From Algoriphagus sp. (GTDB lineage Bacteria; Bacteroidota; Bacteroidia; Cytophagales; Cyclobacteriaceae), in NCBI GenBank assembly GCA_018336015.1, contig JAGXQZ010000027.1, forward strand, positions 62,001 to 126,000: DNA of 64,000 bases, read 5' to 3'. This document shows, one piece after another, positions 1 through 64,000 of this stretch; position 1 is the first letter of the stretch; each line of letters begins with the position of its first letter. The notes below the pieces were generated by a model. It had not been told where the DNA came from. It worked only from the letters and a program-made list of their open reading frames with translations, and ran no database searches. A program made the translations under genes and the position numbers.

Positions 1-144
1 GAATCCGGTCAAATGGTTAATTCACTTTTAGTTAAAGAAGGGTATGCCCGAGTAGCTACCTATCCTCCCAATGTGCGGTATCAAGAGCAGTTTCAAAAAT
101 TGGAGCGCGAAGCGAGAAGTGCGAGAAGGGGATTGTGGAGGTGA
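1..144 (+). CDS. Thermonuclease (SNase)-like protein, C-terminal fragment
   Basis: An open frame enters from the left edge and ends at TGA 142-144, giving 47 residues. It contains VNSLLVKEGYARV followed by TYPPNVRYQEQF and ends EARSARRGLW. This is the usual C-terminal signature of staphylococcal-nuclease-like domains, where the strand with YA-V-TYPP precedes a final helix with EAR and GLW. The catalytic Arg/Glu residues lie upstream of the window and cannot be checked. The gene is convergent with the minus-strand operon that follows. The family is recognised from the motif only. Confidence 0.75.
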   Translation, partial: ESGQMVNSLLVKEGYARVATYPPNVRYQEQFQKLEREARSARRGLWR

Positions 145-233
145 TTTAAAGGCTTTACAAATTGGAATAAGGTCAGAATTTAGCTTTCGTAAATGAGTAA
201 AAACTAATGGTGAATTTGTAAGAAGAATGAAAT

Positions 234-896
234 TTACAAATACCCAAATCTCCCATTTCCAAACATCCTCAGCGTCCTGTAAAACGGGATAAATGCTTCT
301 TGAACATACAGCTTCATGAGCTTGTCTGAATTGGTCTTGATATCAAGTTCTGCTTTCAAAAGGTCTGCCTCTTCCAATAATGGCACCTTGGATACGGTGC
401 TGAGTTTTGCGTGGGTATTTGCAGAAGTGCTGTAAAGAATGATTCCTGAATTCGCATGAAAGACCTCACTGACAAAATGAAAGTGCTTTCTTTTTCCTGC
501 CTTGTCGTAGCCTTTCTTTTCCCATAACCGGACTAATTCTTCCTCTATATAGCCCAAGGGTAGTGAAGTGTGCTGCAGATTGTCCAGCTTGCAATAAACA
601 GAATTGGCTTTTTTGAAACTGATACTAGCTTCATGGCTTTGAATTGGACTGCTGTTCAGCTGATTGGAAAACTCTAGATTGAATGTGTTCTCGGAAATAA
701 ACTCAAATTCACTTTTGGGACCTTGATCGACTTTGTCCAAAATCCCAGCTTCTGGGATCAGGTTAAAAACATTTAGAACCTTTCTGTGATTGCGATCATC
801 CATTTCCAACACATCTCCTATTTTCAGTTTGGCCAACGGGAAATTGACAAAGGTATTTTGACCTTTAAGGATTCGATAGGATTTTTTAGTGTTCAT
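234..896 (-). CDS. Unknown 220-residue protein, last gene of the type III restriction operon
   Basis: I do not recognise this protein family. It has no signal peptide and no membrane segment. The N-terminal half is mixed and beta-like, with a short KLKIGDVLEM stretch near residue 23 that could be an OB/SH3-like strand. The C-terminal half is more helical and ends in a basic/aromatic tail. It starts 32 bp after the AAA-DUF4435 gene and reads the same way, so it is probably the fourth gene of mod-res-AAA/DUF4435-orf220. The position suggests an accessory or effector component of the defence operon, but nothing in the sequence shows a catalytic motif. An immunity or regulatory role is equally possible. 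Confidence 0.8.
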   Translation of the reverse strand: MNTKKSYRILKGQNTFVNFPLAKLKIGDVLEMDDRNHRKVLNVFNLIPEAGILDKVDQGPKSEFEFISENTFNLEFSNQLNSSPIQSHEASISFKKANSVYCKLDNLQHTSLPLGYIEEELVRLWEKKGYDKAGKRKHFHFVSEVFHANSGIILYSTSANTHAKLSTVSKVPLLEEADLLKAELDIKTNSDKLMKLYVQEAFIPFYRTLRMFGNGRFGYL

Positions 897-928
897 TAGT
901 TGATGTGTTTGAAAGAGAAAATTGATAA

Positions 929-2539
929 TTAGTTAAAAATAACCGACTCCAACTCTTGGTAAACTTGCGTTTCTGGTGTGATAAACTTGGCTAGTTCAAA
1001 GCAAAATATTTCTTTCAATATTTTTCTAGAAGTACAGCATGCTAGAATTTGGGTAAACATCGATTTCACATCATTTTCATTGATGTCTTGGACAATCAAA
1101 TCATAAGATTCCTCATTGAATTCTAATCCTGAAGACAAGCAGTATTTGATCAGGATTTCTTTATCAAAAAGATAGTTTTCAATTTCTTTGCGAAATAGCA
1201 TTCTGTTGGATGAAGATTTTTGTAAAAATCTAGTTCGATCTTCTTGTGTGGTGGGGCCACTAGAATTTATATCCCGATCTTTCAAAATAAAAATCTCTAC
1301 ATCCATAAAGGCCTTGTTTAGAATTTGAAGTGCCAATCCCGAATGCTTTTCCAGTTCTTTATTTCCACCACTGCTTACAAATAGGCAGTCTGGATAGGCG
1401 GCCTCGAATATGGTATTGTAAATTCTAGCATCAAATCCCTTTTCTCTAAACTCAATGCCAGGATTTGGATATCCCTCGCAATAAATCAGCCTTTTTGGAG
1501 CAATCAAACCTGTAAGGTCCTCAAGGGCTGTTTCAAATATTTTAGCCCAGTTTTTCCGGGTTTTCTCTATGGGAACAATAGTCTTAGGGCCATTGAAGTA
1601 ATCACCACTTCCAAAATCCAAAATCTGGCAATCGCTATTGTAATCCAATTGGAGAGATCGTAGAAATCCAATGCTGTGAGTGCAAATCCAAAGCTGACTT
1701 TCTTCTGGAATCATATCAATGATTTCTTTGAGAAGCTTCCTTTGGATTCCTGTATTCAGGTGCAGTTCGGGTTCATCAATGCAGTAAATGGTTTCTTTAT
1801 AGACCTCTTTTCTTAGGAATATATCTATCAAAATGTCTACACATTCTTTTTCTCCTGTACTCAGTTTATTGTAATCAAAAATGTGAGGCTCATTAGTCTT
1901 TTTAAAGTAAAGTGTTCCTTTCCCATCCATGACGTTACCGATGTTGGTAATTTCAATGTCTAAACAGTTCTTGATTGATGTATTTAAGCCTCCAATCACT
2001 CTCGCTTTGGCAATGCTAGCTTGGAGGTCTTCTCTTTCAAGTAAATTATGATAATACACATAAAGCCTTGAGTAGTTTTGGGTGATTTTATCATCCAATT
2101 GGTTGGAAAATCCCGCACCATCAATGTTCTCTTTGATGTCTGAGACTTGTTCTAGAATAGTTTTTAAAAGGTTTCCTGAATATCTATAGGGAGACCGAAA
2201 AGAGAAAATTGTATTTCCCAGACCTGATGTTTCCCTTTTATTGAACTCTCCGCTTTCACCCAATTCAGAAGTGTTATCCAGATAGACCTTAATGTTTTGA
2301 CCAGGACTTAATGGATGAGAAGGGTCTTTTTTTGTCTCTTGGATATTTCCGATAGAGTTCCCTACATATCTTATGTATTGGGCATTATATGTCAAAAAAG
2401 CATCAAGCACCGAACTCTTGCCACAACCATTTGGTCCAACCAACGCAATGATTCTGCCCGGCGAGTCTCCCAAATCAAGGGTTAAATCATCAAATCGCTT
2501 GAAGTTCTTTATTTCTACTTTTGAGATTTTCATTTTCAA
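929..2539 (-). CDS. AAA (ABC-type) ATPase fused to DUF4435/TOPRIM-like domain, PARIS-like
   Basis: The 536-residue protein has an SMC/ABC-like ATPase half: Walker A GPNGCGKSS at 35-43, signature-like LSTGEKE at 226-232, Walker B IYCIDEPELHLN from about 251 and a histidine switch THS at 287-289. A second domain follows from about residue 350, with LIYCEG (E355), LKDRD (D421, D423) and EIENYL (453-458), the order of acidic motifs seen in DUF4435/TOPRIM-like nucleases. In PARIS defence, AriA is the AAA ATPase and AriB the DUF4435 effector, and fused single-gene forms are known. Here the fusion sits 24 bp after the type III res gene, fitting a back-up that senses anti-restriction proteins. An OLD-family nuclease is the main alternative. 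Confidence 0.8.
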   Translation of the reverse strand: MKMKISKVEIKNFKRFDDLTLDLGDSPGRIIALVGPNGCGKSSVLDAFLTYNAQYIRYVGNSIGNIQETKKDPSHPLSPGQNIKVYLDNTSELGESGEFNKRETSGLGNTIFSFRSPYRYSGNLLKTILEQVSDIKENIDGAGFSNQLDDKITQNYSRLYVYYHNLLEREDLQASIAKARVIGGLNTSIKNCLDIEITNIGNVMDGKGTLYFKKTNEPHIFDYNKLSTGEKECVDILIDIFLRKEVYKETIYCIDEPELHLNTGIQRKLLKEIIDMIPEESQLWICTHSIGFLRSLQLDYNSDCQILDFGSGDYFNGPKTIVPIEKTRKNWAKIFETALEDLTGLIAPKRLIYCEGYPNPGIEFREKGFDARIYNTIFEAAYPDCLFVSSGGNKELEKHSGLALQILNKAFMDVEIFILKDRDINSSGPTTQEDRTRFLQKSSSNRMLFRKEIENYLFDKEILIKYCLSSGLEFNEESYDLIVQDINENDVKSMFTQILACCTSRKILKEIFCFELAKFITPETQVYQELESVIFN

Positions 2540-2563
2540 AAAGGTTAAAAATTCAGACTCATT

Positions 2564-5233
2564 TTACTGCCCCAAAAACCACCCAAAACTTCGATCTATC
2601 CCCACCTCATCATGGGAAATCAGCAGGTATCTCCAGGGCTTGCCCCCGTTGGCTGTCGTGTATTCCGTAGCATAGCGGCAATAGGTTTCCGCTGCCTTTT
2701 TCTTGTCCAGGACGTCGGCTGAGTTCAGTTGATCCTTGGCCTTGGTCTCGGCCATGTAGATGGCGTCGGCCGTCTCGATGATAAAGTCAGGGACATACAG
2801 CTTGGAGTTATTAGCCCAATAGATCAAAAACTGACCCGCTGCCGGACGAAGCCACTTCAGTACACTGCCGTCATTTTCCAGAATGTAGGCAAAGTCCTTT
2901 TCGGTCTTGGAGTCAAACTTGTATTCCAAATGCCCTGCTTTCTTAAAGCCTGTAAAAACCAATTTGGGAATCAGACTCACCGGAGTGATGACTTCTTTGT
3001 AGTCTCTTCGTCCTCCTGGAATGGTCGTAAAGTTCCATTCGTTGATCTTCTGGAAAGGCAGAACACTCGGGGCAATGTATTCGGGTTCGGAAATCCGGAA
3101 AAATCCCCGCATCTGTTGGTAAATCTGCCAGGCTATTGGCTTTCGGTACTGCCTGACCGTCAGGACAAATTTGGCCGGATCGGGATTGTTTTCTTTGATT
3201 TTGGCTAAGGCCTGATTGGCTAGCTTGTAGAGTAATTCGCCCACGTCATCGTAATCGATCTCAGGGAAGTTGATCAATTCACTGATGATTTGATAAACCG
3301 GAGGATCTTTGATGGTGGCGCCGTGCTTAACTCCCACGGTATCCACTTTCCGCTCTCCGGTTAGTTCTACGACCATAATCTCTTCGGTCAGGGGCAGGAA
3401 ATTAAATCCCTCGTCGGTAAAGAGGTCGAAATCCTCAAACCAAGCCTTTGGGTTGTCCTGTGTCAGAGAGATCCGGGGGATTTCAATGATGTTGGACTTG
3501 TAGTCGGAAACGATCTGCTCGTATTCAGCTTCGATTTTTTCCAACTCAGAATCAAAAAAGAGATCCACTTGTCCAGTGGTCATTTCTTCTCGTACTTTTT
3601 GGATGACATAGGCTTTTACTTCAGGTTTGCTGAGGTCAGCCGCGGATTGTACTCCCTCCATTTTTCCTGCCTGTGGAAAGGTCTGAATCATCACTCTCCG
3701 CATACTCAACCCAAATTTTGCCTGGGTTCTCTTGGCCTGATCCTGGATCTGTTCGATCAGTCGTTCTTCCCGTTGGAACTTGGCCTCGACCAAGGAAGGA
3801 CTGTTGACGGTCTCGAGGGTAGGAGTGAAGCCGTCTTCGTCCAGCTGGACAAAGCTCATCTTATTGAGAACGGAATCAGGATTTTGCGCCTCGGCGATGA
3901 CGGCCTCAAAGTTGTCATGGGCGATCACCGTGAGCTTATCCAGTTTATCTACTCCGGTTCGCTCTCCGTTGAAAGGCAGGCGAAGGCCTCGACCAATGGT
4001 CTGCTCGATCAGGATGCTGGCATTGGCAGCACGCAAAGGAACGATGGTGTACAGGTTGGATACGTCCCAACCTTCCTTCAGCATATTGACATGGATCACG
4101 ATCTCGATTTGGTTTTCGGGTCGCTCCAACTCCACAAACTGCCGATCGATCTCCTCATCTTTTTTCGTGCTGGAGTCGATCTGCAAGACCTTGCCCACAA
4201 AAGCTCCTCCGTAAAACAGGGTGGAGTTGATGTAATTATAAACCTCCTTGGCATGGGCGATGTCCCGGCAGACTACGAGCACAAAGGGCTTCACCAGTTT
4301 GGCTCCGGTGTTTTTATGGAAGATTTCCAACTCAGCCTTGGTGTCCAGGTGGATAGATATGGCATCCTCCAGCTTGATCCGTTCGATCTCTTCGGCACTC
4401 ATGCCTTGGGAACGGAAGTTCCTCCGTGTGGCGATGGCAGGACTCTTTACATACTTGCCATCCTCCAAGGCCCGGGCGAGGGAGTATTCATAGACCACAT
4501 TTTTGAAGGGCTTGTTTTTCTCGTCGGTAGGAGTAGCCGTAAGTTCCAAACCCAACACAGGCTTCAGTTCATTGATGGCCTTTTTGCTGCTGTCGGCATG
4601 GTAGCGGTGGGCCTCATCCATTAGGATCACCAAGTCATCCAAGCGGGTGAGGTAGTCCCAATAGGACTGCCCCAAGTACTCCGAAAGGCGCTTGATCCGT
4701 GGTGCCAGATTGACTCCGTCTTTTTTGCTGCCTTTGCTGTCGGAGTTAAACTTGGCCACATTGAATATATTGATCCGCACCTCGGAATTGCTGAAGAGGC
4801 TGCCGACTTGGTTGTAGTTCTCTCCGGTGATGATCAGGGGCTTTTGGTGGACAAATTCCCCCAAGCCGGAAAATACATACTTGCTGTAAGCCGGATTCCC
4901 AAAGTCCTCCATTAGCTTTTCGTAGATGGTCAGGTTGGGGGCGAGGATAAAGAAGTTTTTGATCCCGCGCTCGAGGTAGAGGTAGGCGATAAAGGCACCC
5001 ATCAGGCGGGTTTTGCCTACACCTGTGGCGATATGAAAGCAGAGGGAGACAAAGTCCCGCTCAAAGTCCTTCACACTTGGATGCAAGGTTTGGATTTTAG
5101 CCAGCTCGGACTCGAGATCTGCTTCTTTGTGTAGGGTAAGCGCTTTTTCCAGCTGGACGAGAATATCCAATGATTCCTTTAAAGGTTGTCTAAGCGATAG
5201 GCGCTGCTTGATATGATTGGCGTGCTTGTTCAT
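2564..5233 (-). CDS. res: Type III restriction endonuclease, Res subunit
   Basis: This 889-residue protein is the helicase-nuclease subunit of a type III restriction-modification system. It translocates on DNA and cuts when two unmodified sites face each other. It shows Walker A ATGVGKT (69-75), the DEAH box LMDEAHRY (206-209), motif III LTATPT (around 231), motif VI IGRGLRLPF (around 410) and a C-terminal PD-(D/E)XK nuclease site with PD at 815-816 and ETK at 829-831. All catalytic elements are present and the length is within the family range. The start lies 18 bp after the mod stop, so the two genes are co-transcribed. Base composition is markedly more GC-rich than the genes on either side. 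Confidence 0.95.
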   Translation of the reverse strand: MNKHANHIKQRLSLRQPLKESLDILVQLEKALTLHKEADLESELAKIQTLHPSVKDFERDFVSLCFHIATGVGKTRLMGAFIAYLYLERGIKNFFILAPNLTIYEKLMEDFGNPAYSKYVFSGLGEFVHQKPLIITGENYNQVGSLFSNSEVRINIFNVAKFNSDSKGSKKDGVNLAPRIKRLSEYLGQSYWDYLTRLDDLVILMDEAHRYHADSSKKAINELKPVLGLELTATPTDEKNKPFKNVVYEYSLARALEDGKYVKSPAIATRRNFRSQGMSAEEIERIKLEDAISIHLDTKAELEIFHKNTGAKLVKPFVLVVCRDIAHAKEVYNYINSTLFYGGAFVGKVLQIDSSTKKDEEIDRQFVELERPENQIEIVIHVNMLKEGWDVSNLYTIVPLRAANASILIEQTIGRGLRLPFNGERTGVDKLDKLTVIAHDNFEAVIAEAQNPDSVLNKMSFVQLDEDGFTPTLETVNSPSLVEAKFQREERLIEQIQDQAKRTQAKFGLSMRRVMIQTFPQAGKMEGVQSAADLSKPEVKAYVIQKVREEMTTGQVDLFFDSELEKIEAEYEQIVSDYKSNIIEIPRISLTQDNPKAWFEDFDLFTDEGFNFLPLTEEIMVVELTGERKVDTVGVKHGATIKDPPVYQIISELINFPEIDYDDVGELLYKLANQALAKIKENNPDPAKFVLTVRQYRKPIAWQIYQQMRGFFRISEPEYIAPSVLPFQKINEWNFTTIPGGRRDYKEVITPVSLIPKLVFTGFKKAGHLEYKFDSKTEKDFAYILENDGSVLKWLRPAAGQFLIYWANNSKLYVPDFIIETADAIYMAETKAKDQLNSADVLDKKKAAETYCRYATEYTTANGGKPWRYLLISHDEVGIDRSFGWFLGQ

Positions 5234-5251
5234 AAACGGTGAAAAGTGAGG

Positions 5252-6922
5252 TTAAAAAAGCGACTGCTGACCGGGTGCTTTATCGGATTTCTTGGGAGAA
5301 GCAGGTTCTTCTACTTGGAAGGGAGCTTCTTCACTTTCCTCCCGCTCGGGGCGTAGCTCCTCAGGCAGGTTCACGATCTTGAAGCTGTAGTCTTCCTTTC
5401 CAAACTCACACTTGCCCAAGAGCAAACTTGGGATCTTGCGAAGGGTGATGTTCGGGTATCGGTTTTCACACTCGGCCTGAAAAGCCTTGCAGCAGATCAG
5501 GAGGCTTTCCTCCGGATTCATCTCCTCGTGAATGCGGTCCAGGGACTCCACGGTGAGTAGGGTAGTGGTGGTGAAGATAAAATCCCGCTCCGTACTCTGT
5601 CCCTGCTTCCAATACATCTGCTCATGGGGAGTGTAACGGAAGCCTTCGTGCTTGGCCATGGCGGCAGCAAGCATATCGGGATTGTATTCCTTATTGATGA
5701 CCCATTGACCGAAGCGGTCCTGATTGAGCAGACTTGGGGCAAGTGTATAAAACTTAAATCCTCCTCCACCTTTCCAGTCTACCTCTTCCGAAATACCAAT
5801 GTTATCTGTGTTGTCTACAACTTTTTTTAATCTTGGGTAACTATGACTTAAGCAATGATCTCCAAGTTCAATTCCAATCCATTTTCTTCCCATTTTTTGA
5901 GCAACTGCGGCTGTAGTACCTGAGCCTAAAAATGAATCAAGAACCAAGTCTCCATCATCCGTAGAAACTTGAAGAATCTTTTTTATAAGTTTTTCAGGTT
6001 TTGGAGTTCCAAACCACTCCTCTTTTGACATATGAGGAAATAGTTTTTTTTGCTCATACTTCGCTTGTCGATTGTGTCCAGTTTCTTCAATATCTGCCCA
6101 GAGAGAAGATGGAGGAAGACCTTTGCTGTCAGATAGATAAGTTCTTCTTTTAATGTTGGTGAAATCTTTGTTGAAATAGATTTCACCTGAGTTCATTTTT
6201 TCATTCAATGTTTCTTTACTCCACCTCCAACCATTTTTTGGGGCTTTAATTTTTGTTCCAATTGGAGTTTCAATATCAAAAACTAAATTTTCCCTATATG
6301 CTGGAGAAGAAATAGGATTACCATCAAACCAAGGTCCCCTTGGATCATTGTCTGGGTTTTTGAAATGTTTTGTTTGAGAATCTTTGGGTATTAGCCTTTT
6401 TGATAGCCAGTCTGAAGTTTTTGCATAAACTAAAATTGTATTGTGATCTATGGAAAACTGCTTGGCATCGTTGTTTGAATTATCGCTTGATTTCCAAATT
6501 ATCCCTTGAACAAAGTTGTTTCTTCCAAATATTTCATCGCAAAGGACTTTGCAATAGTGAACTTCATTGTCGTCAAGAGTTATCCAAATTGTTCCATCTT
6601 TTGAAAGTAATTTATAAAGCAGTTTAAGTCTTGAATTCATCAAACTTAACCAAAGAGAATGCTCCACTCCATCATCGTAGTGTTCGAATGCGTTACCCGT
6701 ATTATAAGGAGGATCGATATAGATACATTTTACTTTTCCGGCATAGTCCTGTTCCAGTGCTTTTAGGGCAAGGAGATTATCTCCATGAATCAGCATATTC
6801 TCGGAGGCTGGATCACCATAGCTGTATTCGGGATTCTCGATCAGGATGCGGGGTTCGAGTTGGGGTTCTTCTCCCTTTCCGATCCAAGTAAGCTCGAGTT
6901 TTTGGGATTTGGGATTTGACAT
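5252..6922 (-). CDS. mod: Type III DNA methyltransferase, Mod subunit (N6-adenine, beta class)
   Basis: This 556-residue protein is the modification and target-recognition subunit that pairs with Res. The catalytic motif IV DPPYNTG is at 70-76 and the SAM-binding motif I DSFLGSGTT at 329-337. This order (IV before I) is the beta class of amino-methyltransferases typical of type III Mod proteins. Residues of about 95-365 are encoded by visibly AT-rich DNA (about 5830-6640), whereas both ends match the GC-richer res gene. The central part includes the target recognition domain, so it may have been swapped by recombination. Mod is the first gene of the operon and is divergent from the RloA-like gene, with a 276-bp regulatory gap between them. 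Confidence 0.95.
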   Translation of the reverse strand: MSNPKSQKLELTWIGKGEEPQLEPRILIENPEYSYGDPASENMLIHGDNLLALKALEQDYAGKVKCIYIDPPYNTGNAFEHYDDGVEHSLWLSLMNSRLKLLYKLLSKDGTIWITLDDNEVHYCKVLCDEIFGRNNFVQGIIWKSSDNSNNDAKQFSIDHNTILVYAKTSDWLSKRLIPKDSQTKHFKNPDNDPRGPWFDGNPISSPAYRENLVFDIETPIGTKIKAPKNGWRWSKETLNEKMNSGEIYFNKDFTNIKRRTYLSDSKGLPPSSLWADIEETGHNRQAKYEQKKLFPHMSKEEWFGTPKPEKLIKKILQVSTDDGDLVLDSFLGSGTTAAVAQKMGRKWIGIELGDHCLSHSYPRLKKVVDNTDNIGISEEVDWKGGGGFKFYTLAPSLLNQDRFGQWVINKEYNPDMLAAAMAKHEGFRYTPHEQMYWKQGQSTERDFIFTTTTLLTVESLDRIHEEMNPEESLLICCKAFQAECENRYPNITLRKIPSLLLGKCEFGKEDYSFKIVNLPEELRPEREESEEAPFQVEEPASPKKSDKAPGQQSLF

Positions 6923-7071
6923 AATCAGAGTAAAAATTCAGGTCTTTGGCTTGACTTCATGAAGAAAGCAAAAACTTAGAGTTTAAGCAAACTGATAGAC
7001 TTGTGTCTGTCTGAATTGACAAAAGTTGGCAGAGAAAAATCAATTTTCTTGTATTTGTGTTAAGCAGTCAA

Positions 7072-7191
7072 GTGATAATCACGTGAAAAATTCTCGAATA
7101 TGTAAAGAAAGTGAGCAATCTATGTACAAATAATGTAAAAAATGTGTGTTGGGAATGTTTGAAATGTTAGGTTTGTGTGAAAAAATCACGT
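7072..7191. promoter_or_regulatory. Divergent mod/rloA regulatory gap with two ATCACGT palindromes
   Basis: The gap between mod and the RloA-like gene holds GTGATAATCACGTG (7072-7085) and GTGAAAAAATCACGT (7177-7191). Both have a GTGA...TCAC dyad followed by GT, and they are about 105 bp apart. The second ends 7 bp before the RloA start codon. They look like paired operator sites of one regulator for the two divergent operons. No regulator gene is adjacent, so this is inference. Confidence 0.35.
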
Positions 7192-7198
7192 AAGTATC

Positions 7199-8560
7199 AT
7201 GTTGATCCGATTTGTCCTCGAAAATGTATTCTCCTTTGGAGCGCAACGAGAATTTAATACCATGCCCAATACCCGACTGAAGACTTTGGATCATCACTGC
7301 TATGATTTTGACGGATTTCCCCTCCTGAAGATGTCCGCTATCTACGGGGCAAACGGGGCAGGTAAGTCCAATTTGATCAAGGGGATGTTTGTCCTTCAGA
7401 GTTTAGTGCTGGATGGCAAGGTTCCCTATGTCTTCAAGGATAATGCTTTTAAATTCAATCCAAATCCCCAAGCCAATCAGCTTTTTGCTGTGGAATTTAT
7501 CCAAGGTCAAGTTCCCTTTTACTATGGGCTTTCCGTTCATCAGGGTAGAATTGTCACCGAAGAGCTCTATCGATCCGGATTGGGTAAGCGGAAGGATGAA
7601 TTGATCTATGAGCGAAAGACGGATGAATCCGGGGTGTCCAGTCTGATTTTTAGAGCTGATTTCGAAAAAGACGAGAAGAGTCAGGTGCTCAAGAGTATCC
7701 TTTTGGAGGAGTTTGTCAAACCCAATGAGCCTGTTTTTAAATTGCTGGCCAGGAGGGACAATAAGTATTTGGCAGAGGTCAAATTGGCTTTTTCATGGTT
7801 CAGTGATACCCTACAGATGATTTCTCCAAAAACGAAGCCTATTGGTCTTGCACATTGGATCGATGTAGAACCTAATTTCAAAAGCTATGCACAAGATTTA
7901 ATATCTTCTTTGAATATAGGTGTCGAATCACTTTCTACAGAAAAAGTAGAATTGGAGGAGTTTTTTGGGAAAGACAATGCAAATGAGTTAGTGGATCTTA
8001 AGCGAAGTGTTGAAGAAAGTGTGCTAAATATGGCAGAACTTGAAAGCAAGGCTGGAGATCAAGTACTAGTGGTTAAAGAAAACGGAAAGTTCTGGGTAAA
8101 GACCTTAAAAATTCATCACAAAGGGAAAGATGATCAGGTCGTTCGTTTTGACTTGAAAGAAGAATCCGATGGCACGGTTCGTTTATTGGATTTTGTACCT
8201 GCGTTTATGGATGTAATCACGGAACCCCGGGTCTTTTTGATCGATGAAATCGAGCGTAGCATTCATCCGCTTTTGATTAAGGAATTGGTCAGGAAGTTTT
8301 CTCATGATTCTCAGACCAAAGGGCAGCTGATTTTCACCACCCATGAATCCAATTTGCTGGATCAGGAGCTTTTCCGACAGGACGAGATTTGGTTTGCAGA
8401 GAAGACCAAGGAGGGCGAAACCGACCTGTATTCCCTCAGCGACTTTAAGGAGCATAAGACCATTGACATCCGCAAAGGGTACCTGAGCGGAAGATATGGA
8501 GCCATTCCGTTTTTGGGGAATCTTTCGGATCTGAACTGGCACGAGTATGTTACTGAGTAG
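7199..8560 (+). CDS. rloA: RloA-like AAA (ABC-type) ATPase
   Basis: This 453-residue ATPase begins LIRFVLENVFSFGAQREF, the FxNfxSF-type start common in AAA_15/AAA_21 proteins. Walker A GANGAGKSN is at 50-57, Walker B VFLIDEIERSIHP lies near residue 346, and a TTHESNLL histidine switch follows. It overlaps the next gene by 14 bp, and that gene is RloB-like, so the two form an RloAB (AbiL-like) pair. Such pairs occur in restriction-modification loci and are regarded as abortive-infection or anti-phage modules, with the ATPase controlling a TOPRIM-like effector. The symbol is by family resemblance. The central part (about 7860-8170) is more AT-rich than its ends. Confidence 0.8.
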   Translation: MLIRFVLENVFSFGAQREFNTMPNTRLKTLDHHCYDFDGFPLLKMSAIYGANGAGKSNLIKGMFVLQSLVLDGKVPYVFKDNAFKFNPNPQANQLFAVEFIQGQVPFYYGLSVHQGRIVTEELYRSGLGKRKDELIYERKTDESGVSSLIFRADFEKDEKSQVLKSILLEEFVKPNEPVFKLLARRDNKYLAEVKLAFSWFSDTLQMISPKTKPIGLAHWIDVEPNFKSYAQDLISSLNIGVESLSTEKVELEEFFGKDNANELVDLKRSVEESVLNMAELESKAGDQVLVVKENGKFWVKTLKIHHKGKDDQVVRFDLKEESDGTVRLLDFVPAFMDVITEPRVFLIDEIERSIHPLLIKELVRKFSHDSQTKGQLIFTTHESNLLDQELFRQDEIWFAEKTKEGETDLYSLSDFKEHKTIDIRKGYLSGRYGAIPFLGNLSDLNWHEYVTE

Positions 8561-9221
8561 GAACCGACTTTTTGGAAGAAGGGAGCCTAGCAAGGAGGCC
8601 AAGATTATCTACATCTTTTGTGAAGGCCGAGATCGGGAGTATTGGTACTTCCAGTATTTCAGAGAAATGGATTCGAGGATTCACTTGGAGGTCTATCCAT
8701 TGGATTCGCATGAAAACAACTCCCCGTTGGGCCTACTTCAAATTGCAGAAAGGGATTTGATAGCTTCAGAAGAAAATCCTTCTCCAAAGTTCTCTTTGCA
8801 AGAAGAAGACGAAGTTTGGATAGTCTTGGATACCGATCCTGATGAGGAAAATACACGCAGACCTCAAATCGAAACGGTCAAGGCGGCAGTGGCAGGCCGT
8901 GAGCGATGGAATATGGTGGAAAGCAATCCTTGTTTTGAAGTTTGGCTCTACTACCACGGTAGAGAGGAAGTTGAGCCTTTTGAAGATATGGAGCAAAGCA
9001 AAAACTGGAAAACCTTGCTGAATGAGGTGTTCAAAGGCGGCTTTGATCACAGAAAGCATCCTGTATTTATCGAAGATGCCAAAAGGCGGGCAGAGGCCAA
9101 GTTTGAACTTGGAGAGGACGGTCGACCAAAAGTCGGTTCCACGCAGATGCATCGTTTGGCCAAAAGCATACTACACTTGTTGGGAGATATTATTCGAGAA
9201 GGGCGGGCAAAGCTGCCTTGA
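8547..9221 (+). CDS. rloB: RloB-like protein (TOPRIM-like effector of the RloAB pair)
   Basis: The 224-residue protein has the RloB signature: an N-terminal basic stretch, then IIYIFCEGRDREYWYF (a TOPRIM-like Glu followed by E/Y-W-Y-F), a DTDPDEEN acidic motif near residue 95, and SNPCFEVWLYYHG near 130, the NPcFElWlllH motif of the family. Its start lies inside the RloA frame, indicating translational coupling. RloB is probably the nuclease effector, with RloA the ATP-dependent sensor. No target can be read from the sequence. The gene converges with the minus-strand gene ending at 9231. Confidence 0.85.
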   Translation: MLLSRNRLFGRREPSKEAKIIYIFCEGRDREYWYFQYFREMDSRIHLEVYPLDSHENNSPLGLLQIAERDLIASEENPSPKFSLQEEDEVWIVLDTDPDEENTRRPQIETVKAAVAGRERWNMVESNPCFEVWLYYHGREEVEPFEDMEQSKNWKTLLNEVFKGGFDHRKHPVFIEDAKRRAEAKFELGEDGRPKVGSTQMHRLAKSILHLLGDIIREGRAKLP

Positions 9222-9230
9222 TCTGACCTT

Positions 9231-11006
9231 TTACTTCACAAACTTTCGGAAAGCCGAGACAATCTGGAAGATAAAGAAGGCTAGAAGGATTCGGTGGAGG
9301 CCGTCCCAGAATCTCAACCACCCCAAATTAGTTGGGTCTTTGTATAGGATGTCTGTCCTACGAGTTGGGTTAAAGAGTTCAGGTATGGAATCACTGTATT
9401 GTTTGTATTTGTCCCAGAAGAACCCGAATCCTTTCCAGTTGGAATTTATTGGCCAAAATGTTAATTCAGGATCAACACATGAAATTATCAAAGGGTAAAA
9501 AAATACCAAGGTGAAAGCGATAATCAGCCCAAGGGCTTTTCCCCAACTTTGACCGTGATTATTGCTTCCTCCAGTCCAAATGGTAAATCGGTCCCAACGA
9601 TTTTCTTTTCTGATTTTTAGGCCTTTCCGATAGGCTTTGATTTCTCTTCGCTTAAACTCCAATTCATTGATGCGGTCGCCTTGTTTTTCGGAGGCTTGTT
9701 TTAGTTGTCGATAAAACTCCCTTCTTCTAAAGCAGGTTGAAGGGTCATTTTCTCCTTCAGCTTCTAATTTCCGGTCTTTAAACCAACTTACAGCTGAGGT
9801 CCGTAATCCAGAAATTTGACTGTCCCTCCAGATGATCTTAGCAAATGAGTCAAAATCGAAATTGGCTAATTCCCAGTTTCCTAAATCAGAATCTTGAACT
9901 TTGAAAGTTGCTTTTTGTGATTTGGTGTATTCTGAATTAAGATTTGAAAGAGAGACTGATTTTAGGTTTAAAAAATCATCAATTAGAATTTCATTAAATC
10001 CGATATTCCTGAAATAGAGATTGTTTTCAGAATTGGTTCCTGTCAATTGGAGTTTTTCCAAATTTAGATTTGAAAAAACTAATCTGCCTTTAAGTAAGGG
10101 TGAAAAGTCAATTGCCACTTTCTTGCTTGTTTTTTCCCCTCCATCAAAGGAAAAACCTTCATTAAAATCTGTAGAATTGATCAAAACTGATGGGATTACT
10201 GTTGCGAATTTGTATTCTTCCTCATCAGGTAAAGGGTGTTTTGGTTTGGTTATGAGATTGGTTTTCCCTGTTATTGATATTCCATTAAAGCTTAAAAGAT
10301 TACGGATCCTAGGTTCTGTAATACTTATATCTCCATAAACTTTCCCCTTTGTGAATCTCAAATCTTTTAATGAAGAACGTTTTAATGAAATTCCACCATT
10401 AATATTAATACCTTCTCCTGAAAAGTGGATTTGGTCAGCGGTGACATATCTAAAACCACATTCATCCCCAGTTTCGACATTTCTCAAAATTATTTGACCC
10501 CCTTCTGTAACATGGTCAAGCTGAATACCATGCTTGAATTTTACTGATTCAATGGTAATTCCTCCATTCTTAAATGATCCTTTTGAGATTTTTAATGAGG
10601 ATAAGATATTTGGTTCTTGTTTTTCGTTTGTCCGGTTCAGGTAAATTCCACTAGGAAGATTGCATTTTTCAAAACTAAGGTGGTCAAAAGTGAAATTTTG
10701 AAATTCAATAGCCGGTTGGGTTTCGTGGTGATTTACATTTGGTTCGGTGCAGTTGATGAATTTTATACCACCTCTTCCTTTGCAGTTTAAAAACTTTATT
10801 CCTCTTGGAAACTGACAACCAATAAACTCTATGCCTGCATCGAAGTTGATTTTGTCGAGTTCAGTGACACTTGGATGTAAAACAAGATCATTTACTTCAA
10901 CAAACTCTTGGATTAAATATCCATCATCCATTGGCTTTGGAAGTTGGTTTTTATCACCAGTTTGTAAATAATAGATAAATGTTTCTTTATTGATTGTCCT
11001 TGCCAT
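9231..11006 (-). CDS. Beta-helix (pentapeptide-repeat-like) protein with C-terminal membrane segments
   Basis: The 591-residue protein has about 370 residues of short irregular repeats of the type GIKFxxC, GISLKRS, GITIESV and LYFRNIGF, which suggest a right-handed beta-helix or degenerate pentapeptide-repeat fold. A charged helical linker follows (about 415-465), then two hydrophobic segments: ALGLIIAFTLVFFYPLII near 490 and RILLAFFIFQIVSAF at the C-terminus. This soluble-solenoid plus membrane-anchor layout is seen in proteins annotated as pentapeptide-repeat membrane proteins. Its start overlaps the HigA-like stop by one base (TAATG), so it is translated together with the toxin-antitoxin pair. 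Its function is unknown. A membrane-acting third component is possible but not shown. Confidence 0.8.
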   Translation of the reverse strand: MARTINKETFIYYLQTGDKNQLPKPMDDGYLIQEFVEVNDLVLHPSVTELDKINFDAGIEFIGCQFPRGIKFLNCKGRGGIKFINCTEPNVNHHETQPAIEFQNFTFDHLSFEKCNLPSGIYLNRTNEKQEPNILSSLKISKGSFKNGGITIESVKFKHGIQLDHVTEGGQIILRNVETGDECGFRYVTADQIHFSGEGININGGISLKRSSLKDLRFTKGKVYGDISITEPRIRNLLSFNGISITGKTNLITKPKHPLPDEEEYKFATVIPSVLINSTDFNEGFSFDGGEKTSKKVAIDFSPLLKGRLVFSNLNLEKLQLTGTNSENNLYFRNIGFNEILIDDFLNLKSVSLSNLNSEYTKSQKATFKVQDSDLGNWELANFDFDSFAKIIWRDSQISGLRTSAVSWFKDRKLEAEGENDPSTCFRRREFYRQLKQASEKQGDRINELEFKRREIKAYRKGLKIRKENRWDRFTIWTGGSNNHGQSWGKALGLIIAFTLVFFYPLIISCVDPELTFWPINSNWKGFGFFWDKYKQYSDSIPELFNPTRRTDILYKDPTNLGWLRFWDGLHRILLAFFIFQIVSAFRKFVK

Positions 11007-12124
11007 TACAATTCAATTTTCTGATAAAACCCATGGATATACCCTTGTCCCGGGGTGATAATTTTATTTCGCTCCAGCCTTCCCACAATCATTGCAGGGT
11101 GCGTTCCCACCTTTTTGGCAAAGTCACTGACATCCTTGGTGGTCCAGCCTCCATTTTTGCCTAGGGCCATAAACTCGGCTTCTTCCTTCACCGAGAAGGT
11201 GAGGGAAATGGCAAAGTCATCCGCCTCCTGTTCTTTTACCTTGGCTAGTTCTGTAGGTTCTATCCCTTCGATAAAGAGATCTTTTTTCCCGTGCTTAAGG
11301 ATATGACCTGCTTCGTGGAAAAAGGTAAACCAGAAGATATCGTTTCGCTTAAACTGATTGGAAAGCTGGATCACCGGAGTGTCCCCAATCCATCGGGTAG
11401 CCCCATGAACCTTAGCATGAGGTAGGGAAGGAGTGTGTACCACTTTCACTCCGGCCTCTCCAGCCAAGCGAGTCAGTCTGGCAAAGAAGTCCTCAGGATG
11501 GTCCACCATGACTTGCTTGATGTCCTGAAGGGAGTCTTTGAATTTCTTTTTGTCATAGTCAGCGACCTCTAGTGTCTCGGCTTGGATCTCTCCCTTTCTA
11601 AGCCAAGCTGCCAAGGCATAAGGATTTTTTCCGTCTTGATTGGTCAATCGATAATCCGGGGAGTCCAAGGCGGTGTAGCAGCTACAATTGTAAAATCCCA
11701 CTTTATTTCCTACTCTGAAGAATCTAAATATGGCTTCTACCCATTCTAAAGGGTCTTTGGTGCTGACTTGAATCCATTCTAGTTTGATCATTTCCTTGAT
11801 CGGGAAGTTGGCCAACCATTCCTTTTCCTGAATGACTCGTTCTGCTTCCAGAATCTCAGCCAACTCGAGTCTATAGTTTTTCTCCCGCTCCAGCCAAAAG
11901 TCAGCGGGCACACCTGTCACCCGTTCCAGTTGGATGGCAGTTTCCGGAGTAATGGCAGTTTTGCCTTGAATGATTTCATTGATGGTCTTGATCGGTCGCG
12001 CCATTCTATTGGCCAAGTCTGACTGGGAAATCCCAAGTTCAGTGATCGTTTCTAAAAGTGTGTCACCGGGAGGGGAGATCAAGGACTTGACCAAGTCAAT
12101 GTCTTCCTGGGTTTTGAGTTTCAT
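11006..12124 (-). CDS. higA: HigA-type antitoxin with XRE HTH and ImmA/IrrE metallopeptidase domain
   Basis: This 372-residue protein has an N-terminal XRE/HigA helix-turn-helix (about 24-85: LGISQSDLANRM, then TINEIIQGKTAITPETAIQL and FWLEREKNY) and a C-terminal ImmA/IrrE-type zinc peptidase domain with HEAGH at 270-274 and a downstream EQEADDFA glutamate motif. Such fusions act as antitoxins that bind DNA and the partner toxin. The peptidase site appears intact, so stress-induced self-cleavage or repressor cleavage is plausible. It starts 19 bp after the RelE-like toxin gene. The toxin-first gene order is that of higBA. The symbol is by analogy. Confidence 0.85.
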   Translation of the reverse strand: MKLKTQEDIDLVKSLISPPGDTLLETITELGISQSDLANRMARPIKTINEIIQGKTAITPETAIQLERVTGVPADFWLEREKNYRLELAEILEAERVIQEKEWLANFPIKEMIKLEWIQVSTKDPLEWVEAIFRFFRVGNKVGFYNCSCYTALDSPDYRLTNQDGKNPYALAAWLRKGEIQAETLEVADYDKKKFKDSLQDIKQVMVDHPEDFFARLTRLAGEAGVKVVHTPSLPHAKVHGATRWIGDTPVIQLSNQFKRNDIFWFTFFHEAGHILKHGKKDLFIEGIEPTELAKVKEQEADDFAISLTFSVKEEAEFMALGKNGGWTTKDVSDFAKKVGTHPAMIVGRLERNKIITPGQGYIHGFYQKIEL

Positions 12125-12143
12125 AGGGTTTGTTGGGTAGGTA

Positions 12144-12482
12144 TTAATGGTAATCGTAGCAAAGTTCCTCGATGGTGATCTCCGTCACTTGTTCCCAATC
12201 CAATCCCCCGTCAGGTTTTTTGGGTTTTGGATCGTGATTCGGTTCGAAGATCAAGCGCATGTTTCCGGATACTTTTACTGCTAGGTAACCTTTGTAATTC
12301 TTTCCTGTCAACTGATGACAGTACGCGGCAGGGAGTGTTCTCATCACTGCCAAATTGCCTGCGGCTTTGAGTTCCTCTAAGCGTGTTTTGATGGCCTTGG
12401 CATGTGTGCCATAGGCCTTAGCCAGTTCTTTGAGGTCCTCCGCCTGCTTCTTTAACTTGTTGGTTCTGTATGTAATTACCAT
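12144..12482 (-). CDS. higB: HigB/RelE-type toxin
   Basis: This 112-residue basic protein of the RelE/ParE superfamily has helices rich in Lys/Glu (KKQAEDLKELAKAYG), then LEELKAAGNLAVMRTLPAAYCHQLTGKNYKGYLAVKVSGNMRLIFEP. The ending, from the Arg in NMRLIFEP on a beta-strand, is characteristic of HigB-like killer proteins that cut mRNA on the ribosome. It is the first gene of higB-higA-beta-helix protein and starts 48 bp beyond the helicase stop, next to an 8-bp inverted repeat likely to be the antitoxin operator. Confidence 0.85.
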   Translation of the reverse strand: MVITYRTNKLKKQAEDLKELAKAYGTHAKAIKTRLEELKAAGNLAVMRTLPAAYCHQLTGKNYKGYLAVKVSGNMRLIFEPNHDPKPKKPDGGLDWEQVTEITIEELCYDYH

Positions 12483-12507
12483 GCAAACATAAAAATAAAT
12501 AAAAATA

Positions 12508-12528
12508 TTTTAACCTTTAGGGTTAAAA
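12508..12528. promoter_or_regulatory. Inverted repeat upstream of higB, candidate HigA operator
   Basis: TTTTAACC (12508-12515) and GGTTAAAA (12521-12528) form a perfect 8-bp dyad with a 5-nt spacer, lying between the helicase stop and the toxin start in AT-rich DNA. XRE-type antitoxins commonly bind such dyads to autoregulate. A weak terminator of the helicase transcript is the alternative, but there is no strong U tract. Confidence 0.5.
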
Positions 12529-12529
12529 A

Positions 12530-15397
12530 TTATTTTAAAATCCATTTAATAGTGAAGAGTGGAAAAAGCTCCTGATTCTGATGCAATTGATTTTCGATAT
12601 CACTTAATAGCTTTTCCTTTTTCTCCTCGATTTCGTCTTGGGCTTCAAAGAGTTTGCGTCGTTTTTCGTTTCGCTTCCCTTCCAAATCTTTGATATCCCG
12701 CTGTAGGGAAACTTTGGTTTTGAGCTCCAAGACCTTTCGGGCCTCTGATTTTTTTAGCTTGATCTCCGCATCGAGGTCCCGTATTTCTTTCTCCAAACTC
12801 AGCTTCATATCCTCTGCCCAGAACTCCAGCTTTTCGTATTCTTCTTCGAAATAGGTGCCGTTACGCTGATCTGAAAAGGCTTTTGCTTTTTCAGTTTCTT
12901 GAGCGGAGAGCTCTTCGAGTTTTTGCGTTATCTCTGAATTGTTGGTTGGCGTGGAGGTGATTTCGGCGGGGAGTGAAAAGAATCTGGGAATCAGGCTGGA
13001 ATCCAGGACTGTTCCGTCTTCGGTGATTCCCGCTGCAATCAGGTAGTCTTCTTCCTGGAAGGATTGAATTTTCAATTGGCTGAGTTGAATCCATCCGCTT
13101 CGGTCTACCAAGGGTTCCAATCCGGAGATTTTCTTAGGGCTTCCAGTGTAGTTGAATATCAGTTCTTTGACAGGAAGATCCTTAGTCAGGAAAGAGTTAA
13201 TTAAGGTTTGTGCAATTGGATGTTGCACCCGGTAATGCTGATGATTCGGTAATTCTCCTTTTCCCAGTTTATAGTGCCCTTTCCAATCTGTACGCAGAAT
13301 TTCAAAGGTTAATTGCTTTTCATCAAAGACAGAGCTATCCTCAAGCGCGTACTTAGTCAGGTCCCAAAGTAGAGATTCGTACTTGGAGACGTATTCTTTG
13401 GACTCCATTAAGTTGACCCGGAGCTTTTCGTGGACTTCCTCGTCAAAGTTTTCCAAAAGCTTTTGCTTGGTAGTCTTCAGACGGTCTTGGATGTTTTCAT
13501 CCAATTCCTGCTGAAGGAGATTGAAGCTGTTATGGATTTCTTCGGCGGTTTTACATTCCTGATAGATTTGGGCGATTCTACGCTCGATATCCACCCCGCT
13601 TTCGATCGAACCCAAAACCTGATCACTGGCTCCGAACACCCCATCAAAAAGCTTGAATTTTTCATCTAAAAGCTGATATACGCGCTCATCGGCGGCGTTT
13701 CGCTTATTGAGAAAGTTAATTACGATCACCTCATTTTTTTGTCCGTAGCGATGGCAACGGCCGATTCGCTGTTCTATTCGCTGAGGATTCCAAGGCATGT
13801 CGTAATTGACCACGATGGAGCAAAACTGTAGATTGATTCCCTCAGCTGCCGCCTCCGTGGCAATCATGATTTCTGCCTCACTTTTGAAGTAATCCACTAA
13901 GGCGGCTCGCATATCTGCTGTAGGCGAACCTGTCACCCGATCACTTCCAGCATGCTGGACCAGCCAATCTTGATAGATTTTTTTGGAGTTTTTGTCCGAA
14001 TTGGTACCGTTGAAGAGCACGATCTTTTCGATATAGCCTCGGGCGCTAAGCAATTCTTCCAGGTAGTTTTGGGTTCTTCGACTTTCTGTGAAGATGATGG
14101 CTTTTCGGGAGGCTCCTTTTTTCTCCCCTTCGGTAAACCCGGTTTCAAGTGCTTTGATCAGTTTTTCCCCTTTGGAGTTGATTTGAATAGCTTCTGCTAA
14201 TTCTGCAAATGATCCTAGCAATTGAGCTTCTTCGTGGATTTCAGCCAATTCTTCATCGGAAAACCATTCTTTTTCTTTTTCCGATTCCTCCTCATCCTCC
14301 TCCCATTCATCTTTTAGTTCGTCGTAGTCCTCGTATTCATACTCCATAAAGAAATCGAGAGGCTCCCGCTCTTCATGTCTTTGAATAATGGCAATGAGTT
14401 TTTCCTGAAGCCTTCTGAAGGTTCCCGAGATGGCAAAGGAAGAGGAAGCCAAAAGTTTTCTCAACACTAGCGTCATCAAGAGTCGCTGTGAAGGGGGGAG
14501 GGCATAGAGTTTAGGCTTTTGTAGGTAAGCCGAAACCAGGTTGTAGAGTTGATGTTCCGATTCGGAAGGATAAAATTCAAAAACGAATGCCTTTCTGGGT
14601 GTAAACTGGATATACTCCAAAACTTGCCTTCTGAGCGTTCGTTGGGTGATCGGCCTTATCCGCTCCTTTAATTGATGAAATCCTAATTCGTCTCCGTTTT
14701 GCTCTACACGTCCATATTGCGCTTTGAAGCTTTTCAGGTCCCCAAATAAGTGGTCGTCAATAATGGACACCAAACCGAAGAGTTCTTGAAGGGAATTCTG
14801 GAGTGGGGTAGCCGTTAAAAGTATCTTTGGAAAAGGCTCTAAGGTGTCTTTGAGTGCTTTAGCCGTGACATTTCCGGGTTTGTACACATTGCGAAGTCGG
14901 TGGGCTTCGTCGATAACTACCAGATCCCATAGGATATGTCGGAGGTAGGGGGCTTTGGTTTTGGCAAATTGATAGGAGCAAATGACTACTTTATTTGCTT
15001 GGTCAAAAGGATTCAGATTCCCCCGATTGATTTCAGAATTGAAGAATTTGGTTTCCAGAATTTCGGAATCCAAAAAGAATTTATCCTTCAACTCCTGACT
15101 CCATTGTTTCCGAAGGTTGGCTGGGGCGATGATAATGATTTTCCGTTTGCGCTCAGCCCATTTTTGGGAAAGAACAAGTCCAGCTTCGATGGTTTTTCCA
15201 AGTCCTACTTCATCCGCCAAGATGGCACCTTTGGAAAGTGGAGATTTAAAAGCAAAAAGTGCAGCCTCGACCTGATGGGGGTTGAGGTCCACCTGTGCAT
15301 CTACCAAAGCTGAAGCCAGCTTTTCGATACTGTCAGAGGCAACTTTTTTGGTGAGTTCGAAGGAAAAATACTTTGCGTGGTAATCAGTGAGGGACAT
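12530..15397 (-). CDS. SNF2/RapA-like helicase-related ATPase
   Basis: This 955-residue protein has a complete SNF2-type motor: motif I ADEVGLGKTIEAGL (61 onward), II VVIDEAHRL (DEAH 163-166), III LTATPLQNS (around 196), Ia LRKQWSQEL near 94, and VI QRIGRCHRYGQKN around 570. An acidic insertion (EYEYEDYDELKDEWEEDEEESE, split here as a run of Glu/Asp) lies near 350-375. The C-terminal 90 residues form a long Lys/Glu coiled coil. Proteins of this shape are common in defence islands beside restriction genes and resemble DISARM DrmD, but no other DISARM component is present. It is upstream of and co-oriented with higBA. It probably translocates on double-stranded DNA. Its partner is unknown. Confidence 0.85.
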   Translation of the reverse strand: MSLTDYHAKYFSFELTKKVASDSIEKLASALVDAQVDLNPHQVEAALFAFKSPLSKGAILADEVGLGKTIEAGLVLSQKWAERKRKIIIIAPANLRKQWSQELKDKFFLDSEILETKFFNSEINRGNLNPFDQANKVVICSYQFAKTKAPYLRHILWDLVVIDEAHRLRNVYKPGNVTAKALKDTLEPFPKILLTATPLQNSLQELFGLVSIIDDHLFGDLKSFKAQYGRVEQNGDELGFHQLKERIRPITQRTLRRQVLEYIQFTPRKAFVFEFYPSESEHQLYNLVSAYLQKPKLYALPPSQRLLMTLVLRKLLASSSFAISGTFRRLQEKLIAIIQRHEEREPLDFFMEYEYEDYDELKDEWEEDEEESEKEKEWFSDEELAEIHEEAQLLGSFAELAEAIQINSKGEKLIKALETGFTEGEKKGASRKAIIFTESRRTQNYLEELLSARGYIEKIVLFNGTNSDKNSKKIYQDWLVQHAGSDRVTGSPTADMRAALVDYFKSEAEIMIATEAAAEGINLQFCSIVVNYDMPWNPQRIEQRIGRCHRYGQKNEVIVINFLNKRNAADERVYQLLDEKFKLFDGVFGASDQVLGSIESGVDIERRIAQIYQECKTAEEIHNSFNLLQQELDENIQDRLKTTKQKLLENFDEEVHEKLRVNLMESKEYVSKYESLLWDLTKYALEDSSVFDEKQLTFEILRTDWKGHYKLGKGELPNHQHYRVQHPIAQTLINSFLTKDLPVKELIFNYTGSPKKISGLEPLVDRSGWIQLSQLKIQSFQEEDYLIAAGITEDGTVLDSSLIPRFFSLPAEITSTPTNNSEITQKLEELSAQETEKAKAFSDQRNGTYFEEEYEKLEFWAEDMKLSLEKEIRDLDAEIKLKKSEARKVLELKTKVSLQRDIKDLEGKRNEKRRKLFEAQDEIEEKKEKLLSDIENQLHQNQELFPLFTIKWILK

Positions 15398-15564
15398 GAA
15401 GTCTAAAGCTTAGCAATCTCCGAAAATATTAAAATTTTAAAGCCTTGCCAATTTTTAGAAGTGAATGAGGGTTTTTAAAAATATCCGTTTATTCCAACTA
15501 GGGAGTTTAATACTAGCTTATAGTTTCTCTACCTTTCGAGGAAATTAATTTCTTTAATCATTCC

Positions 15565-15816
15565 ATGTTTGACAGTCCCGAGTATCCTAAGTCATTGCCT
15601 GAGTCACTTTTTGAATCTTGGTTTGAAACAGGAAGAAGTAGCAGGATTCCCTACGCCTATCTATTGATAGTATGGGACGAAATTGAAGGGAAATATTTGC
15701 CAGTCTTTGTGGAAAAGCGGTTGGATATCGACAGCTATGAGCGGTATGGTGAATCCCCAGCCACCCAGACCTTGGTGGCAGCATACGACCTTTATTCAGA
15801 AGGTAGGGTCAAATAA
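15565..15816 (+). CDS. Hypothetical 83-residue protein
   Basis: This is a small acidic protein with no signal peptide, beginning MFDSPEYPKSLPESLF and containing a YLLIVWDEIEGKYLPVFVEKR strand pair. I do not recognise a family. It stands alone between the divergently oriented helicase and the next plus-strand gene, with an AT-rich 167-bp leader. Codon use resembles the chromosome and a clean start and stop are present. It could be a conserved small protein of the host lineage. Confidence in coding is moderate. Confidence 0.5.
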   Translation: MFDSPEYPKSLPESLFESWFETGRSSRIPYAYLLIVWDEIEGKYLPVFVEKRLDIDSYERYGESPATQTLVAAYDLYSEGRVK

Positions 15817-15987
15817 TTTTATTGAATTCGATCTGTTTGAGTAGATCCAAAAGAGTTGGGATAAATGCTTTTTTCTTTGATTTAAAATTGCTAACTATCT
15901 GGTAGCGTTTGAGTTTCTGATTGTTTTACAGACGCGGATTAGCAGGCCGTTTGATTTAACCTTTCACCATTTTAAACCCAAAATACT

Positions 15988-16422
15988 ATGGAACACTACA
16001 AGCAAGTCGGGGTATGGATAGACCATTCCAAGGCTCATTTGATCGGATTCAAAAGTGGGCAAGTCAGACTTTTGGAGACGGTAGAGTCTCCTTTTGAGAG
16101 TATCAAGCGAATCGAAGGAGAAGGCAGAGACATGAGTAGGTTTTCTCCCAATCCAGTGCATGTTTCCAACAACGAGTACAAAAAGCATCACATCGTCCAA
16201 AACGAGATCAATGAATACATGAGGATGATGGAGCAAAAGCTGGCAAATTTCGAAGATATTTTACTTTTTGGTCCGGGCACCATGAAGGAGCGGATGAAAA
16301 ACCGACTCAGAGAGAAAAAAGCATTTGAAGGAAAGTGGCTTTCTGTAGAGCGGTCAGACAAGCTCACCGAAAACCAACTCTTGGCCTTTGTCAGGGAATT
16401 TTATAAGAAAGAAGGAGTGTAA
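15988..16422 (+). CDS. Release-factor-1-like (baeRF-type) small protein
   Basis: The 144-residue protein begins QVGVWIDHSKAHLIGF, resembling the first strand of the bacterial-archaeal eRF1-like (baeRF/host-attachment) fold. A long hydrophilic helix and the strand ILLFGPGTMKERMKNRLREK follow, where the GPG-x-xK-x-x-x motif resembles the ligand-proximal loop of that fold. It ends at a hairpin followed by six T. The name is an inference from these motifs. A role in ribosome-associated stress has been suggested for the family, but nothing here proves it. A 171-bp gap with no other gene precedes it. Confidence 0.55.
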   Translation: MEHYKQVGVWIDHSKAHLIGFKSGQVRLLETVESPFESIKRIEGEGRDMSRFSPNPVHVSNNEYKKHHIVQNEINEYMRMMEQKLANFEDILLFGPGTMKERMKNRLREKKAFEGKWLSVERSDKLTENQLLAFVREFYKKEGV

Positions 16423-16445
16423 CTCTTCCTTCAACTAATTGAAAT

Positions 16446-16469
16446 GCCAAGTGAAAGCTTGGCTTTTTT
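16446..16469 (+). terminator. Rho-independent terminator of the 15988-16422 gene
   Basis: GCCAAG (16446-16451) pairs with CTTGGC (16458-16463), followed directly by six T (16464-16469), 24 bp after the stop codon. This is a classic intrinsic terminator. Confidence 0.75.
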
Positions 16470-16580
16470 GTCTTATAGAAATTGATAGCAGCATTTAGAA
16501 ATCTTTCAAATAAAAAATTGGCGAAGTGCCATTTATCCTACTTGTTGGGAGCAAGGCAGATTCAACGACCCAAAACGAAA

Positions 16581-16604
16581 AAAGGCTGAATTTCTTCAGC
16601 CTTT
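16581..16604. terminator. Hairpin beside first TGYAGAGGAGGAG copy
   Basis: AAAGGCTGAA and TTCAGCCTTT form a perfect 10-bp stem with a TTTC loop. Three bases later stands TGTAGAGGAGGAG (16608-16620). Read on the minus strand, the hairpin follows a CTCCTCCTCTACA end, like a terminator after an RNA gene. The same layout recurs at 16701-16744. Confidence 0.5.
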
Positions 16605-16700
16605 AGATGTAGAGGAGGAGAGGCCGAGCGTTCAAATCTTTCCTGTGGAAAGATTTAGCGAGGGGCCAGTATGCAGGGTGGGCCCGATGACTAGAAATGA

Positions 16701-16728
16701 AAACAGCCAAGCATTGGCTTGGCTGTTT
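16701..16728 (-). terminator. Hairpin next to the attachment core, likely terminator of the target tRNA
   Basis: AAACAGCCAAGC (16701-16712) and GCTTGGCTGTTT (16717-16728) make a perfect 12-bp stem with an ATTG loop. On the minus strand it lies 4 bases past the tRNA-3'-end-like core and its stem is flanked by T-rich sequence, so it probably terminated the tRNA into which the ICE inserted. Confidence 0.6.
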
Positions 16729-16732
16729 GAAT

Positions 16733-16755
16733 GCAGAGGAGGAGGGATTCGAACC
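16733..16755 (-). repeat. Candidate left attachment site: tRNA 3'-end-like sequence
   Basis: On the minus strand the segment starts GGTTCGAATCCCTCCTCCTC and runs to CTGCA. TTCGAAT matches a tRNA T-loop and the rest a T-stem/acceptor 3' strand, but the upstream T-stem half and the tRNA body are missing (an oligo-A/T run replaces them). Tyrosine-integrase ICEs use tRNA 3' ends as attB, leaving the fragment at one end and a rebuilt tRNA at the other. The integrase gene starts 169 bp away. The matching copy would lie beyond the right edge of this window. The tRNA identity is not determinable. Confidence 0.55.
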
Positions 16756-16860
16756 TTTTTTTCAAAGGTGTTCAAAAATATTCTCATACGTTCAAATTAA
16801 GCCTTTTTACCATATTGAATTAATGGTTTTGACAAGCTTTGACCATTTTTGAGCGACATT

Positions 16861-16884
16861 TTCGCTACTAAATTCGCTACTAAA
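16861..16884. repeat. Tandem 12-bp direct repeats upstream of the integrase
   Basis: TTCGCTACTAAA occurs twice without a gap (16861-16872, 16873-16884), about 40 bp before the integrase start and between it and the attachment core. Directly repeated short sites in this position fit arm-type integrase or excisionase binding sites. Several GTTCAAA and TTTGAC repeats also lie in 16750-16850. Confidence 0.55.
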
Positions 16885-16896
16885 ATTTCTATCTAG

Positions 16897-16904
16897 TATC
16901 TTTA
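16897..16904 (+). promoter_or_regulatory. Bacteroidota-type -7 element of the integrase gene
   Basis: TATCTTTA lies 20 bp before the integrase ATG, one base from the TAnnTTTG consensus, and next to the 12-bp repeats. The integrase could thus repress its own promoter. Confidence 0.4.
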
Positions 16905-16923
16905 TTAACTATAAGATCAGAAG

Positions 16924-18237
16924 ATGGAAGCTACTGTAAAATTTGTATTAAGACGCGATTTAGAAGATAAGAAGGGTCAGCAACCTTTGATGGTGGTTGT
17001 CCATTTGGGCGGACAAAGGAAATTGATTTCAACTGGAATTAAATTGATTCCCGATTTATGGTCTGCTGAAAAGCAAGAGATCGTGGATATGACCGCAAAA
17101 CAAAAAACAAACCTGGAGAAGAAGTTTGGATCTGTTGTCCCTCCAAAAAGCTATCTGCTCCAATATCAAGATGACTTACTTGAAATCAGAACTAAAGTCA
17201 GACAAACTGAAGAAGCATTTCGAGCAAAAGAAGAACCCTATGACCTCGAAATGCTGATAGCAAAGATCAAGGAAACCAAGAAGGAGGTAATCAAAAAAAC
17301 TGAGCCAACGGAGTTAGTTTATGATTTTATCGATCAATACATTCAAGAAAATGGAATGACGAGGGTAAAGGGCAGCATGGTGGTTTATAAATCATTGAAG
17401 AAACATCTTAAAAATTTTCAAGAAAAGACTGGTACTCCTATTCGATTTGAAAACATGGATTATTCGTTTATGCAGAGTTTTCAAAATTTTTTGATTGACT
17501 GGCAAGAGATACACCCTAATACTGGAAATGTTAAAAAATTGAATAACATCACTATAGCAAAACAAATAAGCACACTGAAGACATTTTTGGGCTATGCAAG
17601 ACGAAGAGGAATAAAGACCCATGATGGCTACAAAGAATATTCGGTTAAAAAGGATCGACTTGAAGTAATTGCACTTAATCAGAAAGAATTCGATGCGTTG
17701 TATGCGCTTGATGTGAGTGCGAATCCAAGATTAAGTCAAGTCAAAGATATTTTTCTTTTCAGCTGTGTGACAGGCTATCGATTTTCAGATTTACTCCAGC
17801 TTAAAAGAGAGCATATCAAGCAAAACGAAATTAGATTGACAATCACAAAAACTAAGGAGCCGTCCATCGTTCCTCTGACTCGGATATCCAGAGAAATATT
17901 GAAGAAGTATGAGGAAAGGGTTCTTCCGCTACCAATGATCTCAAACCAAAAATTTAATAAATACGTCAAAGAACTATGTGAATTAGCTGAAATTAATGAT
18001 CCAGTAGAGATTGTGAGATATCGAGGAGCGGTAAGGGATTCCAAAATTTATCCCAAACATGAACTTGTAAGCGCGCATACCGGTAGAAAAACATTTGTCA
18101 CCCTTTCACTGGGTAAAGGAATTCCGGCTGAAGTGGTAATGAAGATCACTGGACACTCAGACTATAAAAGTTTTAAACGATACGTTGAGGTAGATGAGGA
18201 AAGAAAAAGAGATGCAATGAGCCTAGCGTGGGACTAA
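16924..18237 (+). CDS. int: Tyrosine recombinase (ICE integrase)
   Basis: This 437-residue integrase inserts and excises the element. The N-terminal 130 residues form the arm-binding-like domain usual in Bacteroidota phage/ICE integrases (KFVLRRDLEDKKGQQPLMVVVHLGGQRKL, with the three-stranded sheet pattern). A SAM-like core-binding domain spans about 125-245. The catalytic domain shows Arg286 (TGYRFSDL), His385 and Arg388 (HTGRKTF), His411 (GHSDYKS) and the nucleophile Tyr420 (FKRYVEV). All catalytic residues are present. The gene points away from the adjacent attachment core into the element. A membrane-protein gene follows 12 bp later. Confidence 0.93.
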   Translation: MEATVKFVLRRDLEDKKGQQPLMVVVHLGGQRKLISTGIKLIPDLWSAEKQEIVDMTAKQKTNLEKKFGSVVPPKSYLLQYQDDLLEIRTKVRQTEEAFRAKEEPYDLEMLIAKIKETKKEVIKKTEPTELVYDFIDQYIQENGMTRVKGSMVVYKSLKKHLKNFQEKTGTPIRFENMDYSFMQSFQNFLIDWQEIHPNTGNVKKLNNITIAKQISTLKTFLGYARRRGIKTHDGYKEYSVKKDRLEVIALNQKEFDALYALDVSANPRLSQVKDIFLFSCVTGYRFSDLLQLKREHIKQNEIRLTITKTKEPSIVPLTRISREILKKYEERVLPLPMISNQKFNKYVKELCELAEINDPVEIVRYRGAVRDSKIYPKHELVSAHTGRKTFVTLSLGKGIPAEVVMKITGHSDYKSFKRYVEVDEERKRDAMSLAWD

Positions 18238-18249
18238 ACCAACCTAAGT

Positions 18250-19086
18250 ATGAAGAAATTTGGCTCAAACCTTTCACTTGGTCAATACAAAGCAAAAGAA
18301 TCATTTTGGTGTTTTGATGAACTCTCCGAAGAGGATAGAATATTGGCCTACAGATTGGGCTGGCAGATTTTTGATCAGAACAAGATGTTCTTTCAGGATT
18401 TCTCTACATTTCATAAAAGGAAAGGATATCTTCTCCAGAGCCTAGGGTATCTAATAGCTGTTACACTTTTTGCAGCTGTCTTTTTCATCATCCTGGTTCA
18501 TCCATCGATTTTAAAATTTGCATTTGGGTTATTCGTATTGGCAGGATCAATAATGACATTTATTGTGATCATGGGAAAAGCCAGAAAGAATTTGCGCGAG
18601 ACAAAGAGATTTTTTGATTACATAGATCCGATTACCAAGCCATATAATTATAAGGAGTTCCTTAATCTGGATTTGAATGATTTCGAGGAGGCAGAGGTTT
18701 TTTATTCCAACCTAAGGAAAGGCATAGATTATCAAGAAGAGCAAATCGAGCTCGTTGAGTATGACAAAACCATTTCACTTCTTGCCATTGATTTTCTGAT
18801 TGGGAACCCAGGTTCATTAAATGATTTGAAGCAAAAAGCGCTGCAACAAGATCTGGAATTAACCAGCGGTGGATTTGACAAGGTCATCTCAAGTGTAATT
18901 GGCGGAACCGACAGAGGAATCCGGGATTATTTTTCCAAGATTTCCCATGATATCCTGACTTCAAAAGACCTCAGCGGCAAAAGAAAAGAACAACTTTTTA
19001 AAGTCAGAGAAATTTTCGTGAAAGCAGGCTTGAAAAGAAAAGTTGCCTCCATCGACGATTTTATCGGTAATAGGTCAGATTTGTAA
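18250..19086 (+). CDS. Hypothetical membrane protein downstream of the integrase
   Basis: The 278-residue protein has two adjacent membrane segments (about 65-83 and 88-108, forming a hairpin) preceded by an Asp/Glu-rich N-terminus with WCFDELSEEDRILAYRLGW. A cytoplasmic helical C-terminal domain of about 165 residues follows, rich in Lys/Asp/Ser. No known motif is seen. It starts 12 bp after the integrase stop, so it is probably co-transcribed. Its function is unknown. Proteins like this are often seen beside integrases as element-specific cargo or maintenance genes. Confidence 0.75.
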   Translation: MKKFGSNLSLGQYKAKESFWCFDELSEEDRILAYRLGWQIFDQNKMFFQDFSTFHKRKGYLLQSLGYLIAVTLFAAVFFIILVHPSILKFAFGLFVLAGSIMTFIVIMGKARKNLRETKRFFDYIDPITKPYNYKEFLNLDLNDFEEAEVFYSNLRKGIDYQEEQIELVEYDKTISLLAIDFLIGNPGSLNDLKQKALQQDLELTSGGFDKVISSVIGGTDRGIRDYFSKISHDILTSKDLSGKRKEQLFKVREIFVKAGLKRKVASIDDFIGNRSDL

Positions 19087-19100
19087 ACTCCTTATTCTTT

Positions 19101-19127
19101 TTGGATAGTATCCCACTAACTATCCAA
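19101..19127. promoter_or_regulatory. 9-bp inverted repeat between the membrane-protein and HTH genes
   Basis: TTGGATAGT (19101-19109) and ACTATCCAA (19119-19127) form a perfect dyad with a 9-nt spacer. A T run precedes it and ATTTTTGGG follows. It may be a terminator of the integrase operon or the operator of the HTH gene starting at 19174. Confidence 0.5.
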
Positions 19128-19173
19128 GGTCATTTTTGGGCAGATTCGGCCAGAAACAAATTTTCAGCCGATC

Positions 19174-19455
19174 ATGAACAATGTCATCTTAAGTCCCATC
19201 GACAAAGGGCAACTCATCAATGAAATAGCGGAAGCTATCGTCAACAAATTATCCAAGGTTTCTAATCCTTCAATCCCTGAAGAAGAATTCATTAAGATTC
19301 CCGAAGTGATGAAGCTTCTAGGTAGGTCCCGAACCACCATTAATAATTGGAGAAAGGAAGGATTCCTGAAGGAACACATGATAAACAGTAGTGTGTACTT
19401 CAAGAAATCAGAGGTACTCAATGCTGGTCGTCAGCGAAACCCCAGAAAAAAATAA
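19174..19455 (+). CDS. Excisionase-like helix-turn-helix protein
   Basis: The 93-residue protein has a C-terminal HTH_17/MerR-like winged helix: FIKIPEVMKLLGRSRTTINNWRKEGFLKEHMINSSVYFKKSEVL, broken here by the usual turn after GRS. This pattern (helix, SR-TT-NW recognition helix, then a wing with a KSEV ending) is typical of excisionase/Xis-like DNA-binding proteins of ICEs and phages. It probably directs excision together with the integrase, or regulates early genes. It stands alone with its own leader, and a short hairpin (GCGAGT/ACTCGC, 19457-19476) follows its stop. Confidence 0.8.
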   Translation: MNNVILSPIDKGQLINEIAEAIVNKLSKVSNPSIPEEEFIKIPEVMKLLGRSRTTINNWRKEGFLKEHMINSSVYFKKSEVLNAGRQRNPRKK

Positions 19456-19562
19456 AGCGAGTCCTTTCGAACTCGCCCAATTCTTTTGTGGATTCAGTAT
19501 CCTGTTTGACGACTTAAAGATACTGTTTCTGCATTCTTTATCAAACCCTTACATGCAGAATT

Positions 19563-20585
19563 ATGACTTCAATAAATCAAAGTACAAGTTCCAATGATCC
19601 GAATTCCGGTGACTTTCTAATCATCAAATCTGCCAATGAATGGATGGATGAAGCCAAGACCAAGCCTATTCCTAAAAAGATCTTTGGTCCATTTTGGTAT
19701 GAGGAGGAACTATGCATCCTCTTCGCTGATACCAATCAAGGGAAATCTCTCTTAGCAGTTCAAATCATTGATAGTGTCTCTAAAGGTATTCCAACACTTG
19801 GATTGGAAATGGAACTTAAGCCCTCAAAGGTGATCTATTTTGACCTGGAACTTACTGCCAAGCAATTTGAAATGAGATATGCTCAATACGATAAGGAAAG
19901 AGATATCCTTTTTGATCATTTCGAATTCAGTGACCTTTTCCTGAGAGCAGAAATCAATCCATATGGATTTGATGAGGCTTTTGAAGAGTATGAAAGCTTT
20001 CTTTTTAAAGAGATAGAGGTTCAAGCCTCCAAGTCCGGCGCTAAAATCCTCGTAATAGATAATCTGTCTTGTGTGATTTCAGATAATGAGAAGGCTAGGA
20101 ATACCACTCCTTTTTTAATAAGGCTAAACAATCTGAAGAAGATTCATGGCTGGTCGATTTTGCTCATTGCCCACACTCCAAAAAGGAACCTGTTTGCTCC
20201 GATCAATAGAAACGATATCCAAGGCAGCAAGAGCTTTATTAATCTGATTGATTCTTGTTTCGCTGTAGGAGAAAGTCAAAAAGACCCTTCCATTAAATAC
20301 TTGAAACAAATAAAAGTCAGGTATGGTGCTTTTAAATATCCCTCCGAAAATGTCCTAGTCTGTAAAATCGGCAAAGACTCAAATTTCAGTTCGTTTAGGT
20401 TTATCCAGTTTGGAAAAGAGGCGGATCATCTAAAGCAGTTGAATCCAGTCGATAAATCTCAAATGAAGACCAAGGCCTTGGAACTCAAAAATGAAGGCAA
20501 TACCAATGTGAAGATAGCTCAGGAACTCGGAGTGTCAGAAGGAGCTGTGAGGAAATGGCTCAAGCAACTTGAGTTAGACGAGTAA
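19563..20585 (+). CDS. RepA/DnaB-like AAA ATPase with C-terminal HTH
   Basis: This 340-residue protein of the AAA_25/RecA-fold family is used by plasmids and ICEs as replicative helicase or RepA. Walker A is the variant ADTNQGKSLLA (about 55-65). A Walker B-like strand KILVIDNLS lies near 163, and LLIAHTPKR near 205 matches the sensor strand. The last 50 residues form a helix-turn-helix (KALELKNEGNTNVKIAQ, then LGVSEGAVRKWLKQL), an unusual addition that could bind the 9-bp repeat array found 23 bp after its stop. The primase-like gene follows, so the two probably work in element replication. Confidence 0.75.
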   Translation: MTSINQSTSSNDPNSGDFLIIKSANEWMDEAKTKPIPKKIFGPFWYEEELCILFADTNQGKSLLAVQIIDSVSKGIPTLGLEMELKPSKVIYFDLELTAKQFEMRYAQYDKERDILFDHFEFSDLFLRAEINPYGFDEAFEEYESFLFKEIEVQASKSGAKILVIDNLSCVISDNEKARNTTPFLIRLNNLKKIHGWSILLIAHTPKRNLFAPINRNDIQGSKSFINLIDSCFAVGESQKDPSIKYLKQIKVRYGAFKYPSENVLVCKIGKDSNFSSFRFIQFGKEADHLKQLNPVDKSQMKTKALELKNEGNTNVKIAQELGVSEGAVRKWLKQLELDE

Positions 20586-20607
20586 GCTCAATCGTAAAAA
20601 TCGAACT

Positions 20608-20643
20608 GTACGAGGGGTACGAGGTGTGCGAATCGTACGATTT
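20608..20643. repeat. Array of four 9-bp direct repeats (iteron-like)
   Basis: Four tandem 9-mers occur in exact register: GTACGAGGG, GTACGAGGT, GTGCGAATC, GTACGATTT (20608, 20617, 20626, 20635). The shared core is GTRCGA. They lie in non-coding DNA between the AAA and primase-like genes, followed by a pyrimidine-rich stretch and AT-rich DNA. This is the layout of replication iterons or a cooperative operator. Confidence 0.6.
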
Positions 20644-20752
20644 CCACTTACCACTACCCCTCTTTTTCTTTTTGCAGGTAATCCGACAATTCACGACAAA
20701 AGGAAAGATAAGACTCCTTTAAATCAATAAGATGTATTATTTATGTATAGAT

Positions 20753-20771
20753 GTATTTATATAAAAATGTA
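20753..20771. repeat. 19-nt repeat, copy 1 (leader of primase-like gene)
   Basis: GTATTTATATAAAAATGTA occurs here and exactly again at 43940-43958. This copy ends 6 bp before the primase-like start codon. An exact 19-nt non-coding match 23 kb apart within one element suggests a shared regulator-binding or replication site. Confidence 0.55.
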
Positions 20772-20777
20772 AATATT

Positions 20778-21794
20778 ATGAACTACTCTGAAGTAAAACA
20801 AGCGGCTGCCAGAATCAAACAGGAATTCCCTGTGCTGGATTATTTCCATAGCCTGGTCAGATCAGGATTTCTGAAATTCGAAGGCATCCACGGGAAAGAA
20901 TATTTTTTTGGTTTCCTGGAACAGCGGACTGGCTCGATTGCCGTAGATGACAAAGCGAATGTGTGGTATGATCATGCCGCAGGAAAGGGCGGAGACGTTA
21001 TCGCAGCAGTCCAGGAATTTGAAAACAAAACCTTCTTCGAATCAGTGGAAAGCCTCTCTGGATCAGTTCCGGTAAGAAAATTTGTTCCTAGACAAAAACC
21101 TGAGATTGCCCAGAAAATAGTGGTGGAAAAGGTGGCTGAGATCAGCCATGATGCACTTATCCAATACATTCGAGGCAGGGGTATTGATCTTCAGGATATT
21201 GCTCCTTTCGGTAAAGAGGTGCATTGGCGGAATAAGGGAAAGCGATATTTCGCAGTGGGTTTTCCAAATGAATCGGGTGGATGGGTACTTCGATCCTCTA
21301 TTTTTAAGGGGAACATTCTTGGAGGAGGTACTTCAATTCGAATCCTTGGGACTGTTAAAGGCATCAAAGTTTTTGAAGGCTGGTTTGACTTTCTGAGTTA
21401 TCTGAAGCTTTCTAGAGCTACAGATTTCAAAGCCATTATTCTGAATAGTACTGCCAATCTCAGTTTTCGCTTAATTCTGGATGTTTTGGAAGAGTGTGAA
21501 GTAGTTGATCTCTATTTGGATAATGATGTTACGGGAGAGAAGTGTACAATTAATTTTATTAGAGTAGCCCAGCTATTCCGTTATTGCCTTCAAAAAGGAT
21601 CACCTACCGATTGGGATTTGGAGGCATTGAGGGGGAGTAGGGACAAAATTGGAATTCTCCTTTCCAATATGAAAATCATTCCTTCAGAAGCGATGGAAAT
21701 CTGGAAGATCCAAACGAATGTTTCTGATCAAAGATGTCACTTTTCTGGTTTTGAGGATGTTAATGCATTTTTGGTGGGTGGGGTTCACAAGTGA
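20778..21794 (+). CDS. Primase-like protein with CHC2-type and TOPRIM-like domains
   Basis: The ATG at 20778 is chosen over 20751 because the protein then begins MNYSEVKQAAARIKQEFPVLDYF, as mobile-element primases do, and the 19-nt repeat stays in the leader. The N-terminus resembles the CHC2 zinc-binding fold without all cysteines (FFGFLEQRTGSIAVDDKANVWYDHAAGKGGDVI, interrupted by turns). Residues of about 200-260 form a TOPRIM-like domain with IKVFEGWFDFLS (the Glu motif) and VDLYLDNDVTGEKC (the DxD-type motif). It probably makes primers during element transfer or replication and partners the preceding AAA protein. The loss of clear zinc ligands is noteworthy. Confidence 0.8.
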   Translation: MNYSEVKQAAARIKQEFPVLDYFHSLVRSGFLKFEGIHGKEYFFGFLEQRTGSIAVDDKANVWYDHAAGKGGDVIAAVQEFENKTFFESVESLSGSVPVRKFVPRQKPEIAQKIVVEKVAEISHDALIQYIRGRGIDLQDIAPFGKEVHWRNKGKRYFAVGFPNESGGWVLRSSIFKGNILGGGTSIRILGTVKGIKVFEGWFDFLSYLKLSRATDFKAIILNSTANLSFRLILDVLEECEVVDLYLDNDVTGEKCTINFIRVAQLFRYCLQKGSPTDWDLEALRGSRDKIGILLSNMKIIPSEAMEIWKIQTNVSDQRCHFSGFEDVNAFLVGGVHK

Positions 21795-21870
21795 CAATAT
21801 TCGGTCTGGGGGTTAAAGTGGAATACTTTGGAGTCTCGTCAATACAAAAGCTAATTGGGATCAACTTCAA

Positions 21871-22833
21871 ATGTTATATAAAGGTAAATCTGAAGTCAGG
21901 CCATCTGAAAGAAAAGTTGCAGTACCAGTTAGAATCATGAATACGCAATCCGTCCAGGCACTGGCAGATTTGGAGCAGAAATTAATTCTTAAAGCCTATA
22001 GCCCATCTACAGTAAAGAACTATTGATCATCATTAACTCAATTTTTATCTTTTTTTGAAAGTCGAAATATTAAGGATGTGACAAAGGAAGAAATAGAAGC
22101 CTTTGTCTATCATCAGATCACCAAATATAAAATTTCAGAAAGTGCGCAAAATACGTTGATAAACGCGATTAAGGCGTATTATGAACACGTGCTGGGTAGA
22201 GAACGGACTATTTATGATATCCAACGACCTAAGAAAAGCCTAACGCTGCCCAATGTACTCAGTCAGGAAGAGATCAAAGCAATCCTTTGCAGTGTGGAGA
22301 ATATAAAGCACCGAGCTGTATTGATGCTTATTTACAGTGCTGGATTAAGAATAAGTGAAGCTATCAACCTTTCGTCGGAATATCTAAACCTAAGAAAACG
22401 AGATATTCATTCTGATGATGGTTACATTTTCATCAAGGGAGGAAAAGGAAAAAAAGATAGGAAAACTGTGCTTTCACCAATTCTGCTAGTAATGCTTAGA
22501 GAGTATTACAAAGCTTATAAGCCCAGTTATTGGCTATTTGAAGGGCAGGAAGGAGGTCAGTATTCAGCGACAAGCATTCAAGCCGTTTTTCGAAGAGCAA
22601 TAAAGAATAGCAATTCAAACCCTTGGGCGACTGTACACACTTTGCGTCACAGTTTTGCAACTCATCTACTTCAAAAGGGGACAAATTTGCGTTATGTGCA
22701 AGCTCTCCTTGGTCATGAAAGTAGTAAGACCACTGAAATATATACGCATGTGCTATCGATATCAAATAAAAATATTCAAAGTCCACTTGATGGGATCGAC
22801 GAAATCCTTAATTTGGTCACAGCAGATCCCTAA
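21871..22833 (+). pseudogene. XerC/D-like tyrosine recombinase interrupted by an in-frame TGA
   Basis: One frame runs from ATG 21871 to 22833 with a single stop, TGA at 22024-22026, in YSPSTVKNY-stop-SSLTQFLSFF, exactly where the SAM-like core-binding helix of XerD-type recombinases lies. CGA (Arg) to TGA would explain it. The catalytic half is intact: Arg in AGLRISEA, HTLRHSF, LLGHES and Tyr in IYTHV. A GTG at 22078 could restart translation of a 251-residue protein lacking part of the core-binding domain. Upstream, the frame is open only from about 21817, so the N-terminus is also truncated. It marks the boundary between element backbone and AT-rich cargo. Confidence 0.8.
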
Positions 22834-22918
22834 AGACCTGTGGACAATGGTGATATATAGGCAATAGGGAAGTGGTGATGCTGTAACCAAAAAGTATTAT
22901 AGCTAATAATGAAAACTC

Positions 22919-24829
22919 ATGGAAGGAAAACAAACAGCATTATTTGACGAGAGATTCCTCGAATCATTTACTGGTACTGGAATAGTGAGTGAACCAAAGA
23001 TTGCTATAATAGAGCTAATTGCAAATTCTTGGGATGCAGGTGCCTCTAAAGTGGAAATCAAATGGCCTAACGAATCAGACAATTCTTTCTTCATCAGAGA
23101 TAATGGACATGGGATGTCTGAATCCGAATTTGATAAACGTTTTAGAAAATTGGCATATAATAGGCAAAGAGATCAGGGTATTTATGCTGAAATACCTAGA
23201 GAAAACTCATTTATTTCAAAACGACTTGCTTTTGGAAAAAACGGCAAAGGACGATTTGCAGGGTTTTGTTTTGGTCCGTCTTTCTTTGTTAAAACATGGA
23301 AAAAGAATAATGAAGTTACTGTAAAAGTATTTAAAGGGAATGAAGGCGAAATATTCTTCCAGAAAATAGATAGTAAAGAAGGAGTAACTGGACATGGAAC
23401 AATGGTTTATGCAGATAATGCCAAAATTCCCATAATCTCGGCTAATTTAATCAAAAGAGAGATTGGTATGAGATTCCTTACTGACCCAAATTTCGAAGTT
23501 GCAATTGATGGAGAAAAAATAACCTTTCTAGATATACCAGAGAAAAATATTAAGGAGTTTATTCTAACCGTGGAAGGTTTTGGAGAAGTTAAACTAATTG
23601 CAATCGATACTTTATCAACTGACAAAACTACCCATCAACATGGCATTGCATGGCATGTGAATGGGAGGTTAGTTGGTGAGTGTTCGTGGAAAGGAACTGG
23701 TATGGATCATCTTATTGACGGAAGACGTATAGAAGCCAAAAGATTTATCTTTATCGTTTTGGCAGATATTTTAAATTCCGAAAAAAACATACATCCGGAT
23801 TGGTCTGGATTTAAATCAAATAGTGACGAATTTCAATCAGTAAATGAGGTTGTACTCAACAAGGTTAAAGATTTTGTTTTGGATATTTCTAAAGAAAAAC
23901 GTAAAGAAACTTTTTATGACATCAAATCACAAAATAATCAAACTCTTAAAAGGATTGGGCTAATTGGTCAAACAAAATGGAATTCGTTTATAACTCAAGT
24001 GCAGGAGGAATGCCCATCAATTAATGAAACAGAACTTGCAAAGCTTGGGACAATCCTAGCCAATTTGGAGGAATCACAATCTCAATTCAGCCTTATACAC
24101 GCTCTATATGAACTTGATCCAAATCAACTGGATAATCTCAATGAGATTCTAGAAGAATGGAATGTGGATCTTGCAAAAATAGTTTTGGATGAACTTCAAT
24201 TTAGGCTAAAATTATTGGAGCAGTTAAAAATCAAAGTACTTTCAAAGGATACTGATGAGGTTCAGGAGTTGCAACCTTTATTCAAAAAGGGCCTATGGAT
24301 TTTTGGACCCGAATACGAAACTATCGAATACACCTCAAATCAAGGAATGACATCAGTAATACAAAATTTATACGGAGGAATAGAGAAAGGCTCAAGAAAA
24401 AGACCAGATTTCGCAATTTTAAGTGACAGTACAGTAGGTCTCTACTCATATCCTAAATATGATGATGAAGGCGGTGAAATTGGCGTAGATAGACTTACGA
24501 TAGTGGAATTAAAAAAGCCAGGTGTTCCCCTTAGTTCAGAGCAAAAAAGTCAAGCATGGGGATATGTGAAGGAGTTAACAAAAAAAGGATATGTCACTCC
24601 TGAAAATAAAATAACATGTTTCGTTCTCGGTTCGGAAATTGATCCACTTGAAGCTCAGGAAACGCATCAAGGGGGAACTAAAATAATTCCTTTACTTTAC
24701 GATACTGTAGTAAAACGGGCTAACAGCCGATTACTAAATCTTTATGACAAAGTAAAAAATTCACCATTTCTCGAAAATGTAAGACTGGAAGAAGAGCTTA
24801 ACGGTCAAATGAACTTATTAGAAAATTAA
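22919..24829 (+). CDS. MORC/GHKL-type ATPase with C-terminal PD-(D/E)XK-like nuclease site
   Basis: This 636-residue protein has a GHKL (Hsp90/MutL/MORC) ATPase fold with all three boxes: N box ELIANSWDAGA (Glu32, Asn36, Asp39), G1 IRDNGHGM (61-65) and G2 lid GKNGKGRFAGF (106-112). A middle region with MORC-like beta strands follows (to about 270), then helices. The C-terminus carries RPDFAIL (Asp497) and TIVELKKPG (Glu530, Lys532) with a following Gln (KSQAWGY), the pattern of PD-(D/E)XK nucleases of the Shedu type. Prokaryotic MORC-like ATPases are known from restriction and conflict loci. Beside a SIR2-like gene it is likely a defence ATPase-nuclease. DNA is AT-rich, unlike the element backbone. 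Confidence 0.8.
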   Translation: MEGKQTALFDERFLESFTGTGIVSEPKIAIIELIANSWDAGASKVEIKWPNESDNSFFIRDNGHGMSESEFDKRFRKLAYNRQRDQGIYAEIPRENSFISKRLAFGKNGKGRFAGFCFGPSFFVKTWKKNNEVTVKVFKGNEGEIFFQKIDSKEGVTGHGTMVYADNAKIPIISANLIKREIGMRFLTDPNFEVAIDGEKITFLDIPEKNIKEFILTVEGFGEVKLIAIDTLSTDKTTHQHGIAWHVNGRLVGECSWKGTGMDHLIDGRRIEAKRFIFIVLADILNSEKNIHPDWSGFKSNSDEFQSVNEVVLNKVKDFVLDISKEKRKETFYDIKSQNNQTLKRIGLIGQTKWNSFITQVQEECPSINETELAKLGTILANLEESQSQFSLIHALYELDPNQLDNLNEILEEWNVDLAKIVLDELQFRLKLLEQLKIKVLSKDTDEVQELQPLFKKGLWIFGPEYETIEYTSNQGMTSVIQNLYGGIEKGSRKRPDFAILSDSTVGLYSYPKYDDEGGEIGVDRLTIVELKKPGVPLSSEQKSQAWGYVKELTKKGYVTPENKITCFVLGSEIDPLEAQETHQGGTKIIPLLYDTVVKRANSRLLNLYDKVKNSPFLENVRLEEELNGQMNLLEN

Positions 24830-24916
24830 TAGGCCATAACAATTTGTAGAAATTAGAGCCTTTCATTGCTACAGCACAACCAAAACTACGATTCTTACAT
24901 TGACGTTATTTTTTAA

Positions 24917-26122
24917 ATGAAAAGAGCAATAATACTTGGAGCAGGGGCTTCTAAAAGCTATAACAAATCTAAAACAGGTGTGAAAATGCCTGTTGCATTA
25001 GACTTTTTTGAAACCTTTAGAAAACTTGAAATTTCAGAAAATCCTTGGGTATTAATTGGACATTTAATTAACTATATATCTGATAGAGATAAAGTTGATG
25101 CACTCCAATTTTTGAATTTTTCTGAAGATATCGAATTACTGCATTCTGAAATTCAAAAAAAATTGTACAAGGCTTTACATCGTGGAAATATTTTTAGACA
25201 CCCAGATGGTATTCAACAATTAAAGGCTTATAATGAATTGATATTTCTTTTTGTAAGTGTAATAAATGAAATTCAGAATGGTGATGAATCTTTAACTCAT
25301 AAAAATTTAGCTAAACAACTTTCTACGAGAGACTCAATCATAACTTTTAATTGGGATACTTTGATGGACAGAGCTTTAATGAAAGAAACTGATTGGAATA
25401 GTGGAAATGGATATTTTGTACAGCCTTCTGCCGTTTTCAGGGATGATTGGATTTATAATGATGATCAATCTATTGAACGAAATTTCCCGAAGTTGTTAAA
25501 ACTTCACGGTTCTAGTAATTGGATTACAAGTCATATTATACCTAGCAAAGAAGGCAAATTTGAATTAAGCCAGGAAACTAATGTAGAAGACTTCTATGTC
25601 TTCGAACGAGCAACTAAACCATATGCAACCTATGCTGGTAGATACATGTCTGGATATGAAGAGTTCTCATATGGCTATTATCCACCAAATCTTCCCTTGA
25701 TAGGTAAACCTGCTCCTGAAGGTTATACAATAGTAAAAAGCAGAATTAAAAACCCTTTGATGCCTGAAGGAAAATCGAATGATAAAGGTTTGTATTCTAT
25801 GCCATTAATAATTCCCCCGGTAAAAAATAAAGAATACGATTTATTTGGAACATTATTTACTCGAGTTTGGGCTGAAGCACAAAGAGAAATTGAAAACGCA
25901 GAGGAAATCTATATAATAGGATATTCATTTCCTGTAACTGATATTAGAACTGATCAATTGTTTAAATCGGCATTTCTCAAACGGAAAACATTTCCAAAGA
26001 TTATTATCCATAATCCCAACCCGGATTTGATCTTTGAAAGATTCACATTTGATTATGGCATACCCTCATCTTACATCATCGTCAAAAAGGAATACTTTGA
26101 TGAAACCTTTAAATTTGAATAA
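24917..26122 (+). CDS. SIR2-like (NADase-type) protein
   Basis: This 401-residue protein of the SIR2-like superfamily starts with the nucleotide-binding motif AIILGAGASKSY (5-16). ITFNWDTLMDRAL (near 144) carries the Asn-Asp pair, LLKLHGSSNW (near 196) the catalytic-type His, and IYIIGYSFPVTDIRTD (near 335) the second Rossmann strand typical of SIR2_2 domains. In anti-phage systems such domains deplete NAD after infection. There is no fused sensor domain, so sensing could be done by the preceding MORC-like protein, 87 bp upstream in the same direction. Both genes share low GC. The catalytic function is inferred. Confidence 0.8.
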   Translation: MKRAIILGAGASKSYNKSKTGVKMPVALDFFETFRKLEISENPWVLIGHLINYISDRDKVDALQFLNFSEDIELLHSEIQKKLYKALHRGNIFRHPDGIQQLKAYNELIFLFVSVINEIQNGDESLTHKNLAKQLSTRDSIITFNWDTLMDRALMKETDWNSGNGYFVQPSAVFRDDWIYNDDQSIERNFPKLLKLHGSSNWITSHIIPSKEGKFELSQETNVEDFYVFERATKPYATYAGRYMSGYEEFSYGYYPPNLPLIGKPAPEGYTIVKSRIKNPLMPEGKSNDKGLYSMPLIIPPVKNKEYDLFGTLFTRVWAEAQREIENAEEIYIIGYSFPVTDIRTDQLFKSAFLKRKTFPKIIIHNPNPDLIFERFTFDYGIPSSYIIVKKEYFDETFKFE

Positions 26123-26263
26123 AAACTGTTCATTTAATAAAAAATAAATAATAAAAAACTTGTAACACCACCTATGCCGCTCCACTTAGGGATAATACTC
26201 ATAGCCAAAAGTTGTGCTGCATACAAGGATAGCTGACTGAAAAATTATTACCACTGCAGGAAA

Positions 26264-27262
26264 TTGAAGATTCTCTATAAATATCGCCCACTTTCAGAAT
26301 TTCTTTTTAAGGAACTTTACTATCAAGAGTTGTACTTCGCTTCCTACTTCGAATTGAATGACCCGCTTGATTTGTCGGCTCGGATTGAATTTAGTTGTGA
26401 GAAATCCGAGCAAGTAGAATATCTGATTTATTTTCTTTTTAAGTCAACCCTATCGCTCAATGATGCCTTAACTGACAAAAAAAGGAAGAACGACAAAAAC
26501 CTACTTGCATTCAATGACAACAGAACAAAGGTTGCAGAATTTCAGCAAACGGTTTTTGAATATATAAACCAGCTAAAAGATGAAAAAGAAAGAGTTTGGG
26601 ATATTGATATTAAAAGCATTATTGATTCCGCATCAAAGAAACACAATCTAGAATTCCAATTTGATTCAGAGAATTTCAAAAGCGTACTTAAACGTATATC
26701 GTCAAAATTTCTTGAAAATAGTTATGCTACTTGCTTTTCAGAAAGCAATGATGATTTTTTAATGTGGTCGCACTATTCCAGCAAGCATTCAGGAATCTGT
26801 TTAGAGTTTGCGTTAGAAAATTCAGGTCTTTTCCCTTACATCGGGAAAGCTCGAAGGAAATTAGATTGCAAAAAATACAAAGAAAGACTATCCAAATGGG
26901 ATTTAGAAACCCACGTGTATTGGGACAGAATTAAAAAAGTTAATTATGAGAGCGAACAGCCGTTTATAAATTTTTTCGAGTTTTCGCAAGTTTTTGAAAA
27001 TGAACACGATTGTGATTTGATAGGTCTTTCAAAACCTTGGACACATCATTTTGCTCATCAATTAGAATGGGTTTTCTCTACCAAAACTGCACCGTGGAAA
27101 TATGAAAAGGAATGGAGAGCGATTCATATAAACTTTGGAAATCCCCAAGAACCAGAAGAAAGAATCCGACATTATCCACTTGAAAGTCTGAAAGCTATCT
27201 ATTTTGGTATGCGAACTCCAGAAAACGTAAAGAAGAGAATCTTTCACATTTTTGATAAGTAA
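26264..27262 (+). CDS. DUF2971 family protein
   Basis: This 332-residue protein has the start MKILYKYRPLSEFLFKEL, then LYFASYFELNDPLD, FLMWSHYSSKHSGICLEF and EKEWRAIHINFG, the four conserved blocks of DUF2971. The function of this family is unknown, but it recurs in defence islands. A TTG start at 26264 is chosen because no ATG or GTG lies between it and the upstream in-frame stop, and the N-terminus then fits the family exactly. It lies 141 bp after the SIR2-like gene in equally AT-rich DNA and could be a third component or separate cargo. Confidence 0.75.
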   Translation: MKILYKYRPLSEFLFKELYYQELYFASYFELNDPLDLSARIEFSCEKSEQVEYLIYFLFKSTLSLNDALTDKKRKNDKNLLAFNDNRTKVAEFQQTVFEYINQLKDEKERVWDIDIKSIIDSASKKHNLEFQFDSENFKSVLKRISSKFLENSYATCFSESNDDFLMWSHYSSKHSGICLEFALENSGLFPYIGKARRKLDCKKYKERLSKWDLETHVYWDRIKKVNYESEQPFINFFEFSQVFENEHDCDLIGLSKPWTHHFAHQLEWVFSTKTAPWKYEKEWRAIHINFGNPQEPEERIRHYPLESLKAIYFGMRTPENVKKRIFHIFDK

Positions 27263-27626
27263 GCAAAAGAACTATAATACTTTGAATGTAAACCGACAAA
27301 CGGGAAAGACCTAGAATTTATTGAATGGGAATATTATGAATAATATGCCAACGCATGGAGAGAAAAAGAAACGGCCCGACCCTTCGCATTTTTAAGAAGA
27401 GTTGTCATCCGAATTGCCCCAAGCATTTGGCACATGCCATAGCCGCGCCAGACTATAAATAGTAGGCAGTGTGAATTCGAGATAGGTCAGTAATATCATC
27501 CATACCCTAAGTATATTATACTTATAAAGTTCAGCCTGGCCAGCAATAAAGCACCTTATTTTATTCGCTATTAGTTTTGGTCAACAGTAAAATTCTTTAC
27601 AAAACATTATCTTTACAAAAAACAAA
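27263..27626. other. 364-bp gap at the junction of defence-like and redox cargo
   Basis: No credible gene is seen. The centre (about 27415-27470) contains a short palindromic TTGGCACATGCCAT-type stretch and GCCGCGCC in otherwise AT-rich DNA, which may be a recombination scar. The right end holds the ArsR promoter, with TATCTTTA at 27608-27615, 12 bp before the start codon. A similar but shorter mixed gap precedes the DUF2971 gene. Confidence 0.4.
27608..27615 (+). promoter_or_regulatory. Promoter -7 element of the arsR-type gene
   Basis: TATCTTTA, one base from TAnnTTTG, with GTTTTGG upstream at a spacing suiting the -33 TTTG element of Bacteroidota. The start codon follows 12 bp downstream. 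Confidence 0.45.
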
Positions 27627-27899
27627 ATGACAATGGATTTGCTCAAAATATCAAAAGCACTGGCTGATGCCACGCGGTTCAAAATTCTAAAGATACTCAT
27701 GGCAAAAGGAGAAATCAGTTGCAGTGAATTGGAAGGCCACTTTACGCTTTCTCAACCTACCATTTCACACCACTCTAAAATACTGTTTGATTGCGGACTT
27801 ATCCATGCAAAAAAGGATGGACAACATTCGCTTTTATCGGTAAATAAGAAGTTGTTAGAAAAATACCTCACATCCCTTAAAGAAGAATTGGTCAAGTAA
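27627..27899 (+). CDS. ArsR/SmtB family transcriptional regulator
   Basis: This 90-residue winged-helix protein contains ISKALADATRFKILKIL, CSELEGHFTLSQPTISHHSKIL with the SQPTISHH recognition helix, and the wing HAKKDGQHSLLSVN. It lacks the metal-binding ELCVCDL cysteines of ArsR proper (only one Cys in ISCSEL) and any C-terminal metal site, so it may sense a redox or organic signal instead. It immediately precedes a series of oxidoreductase genes and probably represses them. A palindromic repeat lies just after its stop, in front of the first target gene. Confidence 0.9.
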   Translation: MTMDLLKISKALADATRFKILKILMAKGEISCSELEGHFTLSQPTISHHSKILFDCGLIHAKKDGQHSLLSVNKKLLEKYLTSLKEELVK

Positions 27900-27908
27900 T
27901 TTTTTTTA

Positions 27909-27936
27909 TTCAATATATAGATATATTTCAATATAT
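27909..27936. promoter_or_regulatory. Candidate ArsR-type operator
   Basis: The dyad AATATAT-AG-ATATATT (27912-27927) is overlapped by two direct copies of TTCAATATAT (27909-27918, 27927-27936). It stands about 15 bp upstream of a TAAGTTTG -7 element, the expected operator position for a repressor acting on the following oxidoreductase gene. Confidence 0.5.
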
Positions 27937-27950
27937 CTTTTAATTTTGAT

Positions 27951-27958
27951 TAAGTTTG
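27951..27958 (+). promoter_or_regulatory. Promoter -7 element of the redox operon
   Basis: TAAGTTTG is a perfect match to TAnnTTTG, 37 bp before the first oxidoreductase start codon. Confidence 0.6.
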
Positions 27959-27995
27959 TGAAAACATCTACCAACTAATTTAAAAACAAAAAATT

Positions 27996-28865
27996 ATGAT
28001 ATTAATTACAGGAGCCAACGGGCATTTAGGGGCGGCCACTATCGAATCTTTATTGAAAAAAAATCCTAAAACCCCAATTAGGGCATTGGTAAGAACCGAA
28101 GAAAAAGGAGCTCCATTCAAAAAAAAAGGAGTGGATATTGCCATAGGAGATTACTTTAATTATGATTCATTGCTTGCGGCTATGCGGGGGGTAGATGTCC
28201 TTTTACTGGTTTCATCAAGTTCCATAACCGGACGTTATGAGCAGCATTCTAATGCCATAAAAGCGGCAAAAGAGAGTGGCATAAAGCATATCGTTTACAC
28301 CAGTGTGCTGAAATCTTCCCCTGATTCCAAATTCAGTGGAGGTATGGATCACGTAAAAACAGAAGCAGAGATTAAAGCATCAGGAATTCCTTATACCATT
28401 ATGGGAAATACCTATTATGCTGATTTTCTACCGATGTTGTTAGGAGATTTTACCAATACAGGAGCTATTTATTACAGTGCTGGTGATGCAAGGGTAAATT
28501 TTGCGTCACGAAATGATATGGCAGAGGCCAATGCAGTTGTACTTTCCAACCCTTCTGCCCATCAGAATAAAGTGTATAATATCACCGCATTAAAAGCATA
28601 TACCTTTACAGAGATAGCTGTTATGCTTTCGGATATTGTAAATGCCCCTGTAAACTATGTAGATATTCCACTGGAAGATTTGAAAAAGGGCATGCTGCAA
28701 CATGGTTTGCCGGAAAATGTTACGGGTATGATGGCAAGTATTGCCGAGACCATGAAAGCCGGGGAGTTTGATTATGCCGATGATACATTAAAGAAATTAA
28801 TTGGTCATCCTCCTCTTGATTTAAAGGATTTTCTAAAAAGTGTATATGGCACAAAATCCTTGTAG
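27996..28865 (+). CDS. NmrA-like NAD(P)-binding oxidoreductase (QorB/azoreductase type)
   Basis: This 289-residue atypical short-chain dehydrogenase starts at the nucleotide-binding motif ILITGANGHLGAATIESLL (GxxGxxG). ALVRTEEKGAPF gives the Arg typical of NADPH preference, and GDYFNYDSLLAAMRGVDVLLLVSS and GIKHIVYTSVLKSS follow, as in QorB/YtfG-type quinone or azo reductases. It lacks the Tyr-x-x-x-Lys pair of classical SDRs. It is the first gene after the ArsR-type repressor and probably reduces quinone-like electrophiles. An SDR gene follows 45 bp later. Confidence 0.85.
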   Translation: MILITGANGHLGAATIESLLKKNPKTPIRALVRTEEKGAPFKKKGVDIAIGDYFNYDSLLAAMRGVDVLLLVSSSSITGRYEQHSNAIKAAKESGIKHIVYTSVLKSSPDSKFSGGMDHVKTEAEIKASGIPYTIMGNTYYADFLPMLLGDFTNTGAIYYSAGDARVNFASRNDMAEANAVVLSNPSAHQNKVYNITALKAYTFTEIAVMLSDIVNAPVNYVDIPLEDLKKGMLQHGLPENVTGMMASIAETMKAGEFDYADDTLKKLIGHPPLDLKDFLKSVYGTKSL

Positions 28866-28910
28866 GATAAATAAAACCTTAAATAGTAGAAATTCATAAA
28901 TGAAACCAAT

Positions 28911-29672
28911 ATGGGAAAATTAGAAAACAAAGTTGCAATCATTACAGGTGGTGCCGGCAGTATCGGCCTGATTACCGCCAAACTTTTTTTACAAAACGGT
29001 GCGAAAATAATGCTTGTTGACGTAAATGAGGATTCGTTGAAAAATGCTGCAACAGAATTACAATCACCAAATGTTGATTATTGCGTAGCAGATGTTACCC
29101 AAAGTTCTGATGTTGAAAAATATGCACAGAAAACAGTAGATAAATTTGGCAAAATAGATGTGTTCTTCAATAATGCAGGGATCGAAGGGGTGGTAAAGCC
29201 AATTACAGAATACCCGGAGGAAAATTTTGATAAAGTTATTGCTGTCAATGTGAAAGGGGTTTGGTTGGGCATGAAGCATGTGTTACCAAGAATGAATGAC
29301 GGAGGAAGTGTTATCATTACATCTTCCGTAGCAGGGCTTATTGGCATCTCAGGAATGACCGCCTATAATGCAAGTAAACACGCCACCATTGGTATTATGC
29401 GAGCCACAGCACAGGAGGCTGCCCCACGAAAAATCAGGGTAAATACAGTTAATCCGGGGACCGTTGATAACCGGATGATGCGTTCTCTGGAAGAAGGAAT
29501 GGCTCCAGGACATGCAGAGGCAATAAAAGCGGAATTTATAAAAGGTATTCCCTTGGGAAGGTATGTTCAGCCCGAAGAAGTAGCCAATGTAGTTTTGTAT
29601 TTAGCTTCTGACGATAGCCAATTTATAACTGCAACCATTAATGTGGTAGATGGAGGAATGGCGGCATATTAG
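28911..29672 (+). CDS. Classical short-chain dehydrogenase/reductase
   Basis: This 253-residue classical SDR has the cofactor motif TGGAGSIG (12-19), Asp at the end of beta-2 (LVDVNEDS, favouring NAD), NNAG, and the catalytic set Asn (IAVNVKG), Ser (ITSSVAG) and Tyr-Lys (YNASKHA). The C-terminal VVDGG is also typical. The length is exactly that of the FabG-like family. The substrate is unknown. Neighbours (NmrA-like, NTF2-like and DoxX-like proteins) suggest detoxification or aromatic and quinone metabolism. It is part of the same-direction series after the ArsR-type gene. Confidence 0.93.
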   Translation: MGKLENKVAIITGGAGSIGLITAKLFLQNGAKIMLVDVNEDSLKNAATELQSPNVDYCVADVTQSSDVEKYAQKTVDKFGKIDVFFNNAGIEGVVKPITEYPEENFDKVIAVNVKGVWLGMKHVLPRMNDGGSVIITSSVAGLIGISGMTAYNASKHATIGIMRATAQEAAPRKIRVNTVNPGTVDNRMMRSLEEGMAPGHAEAIKAEFIKGIPLGRYVQPEEVANVVLYLASDDSQFITATINVVDGGMAAY

Positions 29673-29755
29673 ATTCTCTGTTTATTCAACATCGGCACTT
29701 ACATAGTTATCTGCTCTAAAACCGAATTTATTTATACACGAAAAAATATCAAACC

Positions 29756-30109
29756 ATGAACATCAAAGAAAAAATCGAAGACCTAATCAAGCTAATGCTG
29801 TCGGGCAAACAAATGGATGCTTTTGAAAAGTATTATCATGAAGATGTAGTAATGCAGGAAAACTCCAAACCCCCAATGGTTGGCAAATCAGCCAACAGGG
29901 AAAGGGAAATTCAAGGGATGCAGATGATTGAAACGTTTCACGGAGCAGAAGTAAAAGCAGTTGCCGTGGGCGACAATGTGACTATGGTAGAATGGGAATT
30001 TGATGTCACCTACAAAGGCGCGCCCCGCATGAAAATGTGCCAGGTGGCCGTGCAAAAATGGAAGGACGGCCAAATTATTCATGAACGTTTTTATTATTCA
30101 ACTAACTAA
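29756..30109 (+). CDS. SnoaL/NTF2-like protein
   Basis: This 117-residue protein is of the nuclear-transport-factor-2 fold. The N-terminal helices MNIKEKIEDLIKLMLSGKQMDAFEKYYHEDVVMQEN are followed by strands with VTMVEWEFDVTYKG and QVAVQKWKDGQIIHERFYY, the pattern of SnoaL-like polyketide cyclase and ester-cyclase domains. Catalysis is not certain, and many members only bind small ligands. It belongs to the redox cargo and starts 83 bp after the SDR stop. Confidence 0.8.
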   Translation: MNIKEKIEDLIKLMLSGKQMDAFEKYYHEDVVMQENSKPPMVGKSANREREIQGMQMIETFHGAEVKAVAVGDNVTMVEWEFDVTYKGAPRMKMCQVAVQKWKDGQIIHERFYYSTN

Positions 30110-30152
30110 AATCAAAACAAGAGCAATTTCACTCGATCAAGCCATTGCCTTT

Positions 30153-30566
30153 ATGTCATCGTTTAATGAAAATAATGGAAGCAACCCTTCCAATGAAAAA
30201 TATATTCCCGGAACCTGCAATATGGGGAGAGAGGAAATCAAAAGGCGAAAAGCAAGTGGATGGACAGGGTTGGTACTAACGGTAATTACCATTTCTCTCT
30301 TATTATGGTTCAGTGCACCTCACTGGATGCGACTTGTAGTTTTCATTCCGGCAGTAATGGGAGCAACAGGATTCATACAGGCGTACAATAAGTTCTGCGT
30401 GTATTTCGGATTTGGGCACATGTTCAATTTAGGAGAGGTGGGGAAAACAGATACCATCGATCAAAAAGAATTCAGGGTGAAAGACAGAGCAAGAGCCTGG
30501 CAATTGCTTGCCTATGCTTTTGGTACAGGATTGATTATTACTGTAATCGTTTATCTCCTGCCCTGA
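30153..30566 (+). CDS. Small membrane protein (DUF2892/YgaP-like)
   Basis: The frame is open from 30081, overlapping the previous gene, but the ATG at 30153 is preferred. The protein then begins MSSFNENNGSNPSNEKYIPGT and leads into NMGREEIKRRKASGW, the start of the DUF2892-type membrane hairpin. Three hydrophobic segments are seen (about 38-57, 60-80 and the C-terminal 20 residues). The CNMG and FCVYFGFGH cysteines resemble those of YgaP-like sulfur-handling membrane proteins. The function is unknown; it may be linked to the redox genes around it. Confidence 0.7.
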   Translation: MSSFNENNGSNPSNEKYIPGTCNMGREEIKRRKASGWTGLVLTVITISLLLWFSAPHWMRLVVFIPAVMGATGFIQAYNKFCVYFGFGHMFNLGEVGKTDTIDQKEFRVKDRARAWQLLAYAFGTGLIITVIVYLLP

Positions 30567-30677
30567 TTTTGATCGGATATAAACCAGGTAAGTGAACTAC
30601 TTGGCAGTTCTTGCTTGAGCATCATGCTTAAGTATAGAATTTATGGAAATGAAATTCATTTAGTAAACAAAACCATC

Positions 30678-31055
30678 ATGGAAAAGCAAACAAAGAGTAA
30701 AACAAGAAAAATTGCCGCATGGGTGATAATTGGACTAGTGGGTGCGTTGGTTATTATGAGCGCCACCATGAAACTGACACACGCTGAAGAATTGGTAACT
30801 AATTTCACTAAATGGGGATTGATTGATAACCTCACGTTTATAGGAATTGGCGAATTGATTTTCATCATTTTATTTATTATTCCCAGAACATCCTCCCTTG
30901 GGTTTCTTTTGTTAACCGCCCACTTTGGTGGAGCCATTGCCACTCATCTACAACATGAGGAATCGTTTATAATGCCTGCCATTATTTTGACTGTGATCTG
31001 GATTGGTAATTACCTGCGCAATCCCGAAATGCTGGCAAGTTTTACGAAAAAATAA
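30678..31055 (+). CDS. DoxX-like membrane protein
   Basis: This protein of about 125 residues has four membrane segments. The ATG at 30678 is preferred over 30615 because MEKQTKSKTRKIAAWVIIGL gives the normal positive N-terminus before the first segment. SATMKLTH, the GELIFIILFIIPRTSSLG hairpin and AHFGGAIATHL match DoxX/DUF4870-like small quinone-associated proteins. Its stop overlaps the next start by one base, so the next oxidoreductase is coupled to it. Confidence 0.8.
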   Translation: MEKQTKSKTRKIAAWVIIGLVGALVIMSATMKLTHAEELVTNFTKWGLIDNLTFIGIGELIFIILFIIPRTSSLGFLLLTAHFGGAIATHLQHEESFIMPAIILTVIWIGNYLRNPEMLASFTKK

Positions 31056-31720
31056 TGGACATAAAAGCAATAGCCGTATTAGGCGCCAATGGCCGAACTG
31101 GAATTGAAATTGTAAAACAAGCCCTGGAAAAAGGTTGGGTTGTAAAAGCATTGGTTCGCGACAAACAAAAAATCAAACTTGCAAATCCCAATCTACAAGT
31201 CATTGAAGGAAATCCTATGCGTATAGATGATGTGAGGAAAGTTATCAAGGAAACACATGCCATCTTTGTTGCGCTCAACATTGGAAGGAAATCTGACCTG
31301 CCTTGGGCAAAAGTGACTTCGCCACTTGATTTATTGTATACAAGTATGAAAAATATAATTTTCGCAATGAATGAAAACGGTGTAAAGCGGGTGATAACTG
31401 TTTCAGCCTGGGGAACAGGCGATAGCTACAAAGAAACAAATTGGATATTTAAATTTCTTATCAAAAAGACCAACGTTGGTGTAGCCTACGCAGGTCATGA
31501 AGATCAGGAAAGAGTACTTCGTACAAGCGGACTGAAATGGACATCTGTTCGACCGGTTGGCCTTAGCAGCAGTGAAAAGCAGAAGCAAGTTCGGGTAAGC
31601 ATTAAAGGCGATAAAAAACTAAACATGACCATCAGCCGAAAAGATGTTGCCCGCTTTATGCTGGACATTGTTGATGATGAAAAGTATTACCAGCAAGAAC
31701 TTTCTATTTCATCAGAATGA
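31055..31720 (+). CDS. NAD(P)H-binding atypical SDR
   Basis: This 221-residue protein has IAVLGANGRTGIEIVKQAL (GxxGxxG Rossmann motif), VKALVRDKQKI and VIEGNPMRIDDVRKVIKETHAIFVAL, followed by VKRVITVSAWGTGDS and TSVRPVGL. This layout is the NAD(P)H-binding/NmrA family (SDR a5-like). It is the second such protein in this cargo and not closely similar to the first. It is coupled to the DoxX-like gene by a one-base overlap. A quinone or flavin reductase role is plausible; the substrate is unknown. Confidence 0.87.
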   Translation: MDIKAIAVLGANGRTGIEIVKQALEKGWVVKALVRDKQKIKLANPNLQVIEGNPMRIDDVRKVIKETHAIFVALNIGRKSDLPWAKVTSPLDLLYTSMKNIIFAMNENGVKRVITVSAWGTGDSYKETNWIFKFLIKKTNVGVAYAGHEDQERVLRTSGLKWTSVRPVGLSSSEKQKQVRVSIKGDKKLNMTISRKDVARFMLDIVDDEKYYQQELSISSE

Positions 31721-31777
31721 CTTTATCCGGTAGCGGAGTAACGTGCGTCCGATTTAAATTCCCTTTTGAATTGTAAA

Positions 31778-32686
31778 ATGAACCGATCAGACTTTATAAA
31801 AATAATGGGAGCAGCAACAATAGGTTTTGGGACTTCAAATGTAAAGAGCTGGGCCAATTCGATAACCGGCTTACCCGAACAGGAAGTAACCCTTCCGGTT
31901 CTTTTTACTTCGCACGGAAACCCAATGGACATACACCTTCCTCATAAAGCGAATCCTTTTTTAACTTATCTTTTTGATTTAGGTGTTGACTTACGAAAAA
32001 AATATCCAAAAGAAATTAAAGCCATATTGGTAGTATCAGCACACTGGTGTACCAAAGGCACATACGTAAATGTTTCTCCGTGGCCGGAAACGATTTACGA
32101 TTTTTACGGTTTCCCTCCCGAATATTACACTATAAAATACATGGCTCCAGGTGCTCCGGAATTTGCCAAAAATGTAGCAGAAGCCATCCCTGCAATTAGA
32201 ACTACAACCGAATGGGGTTTCGATCATGGCAATTGGCCCATGCTTCGTCATCTTTTCCCAGATGCCAATGTACCGGTTTTTCAGATGAGCATTGATTATT
32301 ATCAATCTCCTCAATACCACTATGAGTTAGCAGTTCAACTGAAGAAATTAAGAACGAAGGGTGTTTTGATTATCGGCAGCGGTTCCGTTGTTCATAATCT
32401 TCAATTGGCAAGTTCCAGACTTTTCAAAGGCGATAAAACCTTGTATGGATGGGATAAGGAATTTGATGAATGGATAAAACAGAGAGTGGTGGACCGCGAC
32501 ATAAAAAGTTTGATGAATTATGAAAAAACAAAATTTGGAAAAATGGCTGCCCCGACTCCCGATCATTATGTGCCGCTAATTTATTCTATGGCTATGCTGA
32601 ATACCAACGATACTATAGAGCACACCTATGAAAGTCTTTTGCCTGCATTTAGCGACCGTAGTTTCATCATTGAATCAACCCATTAA
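31778..32686 (+). CDS. ygiD: DODA-type extradiol dioxygenase (YgiD-like)
   Basis: This protein of about 302 residues is of the class III extradiol/4,5-DOPA dioxygenase family. The ATG at 31778 is preferred to a TTG four codons earlier. The N-terminus MNRSDFIKIMGAATIGFG resembles a short secretion-type leader, unusual for YgiD. Family motifs are SHGNPM (metal His), VVSAHWC (metal His), WGFDHGNWPMLRHLFP (catalytic His) and IGSGSVVHNL. These residues bind Fe or Zn for ring cleavage of catechols. In the redox cargo it may remove catechol-type products. Confidence 0.88.
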   Translation: MNRSDFIKIMGAATIGFGTSNVKSWANSITGLPEQEVTLPVLFTSHGNPMDIHLPHKANPFLTYLFDLGVDLRKKYPKEIKAILVVSAHWCTKGTYVNVSPWPETIYDFYGFPPEYYTIKYMAPGAPEFAKNVAEAIPAIRTTTEWGFDHGNWPMLRHLFPDANVPVFQMSIDYYQSPQYHYELAVQLKKLRTKGVLIIGSGSVVHNLQLASSRLFKGDKTLYGWDKEFDEWIKQRVVDRDIKSLMNYEKTKFGKMAAPTPDHYVPLIYSMAMLNTNDTIEHTYESLLPAFSDRSFIIESTH

Positions 32687-32699
32687 ACAATAGTATAAC

Positions 32700-33188
32700 A
32701 TGACCTTACATTATGATTTTGAGCTTCCAAAAAGAACAGGAGCCAAACCAACTACCACACCGAGCAATCCTCACATGCAATTGGATCAACAACCAAAAGA
32801 CAGAAAGCTGGTGGATGAACTCATTGGTTGGGCATTCTCGCTTCCTGATATTTCAAAGGAGTATAGCAAAATCTCTGTACCCGGAGCACAGGCCATGTGT
32901 ATGTCAGAAGAAAAAATGTGCACACATTGTAATGCTTTTATGGTTGAAACGGAATTTGCGCATTTTCATCCTGCTCCGGATGGCAGTATGCACTTAGGCC
33001 TCCCGCAGCGTGATGTAAAAAAAGTAATTGAACTGGGTTGGGGCGAATTGCATCCTGTAGTGCATAAAGGATGGTTGCCGCCAAACTTCATAATGGTTTA
33101 CGCGCCCAGAAACGAAGAGGAGGCCGATGAGATTAAAAAAATTATTTTTCGCTCCTACCAATTTGCAATAGGTGAAATAAGCGATTAA
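32700..33188 (+). CDS. Luciferase-domain (DUF5519-like) protein
   Basis: This 162-residue soluble protein contains ISVPGAQAMCMSEE, FMVETEFAHFHPAPDGSMHLGLP and GWGELHPVVHKG, then IMVYAPRNEEEADEIKKII. These are the His-rich blocks of the small family annotated as luciferase-domain/DUF5519, a structural name without shown luciferase activity. The conserved AHFHP and GELHP histidines suggest metal or ligand binding. It starts 13 bp after the dioxygenase stop and is presumably co-transcribed with it. Confidence 0.75.
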   Translation: MTLHYDFELPKRTGAKPTTTPSNPHMQLDQQPKDRKLVDELIGWAFSLPDISKEYSKISVPGAQAMCMSEEKMCTHCNAFMVETEFAHFHPAPDGSMHLGLPQRDVKKVIELGWGELHPVVHKGWLPPNFIMVYAPRNEEEADEIKKIIFRSYQFAIGEISD

Positions 33189-33240
33189 TGAGGCGAAGTT
33201 TGGGTCAGTAAAAATAAATTCTACTAAAAAAAAATTAACC

Positions 33241-33672
33241 ATGCACGAAAATGATTTTCAAATATTGAAGCACGCCATCGAAAACATGATGCCTGCTAAC
33301 AAAATACTCGGTTTAAAAATAGTTGAGATTACAGCAGGCTCGGTTCATATTCATGTTCCATTCAAAGAAGAGTTTATTGGTGATTTTATACAAGGCCGCT
33401 GGCATGGAGGTATTCTGGCCGCCATTGCCGATACTGCCGGAGGAGTGGCCGGGGCAACGGCTTTACATTCACCCAATGACAGGCTGAACACCATTGATAT
33501 GCGCATTGATTATTTACATGCAGCCGTTAAGGCGGATGTACAAGCAAAAGCACGAATAATTAAACAAGGGAAGACAATCATTAAGGTTGATGTAGAATTG
33601 TTTCAGCCCGATAATAAAGAACCGGTCGCCCTCGCAAGATGTGTGTATAGCGCATTAAGGAGTGAATCTTAA
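33241..33672 (+). CDS. Hotdog-fold thioesterase (PaaI-like)
   Basis: This 143-residue protein has the PaaI-type hotdog motif RWHGGILAAIADTAGGVAGATAL (HGG with a helix containing the catalytic-type Asp) and the strand pattern RIDYLHAAVKADVQAKARIIKQGKTIIKVDVEL. PaaI-like enzymes hydrolyse aryl- or phenylacetyl-CoA thioesters, which fits the neighbouring aromatic and redox genes. It is the last gene of the series before the TetR-controlled efflux genes, with 150 bp to the next gene. Confidence 0.88.
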   Translation: MHENDFQILKHAIENMMPANKILGLKIVEITAGSVHIHVPFKEEFIGDFIQGRWHGGILAAIADTAGGVAGATALHSPNDRLNTIDMRIDYLHAAVKADVQAKARIIKQGKTIIKVDVELFQPDNKEPVALARCVYSALRSES

Positions 33673-33766
33673 CATGAGCCGCTCAAATTTATGCAAAAAT
33701 CAGCTTGTTTGAGCTAAACTCCCCAACCGAAAGAATTCTTAAAAGAGTGGGTTTAAAAAAAATGTA

Positions 33767-33774
33767 TATCTTTG
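33767..33774 (+). promoter_or_regulatory. Promoter -7 element of the tetR-type gene
   Basis: TATCTTTG matches TAnnTTTG exactly and lies 5 bp before the inverted repeat bound presumably by the TetR-type protein. Confidence 0.65.
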
Positions 33775-33778
33775 CACT

Positions 33779-33801
33779 CGACCAAAAAACTAATTTGGTC
33801 G
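33779..33801. promoter_or_regulatory. TetR-type operator, perfect copy
   Basis: CGACCAAA (33779-33786) and TTTGGTCG (33794-33801) are perfect inverted arms around AAACTAA, just downstream of the -7 element of the tetR-type gene. The left 15 bases recur in front of the efflux operon, which identifies it as the site of the TetR-type regulator. Confidence 0.75.
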
Positions 33802-33823
33802 ATAAATAGTTTGGGAAGAAACA

Positions 33824-34417
33824 ATGGAAACAACAATGGACATTAAAGACGATGTAAGTGAGGTCATCCTAAATTCCGCTAAAACCATCTTTGCCAGATA
33901 TGGTTTTAAGAAAACCACAATGGATGAAATAGCTCATGCTTCAAGAAAAGGCAAAAGTTCCATCTATCATTACTTCAAAAGCAAAGAAGATATTTTCAAG
34001 GCAATCGTTGAAAAGGAATCGGATGTGTTAAGTGCTGCCATAGCAAAAGCAATCAATGCAGAAACTACCTCTGAAAAAAAAATACGGGCTTATGTTTTAA
34101 CAAGAATGAAAGTTATTAACAAATTAACCAATCTATACAGTGCTTTAAAAGATGAATATCTGGAGCATTACAGTTTCATTGAAAATGTCAGAGTGAAGTA
34201 TGACACCGAAGAGGTTAACACCATCAAAGGAATATTGAAGACGGGTGTTGAAGAAGGTGATTTTAAAATAGAAGACATCAACCTCACCGCCTTTGCCCTG
34301 GTCACAGCACTGAAGGGTTTAGAATATCCTTTATTCATTAAAAACAATTATGCAAAAACAGAAAATCGGTTTGAAGGATTGCTGAACGTGCTTTTTTATG
34401 GAATCATAGCGAGGTAA
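33824..34417 (+). CDS. TetR/AcrR family transcriptional regulator
   Basis: This 197-residue protein has an N-terminal TetR helix-turn-helix (AKTIFARYGFKKTTMDEIAHASR, then KGKSSIYHYFKSKEDIF) and a helical ligand-binding C-terminal domain. A second in-frame ATG four codons in is also possible. It is divergently spaced from nothing: it lies just before the RND efflux genes in the same direction. Matching inverted repeats stand before it and before the efflux operon, so it most likely represses both and is released by an efflux substrate. Confidence 0.92.
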   Translation: METTMDIKDDVSEVILNSAKTIFARYGFKKTTMDEIAHASRKGKSSIYHYFKSKEDIFKAIVEKESDVLSAAIAKAINAETTSEKKIRAYVLTRMKVINKLTNLYSALKDEYLEHYSFIENVRVKYDTEEVNTIKGILKTGVEEGDFKIEDINLTAFALVTALKGLEYPLFIKNNYAKTENRFEGLLNVLFYGIIAR

Positions 34418-34436
34418 TTTTTTTTTAACCCATTAT

Positions 34437-34459
34437 CGACCAAAAAACTAAAATAGTCT
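34437..34459. promoter_or_regulatory. TetR-type operator, second (imperfect) copy before the efflux operon
   Basis: CGACCAAAAAACTAA, the same 15 bases as at 33779, is followed by AATAGTCT in place of TTTGGTCG, so the left arm is perfect and the right arm partial. It ends 23 bp before the adaptor start codon. Confidence 0.65.
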
Positions 34460-34482
34460 AATTGTAATTAATAGAACTAACA

Positions 34483-35523
34483 ATGAATATGAAAGTCAAT
34501 AAACTGCACATCGCTCTTTGGTTTTCCGTTATCCTGGCCGGATGCTCGTCAGGAGAGAATACATCATCGGAAAGTGCGAAGCACATTTCCCTTAATGTTA
34601 AAACAGAAGAAGTAATTCAATTTAAAGGAAGCCATACAGTTGGGTATTCCGGGGTTGTGGTGCCAAAGAAAAATACACCACTCAGTTTCTCGGTGCCGGG
34701 AACCGTTTCGAAAATAGCAGTAGAAGAAGGACAGCAGGTAAACAAAGGCCAGTTGCTGGCACAACTAAATCCATCGACTATGGAGAACACCTACCAGATG
34801 GCATTTCAAAAATTACAACAGGCACAGGATGCGTATAACCGGTTAATGCCGATGCATGAAAATGGTACCCTGTCTGAAATAAAATGGGTGGAGGTAGAAA
34901 CAGGATTAAGTCAGGCAAAATCGGCTACAGCCATTGCAAAAAAAGGACTTGACGATACAAAACTATATGCTTTTACAGCGGGTGTGATAGGTAAAAAATC
35001 GATTCAGGAGGGAGAGAATGTATTTCCAAATATTACAGTTTTTGAATTATTCGACATCAGTAAAGTATATGTAAAAATTCCCGTACCAGAAGATGAGATC
35101 AGTTCGTTCAAAAAGGGAGATCAGGCCATCATTACTGTTGGAGCTATCTCTAAAACAATCACCGGTATTGTAAGAGAAATTGGTGTTTCGGCTGATATAT
35201 TTTCACACTCCTATCCGGTAAGACTTGAAGTTGACAATTCTGATTTAGCCATTAAGCCGGGTATGGTTTGTACAGTCAACTTTGCAACCCAAAACAAGGC
35301 GACCGGTGTTCTTATCTCTAACAAAGCAATGCAGCAGGATTTACAAGGGACGCAGTTTGTATATGTGATAGAAAATAACACGGCTCAAAAGCGAGCGGTG
35401 AAAACCATTGCTTTAATCGACCAAAAAATTCTGGTCAGCGGAAATTTGAAAGAAGGTGATAAAATCATTGTGGCAGGGCAAGACAAACTTCGCCAGGGCT
35501 CACAGGTAAACATTATAAAATAG
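34483..35523 (+). CDS. RND efflux periplasmic adaptor (membrane fusion protein), lipoprotein
   Basis: This 346-residue adaptor joins the inner-membrane RND pump to the TolC channel. It has a lipoprotein signal ending in the lipobox LAGC (Cys near 22), a lipoyl/barrel-sandwich half with VPGTVSKIAVEEGQQVNKGQLLAQL, a short alpha-hairpin (FQKLQQAQDAYNRLM) and the beta-barrel and membrane-proximal parts (VYVKIPVPEDE, GVLISNKAMQQD). The start at 34483 has a near-by alternative two codons in. It is the first gene of adaptor-pump-channel, 4 bp before the pump gene, and preceded by a TetR-type operator. Confidence 0.93.
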   Translation: MNMKVNKLHIALWFSVILAGCSSGENTSSESAKHISLNVKTEEVIQFKGSHTVGYSGVVVPKKNTPLSFSVPGTVSKIAVEEGQQVNKGQLLAQLNPSTMENTYQMAFQKLQQAQDAYNRLMPMHENGTLSEIKWVEVETGLSQAKSATAIAKKGLDDTKLYAFTAGVIGKKSIQEGENVFPNITVFELFDISKVYVKIPVPEDEISSFKKGDQAIITVGAISKTITGIVREIGVSADIFSHSYPVRLEVDNSDLAIKPGMVCTVNFATQNKATGVLISNKAMQQDLQGTQFVYVIENNTAQKRAVKTIALIDQKILVSGNLKEGDKIIVAGQDKLRQGSQVNIIK

Positions 35524-35527
35524 CATC

Positions 35528-38500
35528 ATGACGACACATAAGTTTAATGTCATAGAATTGGCTATGAGGTATAAGCAAATAGCCATTACCATAACAAGTC
35601 TGTTGGTGTTGTTTGGTATATTTTCTCTTTGGGTAATGCCCCGAAATGAATTTCCTGAGTTCATCATTCGACAGGGATTGATCATCGGTGTATTTCCGGG
35701 GGCTACTTCCGAACAGGTGGAAGACCAATTAGCCACCAAAGTGGAAAGTTTTCTTTACGGTTTTAAAGAAGTAAACCGGGAGAAAACGTATTCCATATCC
35801 AGAGAAGGAATGTTGGTTGTGTTTGTGGAAGTAAACAACAACGTAAAAGACCCTGATGGCTTTTGGGATAAAATAAAATTCGGCCTCAGCGAATTAAAAT
35901 TACAGTTGCCACCGCAGGTACTTGCGCTGATTGCCAACAATGATTTTGGCGATACAGCCGCTTTGCTACTTACCATACAATCAGAAAGCAAAACCTATAA
36001 AGAGCTGGAGAAAGAATTGAAAATTATCGAAACGGAATTGCGAAAAATAAAGGCCGTTTCTAAAGTAAAACACTACGGAATTCAACAGGAACAGATAGCC
36101 ATTTATCTGGATAATGCTAAACTGGCTTATTACGGTGTGCGTCCTATTACGGTGCTTGCCGCCATGCAATTGGAGGGTGCTGTGTATTACGGTGGCGAAC
36201 TCAATAATTCAGAATTGATTACACCGATACATATTCCAGCAAATTTCAAATCGGAAGAAGACATTAAAAACCAAATCGTGTATGCCGATCCTGCTGGTAA
36301 CATCATCCGGATGAAAGATATTGCTACTGTAGTTAGAAAATATAAGGAACCTGACTCTTTCATAAAAAACAATGGGGCAAAAAGCTTGCTGGTGTCATTG
36401 GAAATGCAACCTGGCAACAACATTGTTGATTTTGGGAAACAGGTGGATCAATCCCTCGCTTCCATCCGGACTAAAATTTCTTCTGATGTAAATCTGGATA
36501 AGATTGCTGATATGCCAACAGCCGTAGATCGTTCCATTATTCATTTCCTGAAAGAATTTTTCATTGCTATTATCGCTGTGATCATCGTTACGATGTTGTT
36601 ATTGCCTTTACGGGTAGCTGCGGTTGCCGGCGTAACGATCCCCATTACCATTTTTATAACCGTAGGCATTTTATATTTATTAGGTGTTGAACTACACACC
36701 GTTTCGCTTGCAGGATTAATCGTTGTATTAGGCATGGTGGTGGATAATGCCATTGTTGTTATTGATAGTCATGTAGAAAAATTAGATCATGGCGAAACGC
36801 CCTGGGATGCTGCCTGGAAAAGTGCGACAGAACTTTTTGTTCCGGTATTTTCTGCTACCCTTGCCATTATCGCTACCTATGTTCCTTTGGTATTTTTCTT
36901 ATCTGGAATGACCGGTGATTTTGTTGGTTCTCTGCCTGTTACCATTGGTGTGGCCTTGTTTACGTCTATGCTGGTGGCCTACTTTCTGGTTCCTTACATG
37001 AGCTATGTATTTATCAAAAAAGGAGTCAGGAAAGGAGAAGCGGAAGAAGCAAAAGCCGATAAGAAGTCACTACTCGATTGGGTGCAACAGTTTTATAATA
37101 GCACACTCGAAAGTGCCTTCAGAGGACCAAAGCTGACCATGCTGGTAGGCTTACTCTCCATTTTATTAGGCGGAGCAATCATGGCACTGTTGCCACGACA
37201 GTTATTTCCAAAAGTGGAGAGGAATCAGTTTGCCGTAGAAATTTATCTACCGGAAGGATACACACTTGCCCAAACAGTTGCTGTTGCCGATAGTATGGAG
37301 GTATTGCTCATGAGTGATAGTCGGGTGGTTAATGTAGCCTCCTTCATGGGTACCAGCTCACCACGTTTCCACACTACCTACGCACCTAATTTCCCATCAA
37401 AAAATTATGCGCAGTTGGTAGTCAATACCATAACAGCCGACGATGCCGTGGCAATATTGGATGAATATGAAGCAAAACGCAATATTTTTCCAAATGCCTA
37501 TGTGCGCATGAAACAATTGGATATGCTGAGCACAACCGCTCCGATTGAAGTACGGATTTCCGGTAACAACATTGATTCCATAAAAGCCATCGCTGAAAAT
37601 GTAAAAAGTATAATGCAACAAAACGATGCTGTTATATGGGCGCGTACGGATTATCTTAATAAAAGGCAGGGTGTGCGTGTAGATGTGAATGATGAACTCG
37701 CCAACCGGTTAGGGTTGACCCGAGGACTAATCGCCTCTTCAATAGCATCTGGTTTCTCTGGGATACCTATAGGTACAGTTTGGGAAGGAGATTATCCGGT
37801 AGATGTGAAGGTCATTAATCCAATCGATAAAAGAGATGGTTTTGATGATATCGAAAATCAAAATGTAACATCCCTGTTTTTGAGTGCCACAGTTCCTGTG
37901 CGACAGGTAACTACCATAACCACCGACTGGAGCGAAGGGCAAATTATCCGCAGGAACGGTGTACGAACTATTACGGTGCGAGCGGATGTAAAAAGAGGGG
38001 TGCTACCTTATAAAATATTAGCTGAACTAAAGCCGGAACTCAAAAAAATAAAAACAGGTTCCGATGTTCAACTCACGTATGGCGGTGAGGAGGAAAGTGA
38101 ATTGGAAAATTATACACCGCTGAGCAAAGCCATGCTGGCAGGCGTAATGTTGATTTATTTTATTTTGCTTTTCCAGTTTAAGCGATCGAGATTAGTCTTT
38201 TTAGTGATGCTGACCATGCCTTTAAGTTTTCTGGGTGCGGCTATGGGTTTAGTACTTACCGGTTATCCTTTTGGGCTTACCTCCTTCCTCGGAATAATGA
38301 GCCTTATGGGTATCGTCGTGCGCAATGGCATTATCCTGATTGATTATGCTGAAGAGCTCCGCAACAAGAACGGAATGTTATTGGCGGAAGCAGCGGTGGC
38401 TGCCGGTAAGCGTAGAATGCGCCCCATATTTCTCACTTCTTTTGCGGCTGCCGTTGGCGTGGTGCCGATGATTGTAAGTGGCTCATCTCTTTGGGGGCCT

Positions 38501-38602
38501 TTAGGTGCTGTAGTTTGCTTTGGACTGCTGATATCCATGATACTTACCTTGTATGTGCTGCCTGTGATGTATCATCAATCACTTAAGAAATCAATTGCTT
38601 AA
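35528..38602 (+). CDS. RND family efflux pump, inner-membrane permease
   Basis: This 1024-residue proton-driven RND transporter has the usual two-fold layout: a TM segment near 20, a large porter domain, TM segments 2-6 around 340-480 including GLIVVLGMVVDNAIVVID with the family's GxxxDxxIVV aspartates (proton relay), a second porter and docking domain, and a second TM block around 870-1010 (GIMSLMGIVVRNGIILIDYAEE). The length is that of AcrB/MdtC-like pumps. It is flanked by its adaptor and TolC genes, so a complete tripartite pump is encoded. The substrate is unknown. The neighbouring redox enzymes suggest organic or phenolic compounds. Confidence 0.95.
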   Translation: MTTHKFNVIELAMRYKQIAITITSLLVLFGIFSLWVMPRNEFPEFIIRQGLIIGVFPGATSEQVEDQLATKVESFLYGFKEVNREKTYSISREGMLVVFVEVNNNVKDPDGFWDKIKFGLSELKLQLPPQVLALIANNDFGDTAALLLTIQSESKTYKELEKELKIIETELRKIKAVSKVKHYGIQQEQIAIYLDNAKLAYYGVRPITVLAAMQLEGAVYYGGELNNSELITPIHIPANFKSEEDIKNQIVYADPAGNIIRMKDIATVVRKYKEPDSFIKNNGAKSLLVSLEMQPGNNIVDFGKQVDQSLASIRTKISSDVNLDKIADMPTAVDRSIIHFLKEFFIAIIAVIIVTMLLLPLRVAAVAGVTIPITIFITVGILYLLGVELHTVSLAGLIVVLGMVVDNAIVVIDSHVEKLDHGETPWDAAWKSATELFVPVFSATLAIIATYVPLVFFLSGMTGDFVGSLPVTIGVALFTSMLVAYFLVPYMSYVFIKKGVRKGEAEEAKADKKSLLDWVQQFYNSTLESAFRGPKLTMLVGLLSILLGGAIMALLPRQLFPKVERNQFAVEIYLPEGYTLAQTVAVADSMEVLLMSDSRVVNVASFMGTSSPRFHTTYAPNFPSKNYAQLVVNTITADDAVAILDEYEAKRNIFPNAYVRMKQLDMLSTTAPIEVRISGNNIDSIKAIAENVKSIMQQNDAVIWARTDYLNKRQGVRVDVNDELANRLGLTRGLIASSIASGFSGIPIGTVWEGDYPVDVKVINPIDKRDGFDDIENQNVTSLFLSATVPVRQVTTITTDWSEGQIIRRNGVRTITVRADVKRGVLPYKILAELKPELKKIKTGSDVQLTYGGEEESELENYTPLSKAMLAGVMLIYFILLFQFKRSRLVFLVMLTMPLSFLGAAMGLVLTGYPFGLTSFLGIMSLMGIVVRNGIILIDYAEELRNKNGMLLAEAAVAAGKRRMRPIFLTSFAAAVGVVPMIVSGSSLWGPLGAVVCFGLLISMILTLYVLPVMYHQSLKKSIA

Positions 38603-38613
38603 AATTCTTTAGA

Positions 38614-39984
38614 ATGAAAAAGATAATTATCATAGCTGCCACTTTATTTCTCATAACAGAAGGATACAGCCAGACAACGCTGAGCCTACAAGAAAGTAAA
38701 GACTTGGCGATTAAAAATAATGTACACATTAAAAACAGTGCATTGGAAATGGAGATGGCTCAGGAGGTAAAGAAAAATGCTTTTACCAACTACTTTCCTA
38801 AAGTAAGTGCAACAGCATTTGCTATGCGTGCGATGGACCCCATCATTAAATTCAATATGCCGGGAGGAAATTTGCCGGTATATGACGGCAATCCGGCTAA
38901 CCTCGCAACGGCAACAGAGTTTGCTTATTTTCCAGGTTTAAACCTCCAGCTTTTAGATAGAGCAACGGTTGGATTACTCAATATAACCCAACCCATTTTT
39001 GTTGGTGGAAAAATCAGCAACGGAAATAAACTCGCCCAATTGGGAGTTGACGTAAAAGAGAAGCAACAACAATTAAGTTTAAATGAAACGCTATTAAAAA
39101 CAGAACAACAATACTGGCAGATTGTAGTGCTTCAGGAAAAAGAAAAGACCATCGCACAATATGAAGCGTTGTTAAACGATGTAAGCAAGCAAGTAAAGGA
39201 TGCCTTCAAATCAGGGTTAATTATTAAAAACGATGCGTTGAAAGTACAGATAAAGCAAAGTGAACTTAGAACCAATAAAAGCAAACTGCAAAGCGGCAAG
39301 CAGTTAGCGATTAGGCAGTTCTGTCAAACCATCGGTATAGTGTATGACTCAGCGCTGGTATTGCAGGAAGATTTGCAAAACATACAATTGCCAAACACTT
39401 ATTACACCGATATCGAAGCTGCATTACCAAACCGGGCAGAATATCAGTTGTTGCAGCAATCGGTAAAAGCAGAGCAGTTACAAACTAAAATGAAAAGGGG
39501 CGATTATATGCCTCAGTTAGCTGTAGGTGCTGCTGGTTATTCCTTCAACAGCTATTACGAAGGAACTAATACTACTACCAATGGTTTGGTTTATGGCACA
39601 GTGTCTATACCCATTTCCGATTGGTGGGGAGGCTCGCACGCCATCAAGGAACATAAAATCAAGGAACAAATTGCCGAGAACACTTTCAATGATACCAAAG
39701 GTTTATTAAAGCTTCAGATGGAAAAAGCCTGGACTGATGTAAACGAATCTTATCGTCAAATTATAATGATGGAAGAAACTGTAAAGCAAACCGATGAGAA
39801 TCTGAAAGTAATGCAGACCAGTTATAACAGTGGTGTTGTCACCCTTTCGGACTTACTGGAAGCACAAGCACTGCAAACAGAAACTGCTGATAAATTGATT
39901 GAAGCCAAAACTCAATATCAACTGGCAATATCAACCTATTTACAAGTTACCGGTACCAGTAGAGAGGTTAAGAACATGCGTTAA
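38614..39984 (+). CDS. TolC-family outer-membrane efflux protein
   Basis: This 456-residue protein has a signal peptide (KKIIIIAATLFLITEGYSQ) followed by two OEP repeats: LSLQESKDLAIKNNVHIKN and long amphipathic helices with EKEKTIAQYEALLNDV and, in the second half, SYRQIIMMEETVKQTDENLKVM. SYNSGVVTLSDLLEAQALQTE is the signature near the C-terminus of TolC proteins. It is 11 bp after the pump gene and is the outer-membrane channel of the same tripartite system. Confidence 0.93.
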   Translation: MKKIIIIAATLFLITEGYSQTTLSLQESKDLAIKNNVHIKNSALEMEMAQEVKKNAFTNYFPKVSATAFAMRAMDPIIKFNMPGGNLPVYDGNPANLATATEFAYFPGLNLQLLDRATVGLLNITQPIFVGGKISNGNKLAQLGVDVKEKQQQLSLNETLLKTEQQYWQIVVLQEKEKTIAQYEALLNDVSKQVKDAFKSGLIIKNDALKVQIKQSELRTNKSKLQSGKQLAIRQFCQTIGIVYDSALVLQEDLQNIQLPNTYYTDIEAALPNRAEYQLLQQSVKAEQLQTKMKRGDYMPQLAVGAAGYSFNSYYEGTNTTTNGLVYGTVSIPISDWWGGSHAIKEHKIKEQIAENTFNDTKGLLKLQMEKAWTDVNESYRQIIMMEETVKQTDENLKVMQTSYNSGVVTLSDLLEAQALQTETADKLIEAKTQYQLAISTYLQVTGTSREVKNMR

Positions 39985-40070
39985 AGCAATGCTATTTGTA
40001 CTCAAAAGTAGAAATGGCTAACCATCTGGATTAAATGATAGAATAGAAATTAATGAATGAATTTTAAAAG

Positions 40071-40937
40071 ATGAAAAGGAAAGTATCATTAGTATTATCA
40101 AGTGGCGGCTCAAGAGGGCTGGCTCATATTGGTGCTATTAATGAATTGGAGAAACAAGGGTTTGAAATATCCTCTATTTCGGGATCTTCTATAGGCGCTG
40201 TTATTGGCGGACTCCACGCGATGGGTAAATTACCCGAATACACCGATTGGGTAAAAACAATAAACCGACAGGTAATCTGGGGACTTTTGGATTTTGCTTT
40301 GTCAACCTCCGGGTTACTGAAAGGGGATAAAGTATTTGACAAAATGAAAACAATTATCCCCGACATGAACATTGAGGAGATGCGTATTCCTTTTGCGGCT
40401 GTAGCTACTGATCTGCTGAACGAACGCGAAATGATTTTTAAATCGGGTAGTTTTTATGAGGCCATTCGGGCATCGGTAGCAATTCCAACCGTTTTTATAC
40501 CGGTTATGTATAAGAACTTATTGCTGGTAGACGGGGGGGTGTTAAATCCGGTTCCCATTGAGTATGTAGAACGTAAACAGGATTACATTCTTGTTGTGGT
40601 AAATCTATACGGAGATAAAAAAAATGAATTAAACAAAAATGTTTTGCCAAATAACAATTCGAACGATAACCAGCTTAATGGCCTCATGAAAAATATGGCC
40701 AAACTGGTTTCATCAGGAGATAAAGGAAGTTTAGGTTATTATTCTATGTTAACCACAACCACTGCTGCTATGATACATAAAATTGCCAGGCAGCATATTG
40801 AAAGGTACAAACCGGATATCTTAATCAATATCCCTAATGATTCGGCCAATACCTTCGACTTTCATAAAGCAGATGAACTGATAAAAATAGGGGAAATGGT
40901 TGCCAGTGAACAAATAACAAAGTATAGAATATTATAA
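40071..40937 (+). CDS. Patatin-like phospholipase
   Basis: This 288-residue protein has the patatin glycine-rich oxyanion motif LVLSSGGSRGLAHIGAI (GGSRG), the nucleophile GSSIGAV (Ser in G-x-S-x-G, near residue 40) and the catalytic Asp in LLVDGGVLNPVP. The Ser-Asp dyad is complete. It is smaller than eukaryotic-type patatins and close in size to RssA/YlbK-like bacterial lipases. It follows the efflux operon after an 86-bp gap and may act on membrane lipids. Its link with the pump is positional only. Confidence 0.92.
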   Translation: MKRKVSLVLSSGGSRGLAHIGAINELEKQGFEISSISGSSIGAVIGGLHAMGKLPEYTDWVKTINRQVIWGLLDFALSTSGLLKGDKVFDKMKTIIPDMNIEEMRIPFAAVATDLLNEREMIFKSGSFYEAIRASVAIPTVFIPVMYKNLLLVDGGVLNPVPIEYVERKQDYILVVVNLYGDKKNELNKNVLPNNNSNDNQLNGLMKNMAKLVSSGDKGSLGYYSMLTTTTAAMIHKIARQHIERYKPDILINIPNDSANTFDFHKADELIKIGEMVASEQITKYRIL

Positions 40938-40947
40938 TTATTAAGAG

Positions 40948-41178
40948 ATGGGAAGCTATTCTAAACTCCGTAAAATTATTCATGTTTTTCATCTCTATGG
41001 GATCAATTTATTGGGAAAAAGAAAATATGACAACTTCTATCAAGAGCTAAAAATGGATAAGGTTTTTGTATTAGGGCTAATCTTCGAGTTGGAACTTGTT
41101 ACCAAAAATCAACTTAATGATGAAGATGCGTATTCAGCCCAGGTTCCAGCTTGTATTATAGAAAAATTGATTAAATAA
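40948..41178 (+). CDS. Hypothetical 76-residue protein
   Basis: This is a small soluble protein, MGSYSKLRKIIHVFHLYGINLLGKRKYDNFYQEL, with a helical, Glu- and Asp-rich C-terminus. I do not recognise a family. It starts 10 bp after the patatin-like gene and in the same direction, so it is probably co-transcribed. No catalytic or metal motif is visible. Confidence 0.55.
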   Translation: MGSYSKLRKIIHVFHLYGINLLGKRKYDNFYQELKMDKVFVLGLIFELELVTKNQLNDEDAYSAQVPACIIEKLIK

Positions 41179-41193
41179 TTAAAACACATTGAC

Positions 41194-41253
41194 ATGAGTG
41201 CACAAAAGAAATACAAAATGTATGAAAATCCGATAATGGAATTTCTATCGATC
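41194..41253 (+). pseudogene. 5' fragment of a gene cut off by the IS256-type insertion
   Basis: An ATG at 41194 begins MSAQKKYKMYENPIMEFLSI and runs in frame exactly to the first base of the insertion-sequence inverted repeat at 41254. It follows the previous gene with the usual short spacing. On the far side of the insertion no continuation is seen, so the rest of this gene was lost. Too little remains to name it. Confidence 0.5.
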
Positions 41254-41305
41254 GAGTGTGTAATCTTAACTCTGTCTAAAGCTTTGAATTTTAAGATAGA
41301 GCAGT

Positions 41306-42520
41306 ATGAAAGAACAAGAATCAGCATTCAAGAAAAAAGTATTAAAACAGTTTTTATCAGGTGACAACCTGTTCCGAAAGGACGGAGCCTTAGCGCCGAT
41401 ACTCAAAGAGTTTTTGGAAGAGGCGCTCCACGCAGAGATGGAAGAGCATCTTCGGGATGAAGAAAATGGTTGGTCATCGGGCAACAAGCGAAACGGCACG
41501 GGCAACAAGATTGTCAAGAGTAACCTGGGAGAAGTAACGATCGAGACCCCACAGGACCGAAAAAGTGGCTTTGAGCCTAAAATAGTGAAAAAAAGGCAGC
41601 GCATATTAGCCGACAGTCTGGAAGACCAGATCCGCCCTGTATGGCATGGGAGGCAGTATGTGGGATATATCAGCCCATATCCGGGAGATGTATATACAGA
41701 GGTCTCCACCGAAGTGATCAGCGGGATTACAGACCGGGTGGTCCCAAAGGTGAAAGAATGGCAGAGCCGTCCTTTAGAGGATGTATATTGTATCGTATGG
41801 CTTGATGCGATGCACTTCAAGGTGCGGGAAGATGGTAAGGTGAGGCATAAGGCCCTGTACAATGTTTTGGGTATCAACAAATAAGGGAAGAAAGAGCTGT
41901 TGGGCATGTTTCTTTCTGAAAGTGAGGGGGCCAACTTCTGGCTCCAGGTCCTAAGTGACCTGCAGCACCGTGGGGTAAAGGATATCCTGATCGCCTGTAC
42001 AGATAACCTGACGGGATTCCCTGAAGCAATCCATTCTATTTTCCCTAAGGCTGAGGTACAGCTCTGTATCGTCCACCAGATCCGCAACAGCCTGAAGTAT
42101 GTAGCTAGTAAGGAGCAGAAGGAGCTTGCCGCTGACCTGAAACTTATCTATGGGGCAGATACCAAAGACGGGGCAGAGTCTGCCCTGTTGGACCTGGAAG
42201 AAAAGTGGGGGAAGAAATACCCTGTGGTGGTCCGTTCATGGAACAGCAACTGGGAACGTCTTAGTGCCTATTTTGCCTATACCAAACCCAACAGAAAGAT
42301 CATTTATACCACCAACGCGGTTGAAGGCTATCACCGGCAGGTTAGGAAAGTCACCAAAATAAAAGGGGCTTTCACAAGTGATATGGCACTGCTGAAACTG
42401 GTGTATCTTGCTGCAAAGAGGATCGAACGGAAATGGACGGCCCCTATCCATAACTGGGGGTTGACAGTCCAACAGTTTGCCATTAGATTTGAGGGGAGGT
42501 TAGTTTTGGACGCGGAATAA
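41306..42520 (+). pseudogene. IS256-family (Mutator-type) transposase with an in-frame stop
   Basis: A single frame spans 41306-42520 except for TAA at 41882-41884, giving pieces of 192 and 206 residues. The first has GDNLFRKDGALAPILKEFLEEAL, HAEMEEHLRDEENG, VWLDAMHFKVRED (first DDE Asp) and VLGINK. The second resumes GKKELLGMFLSESEGANFW and ILIACTDNLTGFPEAI (second Asp), QLCIVHQIRNS and NWERLSAYFAY, then TTNAVEGYHRQVRK (the catalytic Glu in AVEGYHR). The stop sits at the junction LGINK-stop-GKKELL, where GAA or CAA would be expected. All three catalytic residues survive, so the gene decayed recently. Confidence 0.88.
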
Positions 42521-42535
42521 AATAATTATTTAGTT

Positions 42536-42565
42536 CCCTTCTCTTGGGTTACCCCAAGAGAAGGG
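42536..42565. terminator. 13-bp hairpin inside the right end of the insertion sequence
   Basis: CCCTTCTCTTGGG (42536-42548) and CCCAAGAGAAGGG (42553-42565) pair perfectly around TTAC, 16 bp after the transposase stop. It is a terminator or protective hairpin of the insertion sequence. No strong T tract follows. Confidence 0.6.
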
Positions 42566-42589
42566 AAGGACAGAGTTCGGCTAACACTC

Positions 42590-42780
42590 CCCTCCCACAT
42601 TGTATAAACGTAATTAGGGCTGAAGTGCTTGATTAGCCTTTTTCTACAAATTAATTTTTTACATGTGCGTGTCTTTGTTCAAAAAACCGTATTAAAATCA
42701 AGCAAAACGTAAAGTCTTTCATAAGAAACAAAGCCATCCTTTCAGGTGGCTTTAATTGTGCAAAAAGGAGTAACCTTTTC
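42590..42780. other. Gap between the insertion sequence and the parA-region genes
   Basis: No gene is seen in this AT-rich 191-bp stretch. It contains the terminator hairpin at 42730-42753 and, on its left half, sequence with no recognisable match, probably the flank left after loss of the interrupted gene. Confidence 0.4.
42730..42753 (-). terminator. Terminator of the parA operon
   Basis: On the minus strand, AAAGCCACC and GGATGGCTTT form a stem of about 9 pairs (one G-T) followed by TGTTTCTT, 28 bp after the stop of the small RHH-type gene. Confidence 0.6.
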
Positions 42781-43050
42781 CTAAATCCCATAATGCTTAG
42801 CAACCGCCGTCAGAATCATATCTCTCATTGAAGCCTTGGTTTCCCTACCTATCTCATATTTTAACTTATCGAACATATCAGTTGGAATCCGGAGTGAGTA
42901 GATTTTCACATCTTCTGTGTCAAACTCTTTGCTTGATGATTTTTCTTTTTGTTGTATCTCAGATTCAGGGTTGATCAGCATTCCGAGACCTCTTTGTTTT
43001 GCGCCAAGGTTTTTGTTTCCCTTGCTAGGATCGTTCAGTTTCTTCGCCAT
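42781..43050 (-). CDS. Small ParA-partner protein, ribbon-helix-helix type
   Basis: The 89-residue protein has a disordered, basic N-terminus (KKLNDPSKGNKNLGAKQRG) and a C-terminal half VKIYSLRIPTDMFDKLKYEIGRETKASMRDMIL, matching a ribbon-helix-helix or ParB-like small partner (strand SLRIP followed by two helices). It starts 7 bp after the parA stop and so belongs to the same unit. It is probably the DNA-binding partner that loads onto a centromere-like site in the element. Only the motif and position support the call. Confidence 0.7.
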   Translation of the reverse strand: MAKKLNDPSKGNKNLGAKQRGLGMLINPESEIQQKEKSSSKEFDTEDVKIYSLRIPTDMFDKLKYEIGRETKASMRDMILTAVAKHYGI

Positions 43051-43057
43051 ATTTTTA

Positions 43058-43804
43058 TCAGTTTAACTTGCTTAAAATTTCATCGACCAGCAGTTCATAA
43101 TCCTTAGCTCCGTTCGAGTCTGGTGCATAGTCAAATATGCTTTGTCCCTGCAGCTGTGCTTCGGCCAATGCTACGTTGATTCGGATTTTGGTGTCGAACA
43201 CTTTATCCTGGAGATCCTCGGTGAGTTTCTCCACAATGGTTTTGGTCAGGATTCGGTTTGGGTTGATTTGGGTAATAAACACTCCACCGATTTCCAATTT
43301 ATCGTTTAGGTTGTCCCGGACTTCTTTCACTATGCCCAAAAGCCGGTCCACTCCTTTGTAAGCAAAGTACTCTCCTTGTAATGGTAGCAAAATGGTGTCA
43401 CTCGCTACCATGGCATTGACGGTCAATAACCCAACCGAAGGAGGGCAGTCAATGATGATGTAGTCGTATTCTGAGCGGATAGGCTTTAGGAGTTTATGGA
43501 GGATTTGCTCTCTTCCAATTTTGGATACAATCTCCATTTCAGCTCCCAACAGATCGATGGAGGAGGGAACCAAGTCCAGGTTTTCGGAGACATTAAGGAT
43601 CGGTAACTTTTTATTCTCCCGAATGGAATCATAAACAGATAATTCAGGATCACCTTTTCCCAGTCCCTCAGTCAGGTTTGCTTGGGAATCGATATCCAAC
43701 AACAAAACTTTGAAACCTTTTTTGGCAAGCCCAGCACCGATGTTTATGGAGGAGGTGGTTTTACCAGTTCCTCCCTTGTGATTCATGATGGAGATAGTTT
43801 TCAT
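43058..43804 (-). CDS. parA: ParA family partition ATPase
   Basis: This 248-residue deviant-Walker ATPase has the motif ISIMNHKGGTGKTTSSINI (KGGTGKTT), the second Walker-A-type region LLDIDSQANLTEGL and the Walker B YIIIDCPPSVGLL, all with family spacing. TVNAMVASDTILLPLQGEYFAYKG is typical of ParA/Soj. The length is normal. It points leftward with the small RHH-type gene after it. Such pairs stabilise plasmids and the circular form of ICEs. Upstream lies an exact 19-nt repeat also found before the primase-like gene. Confidence 0.93.
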   Translation of the reverse strand: MKTISIMNHKGGTGKTTSSINIGAGLAKKGFKVLLLDIDSQANLTEGLGKGDPELSVYDSIRENKKLPILNVSENLDLVPSSIDLLGAEMEIVSKIGREQILHKLLKPIRSEYDYIIIDCPPSVGLLTVNAMVASDTILLPLQGEYFAYKGVDRLLGIVKEVRDNLNDKLEIGGVFITQINPNRILTKTIVEKLTEDLQDKVFDTKIRINVALAEAQLQGQSIFDYAPDSNGAKDYELLVDEILSKLN

Positions 43805-43939
43805 ATGGATTGGGATTTTTTTTCAAAGGCCATATGGAATGCCCTGATAAAAGATCTCAAGCTGATAGAAATTTCGGAATGGGCATTTCATAACTCAGTT
43901 GGTTTAACTAAAGATATGAAAATGTGTTTCCATAAAAAA

Positions 43940-43958
43940 GTATTTATATAAAAATGTA
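43940..43958. repeat. 19-nt repeat, copy 2 (parA upstream region)
   Basis: GTATTTATATAAAAATGTA is identical to 20753-20771. This copy lies between the stop of the XRE gene and the parA start, about 136 bp upstream of parA. It is a plausible shared binding site for the XRE protein or the ParA partner. Confidence 0.55.
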
Positions 43959-43959
43959 T

Positions 43960-44367
43960 TTACTTTTGATTGATTCTGGACTCCAAGTTCTCGATGATCA
44001 GGTTCTTTGATCGCACCAATTCACTGTATGAGTTATTCTCAGCAGCTAGGCGTTTCACTTCATTTTGAAGTCTTTCGATTTCTGCTTGGAGCCGGTCAAA
44101 AAAGTTTTGCTCGCTCCCTAGTTTGTCCGAGTCCATTTCACTATCCTCGATGGTGGTAATAAACATTTCTCCCTCACCCGTAGCTAACCAACTTAGGTTG
44201 ATGTTATGTTCTCGCTTTAGGAGGATCTTAATCTTTCCAGAAACGTTGTTCTTGCCTCGTTCTATGTCTGAATATCCTGCCTGAGTCAAGCCCAAAGAAG
44301 CCCCGAAATCTGCTTGGGTTTCTTTTAAGAATTTCCGGATGATTTTTAGGCGTTGATTTTCAGTCAT
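43960..44367 (-). CDS. XRE-family transcriptional regulator with coiled coil
   Basis: The 135-residue protein begins TENQRLKIIRKFLKETQADFGASLGLTQAGYSDIERGKNNVSG with a normal XRE/HTH_3 fold (helices 2-3 TQADFGASLG and TQAGYSDIERGK). The C-terminal half (about 85-130) is a coiled coil rich in Leu, Glu and Asn (LQAEIERLQNEVKRLAAENNSYSEL), likely for dimerisation. It is located between parA and the divergent conjugation module and may regulate both. AT-rich DNA with dyads lies just upstream. Confidence 0.9.
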   Translation of the reverse strand: MTENQRLKIIRKFLKETQADFGASLGLTQAGYSDIERGKNNVSGKIKILLKREHNINLSWLATGEGEMFITTIEDSEMDSDKLGSEQNFFDRLQAEIERLQNEVKRLAAENNSYSELVRSKNLIIENLESRINQK

Positions 44368-45056
44368 TTATGAGTGATTCTTATTTTTAAACGATAAATT
44401 TTTTTAATAATATAGCAAAACCATATATTTTTAAAAATAGATATATTCAAAAGGAATTATCCGTTGGTCTTTTCGGATTGTTCGATTGGGATGATCTTCC
44501 AGACCTTTTCATTAGTTGATATCTTAAGTTCAGAGCCTAAATCAAGAAAGTGTTATCTGTGAAATTGAATATAGTCCTTTTTCTGTTTTGCAGATCATAA
44601 CTTGATCCTCTAAGGCAAATATATACATACAAATGTATTTTGTGAGGCAATTATTGGTTTTCTGAATATATACATATCTGTATATCTATATATAGATATG
44701 TACAGATATAGGAATATTTCGATGTCTTTTTTCAAGTGATAAAAGCATCATTCTGGTTTTGAAAAATGGGCTTGATTTAATCTCAGGCCATGAATTTTAG
44801 CACCTTTTTTTCCTCGCGGGAAAGTGGTGGGTTTGAGGAATGTTGAAGAAATATCTTTGCTTTTTTCAGCATGTAAAATTGAAAGAGCGTGTTGAGGAAC
44901 CTTTTGCGTGTTCCTTGCAAGTTGTGTATTTGTGACACAAATTCTGCCGAATTTTTTTCACAAACACGCACTTGCCATTCCGATGTTTCTTTGCTGAATC
45001 ATTCAAAATGGAGGGATTTAACCTCGCAACTCGGTAAAATTTAAATTGACTGAACC
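44368..45056. other. AT-rich regulatory gap between XRE gene and GNAT/LuxR pair
   Basis: In this 689-bp gap between divergent genes I see no secure gene. A minus-strand frame of 62 codons (44783-44971) lacks recognisable features. It holds AT-rich repeats of the ATATATACATA type (44619-44629, 44668-44676) and the palindrome at 44675-44708. It is probably the control region for the switch between maintenance and transfer genes. Confidence 0.5.
44675..44708. promoter_or_regulatory. Long AT-rich palindrome, candidate repressor-binding site
   Basis: TATCTGTATATCTATA (44675-44690) pairs with TATAGATATGTACAGATA (44691-44708) with a two-base bulge. The dyad lies about 310 bp upstream of the XRE gene start and contains CATATCTGTATAT-like sequence also seen in the dyad before the mobilisation genes (46576). 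Confidence 0.5.
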
Positions 45057-45626
45057 ATGAGAAAATTCATTGAACAGGATCGAGAAAAAGTCATTACTAT
45101 TTTAGTGAATTCTTTTGAAGGCAATAAATCGGTTGATTTTGTGGTTGGTAATTCGGCCACTTCCAGGAGAATTTTGATGGAGTACAGTTTGGCAAACTGT
45201 CTGGAAAACGGAGAGGTGTATATCTCCGAAAGTGGAAAATCATGCGTCTTGATCAAGTATTCTAACCGAAAGCGAAAGTCTTTTAATCTATGGATTTGGG
45301 ACTTAAAACTGGCTCTCCAGGGAATTGGAATTTCAAAAATTTCGAAGGTGCTCAAAAGGGAATCAAGCATCGAAAGGGTCCAACCAAATGAGCCATTTCT
45401 TTACGTTTGGTTTATCGGTGTAGAGCCAGAGAACCAAGGTAAAGGAGAAGGATCTATGCTTCTCAAATCTGTACTCGAGTTGGCGAAGAAAAAGAACCTA
45501 CCTGTCTGCCTGGAAACTTCCACCGAGCGAAATTTCAGATGGTATGAGAATTTCGGATTCTCAGTTTATGCATCTTCCGATGAATTTGGTTTTCCATTTT
45601 ACTTCTACAAAAAGGATTTGCTATGA
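45057..45626 (+). CDS. GNAT family N-acetyltransferase
   Basis: This 189-residue GNAT protein has the acetyl-CoA-binding motif A near 135: FIGVEPENQGKGEGSMLLK (QxxGxG, here QGKGEG). The following helix and ETSTERNFRWYENFGFSVY form the motif B region. The N-terminal part (RKFIEQDREKVITILVNSFEGNKSVDFV) is typical. It is coupled to the next gene by an ATGA overlap. Its substrate is unknown. In this place it could modify a regulator or a quorum-type signal, but the sequence does not say. Confidence 0.88.
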   Translation: MRKFIEQDREKVITILVNSFEGNKSVDFVVGNSATSRRILMEYSLANCLENGEVYISESGKSCVLIKYSNRKRKSFNLWIWDLKLALQGIGISKISKVLKRESSIERVQPNEPFLYVWFIGVEPENQGKGEGSMLLKSVLELAKKKNLPVCLETSTERNFRWYENFGFSVYASSDEFGFPFYFYKKDLL

Positions 45627-46543
45627 CAGTGTTTGGAACTGACATGCATCTGGCGACATTTATTTTTGTCGTGTGCGAGGTGCTATTTTTTGTTTCTCAG
45701 TTGGTTTTATATCTCCAAAATCCTGCTGAAAAGAATCGACAATACTATTTGATCCTTTTGGGATTGTTGATCATCTACAATATTGCAGGTGGCTTGTTCC
45801 CAGATCCAGAGCTCCCTATTTCATTGAATCTTCAGATCAACTTGGCTTATGGAACCGGGTTTGTAATGGGAGCATATTTTCCATACTATTTTTATCGGGT
45901 TTTCGAACTGGATGATTTGAGGTGGAATGCGCGAATTGGGGTCTGGATATTCTTAATAGCTCCATTCCTGCTTTTCTTTTGTATTGGGCTTCCATTACTG
46001 GGTGATCTTCCCGCAACCATTTGGTATGGATTGGCGATCCCTTTGGTTTATGCGATTTATCTGATCGTGATCATTTTTCTGAGTATTAGAAAGAAATTTG
46101 AGGGGTCTCAAAATTCACTGGAAGCAATTTTGACTTATTCTGCGGCGGTGCCTTGGGTATTGCTGCCAGTTTTTAGCTATGTCGATGCTTCCCAATTTGT
46201 GGAAGTAATTTGCACAAATGGTGGCTTTATCATCATTACTTTTTTGTTTATCCGAAAGATGATCTTCGAAAACAGAAAGGTATTTGCAAAAATCAATGAT
46301 ACCGACCAGAGGCCACCGATTGATCCCAGTACTTTTTTCGGCCAACGATGTGCTGAATTGGGCTTTACCAAGCGAGAGTGCGAAGTGGTTGAGAAAGTAG
46401 CCCAAGGACTTACTAGCAAAGAAATCGCAGAAGTACTTTTTATTTCAGAAAGAACAGTCAACAAACACCTTCAGACGATTTTTAAAAAGGCGGACAGCAA
46501 AAACCGAGTTGAGCTGATCAACGCCCTAAACTCCTATTCATAA
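45623..46543 (+). CDS. Membrane-bound LuxR-type transcriptional regulator
   Basis: This 306-residue protein has about seven hydrophobic segments in the first 225 residues (for example TFIFVVCEVLFFVSQLVLYL and IIITFLFIRKMIF) followed by a cytoplasmic LuxR/GerE helix-turn-helix: LGFTKRECEVVEKVAQGLTS, KEIAEVLFISERTVNKHLQTIF. The membrane-7TM plus LuxR layout is common in Bacteroidota, where it may sense a lipophilic signal. Overlap with the GNAT gene and position just before the mobilisation genes suggest control of conjugation. Confidence 0.85.
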   Translation: MTVFGTDMHLATFIFVVCEVLFFVSQLVLYLQNPAEKNRQYYLILLGLLIIYNIAGGLFPDPELPISLNLQINLAYGTGFVMGAYFPYYFYRVFELDDLRWNARIGVWIFLIAPFLLFFCIGLPLLGDLPATIWYGLAIPLVYAIYLIVIIFLSIRKKFEGSQNSLEAILTYSAAVPWVLLPVFSYVDASQFVEVICTNGGFIIITFLFIRKMIFENRKVFAKINDTDQRPPIDPSTFFGQRCAELGFTKRECEVVEKVAQGLTSKEIAEVLFISERTVNKHLQTIFKKADSKNRVELINALNSYS

Positions 46544-46575
46544 AACAGATTTTAAGGGACGAACCCATTGATTAA

Positions 46576-46615
46576 GCATATCTGCGTATAGGCGATTTTC
46601 TATACGCAGATATGC
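46576..46615. repeat. Perfect 16-bp inverted repeat before mobC: candidate oriT or operator
   Basis: GCATATCTGCGTATAG (46576-46591) and CTATACGCAGATATGC (46600-46615) pair perfectly around GCGATTTT. A partial third copy GCATTTACGCAG (46624-46635) lies to the right. The dyad sits 80 bp upstream of the MobC-like gene, where conjugative elements carry the oriT, and after the LuxR stop. A terminator is unlikely (no T tract), while an operator for the LuxR protein is a real alternative. Confidence 0.65.
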
Positions 46616-46695
46616 CTATTTATCGCATTTACGCAGTTCTAGGTATTTTTTTTCGCCTAGAGAATCCAATTCTTTACCCCCATCAACATGTAGCC

Positions 46696-47061
46696 ATGAA
46701 GGAGAAAAGAGAAAATCTCTCTTGGGTATCTGTCAGGTTAAAGCCGGATGTTTTTACCCGATTGAAGGAGGAAAGTAGGTCCCTTGGTGTGTCTTTGAGT
46801 CACTTGATCAGAATGAAGCTTAGCTCTGAAACGATCAAGATCATTGACACCAAGGGAATCCTAAATGCAATTGATAAGGTGGTTGCCGAACAGGCTAGGG
46901 TTAACAATAATATCAACCAGTTGGCCAAGCATGCCAATACGTATCGAGACAAAATTTCCCCGGAGATTTTTCTGAATCACACCAAACAGATGGCCAAGCA
47001 TCTTGAGCATAGGGACTTCATGAACAAGTTTTTGAAACAGATTTATCAGGCAATCAAATGA
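46696..47061 (+). CDS. MobC-like relaxosome accessory protein
   Basis: The ATG at 46696 is preferred over 46612 because the longer frame would start inside the oriT-like dyad. The 121-residue protein contains WVSVRLKPDVFTRLKEESRSLGVSLSHLIRMKL, a ribbon-helix-helix-like N-terminus, and AEQARVNNNINQLAKHANTY, the conserved NNNxNQLAK motif of MobC/BmgB-type relaxosome proteins. It probably binds oriT and helps load the relaxase, whose start overlaps its stop by ATGA. Confidence 0.88.
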   Translation: MKEKRENLSWVSVRLKPDVFTRLKEESRSLGVSLSHLIRMKLSSETIKIIDTKGILNAIDKVVAEQARVNNNINQLAKHANTYRDKISPEIFLNHTKQMAKHLEHRDFMNKFLKQIYQAIK

Positions 47062-48386
47062 GAGTTAAAATCCTTTCCAGCGCAAGTTCATTTAATGGGG
47101 TGACCTACAACACGAACAAAACCCAAAATGAAAAGGGAGAGCTGACTAGGCTCCGGAATTTTGGGTATTTGCAGGACACCAAGGATGTGGGGCCGAATGA
47201 GGTGAAAAATTACCTGATAACTCATTCGAACAGAAATGCACTCGTCAAGGACAAGCAGTTTCATGCCATGATCAGCTGCAAGGGCAGGGAGTATTCCAAA
47301 GAAGAGCTGACAGAAATCGCCCATGAATGGATAGATAAAATGGGCTATGGGAATAACCCTTTCCTGATCGTTTTTCACAAGGACACAGCAAATAACCACG
47401 TTCATATTGTGTCATCGAGAATTGATCGGGATGGCAAAAAGATCAGTGATTCATTTGAGAAGCTAAGGGCACAAGAAGCAATCAATGAGATCATGAGACT
47501 CAATCCCAAGCATGAAGCAGTGAAGGCTGCGGATAGCTTGATGGAGTTTCGCTTCAGTACCAAAGCCCAAGGATTCTTAATCCTCGAAAACTTGGGATTC
47601 AAGGTGAGGGAAAAAGGTGAGCAGATAGAATTGATCAAATATGGTTCAGTTCAAGGTCAGATTCCTGTTTCAGAATTCAACCAAAAGATCCAATCCTATC
47701 AATTGGATAAGGATCGAGCAAAACAGCTGAAAGCGATTTTGGATAGATATTCCAAGGTCTACCAAACTAAGCTCACTTGTCTATTTGAACCTAAACCCGG
47801 CGGCAAAAAAGGAAACCAAACCGGGTATCGCTCGGATCTCGGTGATTTTATACGGGATAAATTTGGGGTTCAGCTCGTATTCCATGGCAAAGATGGAAAA
47901 AGGCCTTATGGTTATTCCCTGATTGACCATGCCAATAAGATCATTTTTAAAGGCATTGAAGTATTCCCAATCCAGCGATTTTTTGAACAGGAAGGTGAAC
48001 GTAAATCCTATCAATCCCAGAAACCGAACAAGGATAAACCGATCGATTTGATCGAGGCAAAAGTAAAGCTCCAATCTGCCCTCAATGATTTTTCTACTGT
48101 TCGGCAAGGCTTGGAGCACCACTCTTTAAAGCTGGAGAATAGGGATGGGAATTCTTTTCTTAAAACAGCCCAAGGAGATATCGCAGCCAGCGACATTCTT
48201 TCTGCCGAGCAGCAGCTGGCATTACGGCAACACTTCCAAGAAAGCGAAGCTCATCGAGGAGGACAGAACCAAGGGATTTTTGACCTGGTCCCGGTACTTA
48301 ATATTGCCGATGACATCGATGATGAAGCAGTGCACAGCAGAAAAAGAAGCAAAAAACGCAAGGGAGATAATGAAATCACCAGATAA
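47058..48386 (+). CDS. Relaxase/mobilisation nuclease (PF03432-type)
   Basis: This 442-residue protein is the DNA-nicking relaxase that starts conjugal transfer. It shows the N-terminal SSASSFNGVTYNTNK region, the strand QFHAMISCKGREYSKEEL and the metal-binding motif III FHKDTANNHVHIVSSRID with His114 and His116 in HVHIV (His107 nearby completes the trio). A nucleophile Tyr is likely among Tyr17 and Tyr38, which cannot be decided here. The C-terminal 230 residues are helical and hydrophilic. It overlaps the MobC-like gene and, by 17 bp, the ParA-like gene. Confidence 0.9.
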   Translation: MRVKILSSASSFNGVTYNTNKTQNEKGELTRLRNFGYLQDTKDVGPNEVKNYLITHSNRNALVKDKQFHAMISCKGREYSKEELTEIAHEWIDKMGYGNNPFLIVFHKDTANNHVHIVSSRIDRDGKKISDSFEKLRAQEAINEIMRLNPKHEAVKAADSLMEFRFSTKAQGFLILENLGFKVREKGEQIELIKYGSVQGQIPVSEFNQKIQSYQLDKDRAKQLKAILDRYSKVYQTKLTCLFEPKPGGKKGNQTGYRSDLGDFIRDKFGVQLVFHGKDGKRPYGYSLIDHANKIIFKGIEVFPIQRFFEQEGERKSYQSQKPNKDKPIDLIEAKVKLQSALNDFSTVRQGLEHHSLKLENRDGNSFLKTAQGDIAASDILSAEQQLALRQHFQESEAHRGGQNQGIFDLVPVLNIADDIDDEAVHSRKRSKKRKGDNEITR

Positions 48387-49047
48387 AGAGAAGGCCATGA
48401 TCATTCTATTCGCAAACCAAAAAGGCGGAGTGGGAAAAAGTACCCTTGCGGTGCTGTTTTCAAACTTTGCCGTCCAGAAAAGGAAAAGAAAGGTGAAAGT
48501 CTTTGATATGGACTTTCAGCAGTCGCTCTACAACAAGTATCTCAATTCGGATCTATTGGAAAATGAAAAGCTGTATGAAGTCGAGCTATCAAATATTCCC
48601 GGATTCAAATCCATTAAGAAGCGAGCAGATCAAGATCCCAAAATTCTCACCGTCATTGACCTTGCCGGGAGAATGGATGACGACAATCTGGTCCCGGTAC
48701 TCAAGGAATCAGAATTGATCATCTGCCCATTTTGCTACGATGAGTACAGCGTCACCAGCACGTTTGAGTTTTGTTACGTGGTCAAAAAAGTGAATCCCGA
48801 GAGCAGGATCATTCTGATTCCGAACAGAGTCAAAACCTCGGTCAAGTACGAAACCTTGGAGAGCGTCAGCCAGGCACTTGGCCAATTTGGTGAGTTGACC
48901 TCCCCGGTATCGGATCGGATAGACTTCCAAAGACTGACCACCTCTTACACCCCGGAATCGCTCGTGCCTATCCTGGATCCCATTTTCAACAAATTATTTG
49001 ATGACCATATAGAAGCAGACCAGCCATGGGAAACGGAGACTACATAA
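48370..49047 (+). CDS. ParA-like ATPase of the conjugation module (TraA-type)
   Basis: The ATG at 48370 is preferred over one at 48145, which would overlap most of the relaxase end. The 225-residue protein contains MIILFANQKGGVGKSTLAVLF (deviant Walker A), VKVFDMDFQQSLYNKYL and LTVIDLAGRMDDD, ILIPNRVKTSVKYETL, as in ParA/MinD-type proteins of Bacteroidota tra operons. It is different from the element's partition ParA. It may place the transfer machinery. It follows the relaxase and is followed with overlap by a small gene. Confidence 0.85.
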   Translation: MKSPDKEKAMIILFANQKGGVGKSTLAVLFSNFAVQKRKRKVKVFDMDFQQSLYNKYLNSDLLENEKLYEVELSNIPGFKSIKKRADQDPKILTVIDLAGRMDDDNLVPVLKESELIICPFCYDEYSVTSTFEFCYVVKKVNPESRIILIPNRVKTSVKYETLESVSQALGQFGELTSPVSDRIDFQRLTTSYTPESLVPILDPIFNKLFDDHIEADQPWETETT

Positions 49048-49370
49048 GCAAACTTGTCCAAGGAGTAAGGGCAGATTTGGTATCGACTGAACATGAGGTA
49101 AAGCCTTTGATAGAGTCTGAAAGTAAAGACGCCGCCAAAATCGCAAGCCAAGGAATCCATGAGCTGATAGAGGCCATTAGGAATTTTGAAGTAAACGGAG
49201 CTTCTAAAAGGCTGATTCGGATGGACGCTCGAACCGAAGAAGTCCTGAAACGAATCAATCCAACTTTTGGAGTGAACGTGACCTCCTTCGTGAATTTCCT
49301 GTGCTGGGACTTTCTGGAAAACAATCCAGAACTGGTCCATGAAATCAAACAATCCATACAAAAACTATAA
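49026..49370 (+). CDS. Small conjugation protein, TraB-like position
   Basis: The 114-residue soluble protein begins GNGDYISKLVQGVRADLVSTEHEVK and ends in helices TFGVNVTSFVNFLCWDFLENNPELVHEIKQSI. No motif is recognised. It overlaps the preceding ParA-like gene by 22 bp, as the TraA-TraB pair of Bacteroides-type elements does. The function is unknown; it is probably a partner of the ParA-like protein. Confidence 0.7.
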   Translation: MGNGDYISKLVQGVRADLVSTEHEVKPLIESESKDAAKIASQGIHELIEAIRNFEVNGASKRLIRMDARTEEVLKRINPTFGVNVTSFVNFLCWDFLENNPELVHEIKQSIQKL

Positions 49371-49372
49371 CC

Positions 49373-49765
49373 ATGAGCTGGACAGACTTCTTTCTATACC
49401 TATCCCTTTTCTATGTGGTGTACTATGCGGTAAATGTCGTCATCGATGTTTTGCGCAAACCACAACTTTCAGAAGTGTCGGCAGGGAATGCCTACACATT
49501 CCAGACGGACCTCAATGAGTTTGACGAAAGTCCAACGGTGATTGAGGATAATGACCCAGTGCTCGATCCCGTGAAGCCTAAAACAGGATCGGGTTCTCCA
49601 ACAGAAGTATGGGTCAATAGTGAGGAGGATTCAGAGGACATCGAATTTGAAATCAACGATCCCAGCCCGGTCAAATCTACAGGAGGGGTGACCACGCTCA
49701 ATTCCCTCTTTGTCCTGGCCAAGGAAGGCAGTATTGAAATGAAAAAGAAAGTCGTGTTCTCATGA
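49373..49765 (+). CDS. Single-pass membrane protein of the transfer operon
   Basis: The 130-residue protein has one N-terminal membrane segment (about 5-27, FFLYLSLFYVVYYAVNVVIDVL) followed by an acidic, probably disordered tail (DEFDESPTVIEDNDPVLD, then EEDSEDIEFEINDPSP). It is not recognised, but by position it corresponds to TraC/TraD. It ends overlapping the next gene by 4 bp (ATGA). Confidence 0.75.
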   Translation: MSWTDFFLYLSLFYVVYYAVNVVIDVLRKPQLSEVSAGNAYTFQTDLNEFDESPTVIEDNDPVLDPVKPKTGSGSPTEVWVNSEEDSEDIEFEINDPSPVKSTGGVTTLNSLFVLAKEGSIEMKKKVVFS

Positions 49766-50091
49766 AATCCCATACATGGCTATTCTTAAGCAGTATTCTT
49801 TCACTCATCTTCCTTTTATCGGTGGTGGAGTCTTTTGGCCAATCCCCTCCGGGAGTTTCAAAATTTCAGGAAGTGGAGACCGATATGAAAAGTTTCTACG
49901 TGGCTCTTTCCAGACTCTCATTTGTCGTGGGAACAGTCTCTGGATTGCTGGGGGGACTTCGGGTTTACAACAACTGGCAAATGGGAAGGCATCAGATCGA
50001 TGTACAGGTAGTCAGTTGGTTCGGAGCCTGTCTATTTCTGGCCACCATGGGATTTTTTCTCAGCGGATTGTATGCTGTCCCACTGACTTGA
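49762..50091 (+). CDS. TraE-like (DUF4134) pilin-type protein, copy 1
   Basis: The 109-residue protein has a signal peptide ending SFGQ, then a two-helix membrane core with SFVVGTVSGLLGGLRVYNNWQMGRHQIDVQ and SWFGACLFLATMGFFLSGLYAV, matching DUF4134 (VirB2-like). It is shorter and more diverged than the TraE-like gene that follows, and both share GLxGGxRVY and WxGxCLFL. It is probably a second or assembly pilin. Confidence 0.82.
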   Translation: MKSHTWLFLSSILSLIFLLSVVESFGQSPPGVSKFQEVETDMKSFYVALSRLSFVVGTVSGLLGGLRVYNNWQMGRHQIDVQVVSWFGACLFLATMGFFLSGLYAVPLT

Positions 50092-50137
50092 CACCCCAAA
50101 AAAGCGAAATCAACTATTAATATTTTCTCAATAAACT

Positions 50138-50452
50138 ATGAAAACCATGTTCAACAAAACCAAAAAAACGATGGCAAGTGCATTCGCAATGACACTTGCA
50201 ACAATATCCGCCCAAGCTCAAGGTGTTGCGGGAATCACAGCGGCCGAATCTTCACTTCTCGGATATGTCGATCCAGTGGCAAGCCTTTGTCTAGTAATTG
50301 GAGCCGTAGTTGGGCTCATTGGAGGAGTGAGAGTTTACATCAAGTGGAATTCAGGAGATCAGGATATCAATAAAGAATTGATGGGCTGGGGTGGTTCCTG
50401 CCTGTTTTTGGTCCTGGTCAGTGTGATCATCAAAGCGTTTTTCGGTGTCTGA
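50138..50452 (+). CDS. traE: TraE (DUF4134, VirB2-like pilin)
   Basis: The 104-residue protein has an N-terminal secretion segment (FAMTLATISAQAQ), then a membrane hairpin with LCLVIGAVVGLIGGVRVYIKW and the loop NSGDQDINKELMGWGGSCLFL, as in DUF4134 conjugation proteins. It is likely the major pilus subunit. TraF follows with an overlap of one base. It is paralogous to the protein encoded 47 bp upstream. Confidence 0.9.
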   Translation: MKTMFNKTKKTMASAFAMTLATISAQAQGVAGITAAESSLLGYVDPVASLCLVIGAVVGLIGGVRVYIKWNSGDQDINKELMGWGGSCLFLVLVSVIIKAFFGV

Positions 50453-50733
50453 TGGCTAAGCAATTTCCGATATATAAGGGGCTTCAAAAGCCTCTTATAT
50501 ATCGGGGCTTTCAGGGAAAATTCATCGGATGGGGAGTCGCCTCCTTAGTTATCGCTGTCATCTCAGGAGGATTAATCGGAAGCTTAACCAGTATGGTTTT
50601 AGGCGGGGTGATTACCCTATCCGTCATGACAACCGGACTTTTCATTACCTCTCAGCAACAGAAAAAAGGTCTGCATAGCAAAACAAGGTACAAAGGGGTG
50701 TTTCAGATCGCTACATCCTTAAAATCGAAGTAA
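50452..50733 (+). CDS. traF: TraF (DUF4133, VirB3-like)
   Basis: The 93-residue inner-membrane protein has the N-terminal FPIYKGLQKPLIYRGFQGKFIGWG motif of DUF4133 and two membrane segments (about 28-46 and 48-66). VirB3-like proteins anchor the VirB4 ATPase. It lies between TraE and the VirB4-like gene, which starts 2 bp later, as in other Bacteroidota elements. Confidence 0.9.
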   Translation: MAKQFPIYKGLQKPLIYRGFQGKFIGWGVASLVIAVISGGLIGSLTSMVLGGVITLSVMTTGLFITSQQQKKGLHSKTRYKGVFQIATSLKSK

Positions 50734-50735
50734 TC

Positions 50736-53228
50736 ATGTTCGGGAAAAAACGGAATGAATTTAAGCTTCCCTATCTGGGGATCGAAGATCAGATCCATGG
50801 TTTTCATTGTCTATTCAATCTGAAGGGTGACTTCGGTGTCATCCTTGGGTTGGACAATCCTGTCCTGCAGTATTCGGCGGATTCTTCCAAATACGATTCC
50901 TTTCATCAGCTATACACCAACCTGATCAAAATATTGGGTGAAGGGTATCTGATCCAAAAGCAGGACATTTTTTCAAGAAAGACCTACAGCGAAAAATTCT
51001 CAAAAGAATACCTACAACAGAAGTATGATGACCATTTCCAGGGGCGTCCCTATACTTCGCTGAAGACATTTTTGGTGATTACAAAACGGGCAAAAGGGAG
51101 ATACAGTCAAAAGTCAGTGATGGATTTTATCCAGACCTTGGGTAAGGTGACCGACCTTTTTGAACGTGCTGGAATTAAGACAGAAGCACTCTCAAAAATT
51201 GAGACTGACCGATATGTGAAACGGATTCTCAGTATGAATTTCCATGAGGAAAAGATTGTGCTGGACAACCTGCTTGCCGAAGAAAGCCAAGTGGAAAGTG
51301 GAGATAGAGCTTTTCGGTCGATCACTTTGGTAAATACCGATAAGGTAGAACTTCCGGAAAAGGTAACCACCCATTTGGAGCGTAACGACAAGGATAGCCT
51401 TAAGGGGTTTCCAGTGGATAATATGGCCTTCCTTTTCGATGTCCCTAATTTCCAGACGATAGTTTATAACCAAGTCATTGAAATTATTGAGCAGAGATCA
51501 ACGCTCAACAAGCTGGAATTGAAACGAAAGAGGCATTCCGGAATACCGGATCCAGCCAACAACATCTGTGTCGAAGATATCGACAGGTTATTGGAAGACG
51601 TGGCCAGACACAATCAGCTTTTGGTCAATTGCCACTTCAATGTGGTCGTTTCCGCCAAGAAGGAGAATATTCAAGGAGCTTGTAATTATGTGGAATCCTC
51701 CCTTTTCCAACAGGGGATTGTTGCCAACAAGAATTCCTATAACCAATTGGAGCTTTTTAGGACACTCCTTCCCTGCAATACCGCAGAGTTGAAAGTTTAC
51801 GATTACTTCCTGACCACTTCAGATGCAGCATTGTGCTTTTTCCTGAAAGAGTCACTGAACAAGGATGAAAAAAGCGTTTTTCAGATCCGATTTACGGATC
51901 GACAGGGAATCCCTTTGAAGATTGATCCGGCTGATTTGCCGATGCAAACCAATCGGATCAACAATAGAAACAAGTTTGTATTGGGTCCTTCTGGATCGGG
52001 GAAATCATTCTTTATGAATGCCCTGATCGAACAGTACTGCATGTGGAATAAGCGGCCCAATCCTAAGTGGCTGATGGATGTAGTCATTGTCGATACCGGC
52101 CACTCGTATTCCGGACTTTGCCAATACTACCAAGGGAAATACATCACTTACACCGAGGAAAAGCCAATAACCACCAACCCTTTTTCCATTACTGAAGAAG
52201 AGTACAACATCGAGAAGAAAGACTATCTCCTGACCCTGATTTCCCTCTTGTGGAAGACAGCGGAAGGAACAGTCTCTCAGGTTGAAGCCGATGTTATTTC
52301 CAATACGATCTCGGCCTACTATTCCTCTTTTTTCTCCAAGGAAAGCACTATCGATCGGCTTTGCTTCAACAGCTTTTATGAATTCGCCCTGGAGAAAATC
52401 CCAGAAATCAAAGAGCGTGAAAGCATTGGATTTGAACTTGAAGAATTCCGCTTTGTACTCAAGAAGTTTTACAAGGGAGGTGAGTTTGAAAACCTACTCA
52501 ATGAGGAAGTTGACCAGTCCTTGTTTACCGAATCTTTTGTGGTTTTTGAAATTGACAGCATCAAAGAGCACAAGGTGCTTTTCCCGATTGTGACACTCAT
52601 TATCATGGATGTTTTCATCCAGAAAATGAGGTTCCGAACCAAATACCGGAAGGCACTCATCATCGAAGAAGCTTGGAAGGCCATAGCCTCCCCGCTCATG
52701 GCAGGCTACATTCTATACCTCTATAAAACAGTCCGAAAATTCTGGGGGGAAGCCATAGTGGTAACCCAAGAGCTGGGAGATATCATCGGAAATGCGGTAG
52801 TCAAAGACAGTATTATCAATAATTCGGATACGATCTGTCTTTTGGATCAGACAAAATTCAAAGACAATTATTCTCAAATCGCCTCCCTGCTTTCCATCAA
52901 TGAAAATGAAAGGAAAAAGATCTTCACGATCAATCAGCTGGATAATCATGAGGGCAGGGGAAGATTCAAGGAAGTATATATCCGAAGAGGATCTGCCGGT
53001 GAGGTGTATGGGGTGGAAGTGTCCTTGTACCAATACCTGACCTATACCACGGAAAAGCCAGAAAAATCAGCCATCGAAATCTATATCCAAGCCTTTAGAG
53101 GGTACCAAATGGGACTGGACGCTTTTGTCGAGGATTTTAAGGCTTCTGAGCTTTCACTCCATGAGTTTTTTGGAGAGGTCAACAAGCAAGGGGCCCCGGT
53201 AAGAGAAACACTAACTGCCACTTTTTAA
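50736..53228 (+). CDS. traG: TraG (VirB4-like conjugation ATPase)
   Basis: This 830-residue type IV secretion ATPase has an N-terminal TraG/VirB4 domain with EDQIHGFHCLFNLKGDFGVILGL, and the ATPase core with FVLGPSGSGKSFFMNALIEQY (Walker A), VVIVDTGHSYSGLC and ALIIEEAWKAIASPLM (Walker B, EEA), and VVTQELGDI (sensor). The length and order fit TraG of CTnDOT-type elements. It powers pilus assembly and substrate transfer. The paralogous secreted proteins follow 11 bp later. Confidence 0.95.
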   Translation: MFGKKRNEFKLPYLGIEDQIHGFHCLFNLKGDFGVILGLDNPVLQYSADSSKYDSFHQLYTNLIKILGEGYLIQKQDIFSRKTYSEKFSKEYLQQKYDDHFQGRPYTSLKTFLVITKRAKGRYSQKSVMDFIQTLGKVTDLFERAGIKTEALSKIETDRYVKRILSMNFHEEKIVLDNLLAEESQVESGDRAFRSITLVNTDKVELPEKVTTHLERNDKDSLKGFPVDNMAFLFDVPNFQTIVYNQVIEIIEQRSTLNKLELKRKRHSGIPDPANNICVEDIDRLLEDVARHNQLLVNCHFNVVVSAKKENIQGACNYVESSLFQQGIVANKNSYNQLELFRTLLPCNTAELKVYDYFLTTSDAALCFFLKESLNKDEKSVFQIRFTDRQGIPLKIDPADLPMQTNRINNRNKFVLGPSGSGKSFFMNALIEQYCMWNKRPNPKWLMDVVIVDTGHSYSGLCQYYQGKYITYTEEKPITTNPFSITEEEYNIEKKDYLLTLISLLWKTAEGTVSQVEADVISNTISAYYSSFFSKESTIDRLCFNSFYEFALEKIPEIKERESIGFELEEFRFVLKKFYKGGEFENLLNEEVDQSLFTESFVVFEIDSIKEHKVLFPIVTLIIMDVFIQKMRFRTKYRKALIIEEAWKAIASPLMAGYILYLYKTVRKFWGEAIVVTQELGDIIGNAVVKDSIINNSDTICLLDQTKFKDNYSQIASLLSINENERKKIFTINQLDNHEGRGRFKEVYIRRGSAGEVYGVEVSLYQYLTYTTEKPEKSAIEIYIQAFRGYQMGLDAFVEDFKASELSLHEFFGEVNKQGAPVRETLTATF

Positions 53229-53239
53229 CCATTACAAAG

Positions 53240-53902
53240 ATGAAAAGCTTGAACATACTGGTATTTCTGATCCTCTCGGGATCTGCCTTAGGGCAAACTA
53301 TCTATGTGGATCCAGCGGTAGCAGGAGCAACGGCGGCACATTCTGCGGTCATCAATTCTCAGCTGAATGCCACTAATGAACGATTGACTTTGATTGAACG
53401 GGGACAGCTGGCGATTACCGGAAACCTGACCATTGTCAATACGATGCAGGACAAAATCTACAAAGGACTTTCTGAGGTCAGTTCGATTTTGACCAACCTT
53501 TCCAATGTGCAGGAAATCGCTCGAATAGCCACCGGGATTTCAAGTGACCTTAGCCAGGTGATGGACTTAGCCGGAGAGAATCCCGCTTTACTCCTGTTTG
53601 CCGAACGGAATGCTACCCTATTTCAGCAAAGGGCAACTTCTTTGGCCTTGGAGGTCAGTTCATTTGTGTTGAAGGGAGGAGAAAACAATCTCATGGATGC
53701 AGGTGAGCGGTCAAAACTGATCAATCAGATTTTGACTGAGATGGTCATCCTGCGATCCTACTCTTATGGCATGTATCGAGCCATGTATTTTGCTCAGATG
53801 AAAGGATTTGTGAGGGCTCTAAATCCTTTTCAAGGGTACATCAACGTAGATATCCAGCTTGCGCAGGATATAGCCAGAAAAGCCAAAACCCTCCAACCAT
53901 GA
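53240..53902 (+). CDS. Secreted transfer protein, paralogue A of three
   Basis: The 220-residue periplasmic protein has a signal peptide ending SALGQ, then helices with AHSAVINSQLNATNERL. It shares with the next two proteins a block of the form LAGENPALLLFAER...RATSLALEVSSFVLKGGENNLMDAG and an ending LNPFQGYINVDIQLAQDI. It stands where TraH/TraI (DUF4141-like, possibly VirB5-like) lie in other elements, but I do not recognise the family. ATGA overlap to the next gene shows coupling. Confidence 0.8.
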   Translation: MKSLNILVFLILSGSALGQTIYVDPAVAGATAAHSAVINSQLNATNERLTLIERGQLAITGNLTIVNTMQDKIYKGLSEVSSILTNLSNVQEIARIATGISSDLSQVMDLAGENPALLLFAERNATLFQQRATSLALEVSSFVLKGGENNLMDAGERSKLINQILTEMVILRSYSYGMYRAMYFAQMKGFVRALNPFQGYINVDIQLAQDIARKAKTLQP

Positions 53903-54552
53903 AATCTTTTTGGCTTTTACCCTTCGTTTTTTTGGCAACCCTTGGGATGAGTTTTGCTCAAACCAATGTGGCCCTTCTCCACCAGCTAGTCGAGGAATCC
54001 AAGTCTGAATATAACCTTCAAAAAGAGGCAAAAGGAAATCAGGGAAGGAACTCGGTCAACGAGGAGGTCAATACCAATTTGGTCAAGTCTGTAAAGGAGA
54101 AATACCGAGCCGTCCAGGACCGATTTGCCAAACTCTCCATTGTCATCGATGCTTTTGGAATTGGTGCTGCGGCTGAGCCCTTGGTCAACTCCATTATTGA
54201 TAATCAACAGCAAATCGTTTTCTACTGTAGCCAAAATCCGGAATTAGTACTTTTTGCGGTAGAGTCGGAACGGGTTTTCGTCGAAAGATCCTATTCACTT
54301 TTGAATTATCTCTTTGGCCTTTCGGCAAGTATCGGAGTGGTCAACCAGATGAAAGTTTCGGAAAGAAGAATCCTTTTCCAACATATTCTGGACGAGCTGA
54401 GGGAGATCAACGGACTTTCCTACACCGTTTCCAAATCACTTCAGCACTATCTCGAAAGGAAGAGAGGAATCAATCCTTACCTACAGTATGTAGCAACGGA
54501 AATGGCCTTGGTAGAAGAAATCATTCAAAACGCCAAAACCCTAATCCGATGA
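53899..54552 (+). CDS. Secreted transfer protein, paralogue B of three
   Basis: The 217-residue protein has a signal peptide (ending MSFAQ) and a long helical body: NPELVLFAVESERVFVERSYSLL, then RRILFQHILDELREINGL and INPYLQYVATEMALVEEII. It is the most diverged of three adjacent paralogues, lacking the LKEGDNLL-type loop. It is coupled on both sides by ATGA overlaps. Its function is unknown; pilus tip or periplasmic channel parts are plausible. Confidence 0.78.
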   Translation: MKSFWLLPFVFLATLGMSFAQTNVALLHQLVEESKSEYNLQKEAKGNQGRNSVNEEVNTNLVKSVKEKYRAVQDRFAKLSIVIDAFGIGAAAEPLVNSIIDNQQQIVFYCSQNPELVLFAVESERVFVERSYSLLNYLFGLSASIGVVNQMKVSERRILFQHILDELREINGLSYTVSKSLQHYLERKRGINPYLQYVATEMALVEEIIQNAKTLIR

Positions 54553-55211
54553 AAAATCTCCTTTTTCTTTTCATGTGTTTCGTGGCTGTTGAATCTTATC
54601 CCCAGACCGTGGTATTTGACAAAGAGCATTTTTCGATAGTCAATGCCAACGCTGCTGTACGAAATGTCAGTGAAATAGGGTATCACCAAACTTTGGATAT
54701 CATCAGGCAAAACACTGATGATATCATTCTCAATTCATCCAGCCTGGCACTGGTTCAAACCATGATTGTCAACTCCCTCACCCAAATCAATGAAGGGTTC
54801 AAGGATGCAATACAGGTAAGGATGATCGCTGAGACTGTCTTGGATATCAGTTCCATTTCCGCAGAGGCTTTTCAATTGGCGGGCGAAAATCCCATCCTTT
54901 TTCTTTTTGTCGAAGAGTACACGGGCCAGGCAAAAACCAGAAGTCTCAACCTGGCTACGGAAGTTTCATCACTTATTCTCAAAGAGGGCGATAATCTACT
55001 GATGAATTACAATGTCCGGGACGAGCTTCTTGATTCGGTACAGGAGGAATTACAGGTAATTCTTGCTTTGGTACTAGCTGCAAAAAACAGCATCTACTGG
55101 GCCAAGACCAATGGGATAATCCGATCCCTCAATCCTTACCAAGCCTATATCAATCGTGATTTAGGATTGATCAATGAAATCATCATCAAACAGAAAATCC
55201 TTACCCGATGA
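54549..55211 (+). CDS. Secreted transfer protein, paralogue C of three
   Basis: The 220-residue protein has a signal peptide ending ESYPQ. It matches paralogue A in order and motif: LAGENPILFLFVEEYTGQ, RSLNLATEVSSLILKEGDNLLM and LNPYQAYINRDLGLINEII. The three differ enough to suggest an old tandem triplication with separate roles. It overlaps the next gene by 4 bp. A DUF4141/TraI relation is possible but not proven. Confidence 0.8.
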   Translation: MKNLLFLFMCFVAVESYPQTVVFDKEHFSIVNANAAVRNVSEIGYHQTLDIIRQNTDDIILNSSSLALVQTMIVNSLTQINEGFKDAIQVRMIAETVLDISSISAEAFQLAGENPILFLFVEEYTGQAKTRSLNLATEVSSLILKEGDNLLMNYNVRDELLDSVQEELQVILALVLAAKNSIYWAKTNGIIRSLNPYQAYINRDLGLINEIIIKQKILTR

Positions 55212-55996
55212 AGCCGACTCTCTCATTTTTGATCCTTTTTTCTGTTTGTATTCACAGCTACGGACAGACTCCAATCCATGATAAAGCGATTGTCGCTCAG
55301 CAGGAACGGATGGTCTATAAGCAGTGGGATGAGGATAAATTCTATCCTGAACCCAATAGACTGCTCGGAATCCCAACGAATCCGATTTGGTATATCACCT
55401 GGGGCTTGCACCCCAATTACCCGGATCTGGACCGAAGGCCATTATCTCCAAGGGGAGAACAGACTCAAAGGCTGGGATTGGCAGCGGCCATGCAGATTTC
55501 TTCTAACTACTACAAGCAGCACTCAGATACGGTCAAAAACTTGGCAACGGCTGAAATGGCTCGCATTTCAGGAGCTTTTTCAGCGACAGATCCTCTTTAT
55601 CAATTCTACTATAAGCGAGAGCTCAGGCCTCTGGAAAATCCTGAAGCCACTGCTTTTCAGGGTGTTCCTGCGGAAGTAATCCATTACATGACTGATCATG
55701 GGGCTTACCAATGGTACTTAAACAACATGGCTTCGCTTTCGGAGCGATATGAATTTGCAAAGAGCCTGGATATGGAAAGAGGACAACGGATTCTGATGTA
55801 TCACAGAATCATGCTTGAAATGAGAGATATCCTTAAAAAGTGGCAATACAAGCTGGACATGTCTTCCAATATGCTTGCCTTCCGAAAGCTGAACCAGCGG
55901 AAAATCAGCGGAGAGATTACCCTTTCAAATCCAAAAAGCGAGGAGGATAGAGCCAAGAAAATTGCTAACCAAACCCAAGTCCTAAAATGCCCATGA
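55208..55996 (+). CDS. Secreted protein of the transfer operon, unknown
   Basis: The 262-residue protein has a signal peptide (SFLILFSVCIHSYGQ), followed by a Pro- and Tyr-rich region (WYITWGLHPNYPDLDRRPLSPRG) and a helical C-terminus (RILMYHRIMLEMRDILKKWQYKLDM). I do not recognise it. Start overlaps paralogue C (ATGA). A 78-bp gap with no gene follows. It is presumably a periplasmic component peculiar to this family of elements. Confidence 0.75.
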   Translation: MKPTLSFLILFSVCIHSYGQTPIHDKAIVAQQERMVYKQWDEDKFYPEPNRLLGIPTNPIWYITWGLHPNYPDLDRRPLSPRGEQTQRLGLAAAMQISSNYYKQHSDTVKNLATAEMARISGAFSATDPLYQFYYKRELRPLENPEATAFQGVPAEVIHYMTDHGAYQWYLNNMASLSERYEFAKSLDMERGQRILMYHRIMLEMRDILKKWQYKLDMSSNMLAFRKLNQRKISGEITLSNPKSEEDRAKKIANQTQVLKCP

Positions 55997-56074
55997 GAAA
56001 GGCTCATCACGCATGGTTATGGCTATCTAGGGCATTCCATGTGGCCATTGAAAATCAATTAATAATCACATGAA

Positions 56075-57229
56075 ATGAAGAAGCTGATCACAGGACTATC
56101 TATTCTCCTTGGCTTGTCAATCCCCGGATTTGCTCAATCGGCCAACCATGACCAGTACAAGGAGACCATAAGCTATTTGCAGGGAAACAGCATTTACGAC
56201 AGGGGAGTGATGACCTTCTTTGAAGAAATGAGGGATTATGGCTTTGCTCATTCCGACCCTTTCATGAGAGATGCTCAGACCTTGGCCTGTATTTTCATGC
56301 TGATTTTTTTTAGTCTCAAATGCTACGAAATGATGGCAGGGGATAAGAAGCTTGAAATTATGCCCCTTTTAAGACCTTTTGCGTTGGTGATTCTTTTGAT
56401 GTGGTGGCCAATTTTCTGCCAGATCATCGCTTTTCCTACCGATTTGATCGCTGCCAAAACAGAAGCGCTTTTCGGGACTCAAAACGATATCAATAATGGG
56501 TTGCGGCTTGACCGGGCGGCCTACATGATCGAGATGGCCGATCAGCTGGTGGAATATCAGGCAGTGACCGAGATGGCATCGGAACAGGCGCAAGAATCCG
56601 ATAAAGATTTGGGGATGGTGATTGTGGATGGGGTAAAAGGATTTTTCTCCGATCAGATTCTAGCTCCTATTGTCCAAATGAGGATTAGGATGCAAACCAG
56701 CCTTCAACTGCTCGCTACCCAAATCATCGAATTGGTGGCCATATGGATTCTAAGGGTGTGTGTCTATATCATTTTCATGTTGCAGATCATCTATTCGACG
56801 GTGTTGGTGATACTTGGGCCATTTTCAGTGGTGGTGAGTATTCTTCCAGCCTTTCGGGATGCGTTCACTACCTGGATAGCAAGGTTTGTCTCCGTCAACC
56901 TTTATGTAGGAGTGGCATATTTGATTCTCTACATAACAGGAAGGCTCCAACAATATGCTTTGGAGGTAGAGATTGACAAGTACGAGTATTTGCTTTCAAC
57001 CGGTGGGGGAGCAGATCGGCTTGAAAAAATGGCTTGGTTGGCATCCAATGGCTTTTTGAGTTTCGGGCTGGTGATTGTAGCATTTTTTGTCAGCGCAATT
57101 GCCATCACTACCGTGCCCTCGATTTCCACTTGGATCATTTCCACTTCAGGAATTTCCTCAGCAGCAACCACCGCCGGAAGGATGGGGTCTTCTGCTTCAA
57201 AATCAATTTCAAGAGCTAAACTAATCTAA
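56075..57229 (+). CDS. traJ: TraJ (VirB6-like membrane channel protein)
   Basis: The 384-residue polytopic membrane protein has a signal peptide and then several hydrophobic segments, the first near 73-90 and the rest in the second half (IWILRVCVYIIFMLQIIYSTVLVILGPF, VSVNLYVGVAYLILYITG and LSFGLVIVAFFVSAIAITTVPSISTWIISTSG). VLGPFSVVVSILPAFRD is the typical VirB6/TrbL-like motif. It continues directly to TraK, 2 bp away. Confidence 0.9.
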   Translation: MKKLITGLSILLGLSIPGFAQSANHDQYKETISYLQGNSIYDRGVMTFFEEMRDYGFAHSDPFMRDAQTLACIFMLIFFSLKCYEMMAGDKKLEIMPLLRPFALVILLMWWPIFCQIIAFPTDLIAAKTEALFGTQNDINNGLRLDRAAYMIEMADQLVEYQAVTEMASEQAQESDKDLGMVIVDGVKGFFSDQILAPIVQMRIRMQTSLQLLATQIIELVAIWILRVCVYIIFMLQIIYSTVLVILGPFSVVVSILPAFRDAFTTWIARFVSVNLYVGVAYLILYITGRLQQYALEVEIDKYEYLLSTGGGADRLEKMAWLASNGFLSFGLVIVAFFVSAIAITTVPSISTWIISTSGISSAATTAGRMGSSASKSISRAKLI

Positions 57230-57231
57230 CC

Positions 57232-57840
57232 ATGATCATCCAAAACATTGAATCGAAAATCAGATTGGCAACGGTTCTTTCACTGGGGAGCCTGATTACC
57301 TCAATCATAATCTGCGGCTTTGTTTCGGTTTACGCCTATAAACAGGTAGCCAACGCAAGGCAGTCCATTTATATCCTTGACAATGATATACCCATTTTAG
57401 CGAAGCAGGCCAATATGCAAATGAATAGGCCCGCTGAGTACAAAGCAGCCGTGGACTTGTTCCATAGCCTTTTTTTCAACCTGACTCCCGACGATAAGCA
57501 CATCGAATATCAAATGAGCAGGGCCATGTATTTCGTGGATGAGACCGGAGTCGGCCAATACAATAACCTAAAAGAAAAGGGCTACTTCAATTCCATTCTC
57601 TCCTCTAGTTCTGTGCTTTCTATCCAGACGGATTCGATTGTCTTGGATCAGAATAGATTCCGGTATTACGGCAAGCAAAAGATAGATCGAAGAAGTGCCA
57701 CGATCACGAGATCCATCATCACTGAGGGGGAATTGATCGATATACCTAGAAGTGAAAATAACAGCCATGGGGTTTTGATCACGAATTGGAAAACTATTGA
57801 AAATAAAGACCTGAGCAATGTTTCGAAAAACACCTTCTAA
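57232..57840 (+). CDS. traK: TraK (VirB8-like)
   Basis: The 202-residue protein has one membrane segment (about 17-37) after a short cytoplasmic start IQNIESKIRLATVLSLG. The periplasmic domain contains RPAEYKAAVDLFHSLFFNLTPDD and AMYFVDETGVGQYNNLKEKGYFNSIL, the TraK family blocks. It is a core component of the envelope-spanning channel. The next gene starts 23 bp inside its end. Confidence 0.9.
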   Translation: MIIQNIESKIRLATVLSLGSLITSIIICGFVSVYAYKQVANARQSIYILDNDIPILAKQANMQMNRPAEYKAAVDLFHSLFFNLTPDDKHIEYQMSRAMYFVDETGVGQYNNLKEKGYFNSILSSSSVLSIQTDSIVLDQNRFRYYGKQKIDRRSATITRSIITEGELIDIPRSENNSHGVLITNWKTIENKDLSNVSKNTF

Positions 57841-58249
57841 GGATCGGGAAACCACCATTTTCCAAGAACTTAAAAATGAGCTTTTTCCTCACATGGCAGG
57901 GGTTAATGGCCATTTGAAGGGGTTGATGGATCGTCATGCCAAAATCATTTTTTGTGTCATGCTTCTTCTCATTGTAGCCTCTTTCATCCTGACCTTTTTT
58001 GTGCTGAAGCCTAACCCGGAGAATAAGGCTGAAAATTTCAAAAAAGACCTGAAGGCTATTCCGGGAGAGCTATCCGGCGAATTTTCAGCCTTGCAGGATT
58101 TGACCCTGAGAGCTGCGAAAATGGCAGAATTAAAGTCCGAGATAGAGCGGATTATCGCTCAGGATTCTATTTCAAAAACCGATTCAGCCTATCTGGAAAA
58201 AGCAATTGAGCAACTGAAATACTTTAATAACCACTCCAATGAAAATTGA
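57818..58249 (+). CDS. Single-pass membrane protein between TraK and TraM (TraL position)
   Basis: The 143-residue protein has one membrane segment (about 49-70, IIFCVMLLLIVASFILTFFVL) and a helical periplasmic tail rich in Lys and Glu. The position is that of TraL, but the protein does not show a conserved motif I know. Its start overlaps TraK by 23 bp and its end TraM by 11 bp, so it is tightly coupled. Confidence 0.78.
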   Translation: MFRKTPSKDRETTIFQELKNELFPHMAGVNGHLKGLMDRHAKIIFCVMLLLIVASFILTFFVLKPNPENKAENFKKDLKAIPGELSGEFSALQDLTLRAAKMAELKSEIERIIAQDSISKTDSAYLEKAIEQLKYFNNHSNEN

Positions 58250-59462
58250 CTTCAAACAACCCAGATACATCCTGCCGATTATCATGCTCCCGTTTTTGTG
58301 TTTGCTGTTTTACGGGTATAAATCCTTCAGCAAAGACAATCCGGCTGATCCTGTTCAGGGTATCAGTGGAATCCAATCCGAGATCGGCAAAGTGTCGGAA
58401 CAGATCCAGAAAAAACCGCTTGATTCCAAACTGGATGCTTCGAGAGAAACCTATAAAAGGGCAAATGATGGATATACGGCTATCAAAGGCTTGGAACTCG
58501 AGGTAGAAGAATCTAGCCAAATCAAAACGCTATATAACGAGGAGGAAAAAAGGCTGCTGGATTCAATAGACAACGCTTTAAAAAGCGCAGGTCTGTATTC
58601 GGGAAAACCCGATGCCGCCAATGGTTTCCCATCTGTTTTGCCACAACCTTCCAGACGGCAAAGCTTTTCCAAGGAAGATGAAGAATTGTTGAATGCCATC
58701 AATCAGCTGGAAGGGAAAAAGACCCAAGTTCCCGCCAACAGATACGAAGATCCCATGGATCTTTTCAAAGCGCAGATGGCTGTGATAGACTCCATTTCCA
58801 AAGCGAATGATCCGGCCTATCAAGAGCTACAGCAAAAAGAAATGGAAAGCCAGCAAGTAGCAAATGAGACCGAAAACGAAGTTTATCGAGTTCAGAAGTC
58901 AGAGGGTGCCGCTACTTTATTCAATACCGTCACCAGAGAAAAAAAAGGAAAGTTCATCGAAGCAATCATTGATCAGGATATCAAGAGTGGTACCCTTGGG
59001 GCCAGATTGAGAATCCGACTTTTAGATGATATCCTGATCGGAAATGCCATTGTGGGCAGAGGAACTTACCTCTATGCATTGATTTCCGGATATGAAGCTC
59101 AGCGAGTGAAGCTGACCATTTCTTCGATTATGATCAATGATCAAATCTTCCCGATTAAACTCTCCATCTATGACGTGGATGGGATGGAAGGGCTTTATGT
59201 TCCAGCCAGTGCCTTCCGGGAATTTTCCAAAGAACTCGGAGGAAATACCACAGGAGGAATGAATCTGACGATGCAGCCAAACTCAGACGAATTGAGCCAA
59301 CTGTACATGTCTGCACTCCAACGAATGTTCACCTCAACTTCCCAAGCCGTTTCAAAATCCATCAAAAAGAACAAGGCCAATATCAAATATGGAACCTCTG
59401 TCTATCTGATCGATACCCACGAATTGCAGGAAAACGGAAAAATGATCCAAAACCAAAACTGA
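58239..59462 (+). CDS. traM: TraM (VirB10-like)
   Basis: This 407-residue protein has one N-terminal membrane segment (ILPIIMLPFLCLLFYGYKS), a long hydrophilic and coiled linker (Glu- and Lys-rich) and the conserved TraM C-terminal domain: GTLGARLRIRLLDDILIGNAIVGRGTYLYALISGYEAQRVKL and VDGMEGLYVPASAFREF. This bridges inner and outer membrane. The TraN gene starts 6 bp later. Confidence 0.92.
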   Translation: MKIDFKQPRYILPIIMLPFLCLLFYGYKSFSKDNPADPVQGISGIQSEIGKVSEQIQKKPLDSKLDASRETYKRANDGYTAIKGLELEVEESSQIKTLYNEEEKRLLDSIDNALKSAGLYSGKPDAANGFPSVLPQPSRRQSFSKEDEELLNAINQLEGKKTQVPANRYEDPMDLFKAQMAVIDSISKANDPAYQELQQKEMESQQVANETENEVYRVQKSEGAATLFNTVTREKKGKFIEAIIDQDIKSGTLGARLRIRLLDDILIGNAIVGRGTYLYALISGYEAQRVKLTISSIMINDQIFPIKLSIYDVDGMEGLYVPASAFREFSKELGGNTTGGMNLTMQPNSDELSQLYMSALQRMFTSTSQAVSKSIKKNKANIKYGTSVYLIDTHELQENGKMIQNQN

Positions 59463-59468
59463 CCTACC

Positions 59469-60305
59469 ATGAGACAAAAGATTATAACCATTATCCTTTG
59501 GGCGATATCCATTTCGGCCTATGCCCAGCAAAACGGGACGCTTTTGAAAAGCCAACTTCCCAAGATCTATATCGACGAGGAAATCTCCCTTCACTTTCTT
59601 TCCCCCGAGCCCATCCAATACGTGGATATCTCGACCGACAATATGATCGGGGATATTCCATTGGAGAATGTATTTCGGGTAAAGGCAATCCGTGACAGTG
59701 TTTCCAACCTCAATGGATACAATAAGTCTTTGGGAGTGGTTACCATTATCGGGCAGAAATTCATCGCACAGTACGATTTATGGTATGCCCATGATGAGCG
59801 ACAGCTGAAGACTCAAATTGAAATTCTTCCTATCCATACCAGTCCCTTGGAGGTCGGTAAAATCCCCATGAGCGACCAAGACCTTCGGTATTTTTCAATA
59901 GAGGCATTTAAAAGGAAGGAGAAGGACAACATCGCCAAGAGCAGTCAGTATGGGGTTTCCGGTCAGGTAAATTGTATCTACACGGTTGACGATTATATCT
60001 TTTTGGACATCTCCTTTACCAACAAGACCAATCTCAAATTTGATCTTGACCAGTTGAGATTTAAGATCGAGGACAAGCGAATCACCAAAGCAACCAATGT
60101 CCAATCCATTGAGATAGAGCCTGAATACCAGCTTTTCACCCCGGAAAGCTTTGAGAAGAAATACCGAAATATCTACGTGTTTAAAAAATTTACCTTCCCC
60201 AATTCCAAGGTGTTCACCATCGAGCTTTCCGAATCCCAAATCAGTGGAAGAACGCTCTCTTTGGAGATCAAGTACGCAGACCTTTTAGCGGCAGACACAC
60301 TTTAA
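59469..60305 (+). CDS. traN: TraN (DUF4138, VirB9-like)
   Basis: This 278-residue secreted protein has a signal peptide ending AYAQQ, then IYIDEEISLHFLSPEPIQYVDIST and NVFRVKAIRDSV, the DUF4138/TraN start, and beta-rich C-terminal sequence (VFKKFTFPNSKVFTIELSESQISGRTLSLEIKY). It forms the outer-membrane part of the channel together with TraM. A short gap of 32 bp separates it from the coupling protein gene. Confidence 0.92.
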   Translation: MRQKIITIILWAISISAYAQQNGTLLKSQLPKIYIDEEISLHFLSPEPIQYVDISTDNMIGDIPLENVFRVKAIRDSVSNLNGYNKSLGVVTIIGQKFIAQYDLWYAHDERQLKTQIEILPIHTSPLEVGKIPMSDQDLRYFSIEAFKRKEKDNIAKSSQYGVSGQVNCIYTVDDYIFLDISFTNKTNLKFDLDQLRFKIEDKRITKATNVQSIEIEPEYQLFTPESFEKKYRNIYVFKKFTFPNSKVFTIELSESQISGRTLSLEIKYADLLAADTL

Positions 60306-60337
60306 AAATGATTTTTCCCTTCAACTGAGCCTTTGCT

Positions 60338-62329
60338 ATGAATGAGAAAAGAGAATTAAAAAGCCTTCACGCGACCTTTCAATTCATTGTTTACCTGATG
60401 GTATTTTTGGACATTCTGATGTTTGTCTATGCCCCACAGTTGTTGGCGATGGATGGGGTGGGAAGGTTTCTTTTTCCTCTTTTTGAAAAGCTACAAAACC
60501 TGAAGATTTACAGTAATGTGCTTCTTGGCAAAGTGGGTATTTTGATAGCCATTTGCCTTTCCGCCATCGGGACTGTGGCCAGAAAGAACCTAGATTTAAA
60601 CCCGAGAAATCAGATTATTTTCCCCTTGGCAATGGGCCTAATTTTATTCTTTGGTTCTATCTATCTCTACACGCTGAAAGATTCATTTTTGGTAATGGAG
60701 CTCACATCCATTCAAGACCTCGGATACAGTCTTTGTTTATTTCTAGGAGCTGTTTTGATCCATACCTCATTGGACAATGTCTCGAAATTGATCAAATCAG
60801 GACTGGGAAAGGATGAGTGGAATATCGAAGGAGAGTCCTTCATGCAAGACACCAAAAAAATCGAAAATCCCTATTCCGTCAACATCCCCATGAAGTTCTA
60901 TTTCAGGGGAAAAGTCCGAAAAGGATGGATCAATTTGGTCAATCCATTCAGAGGGACTTTTGTGATTGGAACTCCAGGTTCGGGAAAGTCATTTGGGGTG
61001 ATCAATCCCTTTATTCGACAGATGATTGGCAAGGGATTTACCATGTGTCTTTACGATTTTAAGTTTCCCGATTTAGCTCAGATTGCCTATTTCCACTATC
61101 TGAAAGCTCAGGACAAAAAGAAAAACCCCAATTTCAAATTCCATGTGATCAATCTGGATGAGGTAGAATATTCCAGGAGGATCAATCCGATCAACAGAAG
61201 GTATTTGAAGACGGTGGCCAATGCTTCGGAAACCGCTGAAGCTATTTTTCAATCCCTTCAAAAATCCGATTCATCGGGAGGAGCAGACAAGTTTTTCGAG
61301 CAATCGGCCATCAACTTTCTCTCCGCCTGTATCTTTTTTGTGTCTCGATACGAAGAGGGCAAATATTCCACATTCGCCCATGTGCTGGATTTTCTCAATA
61401 GGGACTACGAGGATATTTTTAACTGTCTGACCAAATATCCTGAACTCAGATCAATGGTATCTCCCTTCCGAAGTGCCTTTGAAAAGAAGGTTTACAAACA
61501 GCTGGAGGGACAGGTCGGCACCTTGAAGATTTTCCTTTCCAGACTGAATACCAAAGAAACAGCTTGGGTCTTCAGCGGGGATGATTTTGACCTCAAAATT
61601 TCGGATCCAAATAGCCCGTCCATTCTTGTACTTGCCAACAGTACCGAAACGCAGAGTATCACAGGCACCTGCTATTCGGTGATCATCAATAGGCTAACCC
61701 GATTGATTAATACCAAGGGGAATTTGCCAACTGCGTTGATAGCGGATGAAGCGCCGACTTTTTACATCCATAAAATCGAAAACCTGATTTCTACTGCCCG
61801 AAGCAATAAAGTAGCGGTCTTGCTCGGCTTGCAGGAATTGCCTCAATTAAATCAGCTTCAGGGAAAGGATACGGCATCGACCATGACCTCGGTGATCGGA
61901 AATGTCCTTTGCGGTTCAGTTCGCCATAAGGATACGCTGTCCTGGTTGGAGATGATGTTTGGAAAGCGGAAGCAATTGGGGCAGAGTGTTTCGATTGATC
62001 GGGATAAAACTTCGATTTCGTATAGTGAGCGATACGATCCCCTGATTCCTGCTGGAAAAATAGCTTCGATGCACACAGGGGAAATTGCCGGGATAATCGC
62101 TACTGAGGGAACAGAGTTCGACGGGAAGTATAAAACCTCCAATGTTCATTGCAGGGTCAATCTGGATATGAAGGAAATCAGGCAAGAAGAAAGGTCCTAT
62201 CGCAGCACTCCGAAATTCTACGATTTCAAAGGGAAAAAAGAAGAGGTCTTGACAAAACACTTTGAAAAAATTCATCGGCAGGTGACCGAGATCATCGAGC
62301 AACACCGAGAAATGGCGACGATAGACTAA
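60338..62329 (+). CDS. Type IV coupling protein (VirD4/TraG-like)
   Basis: This 663-residue protein has four N-terminal membrane segments (about 12-35, 70-85, 95-115 and 127-148) and a cytosolic ATPase: RGTFVIGTPGSGKSFGVINPF (Walker A), MCLYDFKFPDLAQIA, TALIADEAPTFYI (Walker B), and LGLQELPQLNQLQ (arginine/sensor region). It brings the relaxase-DNA complex to the secretion channel, as MobC of Bacteroides elements does. It sits after TraN and before the M23 peptidase gene. Confidence 0.93.
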   Translation: MNEKRELKSLHATFQFIVYLMVFLDILMFVYAPQLLAMDGVGRFLFPLFEKLQNLKIYSNVLLGKVGILIAICLSAIGTVARKNLDLNPRNQIIFPLAMGLILFFGSIYLYTLKDSFLVMELTSIQDLGYSLCLFLGAVLIHTSLDNVSKLIKSGLGKDEWNIEGESFMQDTKKIENPYSVNIPMKFYFRGKVRKGWINLVNPFRGTFVIGTPGSGKSFGVINPFIRQMIGKGFTMCLYDFKFPDLAQIAYFHYLKAQDKKKNPNFKFHVINLDEVEYSRRINPINRRYLKTVANASETAEAIFQSLQKSDSSGGADKFFEQSAINFLSACIFFVSRYEEGKYSTFAHVLDFLNRDYEDIFNCLTKYPELRSMVSPFRSAFEKKVYKQLEGQVGTLKIFLSRLNTKETAWVFSGDDFDLKISDPNSPSILVLANSTETQSITGTCYSVIINRLTRLINTKGNLPTALIADEAPTFYIHKIENLISTARSNKVAVLLGLQELPQLNQLQGKDTASTMTSVIGNVLCGSVRHKDTLSWLEMMFGKRKQLGQSVSIDRDKTSISYSERYDPLIPAGKIASMHTGEIAGIIATEGTEFDGKYKTSNVHCRVNLDMKEIRQEERSYRSTPKFYDFKGKKEEVLTKHFEKIHRQVTEIIEQHREMATID

Positions 62330-62340
62330 CCGGAAAATTC

Positions 62341-62973
62341 ATGAAAAGGAATCTATGTACGTTACTTCTTCTTTTTGTCGCTCATCAGGCATTTCCTCAA
62401 TTCAATGAAATTGAATTTCGAAAGGAACTGACTTCTGTCAATGTGATCAATTCCACTGAAATCAAGCAAGAGGCGAAGAGGTCCGAAATTCAGGATTTTT
62501 CCCAGCCAAAACTAACCGTGGGAAAAAAGGAGAAGCTTGTGCTGGCTTCCCTTCCTTTGGAGGATTTTTCCCTGACTTCAGCGTTTGGCTACCGATCCGA
62601 TCCATTTTCCGGGGAAATGAAATTTCATCGGGGAATCGATCTAAAAACCAAGCGTTCCAAAGTTCTTTCCATGCTCCATGGAACTGTGGTGTCCGTCGGC
62701 AATGATCAGTTGTTGGGAATTTTTGTCAAGGTTCAACACGGCAACTATGAATCGATTTACGGTCACCTTTCTCAGTCTCATGTTGCAATTGGCGAGCTCG
62801 TCTTACCGGGTACGATCTTGGGGATTTCCGGAAAAACAGGAAGAGCTACGGGAGATCATCTACACCTGAGCATCAAAAAGGGCGAGGAGAATGTCAATCC
62901 AGTCTTATTCATTCAATTGATCTCAAGGCTATCGACTAAAGAAGAGGCAATCACTTATTTATCAAAACCATAA
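62341..62973 (+). CDS. M23 family peptidoglycan peptidase
   Basis: The 210-residue secreted protein has a signal peptide (LLLLFVAHQAFPQ), then the LytM/M23 zinc domain: FGYRSDPFSGEMKFHRGIDLKT (His and Asp ligands), GNYESIYGHLSQS, and GDHLHLSIKKGEENVNP with HLH. All metal ligands and the catalytic His are present. It probably opens peptidoglycan locally for the conjugation channel. It lies 11 bp after the coupling-protein gene. Confidence 0.92.
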   Translation: MKRNLCTLLLLFVAHQAFPQFNEIEFRKELTSVNVINSTEIKQEAKRSEIQDFSQPKLTVGKKEKLVLASLPLEDFSLTSAFGYRSDPFSGEMKFHRGIDLKTKRSKVLSMLHGTVVSVGNDQLLGIFVKVQHGNYESIYGHLSQSHVAIGELVLPGTILGISGKTGRATGDHLHLSIKKGEENVNPVLFIQLISRLSTKEEAITYLSKP

Positions 62974-62983
62974 AAAAAGCACT

Positions 62984-63910
62984 ATGCAAAGCCAAAATGG
63001 ATTACCGATGAAGGATTTGGAGATTTTTGGAGTCATCAAAAATGGAAAATTTACCATTCCTGAAAAAGAAGTCAATGCCCTTAAAAATGGGGGAATAACC
63101 GATATCGTGGAATTGACCGACCTGAAAGGGAAAGATATTTACATCGATAAATTGCCGGCAAGACTTTCCATAGTAAGGGGAGAAGATGGGAATCCCGCCT
63201 TGCAGATTGATCCGGTTTATAGGGAACCTAACCGACATCCCAATTTGAATGACGCTGAGCAGAATCAGTTGGTCCGGAAAGAATTGGCCAACATCAAAAA
63301 AAGCTATGTGGACAAAGAAGGGAACATTCAGACCGAAATCATCGAGTACGATCAGCGAACCAAACAATTTCTTTCTTACAATCCCCGAGACATCAAAGCC
63401 CCTCAATCCGTCAATGGGCAAGAACTCGATCCACAGCAAAAGAAGAAATACAAGGAAGGGGAAACGGTGCTGTTGGCAGATGGAACAGCGTTTCAACTTT
63501 CACCGGCTGCCCCAAAAGGCATCAGATCAAATAAATCCGGGTTAGTTCTTTCGGTTTTGATCGATGGAGGCTTGTCCTACCTGCTGATTACCGGTGTTCA
63601 GAAATTGCTCGGAAAGGAAAGCCAAGAGGATAAGGCGTATAGCGAAGGATACCTTCAAGCTATCAAGGAGGTTCAAAAGCAAGTAGAGCGAAGGATTTCC
63701 CGAAATCCGAAGGACAAAGATGCTGTCCTGGATTTGAACAACATCAAAGAAGAATATTCTAAAATTTCTGCTGATTCCTCACTCCCAAAATCGGTTAGGG
63801 ATGACTTTGATATCAATGCGATCAAGCGGCTAAACAGCATCGATACGGAGGAAGGGAAGAACCCAAGAAAACGTTCCGAACAAGACAATGGCTTTGACAG
63901 AGACCTTTGA
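62984..63910 (+). CDS. DUF4099/DUF3945-like protein of mobile elements
   Basis: The 308-residue protein has repeats of the type KNGKFTIPEKEVNALKNGGITDIVEL, DLKGKDIYIDKLPARLSIV and ...GETVLLADGTAFQLSPAAPKGIRSNK, which resemble the DUF4099/DUF3945 proteins found only in Bacteroidota conjugative elements. There is one hydrophobic segment near 190-205, and the C-terminus is basic and helical. Its function is unknown. The start at 62984 is preferred, though ATG 63008 is possible. Confidence 0.75.
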   Translation: MQSQNGLPMKDLEIFGVIKNGKFTIPEKEVNALKNGGITDIVELTDLKGKDIYIDKLPARLSIVRGEDGNPALQIDPVYREPNRHPNLNDAEQNQLVRKELANIKKSYVDKEGNIQTEIIEYDQRTKQFLSYNPRDIKAPQSVNGQELDPQQKKKYKEGETVLLADGTAFQLSPAAPKGIRSNKSGLVLSVLIDGGLSYLLITGVQKLLGKESQEDKAYSEGYLQAIKEVQKQVERRISRNPKDKDAVLDLNNIKEEYSKISADSSLPKSVRDDFDINAIKRLNSIDTEEGKNPRKRSEQDNGFDRDL

Positions 63911-64000
63911 TATTTTGAGCTACAAAGGTGTGGATAAGGCTATCCAAGGTCTGTTTTCCAAGTTTGCCCATCAGGATCAAACGGGCCAGATTGTTTTTGA
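63888..64000 (+). CDS. Start of a further gene, cut by the window edge
   Basis: An ATG at 63888, overlapping the preceding stop by 23 bp, opens MALTETFDILSYKGVDKAI and stays open to the edge (37 codons). It is typical of the coupled genes in this operon. Too little is present to assign a family. Confidence 0.6.
   Translation, partial: MALTETFDILSYKGVDKAIQGLFSKFAHQDQTGQIVF

Follow-up and report, generated by a model that had tools for sequence, protein, structure and literature searches.

Three neighbouring genes in an Algoriphagus integrative conjugative element (ICE) are, with a probability of about 0.8, independent pieces of defence cargo in a hotspot of that element, the first of them being a stand-alone restriction nuclease of the paraMORC3 or GHKL-Shedu type. 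The window, by which we mean the whole 64,000-nucleotide stretch that was analysed, is part of this ICE and carries the genes on its forward strand as uninterrupted reading frames. Gene 1 (22919-24829, 636 aa) encodes a paraMORC3-type GHKL ATPase with a PD-(D/E)XK-type nuclease, gene 2 (24917-26122, 401 aa) a minimal SIR2_2 protein and candidate NADase, and gene 3 (26264-27262, 332 aa, TTG start) a DUF2971 protein. Separated by gaps of 87 bp (genes 1-2) and 141 bp (genes 2-3) and with a G+C content of 0.35, 0.32 and 0.34, respectively, against 0.41 for the whole window, they are indeed the three same-direction, AT-rich genes that a sequence-only reading of this DNA had described. That reading had also taken them for one candidate defence unit, which their homologues in our sample do not bear out. 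A promoter and terminator scan found no terminator-like site between genes 1-3, the scan itself being uninformative with 12 promoter-like sites against 18.6 in shuffled sequences and 0 terminator-like sites against 2.9.

Architecture and relatives of gene 1

By its sequence gene 1 is an ATPase-nuclease, with a GHKL ATPase domain at about residues 1-330 (HATPase_c_3, PF13589, 1.1e-18, above the Pfam cut-off) and a PD-(D/E)XK-type nuclease domain at about residues 440-610. We aligned it with homologues from 17 of 25 non-Algoriphagus loci, leaving out L069, which is split, and the truncated, fragmentary or partial sequences of L036, L038, L043, L044, L046, L048 and L049. The ATPase residues E32, N36, D39, D61, G63, G65, G106, G109 and G111 and the nuclease residues R495, D497, E530 and K532 were confirmed and are invariant in all 18 sequences, so the GHKL boxes and the C-terminal nuclease site that had been named before are present where they had been placed. 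Q545 is likewise invariant across the 18 sequences and E467 is a candidate for the first glutamate. The label 'MORC-type' did not survive: the MORC-specific motif GhXhhpXXRhl of the S5 domain was found in 0 of the 18 sequences by a strict pattern match that had no true MORC as positive control. On this result we rejected gene 1 as a MORC proper, and 'paraMORC' suits it better.

The paraMORC3 family has been described by Iyer, Abhiman and Aravind (2008, PMC2292703) as having an N-terminal GHKL domain, an S5-type domain behind it and a C-terminal E-D-ExK restriction-fold nuclease; in the account given there, some members from Bacteroidetes and Proteobacteria stand alone and lack conserved neighbours. 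The conserved residues of the gene 1 C-terminus agree with this E-D-ExK motif, the GHKL ATP-binding motifs are N-terminal and the middle region may be of the S5 type. Compared by description and not residue by residue, we found no architectural difference between gene 1 and paraMORC3 as far as the sections of that paper considered here go. A second protein of this kind is VcSduA, a type I-D Shedu of Vibrio cholerae WASA reported in 2025 to be stand-alone and phage-restricting, whose ATPase and nuclease mutants (tested residues E27 and K557) are inactive and for which 543 homologues have been reported (PMC12137116). Likened to it by the description in that paper, gene 1 is also a single-gene GHKL ATPase with a C-terminal PD-(D/E)xK nuclease, and E27 and K557 are the presumed counterparts, with no direct alignment, of E32 and K532. 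As far as gene 1 by itself is concerned, the earlier statement that no named system joins such a nuclease with a SIR2 protein no longer holds, since paraMORC3 (PMC2292703) and VcSduA (PMC12137116) share its two-domain architecture.

Unlike proteins with the Shedu signature, gene 1 stays below the SduA_C cut-off, reaching 15.7 bits against 27 bits with a 286-aa slice only and not with a 184-aa slice, and its host element is an Algoriphagus ICE. None of the 18 aligned sequences matched SduA_C (DUF4263) at E<=0.01. The Pfam cut-off is exceeded by two distant homologues that are 49% identical to each other, L061 (32.5 bits; 22% identity to gene 1, aligned to residues 29-602) and L060 (28.3 bits; 25% identity, residues 28-500). 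An hhalign comparison of the gene 1 nuclease with 13 Shedu proteins, namely 12 of 17 matches (L101, L102, L103, L106 and L107 were left out) and the annotated Shedu gene of L064, gave E-values of 5.8e-6 and 2.8e-6 with probabilities of 85-88. The Shedu link of gene 1 appears borderline, resting on the two distant homologues and a moderate profile-profile match.

For the full gene 1 model the 50 Foldseek matches listed of 495 are MORC, Hsp90/TRAP1/HtpG and MutL proteins (352-464 aligned columns, E 3e-14 to 3e-12, TM 0.24-0.28 by query length), and in a PDB search with the gene 1 profile the 60 matches listed of 150 fall on the ATPase domain and belong to Hsp90/HtpG/TRAP1 and MutL-type proteins. 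PDB sequence searches with genes 1 and 2 singly found nothing. Structure prediction of the C-terminus, which the sequence-only reading had proposed as a check, yielded a weak model (pLDDT 64) with no Foldseek match below E 0.001. Nucleases do lead its weak matches (BspD6I nickase and Shedu 8ti8), but the model is of low confidence and superposes poorly, the leading alignments having a TM of ~0.2-0.3 and an rmsd of 14-17, with non-nuclease folds close behind. A PD-(D/E)XK nuclease is the best reading of this region, supported by its sequence and with weak evidence from the fold.

Gene 1 might instead be an orphan type II enzyme resembling BbrUII and HgiDII, sequence-specific and with its cognate methyltransferase elsewhere, which we consider improbable. 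The two share the GHKL ATPase domain, as gene 1 scores 77.2 bits with the NCBIfam BbrUII family (NF050001) over residues 30-223 only and matches PADLOC REase_II at 3.1e-8 over residues 20-126. However, 77.2 bits is far under the cut-off of 550 bits, so that membership of gene 1 in BbrUII/HgiDII was rejected; the match is confined to the ATPase domain and the C-terminal half remains unmatched. A C5 methyltransferase is encoded 3 bp upstream of the gene 1 homologue in L036 and ~2.8 kb away in L069, and a gene of phage PhiR44_1 annotated as ParaMORC3, a distant relative with a REase_II match of 2.3e-91 and no SduA_C match, adjoins dcm. These nearby methyltransferases and the REase_II match make classical restriction-modification a possible function of some relatives. 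Against such a role for gene 1, just 2 of the 19 genomes or records whose gene 1 neighbourhoods were fetched have a C5 methyltransferase there, no methyltransferase adjoins gene 1 in the window, and none was recognised among those cargo ORFs of the window, a part of the total, that were read or scanned. Gene 1 also matched 22 plasmid records, six of which were read (H1, H2, H5-H8; H5 has no annotation). The orphan type II reading overlaps in part with that of independent defence cargo, gene 1 being an independent restriction nuclease in both.

The cargo slot and its genes

Genes 1-3 open a cargo slot of ~21 kb in the ICE. Its left border is a TOPRIM/CHC2 primase-like ICE gene on the forward strand (20751..21794, Toprim_2 1.5e-5), which is present at 98-100% in 8 of 72 Algoriphagus genomes and has homologues at 62-82% elsewhere in the genus; nine of 16 related TOPRIM places were fetched. 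The right border is a conserved ICE block on the reverse strand (42781..44367) including a ParA-type ATPase (43058-43804, AAA_31 9.2e-58), and three ORFs of this block have collinear homologues in five related elements (L171-L175), in which other cargo occupies the same slot. The tyrosine integrase of the ICE lies further upstream (16924..18237, forward strand; Phage_int_SAM_5 5.2e-18, Phage_integrase 2.4e-13).

Between the TOPRIM gene and gene 1 is a degraded tyrosine recombinase of the XerC/integron type (21937..22833, forward strand, Phage_integrase 4e-36). Its open part comprises 251 codons (22078-22833) and its frame extends 5' of an in-frame TGA at 22024-22026, which ends the upstream remnant and is also found in 7/7 other copies examined, confirming that the recombinase is broken. 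Downstream of the trio follow genes of the NmrA, SDR, SnoaL, DoxX and LigB type. Thus the broken recombinase and the cargo between which the trio had been said to be inserted are both real, but the trio is the start of the large slot and not a small insertion.

Gene 2 matches SIR2_2 at 3.5e-6 (27.6 bits against a Pfam cut-off of 24.5) and the PADLOC SIR2 models weakly (best 1.1e-7). All three SIR2 motifs that had been reported, GAGAS (8), FNWD (144) and LHGS (196), were found and are kept in a Rhizobium homologue with 49% identity over 398 columns; we take the catalytic Asn and His of SIR2 to be those in FNWD and LHGS. This makes gene 2 a candidate SIR2-type NADase. DSR2 is a larger protein with a C-terminal sensor, for which the 401 aa of gene 2 leave no room. 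Gene 2 shares its SIR2_2 domain and its Asn and His motifs with SIR2 phage-defence NADases such as Nezha (SIR2-HerA; PMC11559045) and DSR2. Unlike Nezha, no HerA-type partner was recognised, HerA giving no match in either neighbour nor among the nine cargo proteins and ParA that were scanned, a set to which the ORFs at 30081, 32700, 34483, 38614, 41306 and 41900 do not belong. Viral contigs and phages contained no useful match to gene 2. Across 395 Bacteroidota genomes only this element matched, and a search of 291 genomes of the order brought up the element again together with two matches that were both short and weak; an empty result for the class of G460 (229 genomes) shows little, as no genome known to match is among them.

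Gene 3 is a DUF2971 protein as had been read (PF11185, 5.7e-8, above the Pfam cut-off) and corresponds to the PADLOC single-gene phage-defence candidate PDC-S31 (2e-32), itself a computational candidate only. It has no match in viral contigs, and no paper on DUF2971 in connection with phage came up in a literature search.

That the trio serves the ICE in other ways than defence (maintenance, recombination or DNA repair) or is decaying cargo would be in keeping with its place in an ICE beside a broken recombinase and with a gene 1 that is frameshifted in one of eight copies. We regard this as unlikely too, as relatives of gene 1 are found beside or within ~3 kb of Shedu, AbiEii, MmeI, HEPN or reverse-transcriptase genes and some of them in phage-like contigs, the catalytic residues of gene 1 are intact and gene 3 has a defence candidate, PDC-S31, as its PADLOC match.

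Linkage of the three genes

Eight Algoriphagus genomes, which share it in near-identical DNA, are the only ones in which we found the trio, and because of this near-identity the eight copies count as one event; they belong to a single ICE of recent spread among species of the genus. Outside the element we searched 33 loci of the gene 1 family (L028-L049, L059, L063-L070, L111 and L112; 32 distinct, as L059 and L036 both cover one region of a single species) with a SIR2 HMM built without gene 2. It detected gene 2 in 7/7 control loci and a SIR2 ORF in 0/33 family loci, with the same 7/7 and 0/33 when it was rerun without the Rhizobium relative. Among the 33, one of the two flanks is short in L035, L038, L040 and L042-L047, L036, L038, L043, L044, L048 and L049 match gene 1 only partly and L111 is only distantly related. 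Nor is there a SIR2 in the short loci L019, L060 and L061. The neighbours of gene 1 relatives are diverse, which together with the missing SIR2 resembles the stand-alone paraMORC3 subset.

Whole-genome Pfam searches (E<=0.001) in 16 non-Algoriphagus genomes, taking in 16 of 22 non-Algoriphagus loci, found SIR2_2 in nine and DUF2971 in five, and none of the fetched SIR2_2 and DUF2971 loci overlaps the gene 1 locus (20 of the 29 SIR2_2 rows had loci and were checkable for overlap). A phmmer search with gene 3 gave nothing in the 33 loci. On these two results for DUF2971 and gene 3, gene 3 was rejected as a third partner, as the suspicion that it may be unrelated had anticipated.

A two-gene system, as had been proposed from the sequence, would have the ATPase-nuclease sense or cut foreign DNA and turn on the SIR2 NADase to kill the cell. 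Genes 1 and 2 are adjacent, co-directional, 87 bp apart and together in eight genomes, and gene 2 as a minimal SIR2 protein has no evident sensor domain and therefore plausibly needs a partner. TIR domains can be NADases. The paraMORC4 GHKL family has a fused or neighbouring TIR domain, for which its authors suggest a nuclease or ligand-binding role in the passages considered (PMC2292703). However, a search for adjacent homologues of the two genes, which had been put forward as a check, found them together nowhere in our sample outside the eight copies, that is outside one event. The evidence comes from both sides, from the 0/33 family loci and from the sole full-length gene 2 homologue outside the element, a sample of one, which sits after a ubiquitin-like operon and has no gene 1. 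Furthermore, one of the eight Algoriphagus copies, L027, retains an intact gene 2 beside a frameshifted gene 1. We rejected the two-gene system on these grounds and consider it very unlikely. Very unlikely as well is that an orphan minimal SIR2 was recently recruited, in this lineage only, beside a paraMORC3 nuclease whose GHKL-mediated DNA capture triggers both cutting and NAD+ depletion, as a system of two layers put together on the spreading ICE.

A probable stand-alone nuclease as ICE cargo

With the three genes as independent defence cargo, ATP binding would close the GHKL dimer of gene 1 around DNA, as GHKL biology suggests, and this closure would gate the PD-(D/E)XK nuclease with its putative active site D497, E530 and K532. 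The nuclease could then cut invading phage DNA without genes 2 or 3, which would be an independent minimal SIR2 NADase candidate and an independent single-gene defence candidate, respectively. The role in phage defence that had been suggested for the locus is plausible.

In summary, gene 1 is most likely a member of a class that has been described before, that of DNA-cutting enzymes made by a single gene. This removes a candidate 'new system' and leaves a smaller claim, a stand-alone GHKL-nuclease member from Bacteroidota that is borderline to the Shedu signature and carried on an ICE, whose hotspot is a further place to seek defence genes. The distant homologues L060 and L061 are intermediate sequences linking the Shedu nucleases to the paraMORC3 branch and, if gene 1 is active, the Vibrio example of GHKL-gated restriction would be joined by one from Bacteroidota.

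Gene 1 as a member of the paraMORC3 family

Three open reading frames lie on the plus strand as the sequence-only reading had described, and we could verify their coordinates and gaps: gene 1 (22919-24829, +; HATPase_c_3, 1.1e-18), gene 2 (24917-26122, +; SIR2_2, 3.5e-6, with weak PADLOC SIR2 matches) and gene 3 (26264-27262, +; DUF2971, 5.7e-8, and PADLOC PDC-S31, 2e-32), separated by 87 bp and 141 bp, respectively, with all three Pfam matches above the curated cut-off. For gene 2 a role as an effector that consumes NAD+ is probable, and gene 3 is a listed defence candidate (PDC-S31).

Gene 1 combines a GHKL ATPase with a putative nuclease at its C-terminus, and the residues named by the earlier reading are present at their positions. 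In an 18-row alignment of gene 1 and 17 non-Algoriphagus homologues (31-58% identity) the GHKL residues E32, N36, D39, D61, G63, G65, G106, G109 and G111 as well as the nuclease residues R495, D497, E530, K532 and Q545 are invariant, which would not be expected by chance. In the 50 matches listed for the full model (pLDDT 76), it aligns with structures of MORC, Hsp90/TRAP1 and MutL across 352-464 columns, at low TM-scores. The C-terminal part modelled alone (pLDDT 64) gave weak structural matches, the top ones being the nickase BspD6I (5.2e-3), a PD-(D/E)XK enzyme, and Shedu 8ti8 (5.8e-3, prob 0.85), both with TM-scores of about 0.3 and an rmsd near 15 and followed by unrelated folds.

Iyer et al. 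2008 (PMC2292703) define paraMORC3 by GHKL, S5 and an E-D-ExK nuclease at the C-terminus; some of its members in Proteobacteria and Bacteroidetes are stand-alone genes without conserved neighbours. Gene 1, whose middle region is probably of S5 type, fits this description including the stand-alone subset. The MORC-specific motif given in that paper was not found in the 18 aligned sequences by a strict pattern run without a positive control, and gene 1 is therefore not classed as a MORC proper. According to a 2025 report (PMC12137116), VcSduA, which has the same architecture, alone protects against phages, is inactive as ATPase or nuclease mutant and was named type I-D Shedu. The SduA_C score of gene 1 is borderline (15.7 bits vs a cut-off of 27), and at E 0.01 none of the 18 aligned sequences matched. 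Two distant homologues pass this cut-off, L061 (32.5 bits; aligned to gene 1 at 22% identity across residues 29-602, with a pairwise E of 4e-28) and L060 (28.3 bits; its match spanning gene-1 residues 28-500), and hhalign against a separate alignment of 13 Shedu proteins gave E 5.8e-6 and 2.8e-6 in single comparisons (prob 85-88). As SduA_C is borderline and the putative Shedu link rests on L060, L061 and hhalign, we file gene 1 as a paraMORC3 that would work like type I-D Shedu and do not claim the Shedu signature itself. The architecture has already been described (paraMORC3; Shedu with GHKL) and gene 1 is a new member.

The integrative conjugative element and its cargo slot

The window covers part of an Algoriphagus ICE with an integrase (16924-18237), AAA and TOPRIM genes (19563-21794), a cargo slot from the end of the TOPRIM gene to about 42780, a conserved block that includes a ParA-type gene (42781-44367) and, beyond it, genes that by reading resemble a mobilisation and conjugation module. 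Left of the integrase, at 2564-6922, are ORFs that by reading resemble the helicase subunit and the methylase of a type III restriction-modification pair.

The recombinase adjoining gene 1 is degraded, with an in-frame TGA at 22024-22026 upstream of which the frame runs on, and this TGA is also found in all seven other copies of the element, each in another Algoriphagus genome. In three copies with longer fetched flanks, identity to the window is 99.97-99.99% between about 24 kb and 43.6-43.8 kb, and six of the seven copies have a gene 1 that matches at every base. Differences between the window copy and most others fall mainly before 20.6 kb; one copy (L022) differs in the TOPRIM gene too. 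A genus search found the TOPRIM gene at 98-100% in 8 of 72 Algoriphagus genomes at coordinates fitting the eight copies. Because of this and the near-identity of the copies, the eight co-occurrences are best treated as a single, recent horizontal event and not as eight sightings of a conserved pair. At 19559-20600, the AAA gene and the sequence preceding it account for most of the differences between the window copy and the majority of the other copies, which points to recombination in the left part of the element. Algoriphagus aquimarinus (G027), which also carries the element, holds a second full-length gene-1 relative (L019:1438-3348, 31% identical).

The slot between TOPRIM gene and ParA block (window 21795-42780; L169-L177 in related ICEs) is a hotspot for cargo in Algoriphagus ICEs. 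We compared nine stretches of 16 related TOPRIM places (TOPRIM 65-82% identical) and found in them no ORF matching gene 1, 2 or 3. Both borders are in view in five of the nine (L171-L175, with L175 being a second ICE of the window's own genome), where the slot is filled by short genes, a protein that by reading resembles pentapeptide-repeat proteins, a DUF4062 protein (3.1e-16) and a gene of 774 aa with no Pfam match; the stretches L169, L170, L176 and L177 end before the right border. Some ICEs carry defence-like genes in the hotspot and others metal-related genes (by reading). The window's own cargo block also contains genes for a TetR regulator and a protein of the AcrB family (33824-39984); the genes next to them look by reading like efflux genes of the membrane-fusion and outer-membrane types.

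Relationship between genes 1 and 2

The joint defence unit of genes 1 and 2 suggested by the sequence-only reading was contradicted by three tests, namely the gene-1 loci, the gene-2 relative and a frameshifted copy. A SIR2 HMM built from SIR2_2 proteins without gene 2 recovered gene 2 in all seven Algoriphagus control loci and found SIR2 in none of 33 other gene-1-family loci at E<=1 (32 distinct, many with little flank on one side), in which phmmer with genes 2 and 3 gave no match either. Leaving out the Rhizobium gene-2 relative as well did not change this result (7/7 controls, 0/33 loci), and this HMM detected no SIR2 in the short loci L019, L060 and L061. A whole-genome Pfam search at E<=0.001 in 16 non-Algoriphagus genomes found SIR2_2 in nine and DUF2971 in five, with none of the fetchable loci overlapping the gene-1 locus.

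The sole full-length gene-2 relative found elsewhere, a sample of one with 49% identity, is located on a Rhizobium leguminosarum plasmid after an operon with UvrD helicase, multiubiquitin/E2 and E1-JAB genes, and the fetched stretch around it contains no gene 1. In this stretch (L062:2076-10209) the UvrD helicase, multiubiquitin-E2, E1-JAB and a 238-aa gene stand directly upstream of the SIR2 gene, which may be the partner of a ubiquitin-like defence operon. In the Algoriphagus algorifonticola copy (L027:8001-9898) a 10-bp deletion frameshifts gene 1, with a stop at codon 244, and genes 2 and 3 are intact beside it; the frameshift may be an assembly error. No paraMORC3-SIR2 pair was seen in the mostly non-subscription literature covered by searches on paraMORC3, on GHKL with MORC, restriction-modification and MutL, and on Shedu with GHKL.

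Neighbours of gene-1 relatives and proposed action

Counting genes adjoining or within about 3 kb as neighbours, gene-1 relatives are found near a Shedu gene (L064), AbiEii genes (L063, L067), an MmeI-type enzyme (L066) and HEPN and reverse-transcriptase genes (L028, L030). Two IMG/VR contigs hold homologues flanked by terminase/portal-like genes by reading (L068:7331-9331; L069:6812-8794, split into two ORFs). In Escherichia phage PhiR44_1 a gene annotated ParaMORC3 adjoins dcm; it shows a clear BLAST match to gene 1 over the ATPase domain only, with the nuclease motifs still aligning, has no SduA_C match and matches PADLOC REase_II over most of its length (2.3e-91).

In Mucilaginibacter (L036:6855-9656) a C5 methyltransferase (PF00145, 1.9e-72) is located 3 bp upstream of the gene-1 homologue. 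This arrangement resembles a restriction-modification pair, and the homologue's ORF stops early (555 codons). Such a methyltransferase occurs within the fetched gene-1 neighbourhood in 2 of 19 genomes or records. The reading of gene 1 as an orphan type II enzyme is not fully separate from the favoured one, since in either case the gene would encode an independent nuclease.

For gene 1 as a paraMORC3, the cited relatives suggest by analogy a nuclease that would be gated by ATP and directed against phages. Most likely, ATP-dependent closure of the GHKL dimer on DNA would license the C-terminal nuclease, which would then cut phage DNA while the cell is spared. The neighbourhoods of its relatives give the picture of a mobile gene that moves alone and probably serves defence.
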